Assembly: GCA_903813345.2 (NCBI GenBank) | Contig: CAIIXF020000001.1 | Coordinates: 6,389,098-6,453,097 of the forward strand | Direction: 5' to 3' | Length of the DNA: 64,000 nucleotides | DNA from: Owenia fusiformis | Lineage: Eukaryota > Annelida > Polychaeta > Sabellida > Oweniidae | The notes under the pieces: model-generated | Databases searched by the model: none | Told to the model about the DNA's origin: nothing | What the model saw: only the letters and a program-made list of their open reading frames with translations | Program-made: the position numbers and the translations under genes | In this document: positions 1 through 64,000 of the stretch, piece after piece | Numbering within the stretch: the first letter of the stretch is position 1 | Layout: the number at the start of each line of letters is the position of its first letter

Positions 1-23
1 TTGACTCTGAAAACCCAAAAATT

Positions 24-3000
24 TTGGCGGACATTTTTCAAATTTCAAGGTCATCCACTATGCTTACCGGCAGCATCATCTTGACCATCTTCCTTTGGAG
101 ATTCGTGTACTCAGACCATCATGTACTTACATCTGATCCAATAGATTATAACCTACTTTCACCTAATTTCATTGGTTTTGTACCACATAGTGAAGTTCCT
201 TCGTGGTGCCAACTTTGTATCCGTCAAAATACAAGTGCTGCCCCTTTTCCTAGAGCCACTGGCTTCATCTACTATATATTGCTTGCCCTCTCAGGAGACA
301 CCCATCAAAATCCAGGCCCAGTCAAATACCCTTGCGGCTCGTGCTCAAAAGCAGTACGCTGGAATTCGAAGGGAGTCTGTTGCGACCACTGCGATCAATG
401 GTTTCATACTAAGTGTATCGGTATGGGTGATGAAATGTATAACCAGGCGGCAAATCACTCGTTTCAATGCGGTACATGCGGTCTCCCTAGCTTTAATTCT
501 TCTTTATTCTCAAACTCATTTAATGGTATTGATACAGAATCCCTCAATTCCTCATCTACTTCCATACCAGGATCTCCCCTAAATGCATCTTCCCCCACTA
601 CAGCCAGGCCTCAACATCGAAAATATTCTCCACCCAATTGCTTACGAGTAATTAACATAAATTTCCAAAGCCTCACCGCCAAAAAGGCGTCTTTTCTCAA
701 TGTCGTTGATTCAATCAAACCTGATATCATCATAGGTACAGAGACATGGCTCAAACCTCAAATACTGAGCAGCGAAGCTATTCCACCAAACTTCGAAACA
801 TTTCGGAAAGACCGCCCGGATGGCCATGGGGGAGTGCTTGTTTCAATATCCAAGGCACTCATTAGCTCACAGATTCCCCTGCAAACCACAAGTGAGCTTG
901 TTGCAGTCAAGGTGAAACAGCATAAGGCCAAACAACCCCTAATCATAGTTGGTGCTTATCGACCAACCAACAATGACATAGATAATTCCCAGGAGATGTG
1001 TCGTTGTTTAAGTACCCTAGCGTCTGCCCATCCGAACGCTACACTTTGGGTTGCTGGTGATTTCAATCTCCCAGATATAAATTGGCCTACAAACACCATT
1101 GAAGGCAACCAATATCTTAAGTCCATCAATGAGATTTTTCTTGGGCTTTTTCCGGACATTGGTGTCGAACAGCTAGTCGATTTTCCAACTCGTATGGCAA
1201 ATACATTAGATCTCTTTGCCACTAATCGACCAAGTTTGGTTCACAGCTGTAAGACCATCCCAGGCATAAGTGACCATGACATTGTCCAGATTGACACCAA
1301 CACACAAGCAACACGTCAACGTCCGGTAAAGCGCCTGATATATCTCTGGAAGAGAGCAGACATGGACACCCTTAAAACCGATGTAGCAACTTTTGCCAAA
1401 AGCTTTTGTGAGAAGTGTGACATCTCCACTCCCATACAAGACCTTTGGGATGAACTTTCAAAAGCTTGTAACCGCTTTATGGCAAAGAGCGTACCATCTA
1501 AGATGACGTCGTCACGCTTTGACCAGCCCTGGATAACAACAACTGTGAAACAGCTATCACATCGGAAGAAGCGTGCATACAACCGTGCCCGGAAATCCAA
1601 ACGCTCGCAGGACTGGAACTATTATCGTTCAGTGAAGAACAAGTCCCAGCGAGAATGCAAAAAAGCATATAACACCTATTTGGATGGCTTGGTGGGTGAC
1701 GGTTGTAACAAACGCTTCTTTAGCTTTATTAAGTCCAAGAAATGTGACAACTCAGGTGTGGCCCCTTTGAAGCGTGATGGCACAACATTCAGCTCAAGTA
1801 AAGCCAAGGCAGAGGTGCTCAATGACCAATTTGTGTCAGTTTTTACTCATGAGCCAGAAGGTGCCATTCCCAACAAAGGCCCTTCTCCCCATCCTAGAAT
1901 GCCGAATATCAGTATTCATGTTGATGGAGTGCTCAAACAACTTAAGACCTTAAAACCACACAAAGCCACCGGACCGGACAACATATCAGCACAATTCCTG
2001 AAGATGACAGCAAGTGAGATTGCACCAGCGATTAGCCTGATCTTCCAGGCTTCCCTTAATCAGGGCAAGATCCCAAAAGTCTGGAAAGATGCTAACATTG
2101 TAGCCCTTTTCAAAAAGGGTGATCGATCGTTGGCATCTAATTACAGGCCAGTCTCACTTACATCAATATGCTGTAAAGTTCTTGAACACATCATCTTCAG
2201 CGAGACAATGAAACACCTGGAAACAAACAAAATTCTCACCAACTTCCAACATGGGTTTCGGGCTGAGAGATCCTGTGAAACGCAGCTGATCGTAACCATC
2301 CACGACCTTGCAAGAGAACTGAATAACGGAGATCAAGCTGATGCAATCTTGCTTGACTTCTCCAAGGCTTTTGATAAAGTCCCACACAGAAGGCTGCTCC
2401 ATAAACTTCAGTTCTATGGCATTACAGGATCAACCCATGCTTGGATCAAAGACTTCCTCACAGATCGAACACAGTGTGTTGTCCTTGATGGTGAACAGTC
2501 CAAATCAGCTCCAGTAACATCGGGAGTGCCCCAAGGGACTGTTTTAGGACCACTGTTATTCCTTGCATACATCAATGACCTGCCAGAGGCTGTAACTTCT
2601 ACCACTCGCCTCTTTGCAGATGATTGCTTGATGTATCGCAGAGTGAAATCTGAGATGGATGCGAAGAGACTCCAACAAGACCTGGACACTCTACAAAGAT
2701 GGGAGGATTCTTGGTTGATGCGATTCAACCCAGACAAATGTGAGGTACTACACATATCCAAGAAAAGATCACCTCGTTTACACCAGTACTGCATCCATGA
2801 CCAACCGTTATGTGCAGTGGACACTGCTAAGTACTTAGGTGTAAACATCAGTAACACCTTATCTTGGAATCCGCACGTGTCTGCCATCACCAAGAAAGCC
2901 AACTCCACCCTGGGCTTCCTCCGTCGTAACATCAGCTCCTGCCCCAGCAATGTGAGGAAACAAGCATACACCACCTTTGTTAGACCACAGCTGGAATATG

Positions 3001-3422
3001 CCTCTTCCGTATGGTCCCCTTACACGAAGAAGGCAATCGGGCAGGTGGAGGGAGTACAGCGACGAGCAGCCAGATTTATAACACAAGATTACAGACAAAC
3101 CAGCAGCCCTACCACCATGCTGAGGAATCTGCAGCTGCCACCACTACAAGACAGACGTAATTTGACAAGAGTAGTCATGCTTTACAAGATAGTCCACCAT
3201 AAGGTAGCCATTCCACCAGCGGCATACCTCGAGCCAGTAGGATCTGTGACCAGGGGTCACAACCTACGCTACCTTGTCCCATCCTCAAGAGTAGATTTAC
3301 ATCTTTACTCATTTTTCCCTGCAACCATACGACTATGGAACCTTCTTCCAGCAAATGTAGCCATGATCGATTCCCTGGAAATTTTTAAGAAGGAGGCAGG
3401 GAGTGTGATGCTTTCGTACTAA
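24..3422 (+). CDS. LINE ORF2-type protein: PHD finger, APE endonuclease, reverse transcriptase
   Basis: The protein has about 1132 residues. The frame also stays open upstream of base 24, so the true start may lie outside; the first in-frame ATG is at 60-62. Residues ~92-99 read GDTHQNPGP, which resembles the 2A recoding peptide (D-x-E-x-NPGP) known from CR1-type LINEs. Residues ~102-152 form a PHD finger (C-x2-C, C-x2-C, H-x2-C, C-x2-C spacing). Residues ~208-425 are an APE-type endonuclease, with TETWL, AGDFNLPDINW and the terminal SDHDIV. Residues ~640-900 are the reverse transcriptase, with YRPVSLTS, DFSKAFDKVPH, SGVPQGTVLGP and the catalytic FADD. The product would nick target DNA and copy its own RNA there. 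CR1 membership is judged from the domain set and motif spellings, not from a tree. Confidence 0.92.
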   Translation: MADIFQISRSSTMLTGSIILTIFLWRFVYSDHHVLTSDPIDYNLLSPNFIGFVPHSEVPSWCQLCIRQNTSAAPFPRATGFIYYILLALSGDTHQNPGPVKYPCGSCSKAVRWNSKGVCCDHCDQWFHTKCIGMGDEMYNQAANHSFQCGTCGLPSFNSSLFSNSFNGIDTESLNSSSTSIPGSPLNASSPTTARPQHRKYSPPNCLRVININFQSLTAKKASFLNVVDSIKPDIIIGTETWLKPQILSSEAIPPNFETFRKDRPDGHGGVLVSISKALISSQIPLQTTSELVAVKVKQHKAKQPLIIVGAYRPTNNDIDNSQEMCRCLSTLASAHPNATLWVAGDFNLPDINWPTNTIEGNQYLKSINEIFLGLFPDIGVEQLVDFPTRMANTLDLFATNRPSLVHSCKTIPGISDHDIVQIDTNTQATRQRPVKRLIYLWKRADMDTLKTDVATFAKSFCEKCDISTPIQDLWDELSKACNRFMAKSVPSKMTSSRFDQPWITTTVKQLSHRKKRAYNRARKSKRSQDWNYYRSVKNKSQRECKKAYNTYLDGLVGDGCNKRFFSFIKSKKCDNSGVAPLKRDGTTFSSSKAKAEVLNDQFVSVFTHEPEGAIPNKGPSPHPRMPNISIHVDGVLKQLKTLKPHKATGPDNISAQFLKMTASEIAPAISLIFQASLNQGKIPKVWKDANIVALFKKGDRSLASNYRPVSLTSICCKVLEHIIFSETMKHLETNKILTNFQHGFRAERSCETQLIVTIHDLARELNNGDQADAILLDFSKAFDKVPHRRLLHKLQFYGITGSTHAWIKDFLTDRTQCVVLDGEQSKSAPVTSGVPQGTVLGPLLFLAYINDLPEAVTSTTRLFADDCLMYRRVKSEMDAKRLQQDLDTLQRWEDSWLMRFNPDKCEVLHISKKRSPRLHQYCIHDQPLCAVDTAKYLGVNISNTLSWNPHVSAITKKANSTLGFLRRNISSCPSNVRKQAYTTFVRPQLEYASSVWSPYTKKAIGQVEGVQRRAARFITQDYRQTSSPTTMLRNLQLPPLQDRRNLTRVVMLYKIVHHKVAIPPAAYLEPVGSVTRGHNLRYLVPSSRVDLHLYSFFPATIRLWNLLPANVAMIDSLEIFKKEAGSVMLSY

Positions 3423-3541
3423 GTGATGACGATTTTAAAACGATTTTAGACATTTTAATGCACACTCACACTACAATTGTATATACACCGCACGCAAGCA
3501 CACATAGTACGAAATATCCTAAAGAGGAGTCTGTACTGTAA

Positions 3542-3568
3542 TAGAAGAAGAAGAAGAAGAAGAAGAAT
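3542..3568 (+). repeat. (AGA)n tail of the LINE
   Basis: About eight AGA triplets lie ~120 bases after the LINE stop codon. This is consistent with the simple-repeat 3' end used to prime reverse transcription in many LINEs, and it marks the right end of the insertion. Confidence 0.6.
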
Positions 3569-3671
3569 GTCGAGTCTCACATCATACAAATTTAATTTTA
3601 GGCGGTCAGTCTGCATAGGATGGTATTATATAGTGACACTAAAAGGCTCAAATTTCATGTATGGTAGTTAA

Positions 3672-3810
3672 TGATCTCCAGATGCCTGTCGTGTAGCAAG
3701 TCAAATACTGGACATGAAAGGGAGTGTGCTTAATTCAATGTCCCATGAGGGAATGAAACCCAGGACCTTCCACTCCATAGACTGATGCTCTTCACCTGAA
3801 AACTTGTTTT
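3672..3810 (-). mobile_element. possible tRNA-derived SINE fragment
   Basis: Read on the minus strand, about 3745-3800 has tRNA-like internal promoter features. An A-box-like stretch, GAAGAGCATCAGTCTATGG, is followed about 15 bases later by a B-box-like GGGTTTCATTCCC. The rest does not fold into a full tRNA that I can verify, so a short interspersed element derived from a tRNA is the better guess. Confidence 0.35.
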
Positions 3811-3934
3811 CTTGTTTTCTTGGTGGTTCTTATTTTTGTATTGTACACTTATAACATATATTCTGATTACAAAAAAAACTAATTACAGTGAATATATTTG
3901 TAGGTTGGAATAATGGGGCAAAAATTAATTCAAA

Positions 3935-4073
3935 ATGACTGAGCCAGCAGAGAATGAAGCAGGTTGGACAACTTCCACATTCAGTTCTAGATCTGAACTT
4001 GACAAGGCTTTTGATGAATATAAGGAGAAAACTGTTTCAAAATGGAGGAATGATTCTGTACAAACACAATTCC
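3935..4073 (+). CDS. CARF-like gene, exon 1
   Basis: Start ATG at 3935 and donor C|gtaagt at 4074, ending in phase 1. It encodes an acidic, Ser/Thr-rich N-terminus of 46 residues. The next exon begins GT and completes an Arg codon. Confidence 0.5.
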
Positions 4074-7056
4074 GTAAGTATTGGTGCAGTCTCCAGTTCT
4101 CAATACAATTACAATGTACCTTTATCCTATCTTTTTTATGTATAGGAGGACTTGACATATATAAGATCAATACAAAAATTCTCTCTATCATATTCTATGT
4201 ACAGAAAAGCAAATGCATTAGCGCTTCGCGTGCGGTGCGCTTCATGCATGGCCCATCCATATCCAAAAGTCCCTTGGCAGATCCTTCTGAAGCCCCTGTA
4301 TTCAGTGATTTAGATACAAGCTCCCTGAAAATTTGAATCCAACTCTATTCAGTTCAGTTGTATAGCTATCAAAACGTGTTATCAGTGAAATGGCTAGTGA
4401 TTTTAGTCCAAGTATATTTTTCACATTGATCACTGTTTCCATCTCCCTTGCAAAATAGGTCAACCATTAGAAGACATATTGGCTTCAGTTCTCGGCAAAG
4501 AGAGGTGGAATTTACGCTGGACCAACAATGCCGAAAAACTGGTAGTAGTTCCCTATGATGGCATTCCTTTCCTACATTGTGGGAAACGATCCTTTTGCTG
4601 CCACCTTGGACCAGATAAAGACAAACACAAGAAAGAGAGAATGGTTGCAAAAAGACAAGAACGGGTAGGTGCATTCAATTTTAAAGGTTACTAACTGCAA
4701 CTTAATTTTGACATATTAATGGCAATTATGCAATTTGCCAATTATCTGATTACGGAATTTGAAATTATTGAAAATATGACAAATAATAGAGCATTCACAT
4801 TGTCAAATTCTCTTGATTCAAAAGTCTAAATTCACGTTTTTTTGGCCATTTTTGCATTGTCTAGTTACTTTTGATCATTAGGTTAGAGTCAAAAGTCAAA
4901 TGAGAGTGCGGTATAAGGAAAACTGCTCCAAATCAACTCGCTAAAACACTTAAAATTTGTTGGGAATAAAAATTTGTTTGGATAGGATGAACAGCTTAAA
5001 GCAGATTTTAATTTTTGAAAAAGAAATATAAAGTATTTTTACACATCATTCAATATATGATCATTTTTCCACATTTCATTGGGATGCAAACATTGATCCA
5101 ATCAAGACAACACTACATGTATTATAATGACTATTCAACCCTGATTCATGACATAATTTCAGTTGAACTGCTACACTTTACAGAATCCAAAAATATATTT
5201 TCATGTTCAGGGACCAATTTTGAACTACAAGTATTATATATATTGCTGTCTATTGAAAAATAATCGGCCATGTTTTTCCAGTTTGCTGAACTTGATGACA
5301 ATAATAGGCCAAGCACTAGGAGACGACACACAAAGAAGATTGGATGCCCATCTAAAGTATATCAACTAAGAATTGTCAAATTTCCTGGATACAGTGTAAG
5401 TCCTCCCCTAGTACATCATTTACCATAACATTTCTTAAAGTCCCCATATCAAGTTTAAACTATTTTGGCTTATATTGTAGTCTTACCCACTGTTATCAAA
5501 ATGTGAAAGTTTTTTTTAAATTTCAAAAAGTGATTTTTGAAGGATTTTTTGTTCGAAAAATCATGAATCGATTTAAAAGTTTCAAAAATTTTAATTTCAA
5601 AATTTTAGTTCTCATAGAAACCAATGGTACAATAATATCTAAAACAATATAATCTTCCCTTTAACCTGGTTAGACAATCAACATTGGTTCATTTTTGAAG
5701 TTAGCATATTAGGAAAGATTGACATAGAAAAAAATTTCAAAAAGTTTTTGCTACCTGAGTGAGTCAGTGTAATACAAAAATATTTTCAAACTATACATGG
5801 GGACTTTAAAGATATATTGTAGATTAAAAAAATGTTTGTTTCTTGAAAGCATGATAATAAACATTATATTATACCAAATACTTCCACATGGAAATGTAAT
5901 TTTTGGATGGCAATATTTTATGCTGGTACATGTATTTTATCATTACTCTGCAGTAAAACCTGTCTAAGTGGAACACCTTTGGTACTTCTAAAATGTATTC
6001 CACTTGGGAAACAGTCTACTAATAGAGGCTCATTTAAAATTAAGTGAGTTGGTCTTAAGATTCTGAAAAGTGTTCCACTGACAGAGGTGTTCCACTTCTT
6101 GAGGTGTTTCACTTTACAGGTTTTACTGTATTTGTAATATTTGGGTTTTCCTTAGCATATTTTGATAAGCATGATCTGTTTCTTAACATTTCCCTGTCGG
6201 AGTTTTTCTCTTTCATCAAGGAAACCATCCATTCATTTAACTTGTTGAATTGTGTATTTCAGGTAGAAAGGAATACTCCAACTGAAAGATATGCTGCTGC
6301 TAAAAGGTTCCGTAGGGATCTTACAAATGGGGGAGTTGAGATAGAAACTCAGGAATTGTTTTTTCTGAAAATTCCACCCGATCAGTTGCATCAGGGCCAC
6401 CCTGTTGGGCTTCCCTATGTAAGTATTGTCCCATTAACAATATTGATCACTACTATTTCACCGTGTCTTATTTGAAGTACATGTATGTGCACCATAAGAG
6501 TTTGCCCAGAGGCTCAGAACAAGTTAGAGCTAATTTATTTTCTCCACCAAGTAGTGGGGCCATATTGTTACTGAATGTTAAATTTTTGTAATCATTTTCA
6601 ATAGTTTACTAGATAGTGGCATTTTGTCATGCTAATGGCCTGTCTCATTTCAGGGACCTGTGTATGTGTTTTGTTTTAGAAACTGTGTGTGTCAACCCTG
6701 TATACTGAATGTATGTAATGAATTACAATTCTCCTAATGCTTTTCTTGATAGGCTATTTGGAAAATTATAGATTCCTCAAAAAATGGAGCGAAAACGTCC
6801 AGCAGTCCCAGCACCAAGAAAAAGTAGAAGCAAGAAAGCAAGAATGGAGAGGGAACAACAAAAACAAGAAAAACTCAAACAACAGCAGATGGTACATCAG
6901 CAAGGGCAACAACAACATTGGACAGTTTATCAACAACAACAATTGGCAGATAGAGCCATGTATCAAGAACAACAGGAATATTTTCTTCAAATTCCGGACA
7001 CAGCAGATGATGTATTAAATGACGAAATTATATATGATGGTGTAAGTAGACTTTAA
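3935..7056 (+). CDS. probable ALS2CR8/CARF-like nuclear protein, five exons visible (3' end uncertain)
   Basis: Exons: 3935-4073, 4459-4664, 5282-5395, 6263-6418 and 6772-7041. All borders are GT/AG and the phases agree. The protein starts MTEPAENEAG. Exon 2 has WNLRWTNNAEKLVVVPYDG followed by GIPFLHCGKRSFCCHLG; exon 3 is basic with KKIGCPSKVYQLRIVKFPGY; exon 4 ends DQLHQGHPVGLPY. This order (a short 'GIPF...CHLG' block, a basic stretch with 'KIGCP..', 'FPGY', then 'GHPVG') matches my memory of the ALS2CR8/CARF family, which are nuclear DNA-binding proteins. The last exon is basic and very Gln-rich. It either ends by read-through at 7056 (GVSRL) or splices on at 7042 to exons I cannot find in the transposon-rich DNA that follows. 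The family call is moderate; the exon model is stronger than the name. Confidence 0.5.
4459..4664 (+). CDS. CARF-like gene, exon 2
   Basis: Acceptor aaaatag at 4452-4458 and donor CGG|gtaggt. It carries the conserved-looking Trp-rich block and the Cys/His stretch HCGKRSFCCHLG, then a Lys/Arg-rich tail. It ends in phase 0. Confidence 0.6.
5282..5395 (+). CDS. CARF-like gene, exon 3
   Basis: Acceptor tttttccag and donor AGT|gtaagt, 38 codons, phase 0 at both ends. The segment RRRHTKKIGCPSKVYQLRIV is strongly basic and probably part of the DNA-contacting region (inference). Confidence 0.6.
5435..5809. mobile_element. MITE with TTAA target duplication
   Basis: TTAA at 5435-5438 and 5806-5809 flanks inverted ends that begin AGTCCCCAT on both sides and stay similar for about 25 bases. 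TTAA duplication points to the piggyBac or Kolobok type. It sits in intron 3 of the CARF-like gene. Confidence 0.65.
5951..6128. mobile_element. MITE, pogo/Tigger-like CAGTA ends
   Basis: A perfect 12-bp inverted repeat, CAGTAAAACCTG, closes a 178-bp element whose arms also share GTGGAACACC-type words. CAGTA ends are typical of pogo/Tc1-mariner relatives. A related copy lies at 41887-42040. Confidence 0.6.
6263..6418 (+). CDS. CARF-like gene, exon 4
   Basis: Acceptor tgtatttcag and donor TAT|gtaagt, 52 codons in phase 0. It encodes TPTERYAAAKRFRRDL followed by a region ending GHPVGLPY, the C-terminal signature that most suggests the ALS2CR8 family. Confidence 0.6.
6772..7056 (+). CDS. CARF-like gene, exon 5 (Gln-rich)
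   Basis: The acceptor is attatag at 6765-6771; the frame then runs IPQKMERKRPAVPAPRKSR into a Lys/Gln-rich stretch. A competing acceptor at 6752 (ttgatag) is also phase 0 but gives only 24 residues, ending TSSSPSTKKK. A good donor, GGT|gtaagt, lies at 7042; without it the frame stops at 7056. Confidence 0.45.
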   Translation: MPQKMERKRPAVPAPRKSRSKKARMEREQQKQEKLKQQQMVHQQGQQQHWTVYQQQQLADRAMYQEQQEYFLQIPDTADDVLNDEIIYDGVSRL

Positions 7057-7116
7057 TTACTTTACAATGTTAATATCCAAAATTGGTGAAAAAAAGTTGG
7101 TCTCTTCAGCATGTGG

Positions 7117-7207
7117 TCTTTGTACATGTACTGATTGCTACACTCATTTGTACATGTACTGAGTGCTACACTCATTTTGTACATGTACTGAGTGCTACAC
7201 TCATTTT
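7117..7207 (+). repeat. short tandem repeat, ~34-bp unit, about 3 copies
   Basis: The unit ttgtacatgtactgagtgct is repeated with its acactcatt tail. It is noncoding and lies just after the Gln-rich exon. Confidence 0.75.
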
Positions 7208-7299
7208 GCCACCCTAGAATTGAATGTGCCATATTGAAGCTTATTTTCTTTTCATTAGCTTCTCTTGATATTATAAGCATATCTAGTTTATGAAAATTA

Positions 7300-8940
7300 A
7301 TCCACTTAAACTGATGAAAATTGAAGGTTAACAGAACTTTCTACTATATCTGCCATGTCATATGGCCTGAATTATCCACCTGATGGTAAAACTATCTCTG
7401 GTACCTTAGTAATTATTTCACTGCTGTCAACTATTTCACTGCTCCAAATCATTTTGTTTATCTCTAATATAACCAGCTAACTGATAATTATTGAAATAAA
7501 AACTATTCAAAAGATGGCAGTCAAGTAAATAACTAACCTTTGGGAATCACCTTGCATCTAGTTTCCTATAAATAACTCTCATCTTAAAGAGAGCTCATTG
7601 CTAAAAACATATTAACATTTCTGCTTCTACTCTTGAACTGAAGGATTGTACAGTATGTATCTAGCAAGTACTTGTCCATATTATTTTAACGCATTTCACA
7701 TAATGATAATTACTGTAATGGGTACTTTTCAAATCTTTTTTGAATCAAAGTACTATAGCACTTTATGGAGGATGTGTGAGCTACTGGAGGTGGTGTCGTT
7801 TTTGAAACCTTGTGAATGAAGGTGTTTTTCTTGGGATCTATATTGTAGGAAGGACTAGTAGTTAAGACAGATTTGATCAGGAATCACAATTTCTGCTCCA
7901 TCTTGGTCTTGTTTTTTGATGAAATTTGCATTTTCAACAAGTTGGCAAAATCTTGATTTCCTGTTAAAATTCGTTGATAAAATATACATTTCTGTACATA
8001 TGAGGATGTGTCTTTGGGAAATACAAAATTGCAATTAACTTATACTAATTACATATAAGTTGCATAAGTTGCATAATGTGAGTCCTTTCACTTATGAGCA
8101 AAATCTCTCTATTAACTTCTCAATCTATTACGACTTGATTTCCCGCTAGCTTAAGATAGTTTGAATGGGCCAACATATCAACCACCTTCTTCAATTTTAG
8201 TTCTGTTTTATGCTGATTGGTGTTCCTGGCTTGTGTCCAGAGCAAACTGCTCTGCAAACATTTTCATAGATTGCAATTTTCCAATACAATGAGTTGAAAA
8301 TAATATTTCCATTTGCCTTTAACTTGAAATGAATCAAAAGTAGGGAGATCGAGTATACTTAAAACCTATTGTATAAAAAATTGAAAAGTCTAATAATGTT
8401 TATTTCAGTTACTATTAAGTCTGATATATTACTGTACGTACATGTACTCGTTCTTAATATGATATTGCTATTCATGATCAGTTATCCTCAATACAGTGCA
8501 CCATGGACCTACATAACTCTTTGGAACTTATATCCTTTACAAAAACAAAGGAATAAAACTTGAAATACTGCATTTATTGGTTTTGTGTTCATAAAGTGTT
8601 CATTGGTACATATGTAAGTTACCTTTTTGTTGTTTTGATAAGCGGGTTTACTTTGAAATGATGGAACTTCCTATAGACCAACATGTTTTTAGTATAAGTT
8701 CTATAAGATATTGTTTCAGGTAAGTGGAAAGATCATGATGGCTGAGGTTTCTACTTCCATGTTATCGTGTTACTCAAATATTTTTAGCATGATTTATATT
8801 TTATTACGAACAATGTACATTGGAACTTTACTGAGTTAAATATCAAAAAGAGAGAGATTTTCCCAATAGTTCAAGGAATATATTTTATTTTTCAGCTTAC
8901 AAAAGGCCCAAAGTTTTTGTTTATAAATAATACAAATCTT
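7300..8940. other. no recognisable feature
   Basis: AT-rich DNA with no open frame resembling a family, no clear inverted-repeat element and no array. It may be intron if the CARF-like gene continues, or intergenic. Confidence 0.5.
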
Positions 8941-8944
8941 GATA

Positions 8945-10286
8945 TTTCAGTTTACACAACAACTAATGTTTCACTTTGCAAAAGCTCCAATGTTTCAGTT
9001 TACAAAATTCCTCATGTTTCACTTTGCAAAAGGTCCAATGTTTCAGTTTACTAAAGCCTTAATGTTTCAGTTTACAAAAGCCCTAATGTTTCAGTTTACA
9101 AAAGCCCTAATGTTTCAGTTTACAAAAGCCTTAATGTTTTAGTTTACAAAAGCCCTAATGTTTCAGTTTACAAAAGCCCTAATGGTTGAGTTTGCAAAAG
9201 CACCAATTTTTATTCAGTTTGCAAAAGCCCTAATATTCCAGTTTGCAAAACCCCTAATGTCTCAGTTTACAAAAGCCCTAATGGTTGAGTTTGCAAAAGC
9301 ACCAATTTTTATTCAGTTTGCAAAAGCCCTAATATTCCAGTTTGCAAAAGCCCTAATATTCCAGTTTACAAAAGCCCTAATGGTTGAGTTTGCAAAAGCA
9401 CCAATTTTTATTCAGTTTGCAAAAGCCCTAATATTCCAGTTTGCAAAACCCCTAATGTTTCAGTTTACAAAAGCCCTAATGGTTGAGTTTGCAAAAGCAC
9501 CAATTTTATTCAGTTTGCAAAAGCCCTAATATTCCAGTTTGCAAAACCCCTAATGTTTCAGTTTGGAAAAGCTCCAACATTTCAGTTTGCAAAAGCTTTA
9601 ATGTTTCAGTTTACAAAAGCCCTAATGTTTCAGTTTACAAAAGCCCTAATGCTTCAGTTTACAAAAGCCTTAATGTTTCAGTTTACAAAAGCCCTTATGT
9701 TTCAGTTTACAAAAGCCTTAATGTTTCAGTTTACAAAAGCCCTAATGCTTCAGTTTACAAAAGCCCTAATGCTTCAGTTTACAAAAGCCTTAATGTTTCA
9801 GTTTACAAAAGCCCTAATGCTTCAGTTTACAAAAGCCCTAATGTTTCAGTTTACAAAATTCTTAATGTTTCAGTTTACAAAACCCCTAATGTTTCAGTTT
9901 ACAAACGCCCTTATGCTTCAGTTTACAAAAGCCCTAATGTTTCAGTTTACAAAAGTCTTAATGTTTCAGTTTACAAAAGCCCTAATGCTTCAGTTTACAA
10001 AAGCCCTAATGCTTCAGTTTACAAAAGCCTTAATGTTTCAGTTTACAAAAGCCCTATTGCTTCAGTTTACAAAAGCCCTAATGCTTCAGTTTACAAAAGC
10101 CCTAATGTTTCAGTTTACAAAATTCCTAATGTTTCAGTTTGGAAAAGCTTTAATGTTTCAGTTTGCAAAAGCCCTGATGTTTCAGTTTACACAAGCCCTA
10201 ATGTTTCAGTTTACAAAAGCCCTAATGTTTCAGTTTGCAAAAGCCCTAATGCTTCAGTTTGCAAAAGCCCTAATGTTGCAACTTGA
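8945..10286 (+). repeat. 24-bp minisatellite array (~55 units)
   Basis: The core unit is tttcagtttacaaaagccctaatg with scattered point variants. Between about 9180 and 9540 a higher-order block, marked by aatggttgag, recurs roughly every 90-108 bases. Because 24 is divisible by three, two frames stay open over long stretches (repeating MFQFTKAL and VSVYKSPN). These reflect the period and I do not call them genes. Each unit contains TTTCAG, which resembles a splice acceptor, and CCCTAA. Confidence 0.95.
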
Positions 10287-10616
10287 TTGATTATTCCCCA
10301 TCTCAACTAATACAGTTTCATACTACAGTTCATATTGAAGACAGGCTAGTGATAGTCTGAATATTGGAGAAATGCATAAATGATGCACAATTGCAGTCTC
10401 ACTAATTGAATGAAGTAGCAACTCAAGGGATTAACCTCTCATACTGTAAACCTTGGTTATTTCATAACATCTCATATTAACTCTGGCATTAGAAAAAAGT
10501 TATTCTATAAACAATTAAGTCACCCAGAAATAAGTCAATATTTGATTTTAAGGTAACTTGTGTATTTTGAATATAATGGGATCTTTAGATGGGTTTAGAT
10601 ATGATGTAAATGTTAC

Positions 10617-10989
10617 TTAAAGGAACATTAAACTGTAGCAATGACTAAACATTGCAGTTTGATTAGTTTTTGGGACAAGACCAAATGAACGCATTGCTGA
10701 TAATTTCAAATTCTACTTTAGATATTTGATTTTAAATGATTTTTAATAATATTGAATGATTACATGTTCTATGTTTCCTTGACTCAAAATTTTACTTCCA
10801 GTTTATCGGAATAAAAAATGAGATTATCTTTCAATCATCTGTTAAACACGACTTAAAGGTTCAACAGTCAACTTTAAATGGAGCTAATGCATATTTTGAA
10901 AAAGAATCATCAGAGAAGGTTTAAATCAATGACATGCAATCATCTCTTAAGCCAGAAAAATATTTTTTAACCATTCAATGTTCCTTTAA
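10617..10989. mobile_element. MITE with TTAA target duplication
   Basis: TTAA at 10617-10620 and 10986-10989 flanks ends beginning AGGAACATT on both strands. It is about 365 bp long, of the same general class as the elements at 5435 and 57688. Confidence 0.6.
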
Positions 10990-11740
10990 TTCTGAACATA
11001 TCATTGTGAAATTCTACTGGTATCTAAATAATTGATTCTTGAAATAAGCCTGCTCTGCTGGCTGCAGGCAACAGATAAAACATAGGAATCATTCTATCAG
11101 AAGGAACTAATATATTATCATGGGAACGACCTTGAGTGGTTTTCCAGGGCCTCAAATTCCTTGATCTCAATGCAAACCATATATGATTCAAAGCCTGTCC
11201 ATCTAGCTAACCCATATTTTTATGTTTATGGTCATTTAGGGTGAGGTTCTAGAACGACTAACTGTAAAAATGTTGAAACATCATTTCAACGTAACTATAC
11301 GTACACCATGGTGAGGTTTGGGTGTACTTATTTGAGCCGTGTTTTTTGCAAGTGGGCTTGTTATTTTAGCATTGGAGTGCCTTTGTACATACAAGTTCAA
11401 TTATCAGCTGATTTTAGAAAGGGTATTCAGTCTACGTTTTATCAGATATGAACAGTTTACAAATATCTATTGATCCGAAGTGAGAGTTCCAATATAGTAC
11501 ATCGATTCAACCAAACTGCTACTATTACAAGGCATTGCTGCATATTAGTGGAAGAATTTCATGTTCTAGGCACCACATTGCTTTTTAACAACGGGTGAGT
11601 TCAGTTAGATATGAAGTTTTATGTAGATTGTTGTTGCTTGCTTGTTTCTCTTGTTTATGATTTCTGCAGTATAGTATAACAAAAATGTATAAAGCAAATT
11701 GTTTTAAAAGAAGAATTGATGAATATGATTTGCTATCTTC

Positions 11741-12257
11741 ACCGGTGATCCGCTCGATTACGCTGGTTACCGAAATGATTCGTTTCTGTAACAAAATGTC
11801 GGAACGTCGAAGGTACAATTTTTCCCATTTCAAGCGTTGTAGGCAGAATCCCCACAACGTTTTTTCTCACAAACGTGTATCAGTATCATATTTTTTAGAA
11901 AATGTACATGTTTGCGAAAAAATAGCTCAGAAGACAACAGAACCGTCGATTTAATTCCTCACTTAAGTTACAGAAATGGTGTGGGTTAAAAGTGCAGATC
12001 TTAACGGTTTTTCGAAATACCGTTTCAGTAACTTAAGTGAGGAATTAAATTGATGATTCTGTTGTTTTCTGAACTATTTGTTTGCAAATGTGTACATTTT
12101 CTTAAACATATCTTACTGATACACTTTTGCTTTAAAAATGTCGTGAGAATTCTGCCTACAAGGTGTGAAATAAGGAGAAAAGAAAAATCGTAGCTTCGAT
12201 GTTCCAACATTTTTTTACCGAAACGGTTGAACCAGAGTAATCGAGTGGATCACCAGT
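11741..12257. mobile_element. palindromic MITE, long inverted arms
   Basis: The two halves (about 11741-11985 and 12015-12257) are inverted copies diverged by point changes and small indels. The ends read GGTGATCC.CTCGATTAC. A partial copy of the same family lies at 26598-26695. Confidence 0.75.
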
Positions 12258-12556
12258 GATCTTCATGCATGTCAAAACTTTAATAATGATAGCTATGACT
12301 TGTTATACTTAGAGTAATGAGTACAAATTAAAAGGTACAAATTAATTGAAATGCTAGATTTGAATGCATATTTTATTTTGATTATAACAATTGTCCTACT
12401 AGACTACATAAAGAGCTTTTATGACAAATATTATTGAAGGTGAAGCTAAGAATCAGATGCAGTAGATTTTAGGTTACAATATAATAAACTTAAATATAAT
12501 CCAAATCCCAGGTTACTCCCTATATATCTTTTATTGACTCAATGACTATGTCATTT

Positions 12557-13690
12557 TAGGTAGTAAGCTAGGACACAAAAATGTTTTTACCAGTGAACAA
12601 ATTGAAACTACTTGTTTCTTATGTATTTTTATGTGATACTTCAGAAATTTGTTGTCTGACGCGCCGTATCCGGGGCGAAAATTGCCAAAGTGGGGTTTTT
12701 GACCCTAAAATAGAAAATAACAGGGGGTACTTTATTATCCTTGAATAACTTTTTCAGTTGATACTTAATCATCACAATAACATTACTGGAAGTTGTTAAT
12801 ATCATTCTTAATTAGTATGCAAAGTTTCAATGATCTGTCATTAATGGTTGTCATGGAAACCATGATCTTTGTTGAAAAAGTCCATAATTTGGGTAAAACC
12901 TGTACCTGTACATCATAAAGAATGTGCATTATTTTTCAAATCAACAGATATCAGAACATGTTAGTACTCTAAAAGTTATCAGGACAGTTCAGACATTTGT
13001 TTAAATATAATGCATATTGTTATTCACATGATTGGTAAGTGTCAAATACCATACAATTACATAGGTGATCAAAAGTGGGCGTCGCCCTTATAATAGTAGA
13101 TGATTACCATTCCCTTTAAATACAGATTTTAAGTTGACTTGAGATACAATTATAATGTACTTCTATTACCATAATCTATATCAAGCCATTCTGGTAGATA
13201 CATATAAGTGTTGTAGGTATTACATCAAGCTAGGGATGGGGGGGGGGGGGGGTCAGGGGGGTTGGGTACAGTGGGGGGGGGTAGAGGTACCCAGCCTTAT
13301 ATAAAACTCATTTATAAAGTTTTAGTTTCATGTGGTAGATCTTTTGGATCTTGTTCTGATTTATCTCAATATATAGGATATTGCAATTTACATTATTGGA
13401 AAGTGTCAAAGACCATACAATTACAATACGAATGTGATCAAAGATGGGCTTTGCCCTCATAATGATAATAGACGACTACCATTTTCTATAAATATGGAGT
13501 TTAAGTCATGAGATACAATTATACTGGATTTCTATAACCTTAATTCATATTAACCATTTCTAGAAAACACATTTAAGTATTGATGTTATTCCATCAGGCT
13601 GGGGGAGGGGGGGGGCATTGTGGGGAGGGGGGGGGGCAAATCTAGTCAGCCTTAGTTATAAATCTCATCAACATAATTTTGGATCTTATA
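12557..13690 (+). repeat. left inverted arm of the 5.9-kb element
   Basis: Nearly the whole stretch can be matched on the opposite strand at 17555-18452 (outer part) and 15060-15265 (inner part), including shared words such as ctgacgcgccgtatccgggg. G tracts at 13240-13285 and 13600-13640 correspond to C tracts in the partner arms. Confidence 0.8.
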
Positions 13691-14578
13691 GGGTCAATCT
13701 CCTGGGTCATCTTCTGATTCTTCCCCTGGTGTCAAGATATCAACAATCTCTTGTGGTAGAATATCTGTTGTTACCCATTGAACTTCCAGGTTTTTTAGAA
13801 TCATTAAGTTTCCACCCATGCCCATCTGGTGCTGAAATATTAGCTTTTTCAAAATGGGCCATATGCCAGATAAGTGCCTGTAAGTTGGCCCTTGCTAAGT
13901 GAAGCATGGGGAGTCTTGACAAGGGGAGGTAGAGTAATATCTGTTCCTTCATAGTCAGTTATTGTTTTAGTATGGGGCCTAAACTTCTCTTTAAATAACA
14001 CATATCTGACTTTGTTGATGTGGGATATTTGAGGTTTCCTATACTAGTATACAGTGTGTTTCATATGTATGCACCCCCTCTAAACATACATGTAGCATTG
14101 CCACCGTATCATATTATATATCATTTTGTGCCTTATGGAAAGTTACATAGGATTCCAAAGTTTCAGAATCCAGGGGTGTCACTGACAAAAGTTATAATCT
14201 ATCAAAGATTGTGGGTACCGGTCATTTAGACGGCAATTTCTGGTGATTTTGAGGACAATTTAAAGGACAAATTTAGTTTCCGTTTTGCACATTTCTTGCT
14301 ATTGTCACCATGGCAGAGCTCAGTCCACATGTCTGTGGCAGTTATGCACAAAGATATATAGACAAGATTCATGCAGTGGCTTATAGGGAGGTCAGGAACC
14401 ATGGGACCACCTTTATCACTAAAATTTGGTAGCAGACACAGTGAACAGATCACCGGACTGGCATAAAAATCCTTACAAAACTGCTTATAAATGACCCCCT
14501 ACCCACATATTTTGTTGGATTGTATCTTTTTTCAGGGACACCTCTTTATTCTGAAACTTTCCAGTCACATGTAACTTT

Positions 14579-14974
14579 TCATAAGGAACAAAATGATATA
14601 TAACATGATAGGGTGGCAAAGCTACATGTATGAGTTAAATGTATGAGGTGCATACATATGAGACACCATTTATATGGTAAACCAACTTTTTCTACTTTAC
14701 TGGTTGTTTCGTCATTTATGTCTGCTGAGAGTCCTAGTTCTTTGAATGTGTCTGTATGGTTCTCCCTTTTTGCCATTGTTTTGAAAGGTGTTACTTTGCC
14801 CCTCCGAACCATGGCACTTACAGTGCTACACCCAGTGAAAGCGTGAAGTGCTGGGAGGGCTTCACATATTTTGGTATGAAAGGATGAGAAGAGGCTTGGC
14901 AGCAACTTAACCAAAGAGAGAAATATAAGAGTCCCAAAAGATTGGAATGAGTTCTTGAAGAATGTTGCAAACAA
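14579..14974 (-). pseudogene. fragment of a transposon-associated protein (HAFTGC motif)
   Basis: The 131-codon frame contains LPALHAFTGCSTVSAMVRRG and later a DTFKELGLS stretch. I recall this 'HAFTGCD..SA....GK' pattern from uncharacterised repeat-borne proteins of many invertebrates and fish, but I cannot assign a family. No other part of such a protein is visible here, so I read it as a remnant of the cargo of the surrounding inverted-repeat element. Confidence 0.35.
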
Positions 14975-15059
14975 GAAACAACTATGCCAGTTAATGTTAA
15001 ATTATTGGAAAAGACCACAATATGCTAAGAAAATGCAAGGCCAAGAAATGTACTGACTA

Positions 15060-15265
15060 TGAGACACAAAATTATGTTGATGAGATTTATACCTAGGGCT
15101 AACTACGTAGCATAGCCCACCCCCCCCCCCACCCATTCTATCCCCCCACTTCAAGACTTATATGTGTTTTCCAGAAATGCTAATATGAATTATGGTAATA
15201 TAACAGAAATACAGTATAATTGTATCTTATAAGTTATACTCCATATTTAGAATTTAGAATAGAAA
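15060..15265 (-). repeat. displaced inner part of the right inverted arm
   Basis: On the reverse strand this matches 13485-13690: both share acataatttt.g, the poly-G or poly-C tract and aattcatatta. Its distance from the outer right arm marks the 2.3-kb secondary insertion. Confidence 0.65.
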
Positions 15266-16196
15266 GACATCATTTCTCATGATGAGGAATGACAGGGAAA
15301 TTGATTTAATTTCCAGGTGCTGGAAATGTCAGGGAATGTTAAAATTGGGTCAAAAAGAGACAAAAATGTCCGGGAATTTTGAAACAGTAGATATGTCAGG
15401 GTATTTTGTATCAATGTTGAAAATATAATGTTCCAGCAAAATGCATTTTAGGCTATGACAGGATATCAATGAAATTCAAATTCTAACATTCAGTTGTTTC
15501 CACTAATTGGAAATATTTTCATTAGGGTTGATTGGATGACAATCTATCTGGTATTGTCTATTTGTAAGAACATTGTGAACATTATACTGAAACCGAACAA
15601 TAAAGAATATACATGTACAGTATGTATAGATGGTTCAATACAATTAGGCTTTACCTTGTAGTAAGTTAGTCTTAGGCCATTCATAGTTAATTATTGGTAT
15701 ATGTTTCATGTTTTGTTGAGGGTTTAATCTGAGGAGGGTGGGTGGTGAAAAACAATAACGAATCTGTGTAAAACTGTATTTATATGAGAAGCTGTCTTAC
15801 GTCAGTCTATTCACCTGCCCATCTGTCAAGGCAATAACTCAAATATCAGACTTTATATACTGATGCTTTGATTATATGGGGCCTCTGCTCAAAAAGACAC
15901 TCACCATTTTTGGTTCAGATTTATTTTGCAGATGGGCACATGACTCTGTTCAAGAAAAAAGCTTGTTGCTAATCAAAAAGTTAATGTTTTCAGATGAGGT
16001 AATATTCCTGATAACACAAATACCGATTATTTTATTTGGTATCATAGGACTATTCCGTATAGTGTCGCTACTAGAGAAGGAATTTCTAATATGGTGTCAT
16101 GTCTTGGTGTGGATTTTCCCAAAGGGGTGAAGACAATAGTAATGCCAGGTTATTGTTATCATATAATGTTAACAATGATCAGTAGTTGACAAATTA

Positions 16197-17291
16197 TACA
16201 GGGTGGTCCAAAAAAAATTGGAACATTTGTTAATTTAACGCAAAACCTTTATTTTTCTTCTAAAATGCACCAAACTTTCACTGATCATAGTTCAGTCACT
16301 TATTTATCTGATGTAAAGTTTATAGGTGAAAACCACAAAGTTGATGTATTAAACCAGTCAATGTTGGATAGGACCCCCTTTTCTTAAATATACAATTGTC
16401 AATTTCGCCGCTACTTTTTCAAGTATTCTTTATTTCAAAGCTTTAATGAAAATGTTGATTGCAACAAACATATTATAAAATCATATTCAGTTGACAAAAG
16501 GTATTTACATCTGGGGTTTACCAGAAAAATATTGTGTTAATACCAAATTAAACAATACCAAAAATGATCATTTTCATTTAAGAGTAGGGAAGAAGGAACA
16601 TGTCAGAGGTGAGCAATTGCATAACCCTCACAGCTACTCAAGTGACAAAAGCATTGTTCCCACTTCAGTAAAGGCAAAACTGACCAGTTATTCACAAAGC
16701 TTTATTAAAAACCTACGCTAAGCACATATAATTATCATCTGTGTTATTGGAGACTCCTGTATGATACTGACATACATATTGGTATATCTAATTAATATTA
16801 TTCATATCAGAACAATAAAGGGGAGGGCCGGCTTCATTTACCAGTCAAATCAGACTGCCCTGACCTCTTTCTGGAAAATATTCAATCATTAATATATCCA
16901 ACAATATCCATCAGAATATGCTTGATACCTATCAATTTGGGTAAAAAATGTTGAATATTTTGCTAGATTTGATCTTCAAAGGCAAACAAATAGGAAGGTT
17001 GATCAAACTGAATTTTTTAGTCAAGATTGCTTGGACAAAACAAACGAACAGCAACCTAATTGAATATTTACAAATCTGAGCCCCAGCTTCAACTTGTAAT
17101 TCAGGAAAAGAGGGGTCATATCAAACATTGACAAGTTTAATGCATTAACTTTGTTGTATGCAACTATAAACTTTACATCAGATAGAAAAGTGACTGAACT
17201 CTTCTCAGTAAAGTTTTGGTGCATTTTAGAGAAAAAATAAAGATTTTGTGTTCAATTAACAAATGTTCCAATTTTTTTTGGACCACCTGTA
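16197..17291. mobile_element. non-autonomous Tc1/mariner-like element with ~200-bp inverted ends
   Basis: TA at 16197-16198 and 17290-17291 flanks inverted ends beginning CAGG(G)TGGTCCAAAAAAAA on both strands, similar for roughly 200 bases. TA duplication and the GGTGGTCC ends fit mariner. The ~600-bp middle has no transposase frame. It lies inside the 5.9-kb element and is therefore younger. Confidence 0.75.
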
Positions 17292-17554
17292 GTTTGAAAT
17301 GCTTAGAATGCACCATTTACAATGCAAATTTTTCAAAATTTTGGGAGGTGAACCACAGTATTCCCTTTTGGGTTTCGCTTCACAGTGATGCAAACCCAAA
17401 GAATTTCACCCCCTTGACATTTACTGGGTACTGGGTAAAATGTTTCATTATAAGTCTTGTACAGTTGTTTGAGACTTTTTAGTAGGCTGCGCAAGAATTT
17501 CCTTTTTAGCCTGGAAATGTCAGGAAATTTTATTTTAAAAAAGGTGTATGAACC

Positions 17555-18452
17555 CTGTTATTATGAAGGCAAAGCCCACTTTTAAACACTTTGTTTGTTG
17601 TATTGTATGGTCTTATACACTTTCCAATAATGTAAATTGCAATATCCTATATATTGAGATAAATCAGAACAAGATCCAAAAGATGTACTTCATGAAATTA
17701 AACTTTGTATATGAGTTTTATATAAGGCTGGGTACCTCTACCAACCCCCCCCCCCCCCCCATGTACCCACCATCCCTAGCATGATGTAATACCTACAACA
17801 CTTATATGTATCTACCAGAATTGCTTGATATAGATTATGGCAATAGAAGTACATTATAATTGTATCTCAAGTCAACTTAAAATCTGTATTTAAAGGGAAT
17901 GGTAATCATCTACTATTATAAGGGCGACGCCCACTTTTGATCACCTATGTAATTGTATGGTCTTTGACACTTACCAATCATATGAATAACAATATCCATT
18001 ATATTTAAACAAATGTCTGAACTGTCCTGATAATTTTTAGAGTCCTAACATGTTCTGATATCTGTTGATTTGAAAAATAATGCCCATTCTTTATGATGTA
18101 CAGGTACAGGTTTTACCCAAATTATGGACTTTTTCAACAAAGATCATGGTTTCCATGACAACCATTAATGACAGATCATTGAAACTTTGCATACTAATTA
18201 AGAATGATATTAACAACTTCCCGTAAAGTTATTGTGATGATTGAGGATCAACTGAAAAAGTTATTCAAGGATAATAAAGTACCCCCTGTTATTTTCTATA
18301 TTAGGGTCAAAAACCCCACTTTGGCAACTTTCGCCCCGGATACGGCGCGTCAGACAACAAATTTCTGAAGTATCACATAACAATACATAAGAAACAAGTA
18401 ATTTCAATTTGTTCACTGGTAAAAACATTTTTGTGTCCTAGCTTACTACCTA
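17555..18452 (-). repeat. outer right inverted arm of the 5.9-kb element
   Basis: Reverse complement of 12557-13470 with about one change per 20-30 bases by eye. It ends ...cctagcttactaccta. Confidence 0.8.
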
Positions 18453-19235
18453 TTTACTTGGCATATCAGTCACTACAGTGTACAACAACCTAAACCATTC
18501 ATTTCAAGGTCATACAAATATGATTTATTGAGCATATTTTCTTCAGGTAATTTCATTAAAAGGCAGCCAATATTTAATCAGCTTAATGTCGAAACGAATT
18601 TTTAAAGGATAAAGTATACTAGAAGAAAATTTAATCTAAACTTTTACTTCAAAAAGAATTACAATTTCTAAAATACAATTTCATCAACTATCTGTCATTT
18701 ACTCTCAACTAACCATTTGTGTATTTACTGATTACTGTGATTTTAGCTGCATATAATTTAGTGCATACATCACAAATTTTAGTTGCACTTTGAAGATTCA
18801 TTGTAGATGACAGATTTCAGACGGTTTCAAAATTTTCAGTTTTGTTCTAGAGAAATTCTTGTTAATTATTAGACATTCACACATAGCTAGACAAGGTGTA
18901 TCCGATACCAGCCAATCCGCACACAGTATTTCATATAACTGCACTGCATTATATAACCAATAACTCACCCAAGGTCATTCGTTGAATTGTTGTCAAGGTG
19001 ACAACTTGACTCTACAGATTGAAATTGATCCTTTGTCAACTTAATCCTTGCAAAAAGTTTCACTGAAAATATGTTCAGGGCTTAAATCCTTGAACAATCT
19101 AAATTTTAGTATATTTCTAAAATAATCATTGATATTGTATTTTAGACCCACCTTACCCTTTTATAGTCTGTGAGAGCTATATTTCTTACATAATATGTTT
19201 TCCAGATTATCTCAAGTGACATACAAGAAGGCATA

Positions 19236-19458
19236 ATGGATGAACATATAGAGAACTCTGAAAGTCTGGTGCGGCCAGACTTAGCTGGATACTGTCCAGC
19301 TTCAAATCTTTCTTTCAATGAGCATATAACCCAACTAAAAAAGCAAGGCAAAGAGGTGTATCATTTTGCCTTTGGCCAATCACCTTTTCCTATCATGGAT
19401 CATGCTCAGGAGGCTTTACGGGAACATGCTGGGGAAAATGCATATTTGCCAGTGGCTG
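19236..19458 (+). CDS. aminotransferase exon 1
   Basis: ATG at 19236, 33 bases after an acceptor-like tttccag, so a 5' UTR exon may precede it. It encodes the N-terminus and VYHFAFGQSPFPIMDHAQ. Donor G|gtgagt, phase 1. Confidence 0.85.
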
Positions 19459-22400
19459 GTGAGTACTATATGTACATGACATTGAAATTATATTTTATTG
19501 ATATGTTGCAAAAAGGTTATGCTTGTACATTTGCAGTTACTCTACTCCTTACTTTATATAAAAATATAATTTTAAAATCGCTTAAATCACATGCATTTTT
19601 GAGTTGAGAAAACTGTTTTGGGTTGCACATGAGTAGTTAGGTATAGAGGGTAACCATCCATTCACACACATTTCTGACAATTACTAAAACTGACCAAGTG
19701 CCTTTTGCATTGTCATATTTTAAAGGTATATGTGTAATATAAGTTTTAATTTCTTAGTTGCTTGAAGATCAATTTCATTCTGGTAAAAAGCACACAATAG
19801 ACATCAATTATGATTGCTTTCCAATGTTATGCTAAAAGTGGTTAGCCATATTAGATCAAATGAAATCATTTGGTTTGGCCAATGGTCAATATAGACAATT
19901 TCAATACATCTAGAATTCTAATAAAACCAAGTATCAATCTACTTGTGGAAATGAATAATTCATTCAATACTAATTTATTGCTAATGAGAAACAGTTGGTA
20001 ACACTCGCTGGAATTACACCAGAAAAAATGAAAAAAGTGCTTTACAAAATCACCATCCTGATTACACCAACATTTCTAAAGGGCCTTAGGAATTTTATTT
20101 TGGAATTACACCTGTCATTTCTAAAACACCTTTCGTGCACTTTTAACGATGTAGATATGGAGAAAATACAGCAGATGTGTACATCTACAATAAATGTATT
20201 CTTTTTGCCATTAACATACCACAGTGTTTAAGACTTACCTCTGTATTCGTGCAAAGACAATCCTTAAACTTTTGCCAGTGATGTGAACTTACTTTCAATG
20301 TTTGAGATATAATTTGATGACCTATTGCATGTTTTGGGTCCCATGCATCATTTCCTGTATTTTTGGGGTGGGCCAAATGTGTAGCATTCGAAATACGGCT
20401 TATTTCGTTTAGGGAAAATGGTAGAAACCTGGGTAAGGCATTTTACAAAAACCAATCGGTATAACACTACACTCCTAAAGCGCCTAACGATTTAAGGAGT
20501 TCTTTAGTGACAAGGGTGTTAGGAGTTATGGAAAAGTGCTTTTGTAAAACCACAATCGTGATTACACCTATTTTTCAAAATGGGTTAAAACCTTAGGTGC
20601 CTACTTAAAACGCATAGTGTAATTCCAGCAACTGGGTGTGAACTAGAAGATATCTGTTAAGTACATAATATTTATTAAATCAATAAGATCATACCAAACC
20701 ACTTGTTAATACCCCTTTAGTCTCATTTGTTGTGATGGAGTTCTTGACTTTAATTATGCTATTTGTCTCCATGTTAAAAATTCTGAACAATTTAGGAAGT
20801 TATAGCATGGACTTGTAAATAGGTTATCCATATCCATAGTAATAATCAAATTTTAGGAGAATTAGCAAGGTGCTCCATCTATTAGTGATTATTTAATTGC
20901 GAGGGGAACTTTACTGATTTAAACTCATGTGCTAGGGTGACATAGCATGACATTGTGAATGTGTATTCATTGATTGTTTTGCGTCATTTCAGCTATTTTC
21001 CCCTTCATAGGGGAACAAAGTACAATCTCTTTTATCTCCATTGTTTGTTGTATTTCAAATTTCTCAAGTTAGGCCTGTATATAAGGTGACAAACTATTGC
21101 ATAATCAAACATAGTTCAATGTCGCATCAAGGTTATTAACTAATTACAAAGATAATGTTAATATTTTAAATTTCTTTGCAGGCTTAAAAGATTTACAAAA
21201 AGCTGTATGTCGGTTCCACTCTAGGTATGATTGGATGAATGAGTTACTTGATAACCAGGTGATCATCGGACCTGGAACTAAAGAGCTAATCTTCCTTCTT
21301 ATGAATGTCTTCAATGGAGGTACACTCTCCTAATGTTTTGCCAATTAAATCTCATAGAATGAAATTTTGTCATTTTTTGTTCTCAGAGACATGGTTACAT
21401 ATTGTTTCTGCTATTGTTCTTGTGACTTATTCAGCAGTTGGCAACAGATTCAAGAGTCTTTTTGTAACATTAATTCCTTGTTACGAACATAGCTTTATTT
21501 TCTTTGCAAAATTGCAATGAAGAGTGGATATCAAGGTATCACTTGTATAGGTATTAATGATTTTTGAAGAAATATTCTCAGGCTAATATAACTGGAAAAT
21601 TGAGAATTATTTCATGCCCATTGAAGGACCTTATCTATAACATCAAACATTTTGTAATTCTATAAGATAAAGTGATTCCTTGTTTTGTATAGTATAACAT
21701 ACGTATTTGTTTAATTACATTTGAATTGCAAAAATCTTATTTCCATTTGCAGTTGTACTTGTTGTGTCTCCCTCATGGACCACATATAAACCCCAGGTAA
21801 CCCTATCCCATCATAAACCATACACCATACAGACCACACTAGAGGGCGAGTGGCGCATAACTCCAGAAGCTATAGAACAGGTAGGATCTGAAAACATCAA
21901 AGCTGGCCCAAAAGAAAGCAAATAGTTATTATGTTGATATATCTTGTGCATGCTCCTTATTAGTGTGTGGACCCAGTAAGTTAAAATGATTAAATGAAAA
22001 GCATATGTCAGATCAGCCTACTTTAGTTATCCCATTGTTATATGGGGATATTTGGAAGTCATCTGTTCATTTGATTGTTTATCCATTTGTTCAAAGGTAC
22101 ACACTTTATGAGTCCCAATTTTAGCTGTTATATAATAAATTAGAAGTAAAAATGTTTGTAAACTTTTGGTAGCTTTTGACCTACTCTAGGGAGTGACATA
22201 TCTTCAAATATCTAACGTTTAAAAGTTCATCTGACCTAATTATTGAATGATGATACCTAATCATGCCTGTTGCACTGTTTTGCAGCTATTTGTTTCATTG
22301 TTGAAATGCTGATGTGATTGTTTGCACTAATATCAAAATTGTGTTTTTCCTTTCAGACTATCTTATCCAATAATCTGACTGGCAATAAACTGCTGATCTT

Positions 22401-25400
22401 GTGCAATCCTGATAATCCAAGTGAGTATGTCCCATCAAAAGGTCAATACAAGGTCATAAAGGATAGGGAAATAAAGAGCAAATGTATACTAACATGAATT
22501 GTACACCCTTTACTGTAGTGTAGTGTTGTAAGTTTTGAAGTGTGCATTTTTAGGCATGGTTTGCCTCATAGACAACTGCGAGCTTGAAGAGCATACTCGC
22601 TTTAGCCTATATTATTGGTGCTATCAACACACCACAGTGTTTATGACTTGTACCTCTGTATTCGTGCAAAGACAATCCTTAAATTAATATTTATTATATT
22701 GCTTTTAGCGGGAACTAGTTATTCAGCCCACCACCTTGCATCATTAGCAACTGTCTGCAGGCGCCACAATATCATAGTACTTTCTGATGAGATCTATGCA
22801 AGACTTCACTTCCAGCAAAGTCATGTGTCACTTGCTAAGGTACTTGAAAGTTATGCTTCTAAAATTAAGTTTCCGTATATAGAGTGGTCCAAAAAATGGG
22901 ACACTCGTCTTTCAAAAATAAATATATTTATTTTTGAAATATGAGTGTCCCATTTTTTGGACCACCTTGTACATGTAGTACAATGTACTTGTTTCAATCA
23001 CTCATGTGTTGATTTGGCAATTCAATTCATTGACTCGACTCCATTGAGATAAAGTTGCTGATCCATAAATTGTGCTTTTACAGGTTAAAGAACCCATGAG
23101 CATTAAAGTGTCCCATAATTCATATGATTTCTGTCTCTTACTTCAGTACTATCCAGAGGGGACAATTCTTGGTTCAGGTTTGTCTAAATGGGCGAGTGCA
23201 GGAGGATGGAGGGTAAGTAATATTTAATGTTTAACTAACAAGGGCATATCCAGGATCTTAAACCTTTCTCCTTCAGTTCCACAGTTTTAGTTTAAAAAAA
23301 ACATCTGCAACAATTCTATATTTTTGTACATTTTAAGGCAGTTAGCTCACCTTCTTCATGTTTGTGCTGACAATCTCAGCTGACAGATCATTATCATTCA
23401 GTGATCCTATAAGGTTAGAAATGCCTATGTTTTCTCAACAGTTCCTATAACATGTGGATACCCCTCCCTGTTCTATTACATGTGCTGTCTCAAAAATGTA
23501 AAGGCCCCTGGGTTAACTGTTTGTCTATTGAATATCTTTTGGAGGGAAAAAATGATCATTATTAATATAGATGTTTTTCTTCTTTTAATATTTATTTTAT
23601 TTTATAAAATTGCCAGATAGCATGTTCTGAATAGAAAAGAAGGGAATATTGTTACCTATTAAAAGAAAGTTAATTTTGCTGAAGTGCTACTGTTTGCTAT
23701 GCTGTGCAATACTATACAAATATTTCATAATTTTGAGGTAAATACCTGTTCATCTTTCAATGATTCTAGCAAGGTGTATTCTGCGAAGCCCGAAAGGCCA
23801 GGGGAAATATTTGTTTTATAATTCACTGTTATATTCGGCACTCTCTTAAGCCCTGTATACACTGCAAATAGCATTTCAATTGTTTCAATTGTTTCAATCA
23901 ATTCAATGGTTTCAATGCTTGCATCATTTCCTACGTTTCAATGCTTACATCATTTTGAACATTTCAATCGTTTCAATCGATTCGCCTTTGAAATCAATGT
24001 AAAGTTTCGCTGTTTCCGCCTGTTTCGCCGTTTAAAGCATTTCAATCATACGACCAATTCATAAAGAAACGGGCGAAATGATTGAAAAGAAAAACGAACA
24101 TGCACGTTTTTCGTTTCAAGCATTTCGCCGGGGCTTTTCAACCGTTTCAAGCATTTCAATCAATACGTCTCGAAAAATAAAATTACTGTTTTGCTGCTTT
24201 CGCCTGTTTCGTCGTTTCAAGCATTTCAATCAATTCGCCTAAACTGTTTTCACATTCTCTTTCATTTCAACCATTTCAAGCATTTCGGCCTTTTCGCCCC
24301 CCATTTCAAGCAATTCGCTTGCCAGTGTATACACCCCTTTACTGTTTGGAGTGCCTTATTATGCCTTATTAGCTTATAAAAACAAGAATTATTAGAATTA
24401 CACTGGACGAAACGGCACTCCTTGTGAATACCCCAGTTGAATACGCCTTTTTTCTGACATCACAGGCATGGCCCCTGAATATGTCTCCTTATTGTTATGT
24501 CACGTATAATGTATAGACCAATGAGAGTGGGGAATATGACAGTGATATAATAATTACTGTTAGGATGATGTGTTTATGTCTTACAGTTAGGATACCAAAT
24601 ATATCCTCGAGAGCTGAATGAGTTAAAGGCAGCAGTGCGAAGTGCAGCTAGTCATACATATTCCTGTGCTGCAGCACCAATGCAGTATGCTGCTATTAAG
24701 GTAAATATACAATATATGAATGAGTTAAAGGCAGCAGTGCGAAGTGCAGCAAGTCATACATATTCCTGTGCTGCAGCACCAATACAGTATGCTGCTATTA
24801 AGGTAAATATACAATATATGAATGAGTTAAAGGCAGCAGTGCGAAGTGCAGCTAGTCATACATATTCCTGTGCTGCAGCACCAATGCAGTATGCGGCTAT
24901 TAAGGTAAATATACAATATATGAATGAGCTAAAGGCAGCAGTGCGAAGTGCAGCTAGTCATACATATTCCTGTGCTGCAGCACCAATGCAGTATGCTGCT
25001 ATTAAGGTAAATATACAATATATGAATGAGCTAAAGGCAGCAGTGCGAAGTGCAGCTAGTCATACATATTCCTGTGCTGCAGCACCAATGCAGTATGCTG
25101 CTATTAAGGTAAATATACAATATATGAATGAGTTAAAGGCAGCAGTGCGAAGTGCAGCAAGTCATACATATTCCTGTGCTGCAGCACCAATACAGTATGC
25201 TGCTATTAAGGTAAATATACAATATATGAATGAGTTAAAGGCAGCAGTGCGAAGTGCAGCTAGTCATACATATTCCTGTGCTGCAGCACCAATACAGTAT
25301 GCTGCTATTAAGGTAAATATACAATATATGAATGAGCTAAAGGCAGCAGTGCGAAGTGCAGCAAGTCATACATATTCCTGTGCTGCAGCACCAATACAGT

Positions 25401-27977
25401 ATGCTGCTATTAAGGTAAATATACAATATATGAATGAGCTAAAGGCAGCAGTGCGAAGTGCAGCAAGTCATACATATTCCTGTGCTGCAGCACCAATGCA
25501 GTATGCTGCTATTAAGGTAATATACAATATATGAATGAGCTAAAGGCAGCAGTGCGAAGTGCAGCAAGTCATACATATTCCTGTGCTGCAGCACCAATAC
25601 AGTATGCTGCTATTAAGGTAAATATACAATATATGAATGAGTTAAAGGCAGCAGTGCGAAGTGCAGCTAGTCATACATATTCCTGTGCTGCAGCACCAAT
25701 ACAGTATGCTGCTATTAAGGTAAATATACAATATATGAATGAGTTAAAGGCAGCAGTGCGAAGTGCAGCTAGTCATACATATTCCTGTGCTGCAGCACCA
25801 ATGCAGTATGCGGCTATTAAGGTAAATATACAATATATGAATGAGCTAAAGGCAGCAGTGCGAAGTGCAGCTAGTCATACATATTCCTGTGCTGTAGCAC
25901 CAATACAATATGCTGCTATTAAGGTAAATATACAATATACAGTAGTAAGTGAATGCTGTAAAAAACTTTAATGATTATTTACAAAGTAAATAGGTTTTAA
26001 TAGCATAGCGACATCTTTATTATCTTACCATAACTGATTATTAGCGCATGCCTGTTTTCATTCAATTTACACGTAGTCATAGTTGAGTAATCGCTTATAA
26101 AGCATTATAGGCTAAGCTAGAAAATACATAAATTTAATTACAAATGTAAATACATGTAATATGGAAGAATAGCAGCAATTTGGATAAGAAATGGGAAATA
26201 GGACAGGCTGGGGTCATGTGTCATTGTCTCAGTGAGGGAATAGTAGGCATAGTTAATACTTGCTTGGAGGCTCCCATAGAGAATTATGATTATGATCAGG
26301 GATGCATGATACTTCAACATAGAGATGTGCATGTACATAAACTATGAAAATGCTTTCATGAATTCATGATTCTAAAACATCTGAATATGAATCATTTTTG
26401 TGTCATGTAAATGAACTATTTCAGCTCTTCGCCAATTCAGAAGCATGTGACGAATACATTAAAGCAACAACTAAGATTATGTCTACTTTGGGAAATTACT
26501 CTTACAGGTGAGGGAACACCCCATTTACATAAAAATTGGGGCATTTGTTTATGGACTTATGTCACCACTAGACATATTTTTTGTTGACAGCAGTTGAATA
26601 AGGAAAAAAGAAAAAGTGTACCTTCGAGGTTCCGACATTTTGTAACCGAAATGAACTGTTTTGATAACCAGTGTAATCGAGTGGATCACAAGTTTAAATG
26701 CAGAGATTTCTTGGAAAATATTAATGCAAAACAGAGCTAATGTTGAAACCCTGTTGAAATATAATTGGTACATTAAATCGCCAACAATACCTTAATAATG
26801 ATTCTGTTTTCCATATACCAGGGAACTGACATCAGTTGGTGTGAAGGCTGTGAGACCTAAGGCAGGGTACTACATGATGCCAGACTTTGAAGTGTGTAGG
26901 GCAGGGCTATTGAAGAAAGACTTGCACTCATGTGAGGATATGGTACAGTTGATGTTCAAAGAGAGTAAAGTTGCAGTAAGTGTTACTCTTTCTTAAAATC
27001 TTGCATTGGGTTCTAAATTAGAAAAATGCATATTTCCTTTCCATTCTGTTTTGACAAAAAATATGAAGGATTAGCATAAATTAGCAATGCCTAGTATAGT
27101 GTGATGATATTCAATACATTTTATGAATAATACCCTTCAGCTTCTTCTTTTACACAAATGCACACAATTTTGTAGACTGGTGGTGATTTCTACAAACGTT
27201 TTGACTAAGGTCACACAAAATTCTATATTCAACAATATCTCAAAACTATTGCTATTTTTAAGAATGTTGCAATTTTCCTTAATGTTGTTAAGAGTAAGTC
27301 AAGTAGGGAGAGCTAAATCAAGTGAGGTGATGCTTTTCTAAAAGCATAGAAAGAACATTGGATGTGTATGTGCATCAGTCTATAAAACTATGTATGGATT
27401 TTAGGGAAAATTAATTTATCTCATTTGATTTGTCAGGTAATGGCTGCTGGTCCAGCATTTCTACGTCCTGAGCATGAACTAACAACGAGGCTATGTTTCG
27501 TTGATTTTGATGGCAAGCCTGCTCTTGAGGCTTATAGAGCCCTGGGACCTGACCCGACACTAGATGATAGCTTTATACAACAGTATTGTCCTAACGTGTA
27601 TAATGGCATTCAGGTATGGACCCTTAGTGAAAACTTGTATACATATAGTGAGGGAATACAATACAAGGGATTGCAGGTTTATTTTGGGGGTTTTATAAGG
27701 GGATTTTGTAAGGTAATAAAAAACATTGCTGCATGTTTTAATGTCTTTTTAATGAGCGCAACGTCTACTGTTGGAGTAGCTCAGTCTTAATAGAAGATAT
27801 GTCTATTGTAATTGTTGCTCATTTTATAAACTCAGTTTAGATATACTAGCCATGAGAATGCTTCCAACATTCAGGGTTATTGATAATTGGGCCCATTCTG
27901 TAGAATACATATATTATTAAGATGATCTTGTTCACTTCCAGGCCTTGAAGAAATGGGTAGTGAAGTATTCTGCTTGA
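19236..27977 (+). CDS. PLP-dependent aminotransferase, class I/II (fold type I), 11 exons
   Basis: Exons: 19236-19458, 21182-21319, 21753-21880, 22357-22420, 22709-22839, 23147-23212, 24587-24700, 26425-26507, 26822-26975, 27437-27613 and 27942-27977. Phases agree throughout and give 437 residues, normal for the family. Key residues: NPDNPTG at 180-186, LSDEIY with Asp211 (pyridine nitrogen) and Tyr214, SGLSK with Lys242 (Schiff base), GGWR with Arg250 (PLP phosphate), and TRL with Arg385 (substrate carboxylate). It should transfer an amino group between an amino acid and a 2-oxo acid in the cytosol (no clear targeting peptide). Wording such as FAFGQSPFP, GPGTKELIFL and KYYPEGTILGSGLSKW is like bacterial-type aspartate/tyrosine aminotransferase relatives; the exact substrate is unknown. 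Exon 7 begins a tandem array of 13 units, which allows longer isoforms. Confidence 0.9.
19991..20640. mobile_element. palindromic MITE in aminotransferase intron 1
   Basis: Inverted ends GCTGGAATTACAC (20007 and 20617-20629) lie within longer, partly matching arms; both arms carry gattacacc and aaaagtgc words. The centre (20219-20275) shares about 55 bases with 22625-22690, starting ccacagtgttta. Confidence 0.65.
21182..21319 (+). CDS. aminotransferase exon 2
   Basis: Acceptor tttctttgcag and donor G|gtacac. It encodes GLKDLQKAVCRFHSRYDW and then IIGPGTKELIFLLMNVF, which corresponds to the PLP-phosphate loop region of fold-type-I enzymes. Phase 1 at both ends. Confidence 0.85.
21753..21880 (+). 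CDS. aminotransferase exon 3
   Basis: Acceptor catttgcag and donor CAG|gtagga. It encodes VVLVVSPSWTTYKPQ, with the aromatic residue expected to stack on the cofactor (inference), and continues to WRITPEAIEQ. Confidence 0.85.
22357..22420 (+). CDS. aminotransferase exon 4
   Basis: Acceptor ttcctttcag and donor A|gtgagt, phase 1. It ends in the middle of the diagnostic NPDNPTG motif, which is completed by the first bases of exon 5. Confidence 0.88.
22709..22839 (+). CDS. aminotransferase exon 5
   Basis: Acceptor attgcttttag and donor AAG|gtactt. It completes NPTG and encodes VCRRHNIIVLSDEIYARLHF with the cofactor-binding Asp. Confidence 0.88.
22879..22971. mobile_element. near-perfect hairpin MITE, mariner-type ends
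   Basis: Two ~43-base arms (starting AG.GTGGTCCAAAAAATGG on each strand) face each other almost without a loop. TA lies at both flanks. It begins 40 bases after exon 5 of the aminotransferase. Confidence 0.7.
23147..23212 (+). CDS. aminotransferase exon 6 (PLP lysine)
   Basis: Acceptor tcttacttcag and donor AGG|gtaagt, 22 codons, phase 0. It encodes GTILGSGLSKWASAGGWR, with the Schiff-base Lys and the phosphate-binding Arg. Confidence 0.9.
23851..24337. mobile_element. MITE rich in tttcaa/ttcgcc words
   Basis: The shared end word TGTATACACTG is inverted at 23854-23864 and 24323-24333. The interior is built of loosely repeated gtttcaatcattt and catttcaagc words. The transposon class is not clear, and no firm target duplication was seen. 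Confidence 0.5.
24587..24700 (+). CDS. aminotransferase exon 7 (first copy of the 102-bp array)
   Basis: Acceptor gtcttacag and donor AAG|gtaaat, 38 codons, phase 0. It encodes LGYQIYPRELNELKAAVRSA and ends APMQYAAIK, which the family requires before exon 8 (LFANSEACDEY). The same donor recurs every 102 bases to 25923, so the exon could end at any of the first nine copies in frame, adding 34 residues per unit. Confidence 0.85.
24617..25938 (+). repeat. 102-bp tandem array, 13 units, duplicating exon end plus 5' splice site
   Basis: Units start at 24617, 24719, 24821, 24923, 25025, 25127, 25229, 25331, 25433, 25534, 25636, 25738 and 25840. Each holds the last 84 bases of exon 7 and the first 18 bases of the intron. 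The intron bases read as VNIQYM, so units 1-9 form one open frame of 34-residue repeats. Unit 9 has lost one base in its intron part (gtaata for gtaaat), which shifts the frame into a stop. Units differ at only a few sites (gagtt/gagct, gcta/gcaa, atg/ata), and the third and twelfth share a rare gcggct variant, suggesting block duplication. Confidence 0.95.
26425..26507 (+). CDS. aminotransferase exon 8
   Basis: Acceptor ctatttcag and donor AG|gtgagg. It encodes LFANSEACDEYIKATTKIMS, an expected helix of the C-terminal small domain. Ends in phase 2. Confidence 0.85.
26598..26695. mobile_element. partial copy of the 11.7-kb palindromic MITE family
   Basis: Shares ccttcgaggttccgacattt, gtaaccgaaatga and gtaatcgagtggatca with one arm of the element at 11741-12257. 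Only one arm is present. Confidence 0.55.
26822..26975 (+). CDS. aminotransferase exon 9
   Basis: Acceptor catataccag and donor GCA|gtaagt. It encodes ELTSVGVKAVRPKAGYYMMP, the small-domain strand motif 'P.AGYY..PDF' of the family. Confidence 0.87.
27437..27613 (+). CDS. aminotransferase exon 10
   Basis: Acceptor atttgtcag and donor CAG|gtatgg, 59 codons. It encodes VMAAGPAFLRPEHELTTRLC with the substrate-carboxylate Arg, followed by FVDFDGKPAL. Confidence 0.88.
27942..27977 (+). CDS. aminotransferase exon 11 (terminal)
   Basis: Acceptor ttcacttccag; encodes ALKKWVVKYSA and stops TGA. Confidence 0.8.
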   Translation, partial: ALKKWVVKYSA

Positions 27978-28003
27978 TCACCAGGGCCAGCCACAACACC
28001 TAA

Positions 28004-28035
28004 CCATGGGCTTTCAACTAATTGAAAGCCCATGG
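28004..28035 (+). other. perfect 14-bp inverted repeat with 4-base loop in the 3' UTR
   Basis: ccatgggctttcaa, then ctaa, then its exact complement, 26 bases after the aminotransferase stop. As RNA it would form a stable stem-loop. Its role is unknown; it may also be a tiny transposon relic. Confidence 0.7.
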
Positions 28036-28769
28036 TCTAACTGCATCTATCATTATCTATGTATTGACACTACTTGGTGCTAATCTAATAATAGGATATA
28101 GGATATTGAGAAGGAAATGGTGTATGCAGATGAATATGGATTACGTTCAATTCAAATCAAACATCAACATTGTCATTAGATTTTTGAAAAATATTGACGT
28201 AGTTTGAATTGACCTGTTATGTATTGAAAATCCTGCTAGTGACAATCAGAATTGTCTAGCATTGGTCTGTTTATCAAAGTTGATGTTGTGATTCTTGGGC
28301 ATCAATTGATAAAAAAAACTTCACCCAGCTACACAACAGACAGTCAGTGAAAGTCAATCAACGAAGATTTATGTTCCCCGATTGTAGTTAAAAATAATGG
28401 AATTTAACACTTACATTTTATTATTACATACACTGTATTTCGTATCTTCAAGGAATATACAAATGCTACTGTTTTTGGTATTTTAATATTACAATTAAGT
28501 GTAAAGTGTATTTTGGAGAGAAAGGAGAATTTGAAAGAGAATAACAAGTGGAGAACTAGTTCAATGAGAAGTGGAGAACTAGTTCAATGGGAAGAGTAGA
28601 GGAAAATTATCAGTGATATTATTTTACATAACTTTATTTATAAATGTTTTACAAGTTTAATTCATCCTATACGAGTAATATCGTAAAACTGTTGTATACA
28701 AGTTGTAAACTCCTGATAGAATGTTGCTCGTTGAATTGTTATCTAATTAAAAACACTGAAGACCTAGTA

Positions 28770-29391
28770 TCTAAATGTGAATCATCTTATAATGATGAAT
28801 CTAAATGTGAATCATCTTATAATGATGAATCTAAATGTGAATCATCTTATAATGATGAATCTAAATGTGAATCATCTTATAATGATGAATCTAAATGTGA
28901 ATCATCTTATAATGATGAACCTAAATGTGAATCATCTTATAATGATGAATCTAAATGTGAATCATCTTATAATGATGAATCTAAATGTGAATCATCTTAT
29001 AATGATGAACCTAAATGTGAATCATCTTATAATGATGAACCTAAATGTGAATCATCTTATAATGATCATCCTCCTAAACAGGTATCCAGAATCCGTACCT
29101 CCTTCTTCCCCCTGCTATAACCAATTTGGAAGCGCCCGATTAAAATGAATCACGTGATCTTATTATGCGCAACGACTTATACATGATTTCTGTCGCAGTG
29201 TTGTGACAGCCAATCAGATTGCGAGTTCTTAATTGTGGAAAGGCTAACTGCTTATCGCAGGGGGTAAAAAGAAAGAATATATTCTGGATTTTGAAGCCCT
29301 GTGATCAGAGGATGATAATGATGAACCTAAATGTGAATCATCTTATAATGATGAATCTAAATGTGAATCATCTTATAATGATGAATCTACT
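28770..29391 (+). repeat. 30-bp minisatellite split by a MITE
   Basis: The unit is tctaaatgtgaatcatctta plus taatgatgaa. About ten copies lie at 28770-29066 and 2.5 at 29315-29391. The period gives an open frame of SKCESSYNDE repeats, but nothing around it supports a gene. The two blocks were one array before the insertion at 29067. Confidence 0.93.
29067..29314. mobile_element. MITE with 8-bp target duplication (hAT-type)
   Basis: Ends CATCCTC...GAGGATG, with further matching inner words (CCAGAAT and CCCCCTGC on each strand). The flanks are ATAATGAT on both sides (29059-29066 and 29315-29322). Because the target is a periodic array, the duplication has some ambiguity. Confidence 0.65.
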
Positions 29392-29984
29392 TATCTACTA
29401 AACTAAGGTTACAATGGCAGCTTTTGGAATCACTCTAGCTTCATTTTAATGAAAATACATAACCTATATAAAATATCCTTTAACTTATTAATTAGCTCTA
29501 AGGATAAACTCAATATCAAAACCTGCCATTATATAATTGATTTATCTCATACATATTTTAATGAAAAGATTAAGATTTGGCAAGTCTAAAAAACATACAT
29601 TTTCTCATACAGAATTGAAATATGTTCCTTGAGACTTTTAGTTATCTCTCAGATATCAACCTTACTATAAATGAGATAAATGTTTTATGTCTTCACCCTG
29701 AATATCTTGTAATATATTAAACTTATTGTTTGTTAAATATTTTAAATGTTTATTTTGAAATAAATTGGATATCAAAAATTGGATGTATCTTTGGTAAGAA
29801 TCACTTCACATAATATGTAAGATTGTACATGGTTGTTCAGCTGTTTATTGCATACAAGAAATTCTAGCACAAGAGGCACTTATACTGATTGAAACAGCCT
29901 TGTAGTATGGGACTCTTGATTTCATACAAATGTAGGGACTGTTGTTGATGGAAATATTGCAAACAATATTCACCAAACTCTGTA

Positions 29985-30305
29985 TTATTCCATAATAACA
30001 TTTTTTTCCCTGGGAAATAAACAGGGAATAGAATTGATATTCAAAAATCCTATATCAGTCAAAAATCCTGTATCAGATTCCATATTGAATCCCATATCAA
30101 CCAAAATCCTTTGTCAGATTCCATATCAGAACTATTCCTGGGGATTTTTTTGATTTTTACAATTTTCATTCTGTTTTAAAACTTGTTAATAAAGTTGAAA
30201 ATGTTGTATGATAAATCAAATTGTATCATTTTATGTCACCATCATTGGGTGATGACAAATCATACTTGAAAATGAATAAGTTTCAGAAAAATCATTATGG
30301 AATAA
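29985..30305. mobile_element. probable MITE, TTATTCCATAAT ends
   Basis: A 12-bp perfect inverted repeat at 29985-29996 and 30294-30305. The interior repeats 'ccatatca' and 'atcctgtatcag' words. The superfamily is not clear. Confidence 0.45.
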
Positions 30306-30329
30306 ATGGGTGATGGAATATGAATTTTT

Positions 30330-30413
30330 CCTGGGAAAATATGATATTTGCCTCGGAAAGTATCATATTGACACTCGGGCTGTCAACCTCAGTCAATATG
30401 ATATTTTCCTTGA
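30330..30413. repeat. imperfect inverted repeat (ggaaaatatgatattt arms)
   Basis: GGAAAATATGATATTT at the left and AATATGATATTTTCC at the right surround a second pair (atcatattga/tcaatatgat). It would make a double hairpin and is probably a small hairpin transposon. Confidence 0.55.
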
Positions 30414-30698
30414 CTGATTTCATAATTTAACCTCTATCACACATCCTGTGTCCATTGATATTTCCAAGGTGATTTTAAATGGGAATTGTTTTGATATTCC
30501 AAATGGTAAATGGAGCAAATGGATTTGAAAAAGAGAAATTACTTTTTTAACAACCCACAATCTCCCTCCCTTGAAACAAAATGCTGTTTGAAAGCCTTAA
30601 CAACACAATAAATAGTACTAGGCTAAATCTTAATTTACAGAATTACACATTTTGATGGAACTCAATCTTTGACTCAACCCCTAATATAGTGAAAATAT

Positions 30699-32006
30699 TC
30701 ATGTAGGTTGAATATAAAAACCAGGAAGTTTTGACCTAATTCTTGGTTGTTTTTCCCAACCAAGAGAATGGTTAGGAATTTTTACTTTTCCCCCTCCTGG
30801 TTCATGATTGTAATTGTCCAGAGATCCCACACGTGACTTTCCCTTCCACAGCATTGGCGATGTCCTTATTTGGATTTCACCACCACCTGGTTTATGGTAT
30901 ATATTGTCCCTACTGCCAATTTTAGATTGCGCTAATTTGCTCGTTTGATTTTTACTTCTCACAGACTGAGGGACATAACCCATAGGCCTGTTGAGAGGTT
31001 TCATCAATTTGGGAGTTTCATGTTGCGTTCTAACAGATTCCATCAAATATGGACTTCGCTGGTTATATCTAGAAATTGATTTATCATTGTTCATTTTGGT
31101 TGACTGGTATAATGATCCATATGTTGGAGTATGACTGTTCCTTGTTTGGGCTTCACTTCTAGGACTTCCTTCATGCTCATAATTGTTTCTATTAGCAAGA
31201 GTTTTCTTTGGCCGTTTCCCTTTTCTTTTTAGGAGAAAGTTGGAATTGTATCCAGTTGTAGCACCAAGACTGTCATGGTTGGGAGGAACATTTGCATTGT
31301 AAGAGTTTTCATCATGTGATACATGGAGTGGACTCAGATGAACACCCTTGTGAGTGGTTTGTTTGTTATGTTTGGTCTTTTTAACTTCAACTTTGAACCC
31401 TTGCTTGTCTTTATATTGTTTAGGCTTATGTATCCTCGCTTCAGCTTTCTTAGATTTCACAAAATCACTTTCATCGATTATTTTTAATTCTTCCATATTT
31501 TTCACATATGCTTCATAATCAAAATTTGGATTTGGTTCAGTTTTTGTGAAATAATCAACTCCTCTACTTAGTGGTCTCTGAGTTGAATACTCCAAGGCAC
31601 CTGTATTAGAAGTCCTAAAAAATCCTGTAGATCCTTTCTTTGGTTTTTCATCCACCCACTCATTCATGGAATCTCCACTTATGTTAATGCTTGGGAGAGG
31701 CTTCCACTTTCCCCATCTCATAGTACCTTCAACATTGTTGATGTCCACATCTCCTCCCCCTGGTTTATAATGGATATTACCCAAAGATCCACATCTTGAT
31801 TTTTTCTCCCATTTTGGTTTCTGGTCAAATATGGGCATGTTTCCACCCAAGGGCTTATGGTTGATATTATCCAGAGAACCAATTTTGGCTTCTTTCTTCC
31901 AACAAATTCTGTTTTTCTCCAGAATAACATCCCCACCACCTGGCATGTGAGAGATCTTTTCAAGGGATCCAATTTTGGGCTTCGCTTTCCATTTCAATTT
32001 TCCTGG
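30699..32006 (-). CDS. tau/MAP-like terminal exon, repeats 22-26
   Basis: Acceptor tatgtttcag just upstream of 32006; ends TGA at 30699-30701. It has 435 codons. Splitting the repeats 3 + 2 around a long linker is unlike tau or MAP2, where the repeats are contiguous. The linker has a Lys/His-rich part (residues ~200-240) and several Ser/Tyr clusters. Confidence 0.85.
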   Translation of the reverse strand, partial: PGKLKWKAKPKIGSLEKISHMPGGGDVILEKNRICWKKEAKIGSLDNINHKPLGGNMPIFDQKPKWEKKSRCGSLGNIHYKPGGGDVDINNVEGTMRWGKWKPLPSINISGDSMNEWVDEKPKKGSTGFFRTSNTGALEYSTQRPLSRGVDYFTKTEPNPNFDYEAYVKNMEELKIIDESDFVKSKKAEARIHKPKQYKDKQGFKVEVKKTKHNKQTTHKGVHLSPLHVSHDENSYNANVPPNHDSLGATTGYNSNFLLKRKGKRPKKTLANRNNYEHEGSPRSEAQTRNSHTPTYGSLYQSTKMNNDKSISRYNQRSPYLMESVRTQHETPKLMKPLNRPMGYVPQSVRSKNQTSKLAQSKIGSRDNIYHKPGGGEIQIRTSPMLWKGKSRVGSLDNYNHEPGGGKVKIPNHSLGWEKQPRIRSKLPGFYIQPT

Positions 32007-32550
32007 CTGAAACATAAAAAAACTTTTTACCATTTACATTTATCATTGCATGATATAAAATGATTATCAGCCATATATCTGAATGATAAATGAATTTGAA
32101 TTTTTGATTGGAATCATGGAATAGTATAGACCAATTATAAGATCATTTCTAGTAATACCATCATCATTTTATTGGCTCTAGATATCACAAGTAAGCGAAG
32201 CAAATGAGAGTTATCAACTCATCGATAAAAATGATATCACTCAAAATGATTTGATATTCTGGGGTTCGTTTTTCGTACGATCGTAACTTACGATTCCGAG
32301 AAAACCATTTGTCTCTGTTTTGATGAACAATGACTTGCGACCAAATCGTAAGTTACGATGGTTTCAAAAACGGACCCCTGTATATAACGTACAAATGGAT
32401 TAATTGTTGAATCATGATTATCATTGAAAATGGGTATCTTTTAGAGTTGAACTTCTAGGTACAAACATTTTCTATTTCAAAATAAACAAGACATACCTTG
32501 CTTATGTATCTGTATGTCTCCGGAGCAGTATCATCCTCCAAGTCAGACAT
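30699..32550 (-). CDS. second tau/MAP-like unit with five microtubule-binding repeats
   Basis: Exon 1 is 32550-32497 (MSDLEDDTAPETYRYISK) and exon 2 is 32006-30699; both are phase 0 at the junction, giving about 453 residues. Exon 2 has three tubulin-binding repeats at its start (KPKIGSLEKISHMPGGG, EAKIGSLDNINHKPLGG, KSRCGSLGNIHYKPGGG). A ~270-residue basic, Ser/Asn-rich linker follows, then two more repeats ([34 protein letters not shown]) near the C-terminus. All carry the K/R-x-G-S kinase-site core. The role should be binding along microtubules. It may be its own gene, or the last alternative 3' end of the large MAP gene upstream, since that gene's repeat exons also end in phase 0 and could join 32006. 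Confidence 0.75.
32260..32380. mobile_element. small MITE with CGTAACTTACGAT arms
   Basis: Left half ...GGGGTTCGTTTTTCG..TCGTAACTTACGATT, with its inverted partner ending ...CGGACCCCTG. It lies in the intron of the second MAP-like unit. Confidence 0.55.
32497..32550 (-). CDS. first exon of the second MAP-like unit
   Basis: ATG at 32550 with a purine at -3 (aggATGT) and donor AAG|gtatgt; 18 acidic codons in phase 0. It supports an independent promoter for the 5-repeat product. Confidence 0.6.
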
Positions 32551-33451
32551 CCTAACAGTTTATGGCTGACCTTCCCCTATAATTTATATTTTGGTCATGT
32601 ACTCTAGTTCTAATAGTAATTTGTTCCACTAGGTCGATGAAGAATTTATCCATTTTTAACAGTCATGAAGTTGTTTTTAATCACTCTTATTTTGAAATGG
32701 TCATAACAGAAACTTTCTCAATTGATTTTTGTACATGGTACAGTTAATTTTGGTTTAGTAAACACATCTGTTTCGAGAACACAACTCTCTTATGAACTCA
32801 TCATCCTATCAGGAACAGATATTTCTTTTATTTTAACATTGTATTCAATTAATTTCCATAAAAAGTAGATGAAAACCTACTATACAAAAAATATGTATAT
32901 CTCTAGTTTTCACACAGCATGTGTTTTTATATGCATGGTGTCACTGTATATTGATCTGGGCAAAGGTTTAATCCAAAGCAGGTTAATCTTTGCTTGTTGT
33001 TAAGGACATGGATTTATAACCTTTTGTGGGTGTTGTAGTGTAGTTCTATTAAATAAAGAACTGAAAGGGTTTGAATAAAGGGTTTTAATGCTTGACATTG
33101 ATCGATTATTCAAATAGTTGATCCAATAATATATATACATTATTTATGAAAGTATATGCACAATGAAAGGGGGTTGCATTCATTTTAAATTACAAAACAT
33201 TATATTCATACTAAACAATATATAAATATATAAAATATAAATATATGATTGAGCTTCTTTTGTTTGTTTTAACCCAGTGAAATTCATTAAAAGTCATTAC
33301 CTTTTTTTGGAATTTTGAAATTAATTAAAACATTATAAAAATGAATGATACTATATTGCCCATGAATGGAATTCATTTATGTAACAGTTGAAAATCATTT
33401 TTATTTTGCTGAATTGAAATAATGACAAGAATAAATCTAAATAAAACATAC

Positions 33452-33532
33452 CTGTGATGTTTGCAATGTAAAGCAGCACTTCTCTTTACATTCACAATCT
33501 TCAAAGAGAAACTCTTGCTGAACTCTTCTCAT
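33452..33532 (-). CDS. candidate alternative first exon, Cys-rich
   Basis: ATG at 33532 and donor CACAG|gtatgt, 27 open codons in phase 0, including EDCECKEKCC. It could join 32006 in frame in place of the acidic exon at 32497. Five cysteines in ten residues is odd for a MAP and might be a palmitoylation or metal-binding patch (inference). No transcript evidence. Confidence 0.35.
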
Positions 33533-33539
33533 TATGTGA

Positions 33540-36430
33540 AGATATCAAATTAATATCACTAATTAACAAATTACTCTGCGGCAAAGTGAGTTGCCATAGT
33601 TACATTAACAATCTATGATGTTGAAAACAGCTTCATTAAATACATGTTTCATCATTATAAAGCTCTTAGTAAAAATGTAGATGTTTTAATGGGGTGTGGG
33701 GGTTGAATTAACAAAATACAACATGGAATATCTGAAGACCATTTAGGAATGTATATAAGCAACTGTTTTTATCCAAATATCTTAGCTAGATTTCAAAATT
33801 TTTGCTTTATGCCGAGTCAAATGCAAGATAATAGAATTTGGTATCTATTATATTACTGATTTTGTTCCATTTTCATTGCAAGAAAACTGCAAAGTTTTCA
33901 GATTCCTTTCGATTGGTAGAATAAATCCCCAATGTGTTATATTAAGACAACCAACCCTGTGATACCAACCAAAACCAAAATGTCGTAAAAGCCAAAACAA
34001 TGATCCTCGCAGCAGTGGCCAGAAATTCTTCCTTGTTTTCATCTAATTTTTCCCGTTCACTAATCAGATAATTCAATTAAAAACGTGTGATATTATTTCA
34101 TGATATTTATTTGTGTAGATAGATATTACTATATAAAATGTACAATCTATTAGTAAAACATATACAGTCATTCCCCACATGAGTGAAGCTATTTAATACT
34201 ATCTGACATCCGTACAATATAGTGTTGTAAATACTCTAAAACTATCCAATAAATGTGTATTGAACTTAAAATTATATTGTAACATTTGTTTTTTGATTCA
34301 TTATTGTGCACTTTAAAATGAGATTTTGCCACTTGTATATGTATTTGAACTTTATCTATTTCCATGACAACATGTAGGTAAGAAATCACGAAAGCCAAAA
34401 TTCATTGGCTCACGTGCCATTTTTGTATTATCAAAAATGTTCAATCCTTCGATGTACAACTTTTAAAAATGAATTACAATATTTCTATGAAGTCACATAT
34501 AGGACAAATACAAGTATTATTAAAATAAAATGCACTAACATTAAGTTGTATGTACATATACAGCTAATAACCACAGTATTAAATATGAACATTGATACAA
34601 CAATACACAATTATCTTGCGCCACCAAGTCCATTTGTAATCCACCCTTCCCTTAACCCATAGATGCCAAAAGTTAGTAAAAGGAAGAGGGAGGGGGTCAG
34701 AATTTGTAATGCAAGCCATTTGATGGTGGTTTCAAATCACTTGCTTTTCAAAATTTTCAAATATTTGTAGTTTATCCTCTTAAAATACATGAACATGGTG
34801 AATACATAATACAATGCACATTGATGTGTTTTATGAAAATTGCCTTTAATAAAATCTGAGAATATTGCATTTCACAATCGGAGTAAGGCAGTATTGTATC
34901 ACAATTCATAGTTTTGATTCATGTATTTTTGTATTGCTGGGAAAATCAAAATCAAATTGTATATATTACATAAGGTAGCAATCAAATGCATATACAAGCA
35001 TTGTTCACATTTACATTACTACTAAAAACAGTAGAATCTAGGTACATGTACCCATTTAGTGTTATAGTTGTATTAATGAGACATGTGTTTTTATTAGGGT
35101 AACAGTATCCTGTTTCAATTCTATCCGATCCACTATAGAGAAATCTATGAAAAAAATGCAAGTGAACATATAAGTGCAAATTACTCATAACAAAGACATT
35201 ATGACAAGACAGATAGTCAATCCTGAAGGAAAACATCGTATACATAGAAAAAATCATGCTTTGTATACAAAACAATGTCTTTAAAAACACGAAGAGGTAA
35301 AACATTGTAATCAATAATAAATCTAACATACATGTATGTATAAGTCATGTCATCTTCCCAAAAAAAAGAAAAAATATGGGATTTATTTATAATGTATACA
35401 ACCATACCATGTAAAATGGTGCAATAATATTTCCTTGACTTGAACATAATTTACAGTTGCTCTACATGGGGCTCTCAATAATTTTTTTCAACTCCATCAT
35501 ATATATTTTTGCCCCATTAGATGCCTCTTTGATAAATCAGGTATATAAATGATCTCAGGCTAGGAGGTACGATGTCTGGAATTGTGTAACAACTCTGTGG
35601 CCGTGTAGATTCATCTCTATGATAAGTGTAAAACATTTAAGAACTCCAGATCATTTACTGCAGACAATAAATGAATTGGAGTTATTTCATGTTCAAAGGA
35701 GGTCTTCCACAAAAACATGAAAAATATATTTAGACATGTAATTACCCATTTTTGAGGACACCTTTTTTTACCCAGGACACCTTTCATTATTAGAGTAGTA
35801 TTGTTAGAAATAGCACCATATAAAAGTCACTAACGCAGACCTCATGAATTAATATTTACTCTGAATTTTAATTAGCTAGCTACCTTAAGAACAAAAGTTC
35901 TGTACTCTTTATGCACACACTAAAATATATGGTGTAAACTATTTGTCAGAATCAAGTGAACTCCTCAAAACCATGCCCTGAATTTGTTAAATGTTATAAA
36001 TCAGTAAAATTCCCACAACATGACTGATCCCTTTTTCACCAATAGTTTTATCATTCAAGATCAATTTCAACACTCTCTGGTAAAATCCTGAGGAAAGCCA
36101 CTGATAAGCAAGATATCGGTCTGAAATTTTCTGCGTAGCTCTAAGCCAATCAGATCTTCTAATCCCAAAAATCCAAGATTGATATAGTCTTCAGAAATCG
36201 CACTCAGTTCCAGGCTAGTATATTTGTGCGCATGCAGTATGTTCTTCATGAGCTTTGGTTTTCAAAAGCTTTTCTGAGTTTCAGAAGTCACTATAGAAAT
36301 ATTAATATGTACAGTTCTGAATTATTCTACCAGTTCAACTCCTTAATCCACGATTCTACCAATATTTCTCCATATTGTCCTAGTTATGGGGAGGTAAGTC
36401 ACAACACACTTTTACTGAGTGCCGAAATTC
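33540..36430. other. no recognisable gene
   Basis: AT-rich sequence between the second MAP-like unit and the downstream end of the large MAP gene. A 60-codon minus-strand frame at 36067-36249 looks composition-wise possible but has no family or splice support. No array or inverted-repeat element was recognised. Confidence 0.4.
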
Positions 36431-36436
36431 CTTGGC

Positions 36437-36502
36437 CTATTTGTCCCCATGGTCTGTTTTTGATGTGGCATTCTCATTGAATGACAGCCTTTTGGACTCA
36501 AT
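36437..36502 (-). CDS. MAP gene: alternative terminal exon, tau pseudo-repeat (R')
   Basis: Acceptor tatttccag, then 21 codons and TAG, phase 0. The encoded KRLSFNENATSKTDHG follows the pattern of the vertebrate tau/MAP2 pseudo-repeat after the last true repeat (K-L-x-F-x-E-N-A-x-x-KTDHG). Any array exon ending GGGDKK could splice to it, giving a classic tau-like end. It lies 3' of the 6-repeat terminal exon, so the two must be alternatives. Confidence 0.6.
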   Translation of the reverse strand: MESKRLSFNENATSKTDHGDK

Positions 36503-37091
36503 CTGGAAATACAAATACACTGAATGTATCTTAAACAGAACAATTTAAAAAGTCAGTTGATTATGTTTCATGGCTCCAAACATTATGCAAACAATTTTTT
36601 AGAATAATTCCTGAAATAATTAATTTGCTTATTTAAATTATCAGAACTTATCTCAGTCACTGACACCAACTCAAACAGATGAAAATGAAATGAACTCTTA
36701 AAAACAATTGATACAAGTAAATGATATGTTAAAAATGATTGGCATTTAAATGTGCTACAAGCATAAACATGTGCGGAAACAACACAACGCAACAAGGCAT
36801 TAATATGCAAAATGTCACCATCTGTAATATGTTATAGACACCAACCAGCTAACACCATCCACAAAAAATGGTGGTGACATAAAATGATAGAGGACAAATC
36901 AAACATGTGCCACAGCAGTTTGTAATTTTTGATCCATACAACACAATGAAACACATAGTGGAAATCAAGACATGTGGAAGTTAGAAGCAAAATGTTCACA
37001 GGGGTTTTGTTGTTAGATTAAATCCTCATTTCAAATATGTGTAAAACTAAGAAAACTTCCACTGCAGAAAAATATCACTCCGCGTAGACTT

Positions 37092-37182
37092 ACGCTACCA
37101 CTTGGATAACTTCATTCAACATCTCATGCAGTTTCTGCCCATATGGATCCACCTGTATTAATTGACCATCAGATCCCTAGTC
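37092..37182 (-). CDS. candidate MAP alternative C-terminal exon
   Basis: On the minus strand an open stretch reads GSDGQLIQVDPYGQ and then KLHEMLNEVIQVVA before a TAA. Possible acceptors are gactag (about 37177) or aatacag (37153). The tail faintly resembles the tau/MAP2 C-terminus (VD...LADEV...). The exact start and partner exon are not settled. Confidence 0.35.
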
Positions 37183-37246
37183 TATATTCAAAACATCATC
37201 AAAATGTTCAACGTAGCTTTAGAGAAACATTTTGCTTGGTATCTCT

Positions 37247-37252
37247 TTTATT
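37247..37252 (-). promoter_or_regulatory. possible polyadenylation signal
   Basis: AATAAA on the minus strand, about 215 bases after the stop of the 6-repeat terminal exon. A common hexamer in AT-rich DNA, so only suggestive. Confidence 0.3.
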
Positions 37253-37465
37253 AAATTAGTATTTTTCAGTTGCATAAGTGAACAGTTCTTCACGATCCTT
37301 ATGAAGTTTGGTAGCTTTAAAATGTACATTTGTATTGCACATTGTCAACATCTGTTAGTAGACTACAGGCATTCTAGAAGCCCCATACATCACTTCAAGT
37401 CAAACAACCTTGTTATTGGTCAACACTGGCCTGTCCTCTAGACATTTGACTATTGTATAACTGTT

Positions 37466-38149
37466 TTATGTAGTTGAGAATGGTTCAGAGTTTGCCCTTG
37501 GTCTAGCAGACTGTATGGGTGTTAGAAGTCTCCTCGATTTTTTAGTAAAATTGTCCTGAGATGAGCCAGCCCTTAAGCCAGCACACCAAATAGGTTTCTC
37601 ATCAATTATCTTCACGTCACCTCCCCTGGGTGTATGGGAAGTATTGTCCAATGATCCAACTTTAGAAAGTTTCTTCCACTTTGTGATTTTATTATATATA
37701 GGTGCAAATCCTCCCTGTGGTTTATGTGAAATATTTTCTAATGAACCAACTTTTGACCAAGCGTTCCATTCAAGTTTCTCATTGGGAATTACAACATCGC
37801 CACCTTTAGATATATGATAGATATTCTCCATTGAGCCAACTTTAGATTTAGCCTGCCAATTTAAAGGAACTGTCTCAATCTTTTTATCTCCACCAAATGG
37901 TACATGGTCAATATTATCCAAAGAGCCAACCTTTGATGTAGCATTCAACTTAAGGGGACTATCTTCAATTATCTTATCCCCACCGCCTGGAATATGCTTC
38001 ACATTGTCCAAAGAACCAACTTTTGGCAGAGCTTTCCACATGAGTTTAAGTTTCTGAATTGCCACATGCCCACCACCTGGGGCATGTACTAGGTTTTCTA
38101 GAGATCCAATTTTTGAAGATGTACTCCATTTCAAAGGAACTGAAAATAT
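37466..38149 (-). CDS. MAP exon 19, terminal, repeats 16-21
   Basis: Acceptor atatcttcag region upstream of 38149 and stop TAG at 37466; 227 codons. Six repeats lie in one exon without introns: [34 protein letters not shown], then variants ending PFGG, SKGG, PQGG and PRGG. The spacers are 30-32 residues with a Trp or Leu before the repeat. The tail reads [19 protein letters not shown], with a possible basophilic kinase site. Degeneration of PGGG in the last four repeats suggests relaxed constraint or a changed role. Confidence 0.87.
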   Translation of the reverse strand: MFSVPLKWSTSSKIGSLENLVHAPGGGHVAIQKLKLMWKALPKVGSLDNVKHIPGGGDKIIEDSPLKLNATSKVGSLDNIDHVPFGGDKKIETVPLNWQAKSKVGSMENIYHISKGGDVVIPNEKLEWNAWSKVGSLENISHKPQGGFAPIYNKITKWKKLSKVGSLDNTSHTPRGGDVKIIDEKPIWCAGLRAGSSQDNFTKKSRRLLTPIQSARPRANSEPFSTT

Positions 38150-41100
38150 CTGAAGAAAAAGCAGAATAAGACAGAAAAGAATGCATGCATGCAGTTGCTA
38201 TATAAGGTATATCCAGTTGATTTGTGAAGTAAAAAAGTTGGAAAATAAAAATGTTGAATGGCAGTCTTGTTTTCCTGTGGTGAATGAATACAATCATGTA
38301 TACAATGTAGTTTATATGTAGATGCACTCGGGGAGAAGCACATGCTATCTAGGTATCTAATAAGTGTCTACTACAACAAAAAGACTAAGCATTATGGAAG
38401 CACAAAACTAGCAGGTTATTTCTGTATCATGTCTATCTATTATCTACATGCCAACCAAGGTTCAATCAAAGTATATCATCCTTTAAACACGGGAGAAGGA
38501 TTCAGTGTATAGTACATCCCTTTGTTTGAAAGATGAAATAATTTGATTCAATGATTCCACATTACATCAATCCCTATCAATCCCTATTCCCCCACTTTGC
38601 AGTTTATAGCACAAACCATATGCCACATCATTTTATAATGAACATACACCGCTATACTATATGACTATGTAGCCATGTGTAAATTACCTTTTTATCACCA
38701 CCCTTGGGTGTATGTGAGGCATTGTCTAAGGAACCAACTTTGGACTCTGCCTTCCAGTTTAGCTTCTGTGATTCAATCTGTAGGAGCACAATATAAATTA
38801 AATTAAGAAACAATAGTATTACATGCACAATTAGAACAATAAAATAAATGTGCGCTATCATTACTGGAGATACATTCATTGTTCTATGATGATTAAAGAA
38901 AGAAATGAGGAATCGTTGATAGTATTTTTGACCCTTTTCCTCTTTATGCTAACCTTTCTTGATTTCAAATTTCGAATTGCCAGGCCTTATTTTGCATGCT
39001 ATATTCCAACGACTCTGTGTTTTAAGAATTCTTTTATGAACTCTTCAATGTGAACAGCTAAAGCCAAACTCCATTCGTCTCAACCAATATTGTGCATCAA
39101 TTTACCTTTTTATCACCCCCTCCAGGCGTGTGGTCAGTTTTAGAGCCCACCTTTGACTGTGCCTTGTCTTTAAAATCCAATTTTTGTGTTTCAATCTAAA
39201 AGTACACAAATAACAAGATCAGCACTGTTGTATTGGTACATGTAAATGCTTTAATAAACATGTATTTACGTGAGAATGATTTGATGAAAAAGAAGAGATT
39301 ATTTTATGATTTGTGTAAGAAACAATGATGTGCTTAATATTTCTATTAACTGATATGTGCATTTGGTTATCATTAACATTATACAATACTTGATAATGTA
39401 AAATACAAAACTGAGATTTTCATTGTTACAGGTGAAAACTAGATTTGTACGAGGGGTGATCAAAAAGTTCTGGAGTCAGTCAATCAAACCTCAAAATGTT
39501 ACAGCCACAGTATTCATTTGTAAAAATCTTATTGCTTTTGGTTTGACTGACCCACTAGTCTGCCTTTTCACCTTAAATGATGCATTACTGTGTTATCAGA
39601 AAATGATCACTAATTTTGTTATAAAAGGTTTTAAAAGTTGGTCAAAAGTATGTATAACTTGTTAAGGAGAATAAGTTCACTTAGTCAAAACATGCTAGGT
39701 TAATCAAAACAATTGTTAATATTATGTTGAATAAATTTTGATTTCAAAAACGTGAAATAATACATCGCAATCTCAATCAGGAATAGGTCAACACTACAAC
39801 CTTTGATGTGTCGAAAAATTAAGCAAATATAGCTTGAGAAAATATCTGTGCAGAGAGCTTACTTAATTTGTGCATTGTGTATTATAAAGCATACTCTCTT
39901 CATTGTGAACAATAAATGGAAATTACTGTGCACATCAAACATTTTAAAAGTAACATTTTTCTCATTTGCTTTATATGTTGGTAGAGGAGAACAGATTAAT
40001 ATTTATCTTTTCAAAGTGGTTCCCATCTATTCATATACAGCAATTGAAAAATTGGGAGTATTATGTGCTTTAATTCACTATTCGCTACAACATTCAGAAC
40101 CTTAGAATATCTACAATCAAATAAACAACATAGAATTATACAGTGAATAAATTCCATATTCATCCCTAAAATCAAAAAATAAAGGAAATAAAGGAGACAC
40201 ATTTCTACAATAAATGGTGTTAGAGGAAGTGAAAATATGAAAATTTGAATATTATTAGTATGTCAGTGCTACCCACACAATAAACATGGTTATGTGTATT
40301 ATGTGAAATTTACACAAGGTACATCACCGAAAAGTGTGTCATTTACTTTAACATCCCCACCACCTGGCGTATGGTGTGCGTTATCCAATGAGCCAATCCT
40401 GGATGAGGCACCCTCTCGGAAACCAAGTCTCTCATTTAGTATTATAATATTACCGCCACTTGGTGAATGGTCCACATTGTCAAGGGAGCCAATCTTTGAC
40501 TCAGTTCGCCATTCCAGTTTCTGACTAACTATCTAGCAAGCAAACCATGGTGCAACGCAATATTAGGCTAAACTAACTAAATGTCACGTTTAGCAGTGTT
40601 TGGATTTGTGAAAGGTGAGGAAGTGGGGCTATTAATCATGGGTAATAAAATGTCTTTCTCAAATACCGTATTCACTGTTATTACCGCCCACTCTCTAATA
40701 AGCGCCCACCCCGCTTCACAAAGTTCAAGAAACATCGAGGAATCAACAAGAATTGAAGAATATATCAGGAAAAAAATATTTCTCAAAATCCAGGAGCGGG
40801 CGGTAATAGAGTACTTACCCTAAAACTGCTGTAAACACGACGCGTTTTGTAATTCTATGCATCCTCTCGATACATATCTATCGATGGGTGCTTCCCACAC
40901 CATACCATGCTAATATTGTCTCCAAATAGTCCATAATGAATGAAGGAATTGTTCTTTATCGGCATTCAGAAATTTCAAAAGCTACTGCGCAGATGTTCTG
41001 CGCATGTCAAGGTCGTGAACTTTCTGGTTTCTTTTTACTGTTTCTCGACTTTTACACGACTTTTGCACGAATAATGATGATCTCTCATCAAATTAGAAAT

Positions 41101-44100
41101 AATGTATAACTTTAGATCGATATCCAGCAGTCTCTAGTGGAAATATTGAAGGTAATCGGCGATAATGACAAAGTGGGCGTGCCGGAAATAAATTAGACAT
41201 AGACGGGTCTTCAACCACTGTCAATATTGTCTAAGCGATCTTTACCGTATTCTCTCCAATAACAGCACTTGTCATATTATTATAAAAATATGTTGAAGAA
41301 AATGCATTCTTGTCAAGAAAAATTGCCATACATGAAATTCCTCGGGATTTCTGATTTCTTTCATACATGGGCGCTTATTAGAATGGTCTAAATAATGTAT
41401 TTTCAATTTTCTAAACGCCCTGGGCGCTAATTACAGAGAATACGGTAGATAGAATATGTTTGATTCTTGGTCTGTTTTCAATAAATGCTGCAAGGACCTC
41501 ATTTTTTGAAGAGGAAAGGAACAGCAATGTGGAAAACATTTGAATTATTTAATCTTGCCTTAATAAAGTGTAAAAGTCAAATGTGTGTTTCTCAAATGTA
41601 AGCTCAAAAATGTGAAATTATAAATAAATGAACAGTATTCTTTGAAACGATTTTGTATAAAAATTAAACTTGAAATGGACCTTAAAGGAAATAAATATTT
41701 TGGTCAGTGTATGTTCAAAGTGAGAACAACGAGTGCAGGTTACGTGCAGACATTTATTCCAGTGAAGTGAAGAAGCTAAATCATGACAGGGGATGAATGT
41801 GTTTTGATGGGTCAGTGAAATACAGGTATTGTATACAACTGCTACATAACTAGACAACAAAACAACTAAAAAATTATAGGTATATGCAGTAAATCTGTCA
41901 AGTGGAACACCTCTTAATTGCAGGTTTAAGTCCTGCTCCCATCAATCATGTAAACACGAACCTGTGTAAGTGGAACACCTACTAAGTGGAAAATTATTTT
42001 GAGGTACAAAAGGTATTCCACTCATACACAGATCCTACTGCACTATAAATTAAAACAAAAGGGTAAAACTAAAAACATATAAAAGTAAAAATGAAATAGT
42101 CTGATACAGAAATCATGTGTAAATGGACATCAATGATGGTGTGGGAACAAATGACAAATACATGTACACAAGCGGCTTGATTGTGCGAAAAGCTGACAAT
42201 ATAAAATCTTACCTATCTTACTAATTAAAGTACATGTAGTGTAATCTCTATTCTCACTATGCCTTAATTCTTGACTACATATTATTGTATACAATTATAC
42301 CTTCAAATCCCCTTTCATACAGTTAACACATTCTAAGCCAATCAAACTGAGACAATGAACAAAAATAATACCCAGTTTTACCTTCTTTTCACCACCACCT
42401 GGTTTATGTTTTGCATTTTCTAAACTGCCGACTTTGGAATTGACGGACCACTCAAGTTTCTCAGTTATGATCTAAAGTGATCAGTGTAAAAAGCAAGTTA
42501 ATTAGTTTCTTGATTTTCTCTTATTACGAGATATTGTTGAAATAAGCTGCAATATTTCTGTATAAGCTTTCAATATTCATATGCCTAGTTCTTCATGATT
42601 TTTTGAAATATTTATATTTGAATTATTGGCTTGAGGGTTCAAACAGAAAAGCTTTTAAAAATAAAAAATAAAAATTCTGGTTGGTATTGTTCATAGTAAT
42701 TACATATTCATTATTTAATAAACAGAAAAGCATTTCAAAAATTTATCCTTCTCTAGCACAGAATATTTTTTGTAGACTTTATTTTTTGAGAATTGATGGT
42801 TAATGTGCTTATAAAATGTTACCTCTCATACTCTCATGATTTCAAAGATGTTTCAACATACAGAAAATCAACATACATCTATACATTCACTCATATGTTC
42901 TGCTACTAATCTGATTATTTGGACACAAAAATAAGGATTACCTTTTTCTCTCCCCCACCAGGTTTATGGTTTGAGTTATCTAAACTGCCCACTTTCGATT
43001 CAACCTTCCAGTCGAGTTTCTTAGTTGTGATCTATTAGATCATGGAAAAGGAACCAAAATACGTCGGTTAGACTTAAGTAACTGTTGTGACTTGTAAAAT
43101 GTTATTCAAACTTTGTAGAATTAATATCCACAATTAAGAAAACTGACATATGTGCCTATTTATTTTCCTTCATAGAAAAATAGTCAACTTATCACATTCA
43201 ACATAGAAAGGTAATATTGAGGTATGAATCAATTCTACACCTTTCATTCTGTCAGACAAAAATCTTTGACAATCATCCATTAGAAGATAATTTATCATAG
43301 ATTAATTTCACATTTTTTCATCCATTCATAGATGCTTACAGATTGGATAAATAAAAATAACTAAAATAATTATAAAATATTACCATCACTTCATTACCTT
43401 TTTTTCTCCACCTCCTGCTTTATGTTTGGCATTATCTAAGCTGCCGACTCGCGACTCAACTTTCCAATCGAGTTTTCGACTCTCAATCTGGATGATTGAA
43501 AAAGAAACCAAGAAACCTTGAAATTAGAGTTTTTTAACCTAAATATGGAAGATTAAAAAATAAATTGGAATACTTCTAAAGAATTGTAATATTTTTCCTG
43601 ATGATCTCCTATTGATTAGGAAATAAGTAGCTGTACATCACATACAAATGTAGTGTTTTCATCAATTTAGGTCCATGATGATGTAAACAATGTAGAACTG
43701 AACTAAATTCTGACAATTGTGGGCCCATGTGCTCAAAATAGTAAAGTGACTCTTATCAAATGGACAAGAAGGGACAGAGATGAGGTGAGACTAAGTTTCG
43801 AAAAAATAGTCACATTTTTACAATATTTTTTCACTCATCATTCAATATGCCTATTTTTGAATAAAAATGTTATCTGGATCTGGGGACATCCCCTTTTTTA
43901 ATATTCATGAATTTGGACATTTCCGCATCTTAAATCTTCAATAACTTCTATTGTCAATTTTTCATAAAAATGGGAAAGGGAAACATTGATTGCAAGATTA
44001 ACTGCTTCAAACATTCTCGTCATCTATCCCTTCTAAATCCTTTTTGCCCAATAAAGGTGGTACCACATCTATAAATATATAATATATTTATTGATATCTG

Positions 44101-47100
44101 TGATCTAAAAATACTGCCTTTTAAGATGAAGTCTTTATTTCATTAAAAATATTTGAATGAAAATATGTTCAAATTAGATGAAAAGATTTACCTTTTTATC
44201 TCCACCCCCTGCTTTATGATTTGTTTTAGATCCAACTTTGGATTCAGCTTTCCAGTTAAGTTTCTGGGATTCAATCTAGAATAAATATAGAAGACAGTAT
44301 TTGAAACACTTTTGTAACCATGGTTCCTGCCATAGTAAAGGAATGTCAAAACTTGACAAAATATTCATGTCCCAGTATCTTAAACTGGGGGAGGGTGGCT
44401 ATTTGCTAATGCCTCTTCTCTATAGTGTACATATTGGTTAATAATAAATCCATGTGAAGTGAATATATCCCATATTTTCACAATACGATATACATGATTT
44501 CAACATGTCACAACATCATATGCTAATGGCTCTCAGGCCCGTAAGACACTTTTCTCCAAGGGGAGTGCGGTTTTTAGCTTACTAAAGAGAATATAAAATT
44601 GTCATTTTTTTGCCGCGTAAATCAAATCGCGTAAGACAGAGGGGGGGGGTCAGTTACTCCCTATATTGGTTTGGAATTAACAAATGCAACTTCCAAACGT
44701 TCCAATTGTTTTGTGGGGGGTGTGAAGTGGTCCACTCCCTATAGAAAATTTTAGTTTTGAGATGCTATTTTGTGCTTTCTGGGCACTTTCAAAGTGTAAG
44801 TTTCTAAGTAGTACGCCACCACCACGGGAATAAGAGTTGAGTGAATAAAAAACCGAGCATTCAGGGGGGTCTGGTGGTTCTCCCCCAGGAAAATTGTGAA
44901 ATTTGGTTGTATTTGGAGCGAATTTGCAACCATCTGGTACGCCTGTGCGTTATGAGTCAATACGAAAAATGTGAATATTTTCAAATTCTTTTGGGGGTGT
45001 CAAAGGGGATGAGAGGGTGAAGTGGGGTGGGGTGCCAGTAGGGGAGCAAGGGGTTGTCCCCCAGAAACATTGACCATATCAAGGTGCTATTTGATGATGT
45101 CTGGGCACTTAAAAAATGTCTGAGACAATACATGAAATTCAGAATATTTTCTTTTGTTTTGTGGGGGATGTGAGGGGTGGCTAACTCTCCTAGAAAATTT
45201 TACAATTTAAAGATGATATTTGGTGCTTCTGGGCACTTTTAAAGTGTATTAGTCAATAAAAACATTGAAAAACAATCACATTTTTTTTCAAATTTTGGGG
45301 GTGTCAAAGGGGGGGGGGAGGGGTGCCACAGGGGGAGGTGGGGCTGGGGTGCCAGAGGGGGAGCAAGTGTTTGTCCCCCATATCAAAATTTACAATATCA
45401 AGATGCTATTCGATGAAGTTTGGGCACTTTAAAAGTGTCTGTGCCTAAAAGTGCCTATTTCCCAAGAAAATTTTACAATTTTAAGATGCTATTTGGTGCT
45501 TTCTAGGCACTTTCAAAGGGTATGGGTCAATAAAAAAATTTGAAAAATCTCAATTTCTTTTTTTTTGGGGGGGGGGTGTTAAGGGAGGGGGGCTGCCAGA
45601 GGGGGAGGTGGAGTGGGGATGCCAGAGGGCGAGTAAGTGTTAGTGTTCCAGAATCATTAACTTTATCAAGGAGCTATTTGATGATGTCTGGGCAATTTAA
45701 AAGTGTCTGACAAATTCAGAACTTTTCCATTGTTTTGTTTGGGGTGTGAGGGGTGGCCCACTCCCCCTAGAAAATTTTACAATTTTACGACGCTATTTGG
45801 TGCTTTCTGGGCACTTTCAAAGTGTATGAGTCAATTAAAGAATTTGAGAAAATCACAATTTTTTTTGGGGGGGATCAAGGGGGGCGCCAGAGGGGGGGGG
45901 GGGGGGTTATGCAAGTGCAAGATGCAAGAGGGGGAGTAAGTCCCCCAGAAACACTAACTATATCAAGGATATTTGATGATATCTGGGCACTTTAAAAGTG
46001 TCTGAGACAAAACTCTAAAATAAATTTAGAACTTTTCCATTGTTTTGTGGGGGGTGTGAGAAGTGGCCAATACCGCTAGAAAATTTTACAATTTTAAGAT
46101 GCTATTTGGTGCTTTCTGGGTACTTTCAAAGTGTATGAGTCAATGAAAAAATTACAAAAAAAATATTTTTCAAAATTTTTTTTTCAAATTTATTTTGGGG
46201 GGTGACAAAGGGGGGTGCGGTCGCACCCATCGCACCCCCCCCCCATCTGACGGCCCTGGCTCTGAACCATCATTAACAATACCGCCAAACATGGTCCACA
46301 AAAAGTGGTGTGGTGGTGACATATACGCATAAAATGCCATATATCCCATGAATAAAACATTTCTTATGATTCTCCTTATGCTGATGGTAATGTGTGATAT
46401 GAATTAGCTTTCAAGAGGGTATATGGGTACAATATATTACATACCTTCTTGTCTCCTCCACCTGCTTTGTGGTCAGTCTTTGAACCAATCTTTGACTCTG
46501 CTTTCCAGTTAAGCTTTTGGGTTTCAATCTATAATATGGAATATCAAGGCATTATCATGCAAAATGTCATCACCTGCTATTTGTTGCAGCCGCCGAATGC
46601 CAACCACTTAATGCCAAACACCAACCACTTAACCCTGAATGCCAAACACCATCCACTGTTGCGGCTTGCATTGACTGAAATCTTATTGAATTGGTGGGCT
46701 TTCTATCTCAGTTTTAGTTCTGGATTTCAGCAAGTTGCTAATTCATTTGATAATTGCTTACTTATCAGAAAGTTGAGAATAGGTTCTACTGCTTTATAAA
46801 AATATGTTTGTTTTTAAATGAGTACTCCAATGATTCCCTCATTACAATAAATGTTCTTTAACATACCTTCTTGTCTCCCCCACCAGGTTTATGAGTTGTT
46901 TTTGATCCTACTTTTGATTCTACTTTCCAATTCAGTTTCTGGCTCTCAATCTGGAAAAAGAAATGTGAACAATATTACATCTCCCAATTGTATAAATATA
47001 TAAACATCATATAGTATTATTTTAACATTTGCAGTAATAATTTTGGATGTTCTCTTTCGGCAGAAATAAATAGTAACAGTGGACATGATGTTATCATAAC

Positions 47101-50100
47101 CAAAACTGACATATTATGGCAAACACACATGTTATGATTAAATACCTTAATACAATATTAATTACTTAAAAACTGACATTTCCTGGCTTTTATAGGGTAT
47201 CCCAAAAGTAAGTTGCAGTTATTAATAATACTGAAATTACGCTTTGGCCACCTTGAAATGATATAGGAAAGGTTTTATTAATGAAAAATTATTTTTAGAA
47301 AAATGTTAGACATGTTTTGATTATACTCATGTGTAAGATTATAAAGGTCAAATATCAAAATGCCATTTTTACCCAAAAATAATTGAATTTGGAGGGAAAT
47401 TTGTTAATCAAATCAAAATCAAATAATTTTAATGATGATGGCAATGATAATTTCTAATAACTGGTGATGTGACCCTTTCGGGGGAGGGGGTTTTAATACC
47501 TTCTTATCCCCTCCACCAGCTTTGTGGTTTGTAACAGAGCCAACTTTAGACTGGGCTTTGGATCCAAAGTCCAGTTTCTGACTCTGAATCTAGAAGTAAA
47601 GTGCAAGTGTTAACATGTTAAATATAAAAGTGTTAACATGTTAAATATAAAAATGTTAACATGTTAAATATAATTAAAAAACACATACAATTTGTAAATG
47701 TTAACTATACAGTGTACATGTTAGAGGGTATAGAGATGTCAAGAAATTCAACTTGTTTAATTTCTGTTCATAAATCAAATTCCATTTGTGCTCCAAAAAG
47801 TTGGAACAAGAAGTATTGTATGCGTGTTAGCACTTACAACACTGCTTAGTACTTGATTATGTCCATCAATACAAATATAGTGCTTTGTGCATATGAAAAA
47901 CTGGGAGGAGTGGTAAAGTGTGAGATTAAGTGATCTTTATTATACGGTGCAGTATTATGATCATCATCATCTTCATCGATGAAACCCTATGGAGTGAATA
48001 CAGTATTAGACGTATATTGATTAGCTTTGTCTATTATGTAGTCTCATTTGGTAAAACAAATAAATGTTAGATCAACAACATTGACAATCCAGTCAATGAT
48101 TGTTATATTCTGGTATCTTTTTTAAAAGAATAAAGAAAAGAACATGACATAGAAGACAAAAAGCAGCAACAGACATTCTACAAGAGCTGCATACAAGCAT
48201 TGATTACCCAATGTCATCTTAGACTTTCGTGGCCTCGTTGGATCAATATACAAACCTTAAATCCCCCACCTCCAGGGGAATGTGTCATGTTGTCTCTTGA
48301 TCCTATCTTAGATTGAGCATCCCAGCTGAGTCTCTTTGATTCTATCTACACAAATAGTGAAACAAAAGCAAACAAAAATAAATCACAAAACCTGTAAGCA
48401 ATAAACGACTCTGCAAGATCATATAATGTCTTTTGAGCTGTTTCCTTCAAACATGATTTTTAGATCAAAGCAACTAAAGCAAATGACCCAGAGCAGAGAT
48501 CTGAATGATTATTTTCCGAGCTTTAAAGAAAGGTGAATTTCCTCGTAAGAAAATAGATACCTGATCACAGTTACCAACAAGACCTTAACATATTGTGAGC
48601 GGTTGAGCTGGACATCCTGCCAAGCTTACTGATACAGATAGATATATGGCACATAGACCCGGAAGCTCACAATATCATGAGGTTTGGTTAGTACCCCTGC
48701 TGATTATACAACTCAGAAGTAGTTTCAAAATAATCATTCAAATCACTGGGACCATATCACACTGATTTTAATAACACATAGTAAAAAGTTGTCACAAACA
48801 TAAGCAAAATGGAAAAATTAACAGTTGAGGACATTTAAAGAGCGTCATGTTAAGGACACAAACAACAATAAAAATGCAATCAATAAATAAAATGATATCT
48901 TAACCCCCTGAACGATACATCTTAAATAATCAATGTATCTCAACTCCCTAAATAATACATCTCAAATCCCTGAATGATATACCTTAACCCCCTAAATGAT
49001 ACATCTTAACATCTTAAATAATAATTAATGTATCTCAACTCCCTAAATAATACATATCAAATCCCTGAATGATATATCTTAACCCCCTGATTGATACATC
49101 TTGACATCTTAAATAATAATTAATGTATCTCAACTCCCTAAATAATACATATCAAATCCCTGAATGATATATCTCAACTCCATGAATGATATTTCCCAAC
49201 CCCCTGAATGATATTTCTCAACCCCCTGAATAATACATTTCAACCCCATGATTGATATTTCTGAACACTCTGAAGGATATATCTTAACCCCCTAAATAAG
49301 ACATTTCAAATCCCAGTATGATATATCTCGATCCCCTGAATGATATTTCTCAACCCCCTGGACATAATGTCTTAACCCTTTAGATAATGTATCTCAACAC
49401 TCTGAATGATATATCTTAATCCCCTAAATAATGTATTCAACCCCCTGAATGTTATATCTTAACTCCCCAAATATTGTATCTTGACATTCTAAATAATGAA
49501 CCTTACTCCCCTAAAAATAATGTAAAACAACCCCCTTAATGATATTTCCCAACCCCCTGAATGGTATTAACCCCCTATATAACTCAAGGCCCTGAATGAT
49601 ATATCTCAACCCTCTAAATAATGCATAGCAACCCCCTGAATCATATATCTCAACCCTCTAAATAATGCATAGCAACCCCCTTAATGATATTTCTCAACCT
49701 CCTGAATGATATCAACCCCTTATATAATTCATCTCAACCCCCTTAATGATATATCTCAACCCTGTGGATGATATAAACCCACTGGTTCATTTACCTCAAC
49801 CCACATGCAACATCTCTTCTCCCTACCTTCTTAGCTCCTCCCCCTGGAGAGTGTTTAGTATTCTCCTTGGAGCCAATCTTAGACTTTGCGTCCCAGCTAA
49901 GTCTCTTGCTATCAATCTAGTGTGATTATATATACAGAAGTACAGTATATTGGATATAATAATAGAGATATCTGGTCCATCAAACTAGAATATCATACTT
50001 GCCAACATTCAATCTGGAGAATTCCAAATAGTTTACGAAATGTAGCATCTAAGTTTTGTTTGTTTTTTGTTTTTGTTTGTTTGTATGTTTGTTTGTCCAT

Positions 50101-53100
50101 TTGATTCGTAAATGAGCCTGTATATAGCTCTATTGTATACTATATTTCAGAGAGTAATTAAGTAGGTTTTTATTCTCACATCATCATTGCAACACTTTGA
50201 TATCTGCATAGTTTACGATCTTTTACAGGCCATTTGCTTTCAAAAAGTAGCTTTCAACAAGCTGACTGTAAGGATGGTACTTTTGAAATAACAATCGCTT
50301 CTTATTGGATAGAAATGTTTGAATGTTGGCAGGTTAACAATATCATATAGTAAAAGATATCACACAAAGAAAGATGATTAAAAAACAAATCTATGAAAAC
50401 AAGTGCTTCATTTCAGTAAAAGATAAGTTGAATTGTTACTCAACTCAGAGCTTCTTAGTATTAAATATTTAAATAATTTTACTGAGATGAACTAAGCACA
50501 ACACTCTAAGAAAAGGTGCCCTCTATCAGAATGATAGTTAATCTAGATAATTTATACTAATTTAGGCTCTGTGTACTAAATGTGATACAACAGTATAAAT
50601 TCTACTGCAAAGGGAGAAGGTTAATATGTAAAGGTTCATTAAGTACTCGGAGGTATTGGATAAAGGGTTTATCTCGAGGGATATTTCTGTATTAGATGCC
50701 CTGATATTTCAAGAAGGACATCTCAATTTGGTCCTTCAGCAGGGAGATATAATAATATCCCACGGGATAAACCCTATATCCAAAGCCTCCCGTTACATAA
50801 CCCTTATATTCAAACTATTGGCCGTGCCCCTATGAGTAAATGCAGTGATCAGGATAATGAAATAACAACACACTAAACCAGGGCTTTTCAAAAGTGCCCA
50901 TGATTTATCTAATGAGAAAGTGAGTAAAACTATTATTTTATAAAATATGAGTCAAAATCCATCATTCCATCAGGTCAAATGTATTTGGGTCTGTTTCACT
51001 TAAGTCAATATTCTCATCAAGTCCCTTATAAGTTAGCTTACCCAAGTTGTCTATGGTGGCTTGGCAATTGTAACCCATGCAATGTCACTCAACAACAGGC
51101 TATTATTCTCACCTTTTTATCTCCACCACCAGGCTTGTGTGTCGCATTGTCTTTAGAGCCACATTTACTTTGCACTTTGCTGACATCTACCTTCTTGCTT
51201 TCAATCTTCACCTGAAACAGAATAAGATTTCAGTGAAGACACAAACACAACATTAAATAATAATAGAGGCATGGGAAAATAAATGGGGATAATCCTCGAG
51301 CTCAAAAGTTTGAACACCATACAAAAAGAGTGTTAATGGGTAAGTGTTCATTATTATACAAATAATGACTGTCATTGAGGGCAATAGTGTAAATTATTTC
51401 CCCCAGGGAATATTCTCTTAAATATACTATTCCCGAAGCCGCAGATGGTATTTAGCTAAAGAAAACATATTTCAAACATGATGTATAAAATTGATTTCAA
51501 CAGTTAATTCAATAATTAGGGTAACGAATCAGGAGTAATCATTAGAGAATGACTTGTATCATAAACTAAATATGTGTGTTACTAATCTTGGATCACTTAA
51601 ATCAAAAATAAATATATGAGAGCTATATTATCATCACATTCTTTATAGCATTAGTATATCTTATTGAATAGTAGTATAAATATTACCAAACTGACCACTT
51701 GCAGCTGTCAATGTGATTAAGGTCATTAATGACAGGTGATAAGATACTGAGGCATCTTTACTACCAACGCACTATGTTACTACTAATACAGAAATTGTAC
51801 TTAAATGTGTTCCCTTACAGGCTTCATCATGATTTATAAGAAATATGGCAACATCTGAATAACTTTTCAAAACAAAACTTGTGCAAAATGGACCTCTAAA
51901 TGCGCTCCTTAGTGATTTTCAAATTGTATAATGTCTTGAAAAAAAAAAAACTTTTTTCTTTGAACTTACAAAACAATTATTTACCCCATTACCATTTGTA
52001 CGCCTAGGTTAATTAGAAAATGGGTAAACTGTAAACTTTGATTTCATCTATGATCTCATTGAACATTGAGCTCTTTCGTTTAGAGATGAGGTATACAATT
52101 TTTCCAGTCCCTCTATCCATAGAAGGGTCAACAACTAGTACTGAGTGTGCACTTTCTGGATAATGTTTCATCTGAAAAATATGTAGATGGTACCAACTTA
52201 CATTGCCACCTCCTGGGGTATGCTTGGCATTGTCCAATGAGCCTATTTTGGACCTTGGGGTGGTGGCCTTTCTTGGACTGGTAGCCTGGAACAAAGAAAA
52301 AAAACATTGCAATGATGGCCGCAAGTTGATTGATTTCAAAAACTGAAAGGCAATTCTGTACTTGAAAGATCAAAAGTGTTAACTGTGACACTTCTTTACT
52401 TCCAGATCTTACTGATGACCAAAAGCGTTGCACGTTGATGTCTTGGAAAATCTGAATTAGATATCATCGGCCTCTTAATTCAAATGGAAATCTCAAGTTT
52501 TACCTTGACAAAGTAAGGTCAAAGGATCAGAAAAATGCAATACAAAATACACCTACAGAAGGAGTAATATCAACAGCAAAAACTAAACCCTTCATATCTT
52601 ATCAATATTTATTATGTATTAGATAAAGTGATAATCTCAAAGAGAACTTGGCCCTACCTTCTTGCCAGATCCCCCATCATCTATCCCACTGTCTGATGAT
52701 GTATCTAAAATGGTAAACAACATTCTGTTGATAGAGTTTAGATAAGAGATGAATAAGGAGAAATATTTCTTTATCTTAAATTCACTTCAGTAAAATTAGA
52801 AATGTAAATCTTTAAATAATTAAAGATGCTCTACTTTAAATTCATTTGTTGAACATTACGTATCATCTCATGACAAATTGTCAAATTTAAAAGTTAAATC
52901 CCCAGAATACAGTATAGGAAACTGAGACTTGAGGATGAAAGTTGTTTGTCCTTAACATAGCATTCTCTGAACACAAGACGTTGTAATAGATGTATATGTG
53001 CAATCCATGCAACTACAATAAAAATGATTAAAGATGATTAAAAATAAATATTCATTTATCATGTGATAAGTATCATTTATCATGTGATAAGTATTGTGCA

Positions 53101-56100
53101 AACTACAACATGCAATGTAACTACAGTACTACATATACAGTGTATATATTTATTCATTGGAACATTTTACAACATGCATGTTTATCGAAAATATCTTGTG
53201 TATATTATCTATATGTTTGAAGGTGCATAATAAAAGAAAAATAAGGGCAATGTGAATGATGGTTAAATGATAAATACAGCTATATGTAAATATTATCATA
53301 GAGGAATAAATAATTATACTGTTTTTACTACATGTCATTGATTGGACCAAAATGTATATATTATTAATTTAAAATATAAGGTAAGAGATGCTAAATAATT
53401 TGTAATCATGGCCTAATATTTACTTTCCATGGGAATCTTTTGAGTTGGAATAATACTGGAATAGTACATGCACAATGATCATCAAATAAATAAAAAAAAT
53501 TAATAAATAAAATGTCTAAATCAATGACGCAAAAACAAAACATAAATTAACCTAGGAACACTAGATCAATATATCCTATATAAAAGCAGTAGCCATATTT
53601 GTAATGAGCATAAAATAATTAATACTGGGTCATGGATCGATATGAAATTATATGAAGTGCACCATAATAATAACAAACGCATGTGTTTTAGCTATCCCTT
53701 TATGGCAATATGCCATCTCTCGCATATTTTAGGTTATATATTCCCTGGAGTAAATCTTGCACCTGTTAACAAATGCATTTGGAATCACCTTTTGTGAGTC
53801 CATTAAAAACAAAATTTGTTTCTATAGTATGAATATATTGTTCAAAATATGCTTTAAAGCAGGGATGTTTATATAGACATCCTTGTTTCAAGAAAGGCAG
53901 TTGTTTAGACCTAATATTTTCCAGAAATGGAGAGGATTAACTCATGAAAATTTTCAATTTATCATAGAGTAAGTAAGTAAGTAAGGTATTTATTCAATTT
54001 ATCGTAGAAACCTATGCCCCAATCAGAAACTTTGGGGACTTCAACCTCAGAATCAACACCAAATGAATTTTTACCATCCAGGGGCCTACTATTATACTGT
54101 TCATAGTAATGAATGTTCATAAGTCCATTGTTAAATTTAGGAATTGTGAATGTTCGAACAGCCCCTAGCTAAATATATTGTTATAAAATCAACAACAGAA
54201 GTTTGATTCTTATTGTTCAAATTATCATAATTAATCATTCATAAAGTAATTCCATACCCCAGCTTGTGGACTTTTCTGAATTATATTACCAAAGCATTGA
54301 ATGTAGTCCCAGGATAAGTGAACTTATGAATCTCTTCAACTGAACATTATGTCACATACAGATGTGGAACCTCACACATATTTAATCCTAAATTAACACA
54401 CTAAATAATTATATGTCCTGAATTTAGAAATTATTTAATATTATTTTTTCAAGTTTTCCTCAAGTTATAACATGACTGGATAAGTCATTAAATCAAACCA
54501 TTTTCAGTTCTGCCATTTTGACATAAACAAACCTATTTGAATAATGCTCAACTTACCTTTGTGATCTTTATTCATCTTTTGAAGTAGCTACATCTATGCA
54601 ATATTATCCTTATAACGATGATTTTCTTAATCAGATCAATTATATAAATAATTCAAAATGTTTTCAGTATTGGACTTACCAACCATTGAACCATAACTGA
54701 TTATTTTTACAATTGATTTAGGAAAACATATGTTTTCCTTTCCCATTTATATCGTGAAAGAAAATGCCTGAGATGTGTGAATTGCTTTCTTTATTATAAT
54801 GTTCCCCAGGGTCATATATCTCTCCCAGCTGAAAATCTCACTCTATTATCACATTAGTAATCCATACAATTCCTCTCAAGATCAAGTGTCTTTTTTCCTG
54901 TGTTCCAATATAATTTGAATTATAAATTCCACACCTAAGTTATACTTCAAACCTGGATATAGTTTCACTCTTAACTCAGTTTTGAATTTCAAAACTAAGC
55001 AGTAGAACTTTTTATCCCTAGTTCTATAATATATTTCTGCAGGCAAGGCTTTGATTGCCTTCAACTTCTATACAGTTGCCATGGCAACCAGGTAAACAGA
55101 CTCAGGAAATTGACAGGTTAATTCCTTAGATGTAATTTATTATCAAAGTAATGATAAGGATATAATTAATATCAACTAAAATCGAATGAAAAATACTTCA
55201 AAAATAATCAGGAAATCAGACAGAAAAATTAATACCCGTATCTTTAAATCAATTTAAGAATTGAATTAAGGTCATTTGTTGATGTGCAACCTAGATTGTG
55301 TACCCATATGGAATAAGATATGATGTGCAAATCTTTAATATGTGTAGCATGCTGTTAGATTGACTGCTATATTCTAAACAAAATCAAATTTAATCATACA
55401 TAAATCAAAATTTGACAATCATTTTTAATAAAATGTTTTTTTTCATTTTACATGTTCAGTAAATGATTCTATTGTCAAATTCTGACTTGTTAGTTTGAAA
55501 TTCAATGTGTATCATTTATAATGCAATAAACTCAGTACAACTGGCTCAGTATTAAAAATAATATATTTGGAAGATTTTCCACGAGTAGTGATGACTCAAG
55601 GTGCATTTGATATTACTCTTTTGTGACAGTATTTCCCTTGGGGGTTAACAAGATAACATCAAAACACCTGACCTGCCAAGTTGACCTCATAGTCATATTT
55701 TTGGCCATTTATCAATTACATTTTGGCTATATGTCAATTAGATCATTCTTAAATGATACACATGAATTTTGAATACAACTTCAAAAGCAATATCAAATAA
55801 AAATAAAAAATCAGGATGGTGCACTAAAATATGAATCTGAAACAGAATGTGAAGCACATGCATAAATGTGAAACAAAATGTGAAACATGCAGTGTACAAT
55901 ATCTATGTAGCAGTTGCACCTTGTTTTCTGGGAGTTGCAGGTTTAGCTGGTGCAGTTGAAGGTCTACTAATCGTTCTTGTTGTTGTTGTTTTAATTGTTG
56001 TTGTTGCTGACTTTGTTCTCTCCCGAGGGGTGCTGTTTGTGGTCCTAGATGCCACACTGACCCCACTTGTTGTAGTACTAGATTTAACACTTGGGGACTT

Positions 56101-59100
56101 GAGTTTTGACTTTGTGGTGGTTGCAGGGGCGGTAGAGGGTCGGGGGGTTTTTGGACTCTCTTTGTCTTTGGGAGTAGATTTTGGGCTTGATGGAATTTTA
56201 GAGCTAGTGATCTTACGTGGACTACCTGTATGAGTTATCACCTGGGACTTAGGAGATTCTGTCTTTTTAGGGCTCGAGGGAGCACTTGTTTTTCTGGGAC
56301 TCGAAGGAGCACTTGTTTTTCTGGGACTCGAAGGAGCACTTGTTTTACTGGGACTCGATGGAGCTTTTATTTTTTCAGGACTTTTTGATTTTGATTCAAT
56401 AATTTTGTCAGGGGTAGGTTGTTTGATTGGTTTCGTTTCGGTTTCGTTTAAATTTGGGGGAGTTTGATTTATCTGGACATCCTCTAGTTTAGGGGGTGGT
56501 GGCAGTTCCACATCTGACTCGGGAGAGATACTAACCATGGATTCAATTTGATCTGAATGAGTTTCAATGGTGGTTATAGTTTCAAAGGTTGAATTAGCAT
56601 TTCTTTCAATGGCTGAAACTGTATTTGCTTCTCTTGTGTTATTTGTTTCAACTGTTGTGTTTTCTACAGATGTGCTAGTAGATTCAACAACAACAGACCC
56701 CCCAAGTAAATCTGGTAAAGATGGCATTGTATTCTCTTTATCGTGATCTGGGTCCACTGGAGCAACATATGGTTCAAATAAGTCATTAGGGGCTGCAAAT
56801 GGTTCAAATGTGGATACATCTGGATTTTCAATATTACCTTGTGGAACAACTTGGTCTTCAATGGTTTCAGGGGCACTGGGCATAGAAAATGGATCAAAGT
56901 CACTGAATTGAGACTGGGGAGGGTTTGTGTTTATGTCTTGTCTGTTATCAATGGGGGCTTGTGGTTGAGCATTATCAGAGAGTGCCTCGAGGTCAATCAG
57001 GGTGGTGGCATCTGTAGCGGGTTGCCCAGTATCATGATTAAGCTCAAAGCTAGCTGACTCAGGATTAGCCGCCTCCTGGCTGGGTGGCTCAAGGCTTGTC
57101 GGTTCTGACATTAACCCAGACATAGTAAATTGTCCACTCAAGTATGCACTATCGGCCGTGCCTGGGGGTGACTGGAAAGGTTCTGAACTCAATGGAGGAG
57201 CATTCAGGTCAAAGTTCAGTAAATCATTTGCTGTTGCAGGTTGTTGTTTATTCGGTATCTCTGATAGACCATTTGTAAATGGATTTGTGGAATTATTTGA
57301 GAAGGGATTTGTTGAGGCATAATCACCATTCATGACTGGTGGTGAGACCATCACACCTTCATCTGTGCTGACATCTCCATTAATCTTATTCTCATCTAAA
57401 AGTACATTGATGGACAGACCAAATACAATAAGGTTTTCAATATCATATGTAGACCTGCTAGAGACATAAAATAAGAATATACAGTAATCAAATGTAATAC
57501 AAAATAACATTAAATTATGAACAATTGCATGTATGTTATACCTGTCATCTCTAAGGTAAGGTAGCTCAGTATAATCTGAAGAATAAACATCAATGTTAAA
57601 TATAAATAGAATGCCTTCGAATAATATTGTTGTACCACTTCAACAATAGGAATGAAGTATTGTACTCTGTTATACTATATGTTGTCCTTAAAGGGGTATT
57701 CCTTGCAAGACCATCTCTCTCCTAATATGGTAGCTGTAACCATATACATACTTTGAAAGTTCATCAAAAAACAGAAAAATGTTTTGAAATGGTCAATATT
57801 GATCACTTAAAAATGTAGTGCTCAATTCCAGTAGGCTGCCATCTTTTAAAATTTCACTCAGGAAGTGATGTCATCGACTCTCAACTTTGCATATAACATT
57901 AGGTAAGGAGCTATTAGAATTACTAAACCAGCTGAATATTTTTTTCAATTTGGTCTATGATTAAAATCCTTTTGATGATCTCTTCTTTAGTTCTAAGTCG
58001 ACAACTCCTGAAAATATTTTTACATAGAAGATAAGGGCTTCTTGTTTAGAAGTGATTTTATACTTCTTTCCTATACTGTAATAGACAAGGTTATAACAGG
58101 TGAGAGTCGATGACATCACTTCCTGAAAGAAATCTGAAAAGATGGCAGCTTACTGGGAATGAGTACTACATTTTTAAATGATCAATATTGACCATATGAA
58201 AACATTTTCCCGTGTTTTGCTGAATATGTAAAGTATACATATGATTGTAGCTACCATATCAGGAGAGAAATAGTCTGGCAAGGAATGTTCCTTTAAGTCC
58301 CCAGGTCAAACATCTTATGCCATGGACTTGTATATTGGAATGTTATGTAGATCTTTGTGACTTTTTGCTATTTCTTTTAAACCTACCAAGAAATAATAGT
58401 ATGCAGCTCAAAACAAAATTATTTTCATTTCACGTTTTAAAGCCTCGAACTTGCACATCAATTTTGAGAAAATTCTAGTTTAAAAAGCAATAAAACTATA
58501 ATTGCTCAGCGCATGTTTAATTGTTCAGGTAAATGGCTATAAAAAGGATAATTTAAAACAATTATATTGATTCTACAATGTTCATTTGTAAAACAATAAG
58601 TACTCCTTAAAATTTCCTAACACATGCTTCACATAAAGGTCCCTATGAAAGTAGCTATGAAAGCAGTTTCAGTAGACAAGATCAATAGCCAATTCTGCTT
58701 AACTGCTACATTTCCCTCAATAGTTAAAAAACAGTGTTCGTCCTCGATCAATTAAGTTCTCGATATTGCTTTTGAATCATCCTTTGAAATGAATGAGTTT
58801 ATCTACCACACTATCTATATACTAGTACATATTATAAGGATGTTAGGATGTCTTTATAAACTAGATCTGCTTCCCTTGCAATGGAAAGATGCTTTCTATA
58901 AAAGAAGTAATATTGTTTTTTCTAAGATTACATGAACAGGCTCAATACATTTTGGCCAAAAAGTACATCAAAACTGATCCTCCATTTGATCACATGAGGC
59001 CAATTTTAAATGACAGATCATACTTCTCAAGGCTATATTATATGGTAGAAGAATCCTGTGAATGTCTACTTCTTGCATACCAGTGCAGGCCTGTCAACTG

Positions 59101-61510
59101 TCCCGCAATTTGCGTATTTGTCACGCATTTGCTGAAGATTTTGAAGTCACGCCAGTTATTTTTGCGTGACAGAAAATGTCACGCAAATACGCATTTTACC
59201 TGGTATTTGTCAAGCACAAATATTTCTGTAGAAAAATTTCTAAAAAAGATCGTCTACACAGCAAAAATACGAACGTCGGAAAAAAATGTACGCATTTCGT
59301 TCGGACTTATCACGCGAATTACGTATATGTCACGCATTCTGTTCGAAATTTTTCGTACCTACCCCCCCCCCCACCCCACCTCCACATTTTGAGGGGAGGT
59401 GTTCAACATTTCCAAGTCACTCATGTTAGGTGTTCCCAAGTTGACAGGCCTGCCAGTGATTACTGATACTGATCAAAGCTGTGTTTTGCAGCTAGCAACA
59501 TGCATGCATCAAGACACATGCTGGGGATCATGGCTTATCATAATGCTAGCATACCATCACATTAGGATGACTCAGATCCCAGGGGAGAGTTAAAGCTACA
59601 GAATGATTAGAAACGATAAGACTGGGATCAATAGCTCACTAGCCTGTAATGTTGACAAACCCTCTCTAGAAAATGAGACATACATGTACAAAGCAAACAT
59701 GTACCATTTTCACAAAAACATAGGTTCATACCCAACAGTTTGATTTCACTTCTTAAAGAGAGCTTCATCTACTAAACTCCAATAATCAGGGTGATGGGTT
59801 CACTGTAGTCAACTCAGAAAATGGAAATATTAAAACCAAATCTTCACACTCGAAATACATAAAATGATAAGATTTTGAGGTGAACAAAAAGGATCAAGTC
59901 TTATATAACTCCATTGTGTGACACAACCTTCTGCTGATTTTGATACATTGGGGGAGGGGGATATATAAGGACTTTGATGCATAACTATGCTATGCAACAG
60001 GAGAATCCCATAGTAATCGAATGACAAATGCTAAATTGAATTAAAAGGCCCAATTATCTATCTCCTAGATCTATAGTGAAAGTGGTTTCATTCATAATTT
60101 AGTATGATGATTTAATTATCAGATGGTTGGTTACATTTAGTATTGGGCATGAGCCATATTGGAATGTCTGCTAATTACAACTTGGTTAAATCTATTCTTG
60201 GAATTTTATTTCAAGCAATTCCGGTTCTCACTGATATCTTGAATAGAATATTTGAAATCATTGTATTTCTTTATCTGTAATCAATTCACGAAGAGAAATA
60301 TTTTATGATCATAATTCATAGAATCATATATTGCTCAAAACATTTGTTGTAACAATATTGTGGCTTAGTAAACCATACTTCATTATACACTTCACACATT
60401 TCATTGTTTTGTTGTTGAGCTTGTAAGTTATTAAATCACAGATCCGACACATAATAATTGTGGAAAACAATTATGGAAATTGTAATAATGATTGTAATTA
60501 TTATGATAATGGCTAAGATAATAAATATAATTTCAGAACTGATATCTGCAGTATTTTAAAACTGATTCATTCATTCTTTAGCTTTATTGTGCTAAGCCAA
60601 CTGTGCTATAACATGTGTGCTGGGATAAGTGTGCCAACTGAGGATACATTGTTATTACACATTAAGTATTAGATTAGCAGCACCATACTATTTATATTTT
60701 ACAAACAAAATCTTTTTGTCAAATTTGTACCTATTGCCTACAAGAAAATTGGAAAGATGAAAAATAGCTCCAAGTGCAACTGTGCAACTATTTTTGCTTC
60801 CAGTAAGGCTGTAATAAATCAAATCAATGTTTCACCTCAGGTTTGGCTTCCTGGGTTTAGCAGGCCTGCAATTATGTATAGTAGCCTTAACATGTCATCA
60901 GTATAGGATTTCTGTTTCAGTTCTATGTACAGTATCTATGGGTTTCACATTTACCATCTACATGTATATGAGGTGAAATAGCAATTAACAGAATAGAATA
61001 ATTAGAATACTGTCAGGAAACCATGGCAACATTACATTTTCTGCCAATAAGTAGCTAACAATCATTTCATATTCAACTCCCTTTGAATGCCAAGAAAGGT
61101 ACACATGCATATGACAAATGAGATCATTAAGATCATATTAACATCATCAAAACAAATGCATTTGTTGTAGTCAGAAAGTTAGTATAGCTGACTGGTAGAG
61201 GTTCAGCGTTCTACCAACACCGACGTTTATTCTGGTATTTCTGAAACCTACAATATTGATGAACATATAATTTATAGTTAGAATATTCTTGTTTTCTAAA
61301 TGCAAAAAGAACAGTATCAATATTATTGTAGGAATTTGCATTACTGTAAATGTTTCTGTGTGATAAATCAGGAGAACCTGACAGGCAAACAATACAGAAC
61401 ACATATTTTATTGATCACTTTACTACAGAGCATTAATATATATAAGACACATAAACAAACTTACCATGCAGGCTCATGTTGCGAACACCATTCGTTGGTG
61501 ATGTCGCCAT
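37466..61510 (-). CDS. tau/MAP2/MAP4-family microtubule-associated protein with 21 repeats, 19 exons
   Basis: Exons (minus): 61510-61465, 57575-57542, 57457-55920, 52704-52658, 52285-52202, 51211-51113, 49916-49827, 48345-48256, 47589-47500, 46950-46867, 46528-46445, 44275-44192, 43487-43398, 43031-42942, 42471-42382, 40532-40347, 39195-39106, 38777-38688 and 38149-37466. All phases agree; the full product would have ~1229 residues. Residues ~27-538 are an acidic-then-basic projection and Pro-rich domain; repeats begin at ~565. Repeats follow S-K-[IVC]-G-S-x-[DE]-N-x-x-H-x-[PA]-G-G-G, the tubulin-binding signature; repeat 2 has the family's Cys ([10 protein letters not shown]). The protein should bind and stabilise microtubules. 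Twenty-one repeats is far above the 3-5 of vertebrate members. From exon 5 on every internal exon is phase 0, so exon skipping would keep frame. Confidence 0.88.
38688..38777 (-). CDS. MAP exon 18, repeat 15
   Basis: Acceptor ctacag and donor AAG|gtaatt, 30 codons. Contains [17 protein letters not shown]. Confidence 0.85.
39106..39195 (-). CDS. MAP exon 17, repeat 14 (pseudo-repeat-like)
   Basis: 30 codons, phase 0. [18 protein letters not shown] blends the tau pseudo-repeat pattern (K-L-x-F-x-x-x-A....KTDH) with a full TPGGG end. Confidence 0.85.
39449..39500 (+). mobile_element. possible mariner end fragment
   Basis: cgaggggtgatcaaaaagtt resembles one terminus of mariner-family elements. 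No inverted partner was found nearby, so this is at most a one-ended relic. Confidence 0.3.
40347..40532 (-). CDS. MAP exon 16, repeats 12-13, with possible read-through end
   Basis: Acceptor ttgctag and donor AAA|gtaaat, 62 codons carrying two repeats ([17 protein letters not shown] and [17 protein letters not shown]). If the donor is not used the frame adds 15 residues ([15 protein letters not shown]) and stops at 40299, giving a 13-repeat isoform. Confidence 0.85.
40664..40822. mobile_element. MITE, TACCGTATTC...GCGCCC family, copy 1
   Basis: The left end taccgtattcactgttattaccgccc faces gggcggtaatagagtact. It may be one half of a composite reaching 41447, where the same ends occur again. 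Confidence 0.5.
41244..41447. mobile_element. MITE, same family, copy 2
   Basis: Taccgtattctctccaataacagc at left; gggcgctaattacagagaat and acggta at right, inverted. Either two separate insertions ~420 bases apart or a single ~784-bp element with repeated ends. Confidence 0.5.
41887..42040. mobile_element. MITE related to the copy at 5951-6128
   Basis: CAGTA ends and shared agtggaacacct words. The internal ttgcaggtttaagtcctgct looks tRNA-T-arm-like but no tRNA surrounds it. Confidence 0.5.
42382..42471 (-). CDS. MAP exon 15, repeat 11
   Basis: 30 codons, phase 0; contains [17 protein letters not shown] and ends EKK. Confidence 0.87.
42942..43031 (-). CDS. MAP exon 14, repeat 10
   Basis: 30 codons, phase 0; contains [17 protein letters not shown]. 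Confidence 0.87.
43398..43487 (-). CDS. MAP exon 13, repeat 9
   Basis: 30 codons, phase 0; contains [17 protein letters not shown]. The usual Lys of KxGS is Arg here and the Pro of PGGG is Ala. Confidence 0.87.
44192..44275 (-). CDS. MAP exon 12, repeat 8 (short class)
   Basis: 28 codons, phase 0; [15 protein letters not shown]. It lacks two residues of the LDNxxH segment, like repeats 6 and 7. Confidence 0.87.
44534..46258. mobile_element. hAT-like element filled with G-tract tandem repeats
   Basis: Ends CAGGCCCGT and ACGGCCCTG are inverted, flanked by (g)gctct on both sides (44528-44533 and after 46257). The inside is an alternating series of two related words, 'gatgctatttggtgctttct gggcac' and 'ctatttgatgatgtctgggcac', four to five of each, about 280-440 bases per pair, with long G tracts between. 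It sits in a MAP intron between repeats 7 and 8. No transposase. Confidence 0.6.
46445..46528 (-). CDS. MAP exon 11, repeat 7 (short class)
   Basis: 28 codons, phase 0; [15 protein letters not shown]. Confidence 0.87.
46867..46950 (-). CDS. MAP exon 10, repeat 6 (short class)
   Basis: 28 codons, phase 0; [15 protein letters not shown]. Confidence 0.87.
47500..47589 (-). CDS. MAP exon 9, repeat 5
   Basis: 30 codons, phase 0; [18 protein letters not shown] then KAGGG. A two-residue longer lead with the short GSxTxH core, as in repeat 14. Confidence 0.87.
48256..48345 (-). CDS. MAP exon 8, repeat 4
   Basis: 30 codons, phase 0; [17 protein letters not shown]. Its donor is AAG|gtttgt, the weakest of the array. 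Confidence 0.85.
48899..49795. repeat. degenerate ~20-24-bp minisatellite in a MAP intron
   Basis: Variants of 'aaccccctgaatgatatatctc' recur for 900 bases with frequent changes and indels. It fills most of the intron between repeats 3 and 4. Confidence 0.88.
49827..49916 (-). CDS. MAP exon 7, repeat 3
   Basis: 30 codons, phase 0; [17 protein letters not shown]. Confidence 0.87.
50643..50796. mobile_element. small MITE, GTA.C.GGAGG ends
   Basis: Left gtactcggaggtattggata faces tatccaaagcctcccgttac inverted; both arms also share agggtttatc (or its complement gataaaccct). Confidence 0.6.
51113..51211 (-). CDS. MAP exon 6, repeat 2 (Cys repeat)
   Basis: 33 codons, phase 0. It starts [20 protein letters not shown] and ends [12 protein letters not shown]. 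It is the closest to the vertebrate tau repeat 3 (VDLSKVTSKCGS), with the same Cys position. Confidence 0.9.
52202..52285 (-). CDS. MAP exon 5, repeat 1
   Basis: 28 codons, phase 0; a Pro/Arg lead ([11 protein letters not shown]) then [16 protein letters not shown]. Same position and wording as the first repeat of tau/MAP2. Confidence 0.9.
52658..52704 (-). CDS. MAP exon 4, acidic linker
   Basis: 47 bases; enters in phase 1 and leaves in phase 0, encoding [16 protein letters not shown]. It can be joined from exon 3 (55920) or from the candidate short first exon at 54557. Confidence 0.75.
52705..54550. other. MAP intron, no recognised feature
   Basis: AT-rich. Only a 24-base duplication (tcatttatcatgtgataagta, about 53054-53093) and a short aagt microsatellite (53969-53981) stand out. 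Confidence 0.5.
54557..54575 (-). CDS. candidate alternative first exon of the MAP gene (short isoform)
   Basis: ATG at 54575 followed by MNKDHK and donor AAAG|gtaagt, leaving exactly the phase 1 that exon 4 needs. If used it would make a protein without the projection domain, as short MAP2 and tau-like forms are. Short exons arise easily by chance, so support is limited to phase and donor quality. Confidence 0.35.
55903..57457 (-). CDS. MAP exon 3, projection and Pro-rich domain (with read-through stop)
   Basis: Acceptor tgtctctag at 57458-57466 and donor CAAG|gtgcaa after 55920; if unspliced, the frame adds five residues and stops at 55903. The first half is acidic, with NPF at residues 77-79 and 85-87, LLNFD at 106-110, LIDLE at 180-184 and DPF at 215-217. 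These are the forms of EH-domain, clathrin and AP-2 binding motifs. The second half is basic and Pro/Ser/Thr-rich, with about four tandem copies of SAPSSPRKT near 56270-56370, like the Pro-rich region of tau that proline-directed kinases modify. Confidence 0.85.
57542..57575 (-). CDS. MAP exon 2
   Basis: 34 bases, phases 1 and 2, encoding [11 protein letters not shown]. Acceptor attcttcag and donor ACAG|gtataa. Confidence 0.7.
57688..58296. mobile_element. palindromic MITE with TTAA duplication
   Basis: TTAA at 57688-57691 and 58293-58296. Inverted arms of about 220 bases begin AGG...ATTCCTTGC.AGAC and share gaagtgatgtcatcgactct. It lies in MAP intron 1. Confidence 0.8.
59080..59458. mobile_element. 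MITE with CAGGCCTGTCAACT ends
   Basis: Inverted ends CAGGCCTGTCAACT / AGTTGACAGGCCTG are almost perfect, with ccagtg repeated directly at 59080-59085 and 59453-59458. The interior has gcgtatttgtcacgcatttg in both orientations. Class uncertain (the 6-bp duplication is short for hAT). Confidence 0.7.
59460..61460. other. MAP intron 1, no recognised feature
   Basis: AT-rich with no array, no clear element and no convincing exon. Confidence 0.45.
61465..61510 (-). CDS. MAP exon 1, start codon
   Basis: ATG at 61510 in a good context (aagATGG), encoding [15 protein letters not shown], and donor CATG|gtaagt leaving phase 1, matched by exon 2. Confidence 0.7.
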
Positions 61511-61519
61511 CTTGTTAGA

Positions 61520-64000
61520 TGATGCTTTCTTTTAGCTTTGCGATGTAATCCAAAATATATTTTGTTAATCCAATTATAACGTCACACTTTTGTCTCTATG
61601 AATCAGGGAGCATTGTATTATAATCTAGTATTCCTTGTGTTGTCTCCTCAAAGAGCCTGAAAGTTGCATAGATTATTACTAACATGCAATAAGTTATGTC
61701 GCATCCAGTATTAATGCTCTATTGATTTTTAGAGAACCTATTCCGCAGAAACAACTGCAGGGTACTTATGAATCAAATATATTGATGGAAACCAAAGAGA
61801 GTCTCAGTAATTATAGACATAGCCCATGCGCTCTTTTATTTAACCACTGCAGAATTCTATGTTAGAGCCTGAGGTTTACAGGCTAATTGATTATTTCTTA
61901 AGAACAATAAACTGTATTTTGCCTTTGTCTATGAAACACTGTACTATTGCAAATAAAATGGCACCTTTCAATTATAAATAGCTCAGAGAAAAACAATAAG
62001 TCCCTTAGGGTTCATGTTATACTTTTATTCATTAGTGTTATTATATGAAGATAACAAAATTCCCTAACGAATAACATCTGTAGCTTTTGTAAACGAACAT
62101 CAGGTTGTCATGACCCTTCAGTAATTATTCATCAGGAATATATATACAATATCATCATTATTTATGCAGTGCAGTTATAATTACAACAACAACATTATGT
62201 GAATTTTTTGTCTCTTCTCAAAAATGTTGGCCTTGAGATTTTTTGATTTTCTAAATGTAAATAAATTTATCGCATTAAAAATGTATTCATTCTTCTAACT
62301 TAAATTTATGATGGAGAATCAAAGACTTTTTGTTAAGCTCATTTTTGTTATGATATTCTGAAAATTATTCTTAAAATAACAAACAGTATCAACAACATTA
62401 TATATCAGCTTACCTTGAAGCATTGAAGTACAAATCTACCTCCAGGTTTAAAAATATACAAATCCAGCTCTAATTTAGCATTAACATTTGATCATTTGAT
62501 CAAGCTCAAGGTAATCAGATCTGATATCTTAGCTCAAGGTAGCAATCTCCAGAAATACAATCTCACATACACATAACAACTATACAATGAAATTCATGTT
62601 GGCTTTTAGTCAAGGCCTTCCTTATACAGTTAATCCAATACTCTAATCCAAACAAATGGCACAAAAGATCTTGGTCAATGTTTAGAAATCTGAAACCTAC
62701 TTGCTAAGTTCTGATATTAAGAACACAATACAAAGTTGTATCTTTGTCCACACAATAAAGAAGTTTTCTTATGATTGTGATTTTTCGATCAGCGTTTCAT
62801 TTTCTGAATTTTTTAAGAAATTGAGTAAAAGCTTCACGAGGTTAACCTTATTCTCTTTTGTTCTTTATTTTTTGGATATACACAATTGTACGTTATACAA
62901 ACAGGTCGAAGTAAAACTGGTGTAAACATTATGGTTCGAAACATTATACCTTTAGGCATGGAGACTTTTTGTAATGGATACCAAGCTTTTATTCATCAAT
63001 GTCCACTTTACCAAACAAAAAATCATAACGCTTTAACACAACTGCATGCAAAATAGTTTTTTTCAAGTGAATTAAATTCCACAAAATCAAACGGCTTTCA
63101 AAATGCAGTCAATAAAAACTGTTTTATCAAAACTACTTGTCAACTCCTGTTTTTGTGTTAATAGGCTATAAAAAAAGTTTGATAGTGATAAGTTAGAGTT
63201 TACCTTAGCAACAACACTACAAACATATTAAAACTGATTTTGATTATTGATACTATAAACTGCAACTGCAAATAATAAATTTCAAATCTATATCATCCAA
63301 CAAATAGGCATTGTCTTGCTTAGCAATAAGCATAAGTAGTTAAAATGCACTTGGAATGGATCTCTGTTAAATCTATAAGAATCTAAACATAGAATTCCAG
63401 ACCATTGAAATCTCCAGCTATTGGTCTATCTTATTAATGGTAAAGAATATGAGATTTATAGGCCAAGATCCTGTCTGTACAATGTCTCAATCTGATAATT
63501 CACAATGATTGAGTGGAAGTGGCAAATTGAATAAAAACGTTATTCCATCTGATTGGGATAAGATAGATTTGAAGAAAAACAGAAATTAAACTTTTTCGAA
63601 AATATTACTGATTAGGGGGTAATATAAAAAAATTTAAGAACAGAATAAATATATCTTAAAATCCAAACAATTGAGGTGAAACACAATAAAGAATATATTT
63701 CAACAATGTAAAACAAAACAACATTGAGCAGCCTCATAAAAATTTATGTTGTACTTACTGTAAATAAAGATAAGTCCAAATATTAACTTTATGTTTAACT
63801 CCTGTTTTATTTCTTATGCATGTATAGCAATACTGTGCTCAGTGAACTTTTCTATACCATACACATACAACACCAACCACTTCAATCATGCAATGCTAAA
63901 AATATACCCAACTTGCCTAATTCTTGCCAAGCGCTCGGTGGTTGTGTGCCAATTTTAACCTACTGTATTCTGGGTTTTGTTGTTTTCTTGATCAAAGGTA
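61520..64000. other. upstream of the MAP gene, no recognised gene
   Basis: AT-rich. One donor-like site on the minus strand near 62411 (ATGCTTCAAG|gtaagc) could be part of another first exon but is too short to call. Promoter elements cannot be assigned by eye. Confidence 0.4.

Follow-up and report, generated by a model that had tools for sequence, protein, structure and literature searches.

On the minus strand of the window, by which we mean the whole stretch of 64,000 nucleotides that was analyzed, 15 consecutive exons (52285-37466) encode 21 tubulin-binding repeats, as identified with the Pfam profile PF00418 on the spliced predicted protein. The profile matched this protein in 21 stretches, with an E value of 1.2e-222 and a score of 719.7 bits (cut-off 27). 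Acceptors are AG in 15 of 15 array exons and donors are GT in 14 of 14. Array exons 1-14 start and end in phase 0, and their lengths (84-186 bp) are multiples of three. The repeats are spaced by 28-32 aa, and 597 aa separate the first KxGS from the last. These results bear out the original prediction of 15 exons carrying 21 in-phase repeats on one strand without stops. The range that it gave (37466-52285) is correct for the array exons, but it omits three upstream exons as well as a five-repeat exon at 32006-30699 (Table 1). When the window was compared with itself by blastn, self-similar repetitive stretches were also observed within array introns, at about 44.7-46.2 kb (44700-46160) and 48.9-49.8 kb (48900-49800), together with a short stretch in exon 2.

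Table 1. Exons and candidate exons of the tau-like genes. Positions refer to the window, except for the last row, which refers to L009 on contig C8.
Feature	Position	Strand	Basis
Exon 1, start codon (ATG at 61510) and 15 residues, phase 1 donor	61465..61510	minus	splice/phase logic, predicted
Exon 2, projection domain (acidic part, then basic part rich in Ser/Thr/Pro), phase 1 at both ends	55920..57395	minus	frame, phases
Exon 3, 15-residue link exon, phase 1 to 0	52658..52704	minus	splice/phase logic, predicted
Repeat 1 exon	52202..52285	minus	splice/phase, Pfam PF00418
Repeat 2 exon, core SKCGSKDN as in vertebrate tau R2	51113..51211	minus	splice/phase, PDB match
Repeat 3 exon	49827..49916	minus	splice/phase
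Repeat 4 exon	48256..48345	minus	splice/phase
Repeat 5 exon, short core	47500..47589	minus	splice/phase
Repeat 6 exon, short core, 28 aa	46867..46950	minus	splice/phase
Repeat 7 exon, short core, 28 aa	46445..46528	minus	splice/phase
Repeat 8 exon, short core, 28 aa	44192..44275	minus	splice/phase
Repeat 9 exon	43398..43487	minus	splice/phase
Repeat 10 exon	42942..43031	minus	splice/phase
Repeat 11 exon	42382..42471	minus	splice/phase
Repeats 12 and 13, single 186-bp exon	40347..40532	minus	splice/phase
Repeat 14 exon, short core	39106..39195	minus	splice/phase
Repeat 15 exon	38688..38777	minus	splice/phase
Last exon, repeats 16-21, degenerate 22nd unit, C-terminal tail and stop codon	37466..38149	minus	frame
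Candidate first exon of small gene, MSDLEDDTAPETYRYISK, phase 0 donor	32497..32550	minus	donor 11.0 (strong), coding score 1.3 (weak)
Five PF00418 repeats, long unique linker and stop codon	30699..32006	minus	Pfam, frame
Candidate tau-like gene (L009), candidate first exon with APET at 4261-4359	4261..8154	plus	first exon is the single candidate passing the filter

Together with the three upstream exons, the array can be joined into a gene of 18 exons, whose matching phases yield a single predicted frame of 1,197 aa with its sole stop at the end. The mismatch in phase between exon 2 and the first repeat exon was removed by exon 3, which scores highest among the three exons listed from 55.9 to 52.3 kb that run from phase 1 to phase 0. 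The predicted protein runs from an acidic N-terminus through a basic Ser/Thr/Pro-rich region and the 21 repeats to a short tail, with net charges of -44 (aa 1-340), +26 (341-523), +51 (524-1150), and +4 (tail). An AATAAA hexamer occurs at 37252, 214 bp past the stop, and is weak evidence since the hexamer is common (174 in the window versus 158 expected). At the DNA level, the one start exon, the one terminal exon and the one frame support a single predicted gene on the minus strand at ~61.5-37.25 kb. The claim of a tau/MAP gene with 21 repeats is strong at the level of the gene, and the presence of all 21 repeats in a single mRNA is likely but unproven. Within exon 2 (57395-55920, minus) we also observed two NPF, one DPF (FDPF), FEPF, DLL, and LIDL/LPDL stretches. 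We take the NPF/DPF/DLL-type stretches to resemble endocytic adaptor motifs; they possibly reflect a link to membrane traffic, or may have arisen by chance, the region being acidic and disordered.

The signature SK[IVC]GSxxNxxHxPGGG on which the array had been recognized held in part. Its strict form (GSxxNxx[HYFW]xPGG) is found in nine of the 21 units, whereas [KR][IVC]GS (19 K, 2 R), the His and the final GG are retained in all 21. Five units (R5-R8 and R14) have a core shorter by two residues, and seven (R9, R12, R15, and R18-R21) deviate in the PGGG turn. A loose form of the motif matched 26 times in the real window and zero times in 198 of 200 shuffled windows, which were made by moving two-base blocks and are therefore not true dinucleotide shuffles. 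Nonsynonymous differences were fewer than synonymous ones (pN < pS) in 210 of 210 pairs of repeats, with a mean pN of 0.33 versus a mean pS of 0.75, and even the closest pair (R7-R8) had a pN of 0.045 and a pS of 0.816. Around the repeat exons, similarity by blastn ends at, or a few bases from, the exon borders. Because the differences are mostly synonymous and the introns unrelated, the exon copies are old and have been selected at the protein level; the array is thus an old one that is under purifying selection.

As judged from its predicted sequence, the gene is a member of the tau/MAP2/MAP4 family, in agreement with the assignment made originally. Repeats 1-7 matched 52 PDB sequences at E<=0.001, one row of which is titled only microtubule-associated protein and the others tau or a filament or fibril of it; the best was 6cvn, a microtubule-bound construct of four R2 repeats. 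The predicted gene has the traits of vertebrate MAPT/tau, MAP2, and MAP4, that is, PF00418 repeats with a KxGS core, repeat exons in phase 0, and the charge layout of an acidic N-terminus followed by a basic proline-rich region. Those vertebrate proteins, however, have 3-4 canonical repeats (four in human tau) as opposed to 21 here. Vertebrate MAPT also carries a VQI(I/V) PHF6-type hexapeptide, whereas a search for this amyloid hexapeptide gave no VQI motif and no PHF6-like match in the repeat region. The repeat region contains 16 Trp, in contrast to the relative absence of Trp and Phe described for MAPT (PMC4815063). In published trees, non-vertebrate MAPs fall outside the three vertebrate families, according to the available text of the same source (PMC4815063). 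Across the 498-Mb genome, PF00418 gave at least 27 matches, these counts being lower bounds; among the matches listed, 26 lay in the window and one on contig C8.

The two exons between 32550 and 30699, which lie just beyond the end of the large gene, probably form a separate tau-like gene. The five-repeat exon was at first favored as part of the large gene, a placement that became less likely given its own candidate first exon and that of a paralog on contig C8. If it served as an alternative last exon, the large gene would produce an isoform of 20 repeats and 1,405 aa, which would suit the shared strand, the phase 0 acceptor and a junction that is in frame without a stop. We consider this rather improbable, since the candidate first exon lies only 0.5 kb upstream, although its coding score is weak, and since the paralog on C8 is likewise laid out in two exons. 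APET occurs in both candidate first exons, a match of four residues only, and a similar WKPLP stretch in both second exons. In the C8 paralog, which is a candidate third tau-like gene (L009, 4261-8154), the second exon encodes three repeats by our local profile and two by Pfam, followed by the WKPLP stretch. The local profile found no further repeats around the C8 stretch, either in 44.8 kb upstream or in 10 kb downstream, and the lack of any repeat exon in the 44.8 kb before the last exon of the paralog also speaks against the use of such an exon as the alternative end of a long array. A long low-complexity run of the DLxNDTxD type was seen after the three repeats of the C8 gene.

Other features were observed in the vicinity and elsewhere in the genome. 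On the plus strand of the window, exons resembling a class I/II aminotransferase gene (19194-27790) converge on the small tau-like gene, and Pfam backs one of the three tested (22606-22941, PF00155). Long open frames of short tandem repeats on the same strand (9143-10290, 24569-25971, and 28644-29148) are probably minisatellites; Pfam matches to two of three frames tested look like low-complexity noise. A frame in L010 (7049-7339, minus) resembles by eye the end of an ABC transporter ATPase domain and had no Pfam match. On contig C6 (27.03-27.05 Mb, L017-L019), three matches to the annelid erythrocruorin-linker family PF16915 exceeded the cut-off, with E values from 5e-7 to 5e-4, and hint that the host is probably an annelid. 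The assembly gave no match to COX1; it gave none to the molluscan haemocyanin family PF14830 either, a negative that carries no weight since the controls were equally silent.

The gene model leaves room for several ways in which the array might be used. A single gene could include only a few repeat exons in each transcript, so that the 21-repeat protein would be rare or never made. Each of the 14 repeat exons ahead of the terminal one is in phase 0 with a length that is a multiple of three, which would permit skipping in any combination; pyrimidine tracts are interrupted at several repeat-exon acceptors (scores 5.7-11.0), and the repeat exons of vertebrate MAPT are alternatively spliced (PMC4815063). 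On the other hand, the donors of the known repeat exons all score 7.0 or more, and the last exon alone encodes six repeats, so even the minimal isoform would surpass vertebrate tau. Every repeat is under purifying selection, though this would be equally expected if the exons were used a few at a time. On balance we regard such selective use as possible, if on the unlikely side. A division of the array exons among at least two short, independent tau genes is very improbable. The repeat exons do stand in tandem over ~15 kb, with introns of up to about 2.2 kb that could conceal promoters, but a start-bearing set of exons precedes the first repeat exon only, and only the last exon (38149-37466) is terminal. 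Moreover, the middle exons have no starts or stops of their own, and no convincing initial exon was found in the two introns scanned (42.4-40.5 and 46.4-44.3 kb).

Tandem arrays are a known cause of misassembly, and the copies might in principle stem from an assembly error or from a recent duplication. The unrelated introns and the near-saturated synonymous sites rule out an assembly copy, and we give an artefact of either kind a negligible chance. We favor, with a probability of about 0.75, a single tau/MAP2/MAP4-family gene encoding up to 1,197 aa and 21 repeats, together with the tandem grip on tubulin proposed below.

According to this proposal, the array probably grew as a repeat exon between phase 0 introns was duplicated again and again, and because the flanking introns are in phase 0, each copy would be in frame and could be included or skipped. 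Tau repeats are disordered, and a tubulin dimer measures ~8.2 nm. The repeats would bind in tandem on the outer ridge of a single protofilament, each gripping one dimer, and the serine of KxGS would sit where the repeat touches alpha-tubulin. A full-length molecule would thereby tie up to 21 dimers, or roughly 170 nm. Its departure from the lattice would be very slow, and release would be switched at 21 possible sites of the MARK/Par-1 type.

Several published observations bear on this proposal, as far as the available text of the sources goes. In cryo-EM, the density segment of one repeat corresponds to ~27 extended residues plus a link of 3-4 residues (PMC10873104), and tau has been described to place one repeat per heterodimer, with Ser262, a MARK site, contacting Glu434 of alpha-tubulin (PMC13224075). 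The spacing of 28-32 residues in our protein is compatible with one repeat per dimer, from which the originally suggested spanning of many tubulin dimers would follow; the role as a permanent bundle stabilizer, also suggested originally, is speculative. In the account of Nogales and Kellogg, a molecule of tau may bind through a single repeat or through all of them, and experiments have yet to corroborate the tandem model (PMC10873104). Affinity need not rise with the number of repeats, because constructs of repeats only bind weakly to taxol-microtubules and flanking regions are needed (PMC13224075). The short-core repeats (R5-R8 and R14) may differ from R2 in binding. A more far-reaching version of the proposal, which we put forward tentatively and think unlikely, holds that all 21 repeats are constitutively spliced into a near-irreversible clamp on ~170 nm of protofilament. 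Such a protein would support exceptionally stable bundles in some annelid cell type, its 21 kinase sites would allow graded release, and, lacking the PHF6 motifs, it would have little propensity for amyloid of the tau type.

Expanded repeat arrays have been described in other animals, and the view that known members have about 3-5 repeats has to be corrected accordingly. Sundermann and colleagues (2016) reported 5-7 repeats for teleost MAPT, with seven in the Antarctic rockcod, as well as phase 0 introns for MAPT exon 12 and growth of the teleost array as an exon in phase 0 was duplicated (PMC4815063). Such duplication probably took place here too, but in teleosts the second repeat exon alone has multiplied, to a total of seven repeats as opposed to 21. 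Gottschalk and Hefti (2022) counted PF00418 in UniProt reference proteomes, in which molluscs reach 7-10 repeats and a protein of the oyster Crassostrea gigas has ten (PMC8985376). The molluscan multi-repeat MAPs are likewise invertebrate PF00418 proteins with an expanded array, and the ten repeats of the oyster protein stand against 21 here, a comparison by description only. Near-identical tandem repeats, similar to R6-R8, are otherwise found in the artificial R2x4/R1x4 tau constructs (PMC10873104; PDB 6cvn), which are man-made and have four copies, while the array described here is natural and has 21. In the one open-licence library searched, no PF00418 count above ten was found described, which is in line with the expectation that no member this long had been reported. 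The 21 repeats are about double the largest count found there, and represent an extreme case that extends a known trend.

The repeat expansion known from molluscs now reaches what is probably another spiralian phylum. Arguments on how affinity and dwell time in the tau family depend on the number of repeats mostly compare three with four repeats or draw on engineered constructs. A natural member with 21 repeats, encoded by cassette exons that keep the frame, would offer a series for studying avidity, protofilament register and the KxGS switch. Moreover, its repeats, which contain no VQI, a motif associated with the aggregation of tau, would separate microtubule binding from amyloid formation.
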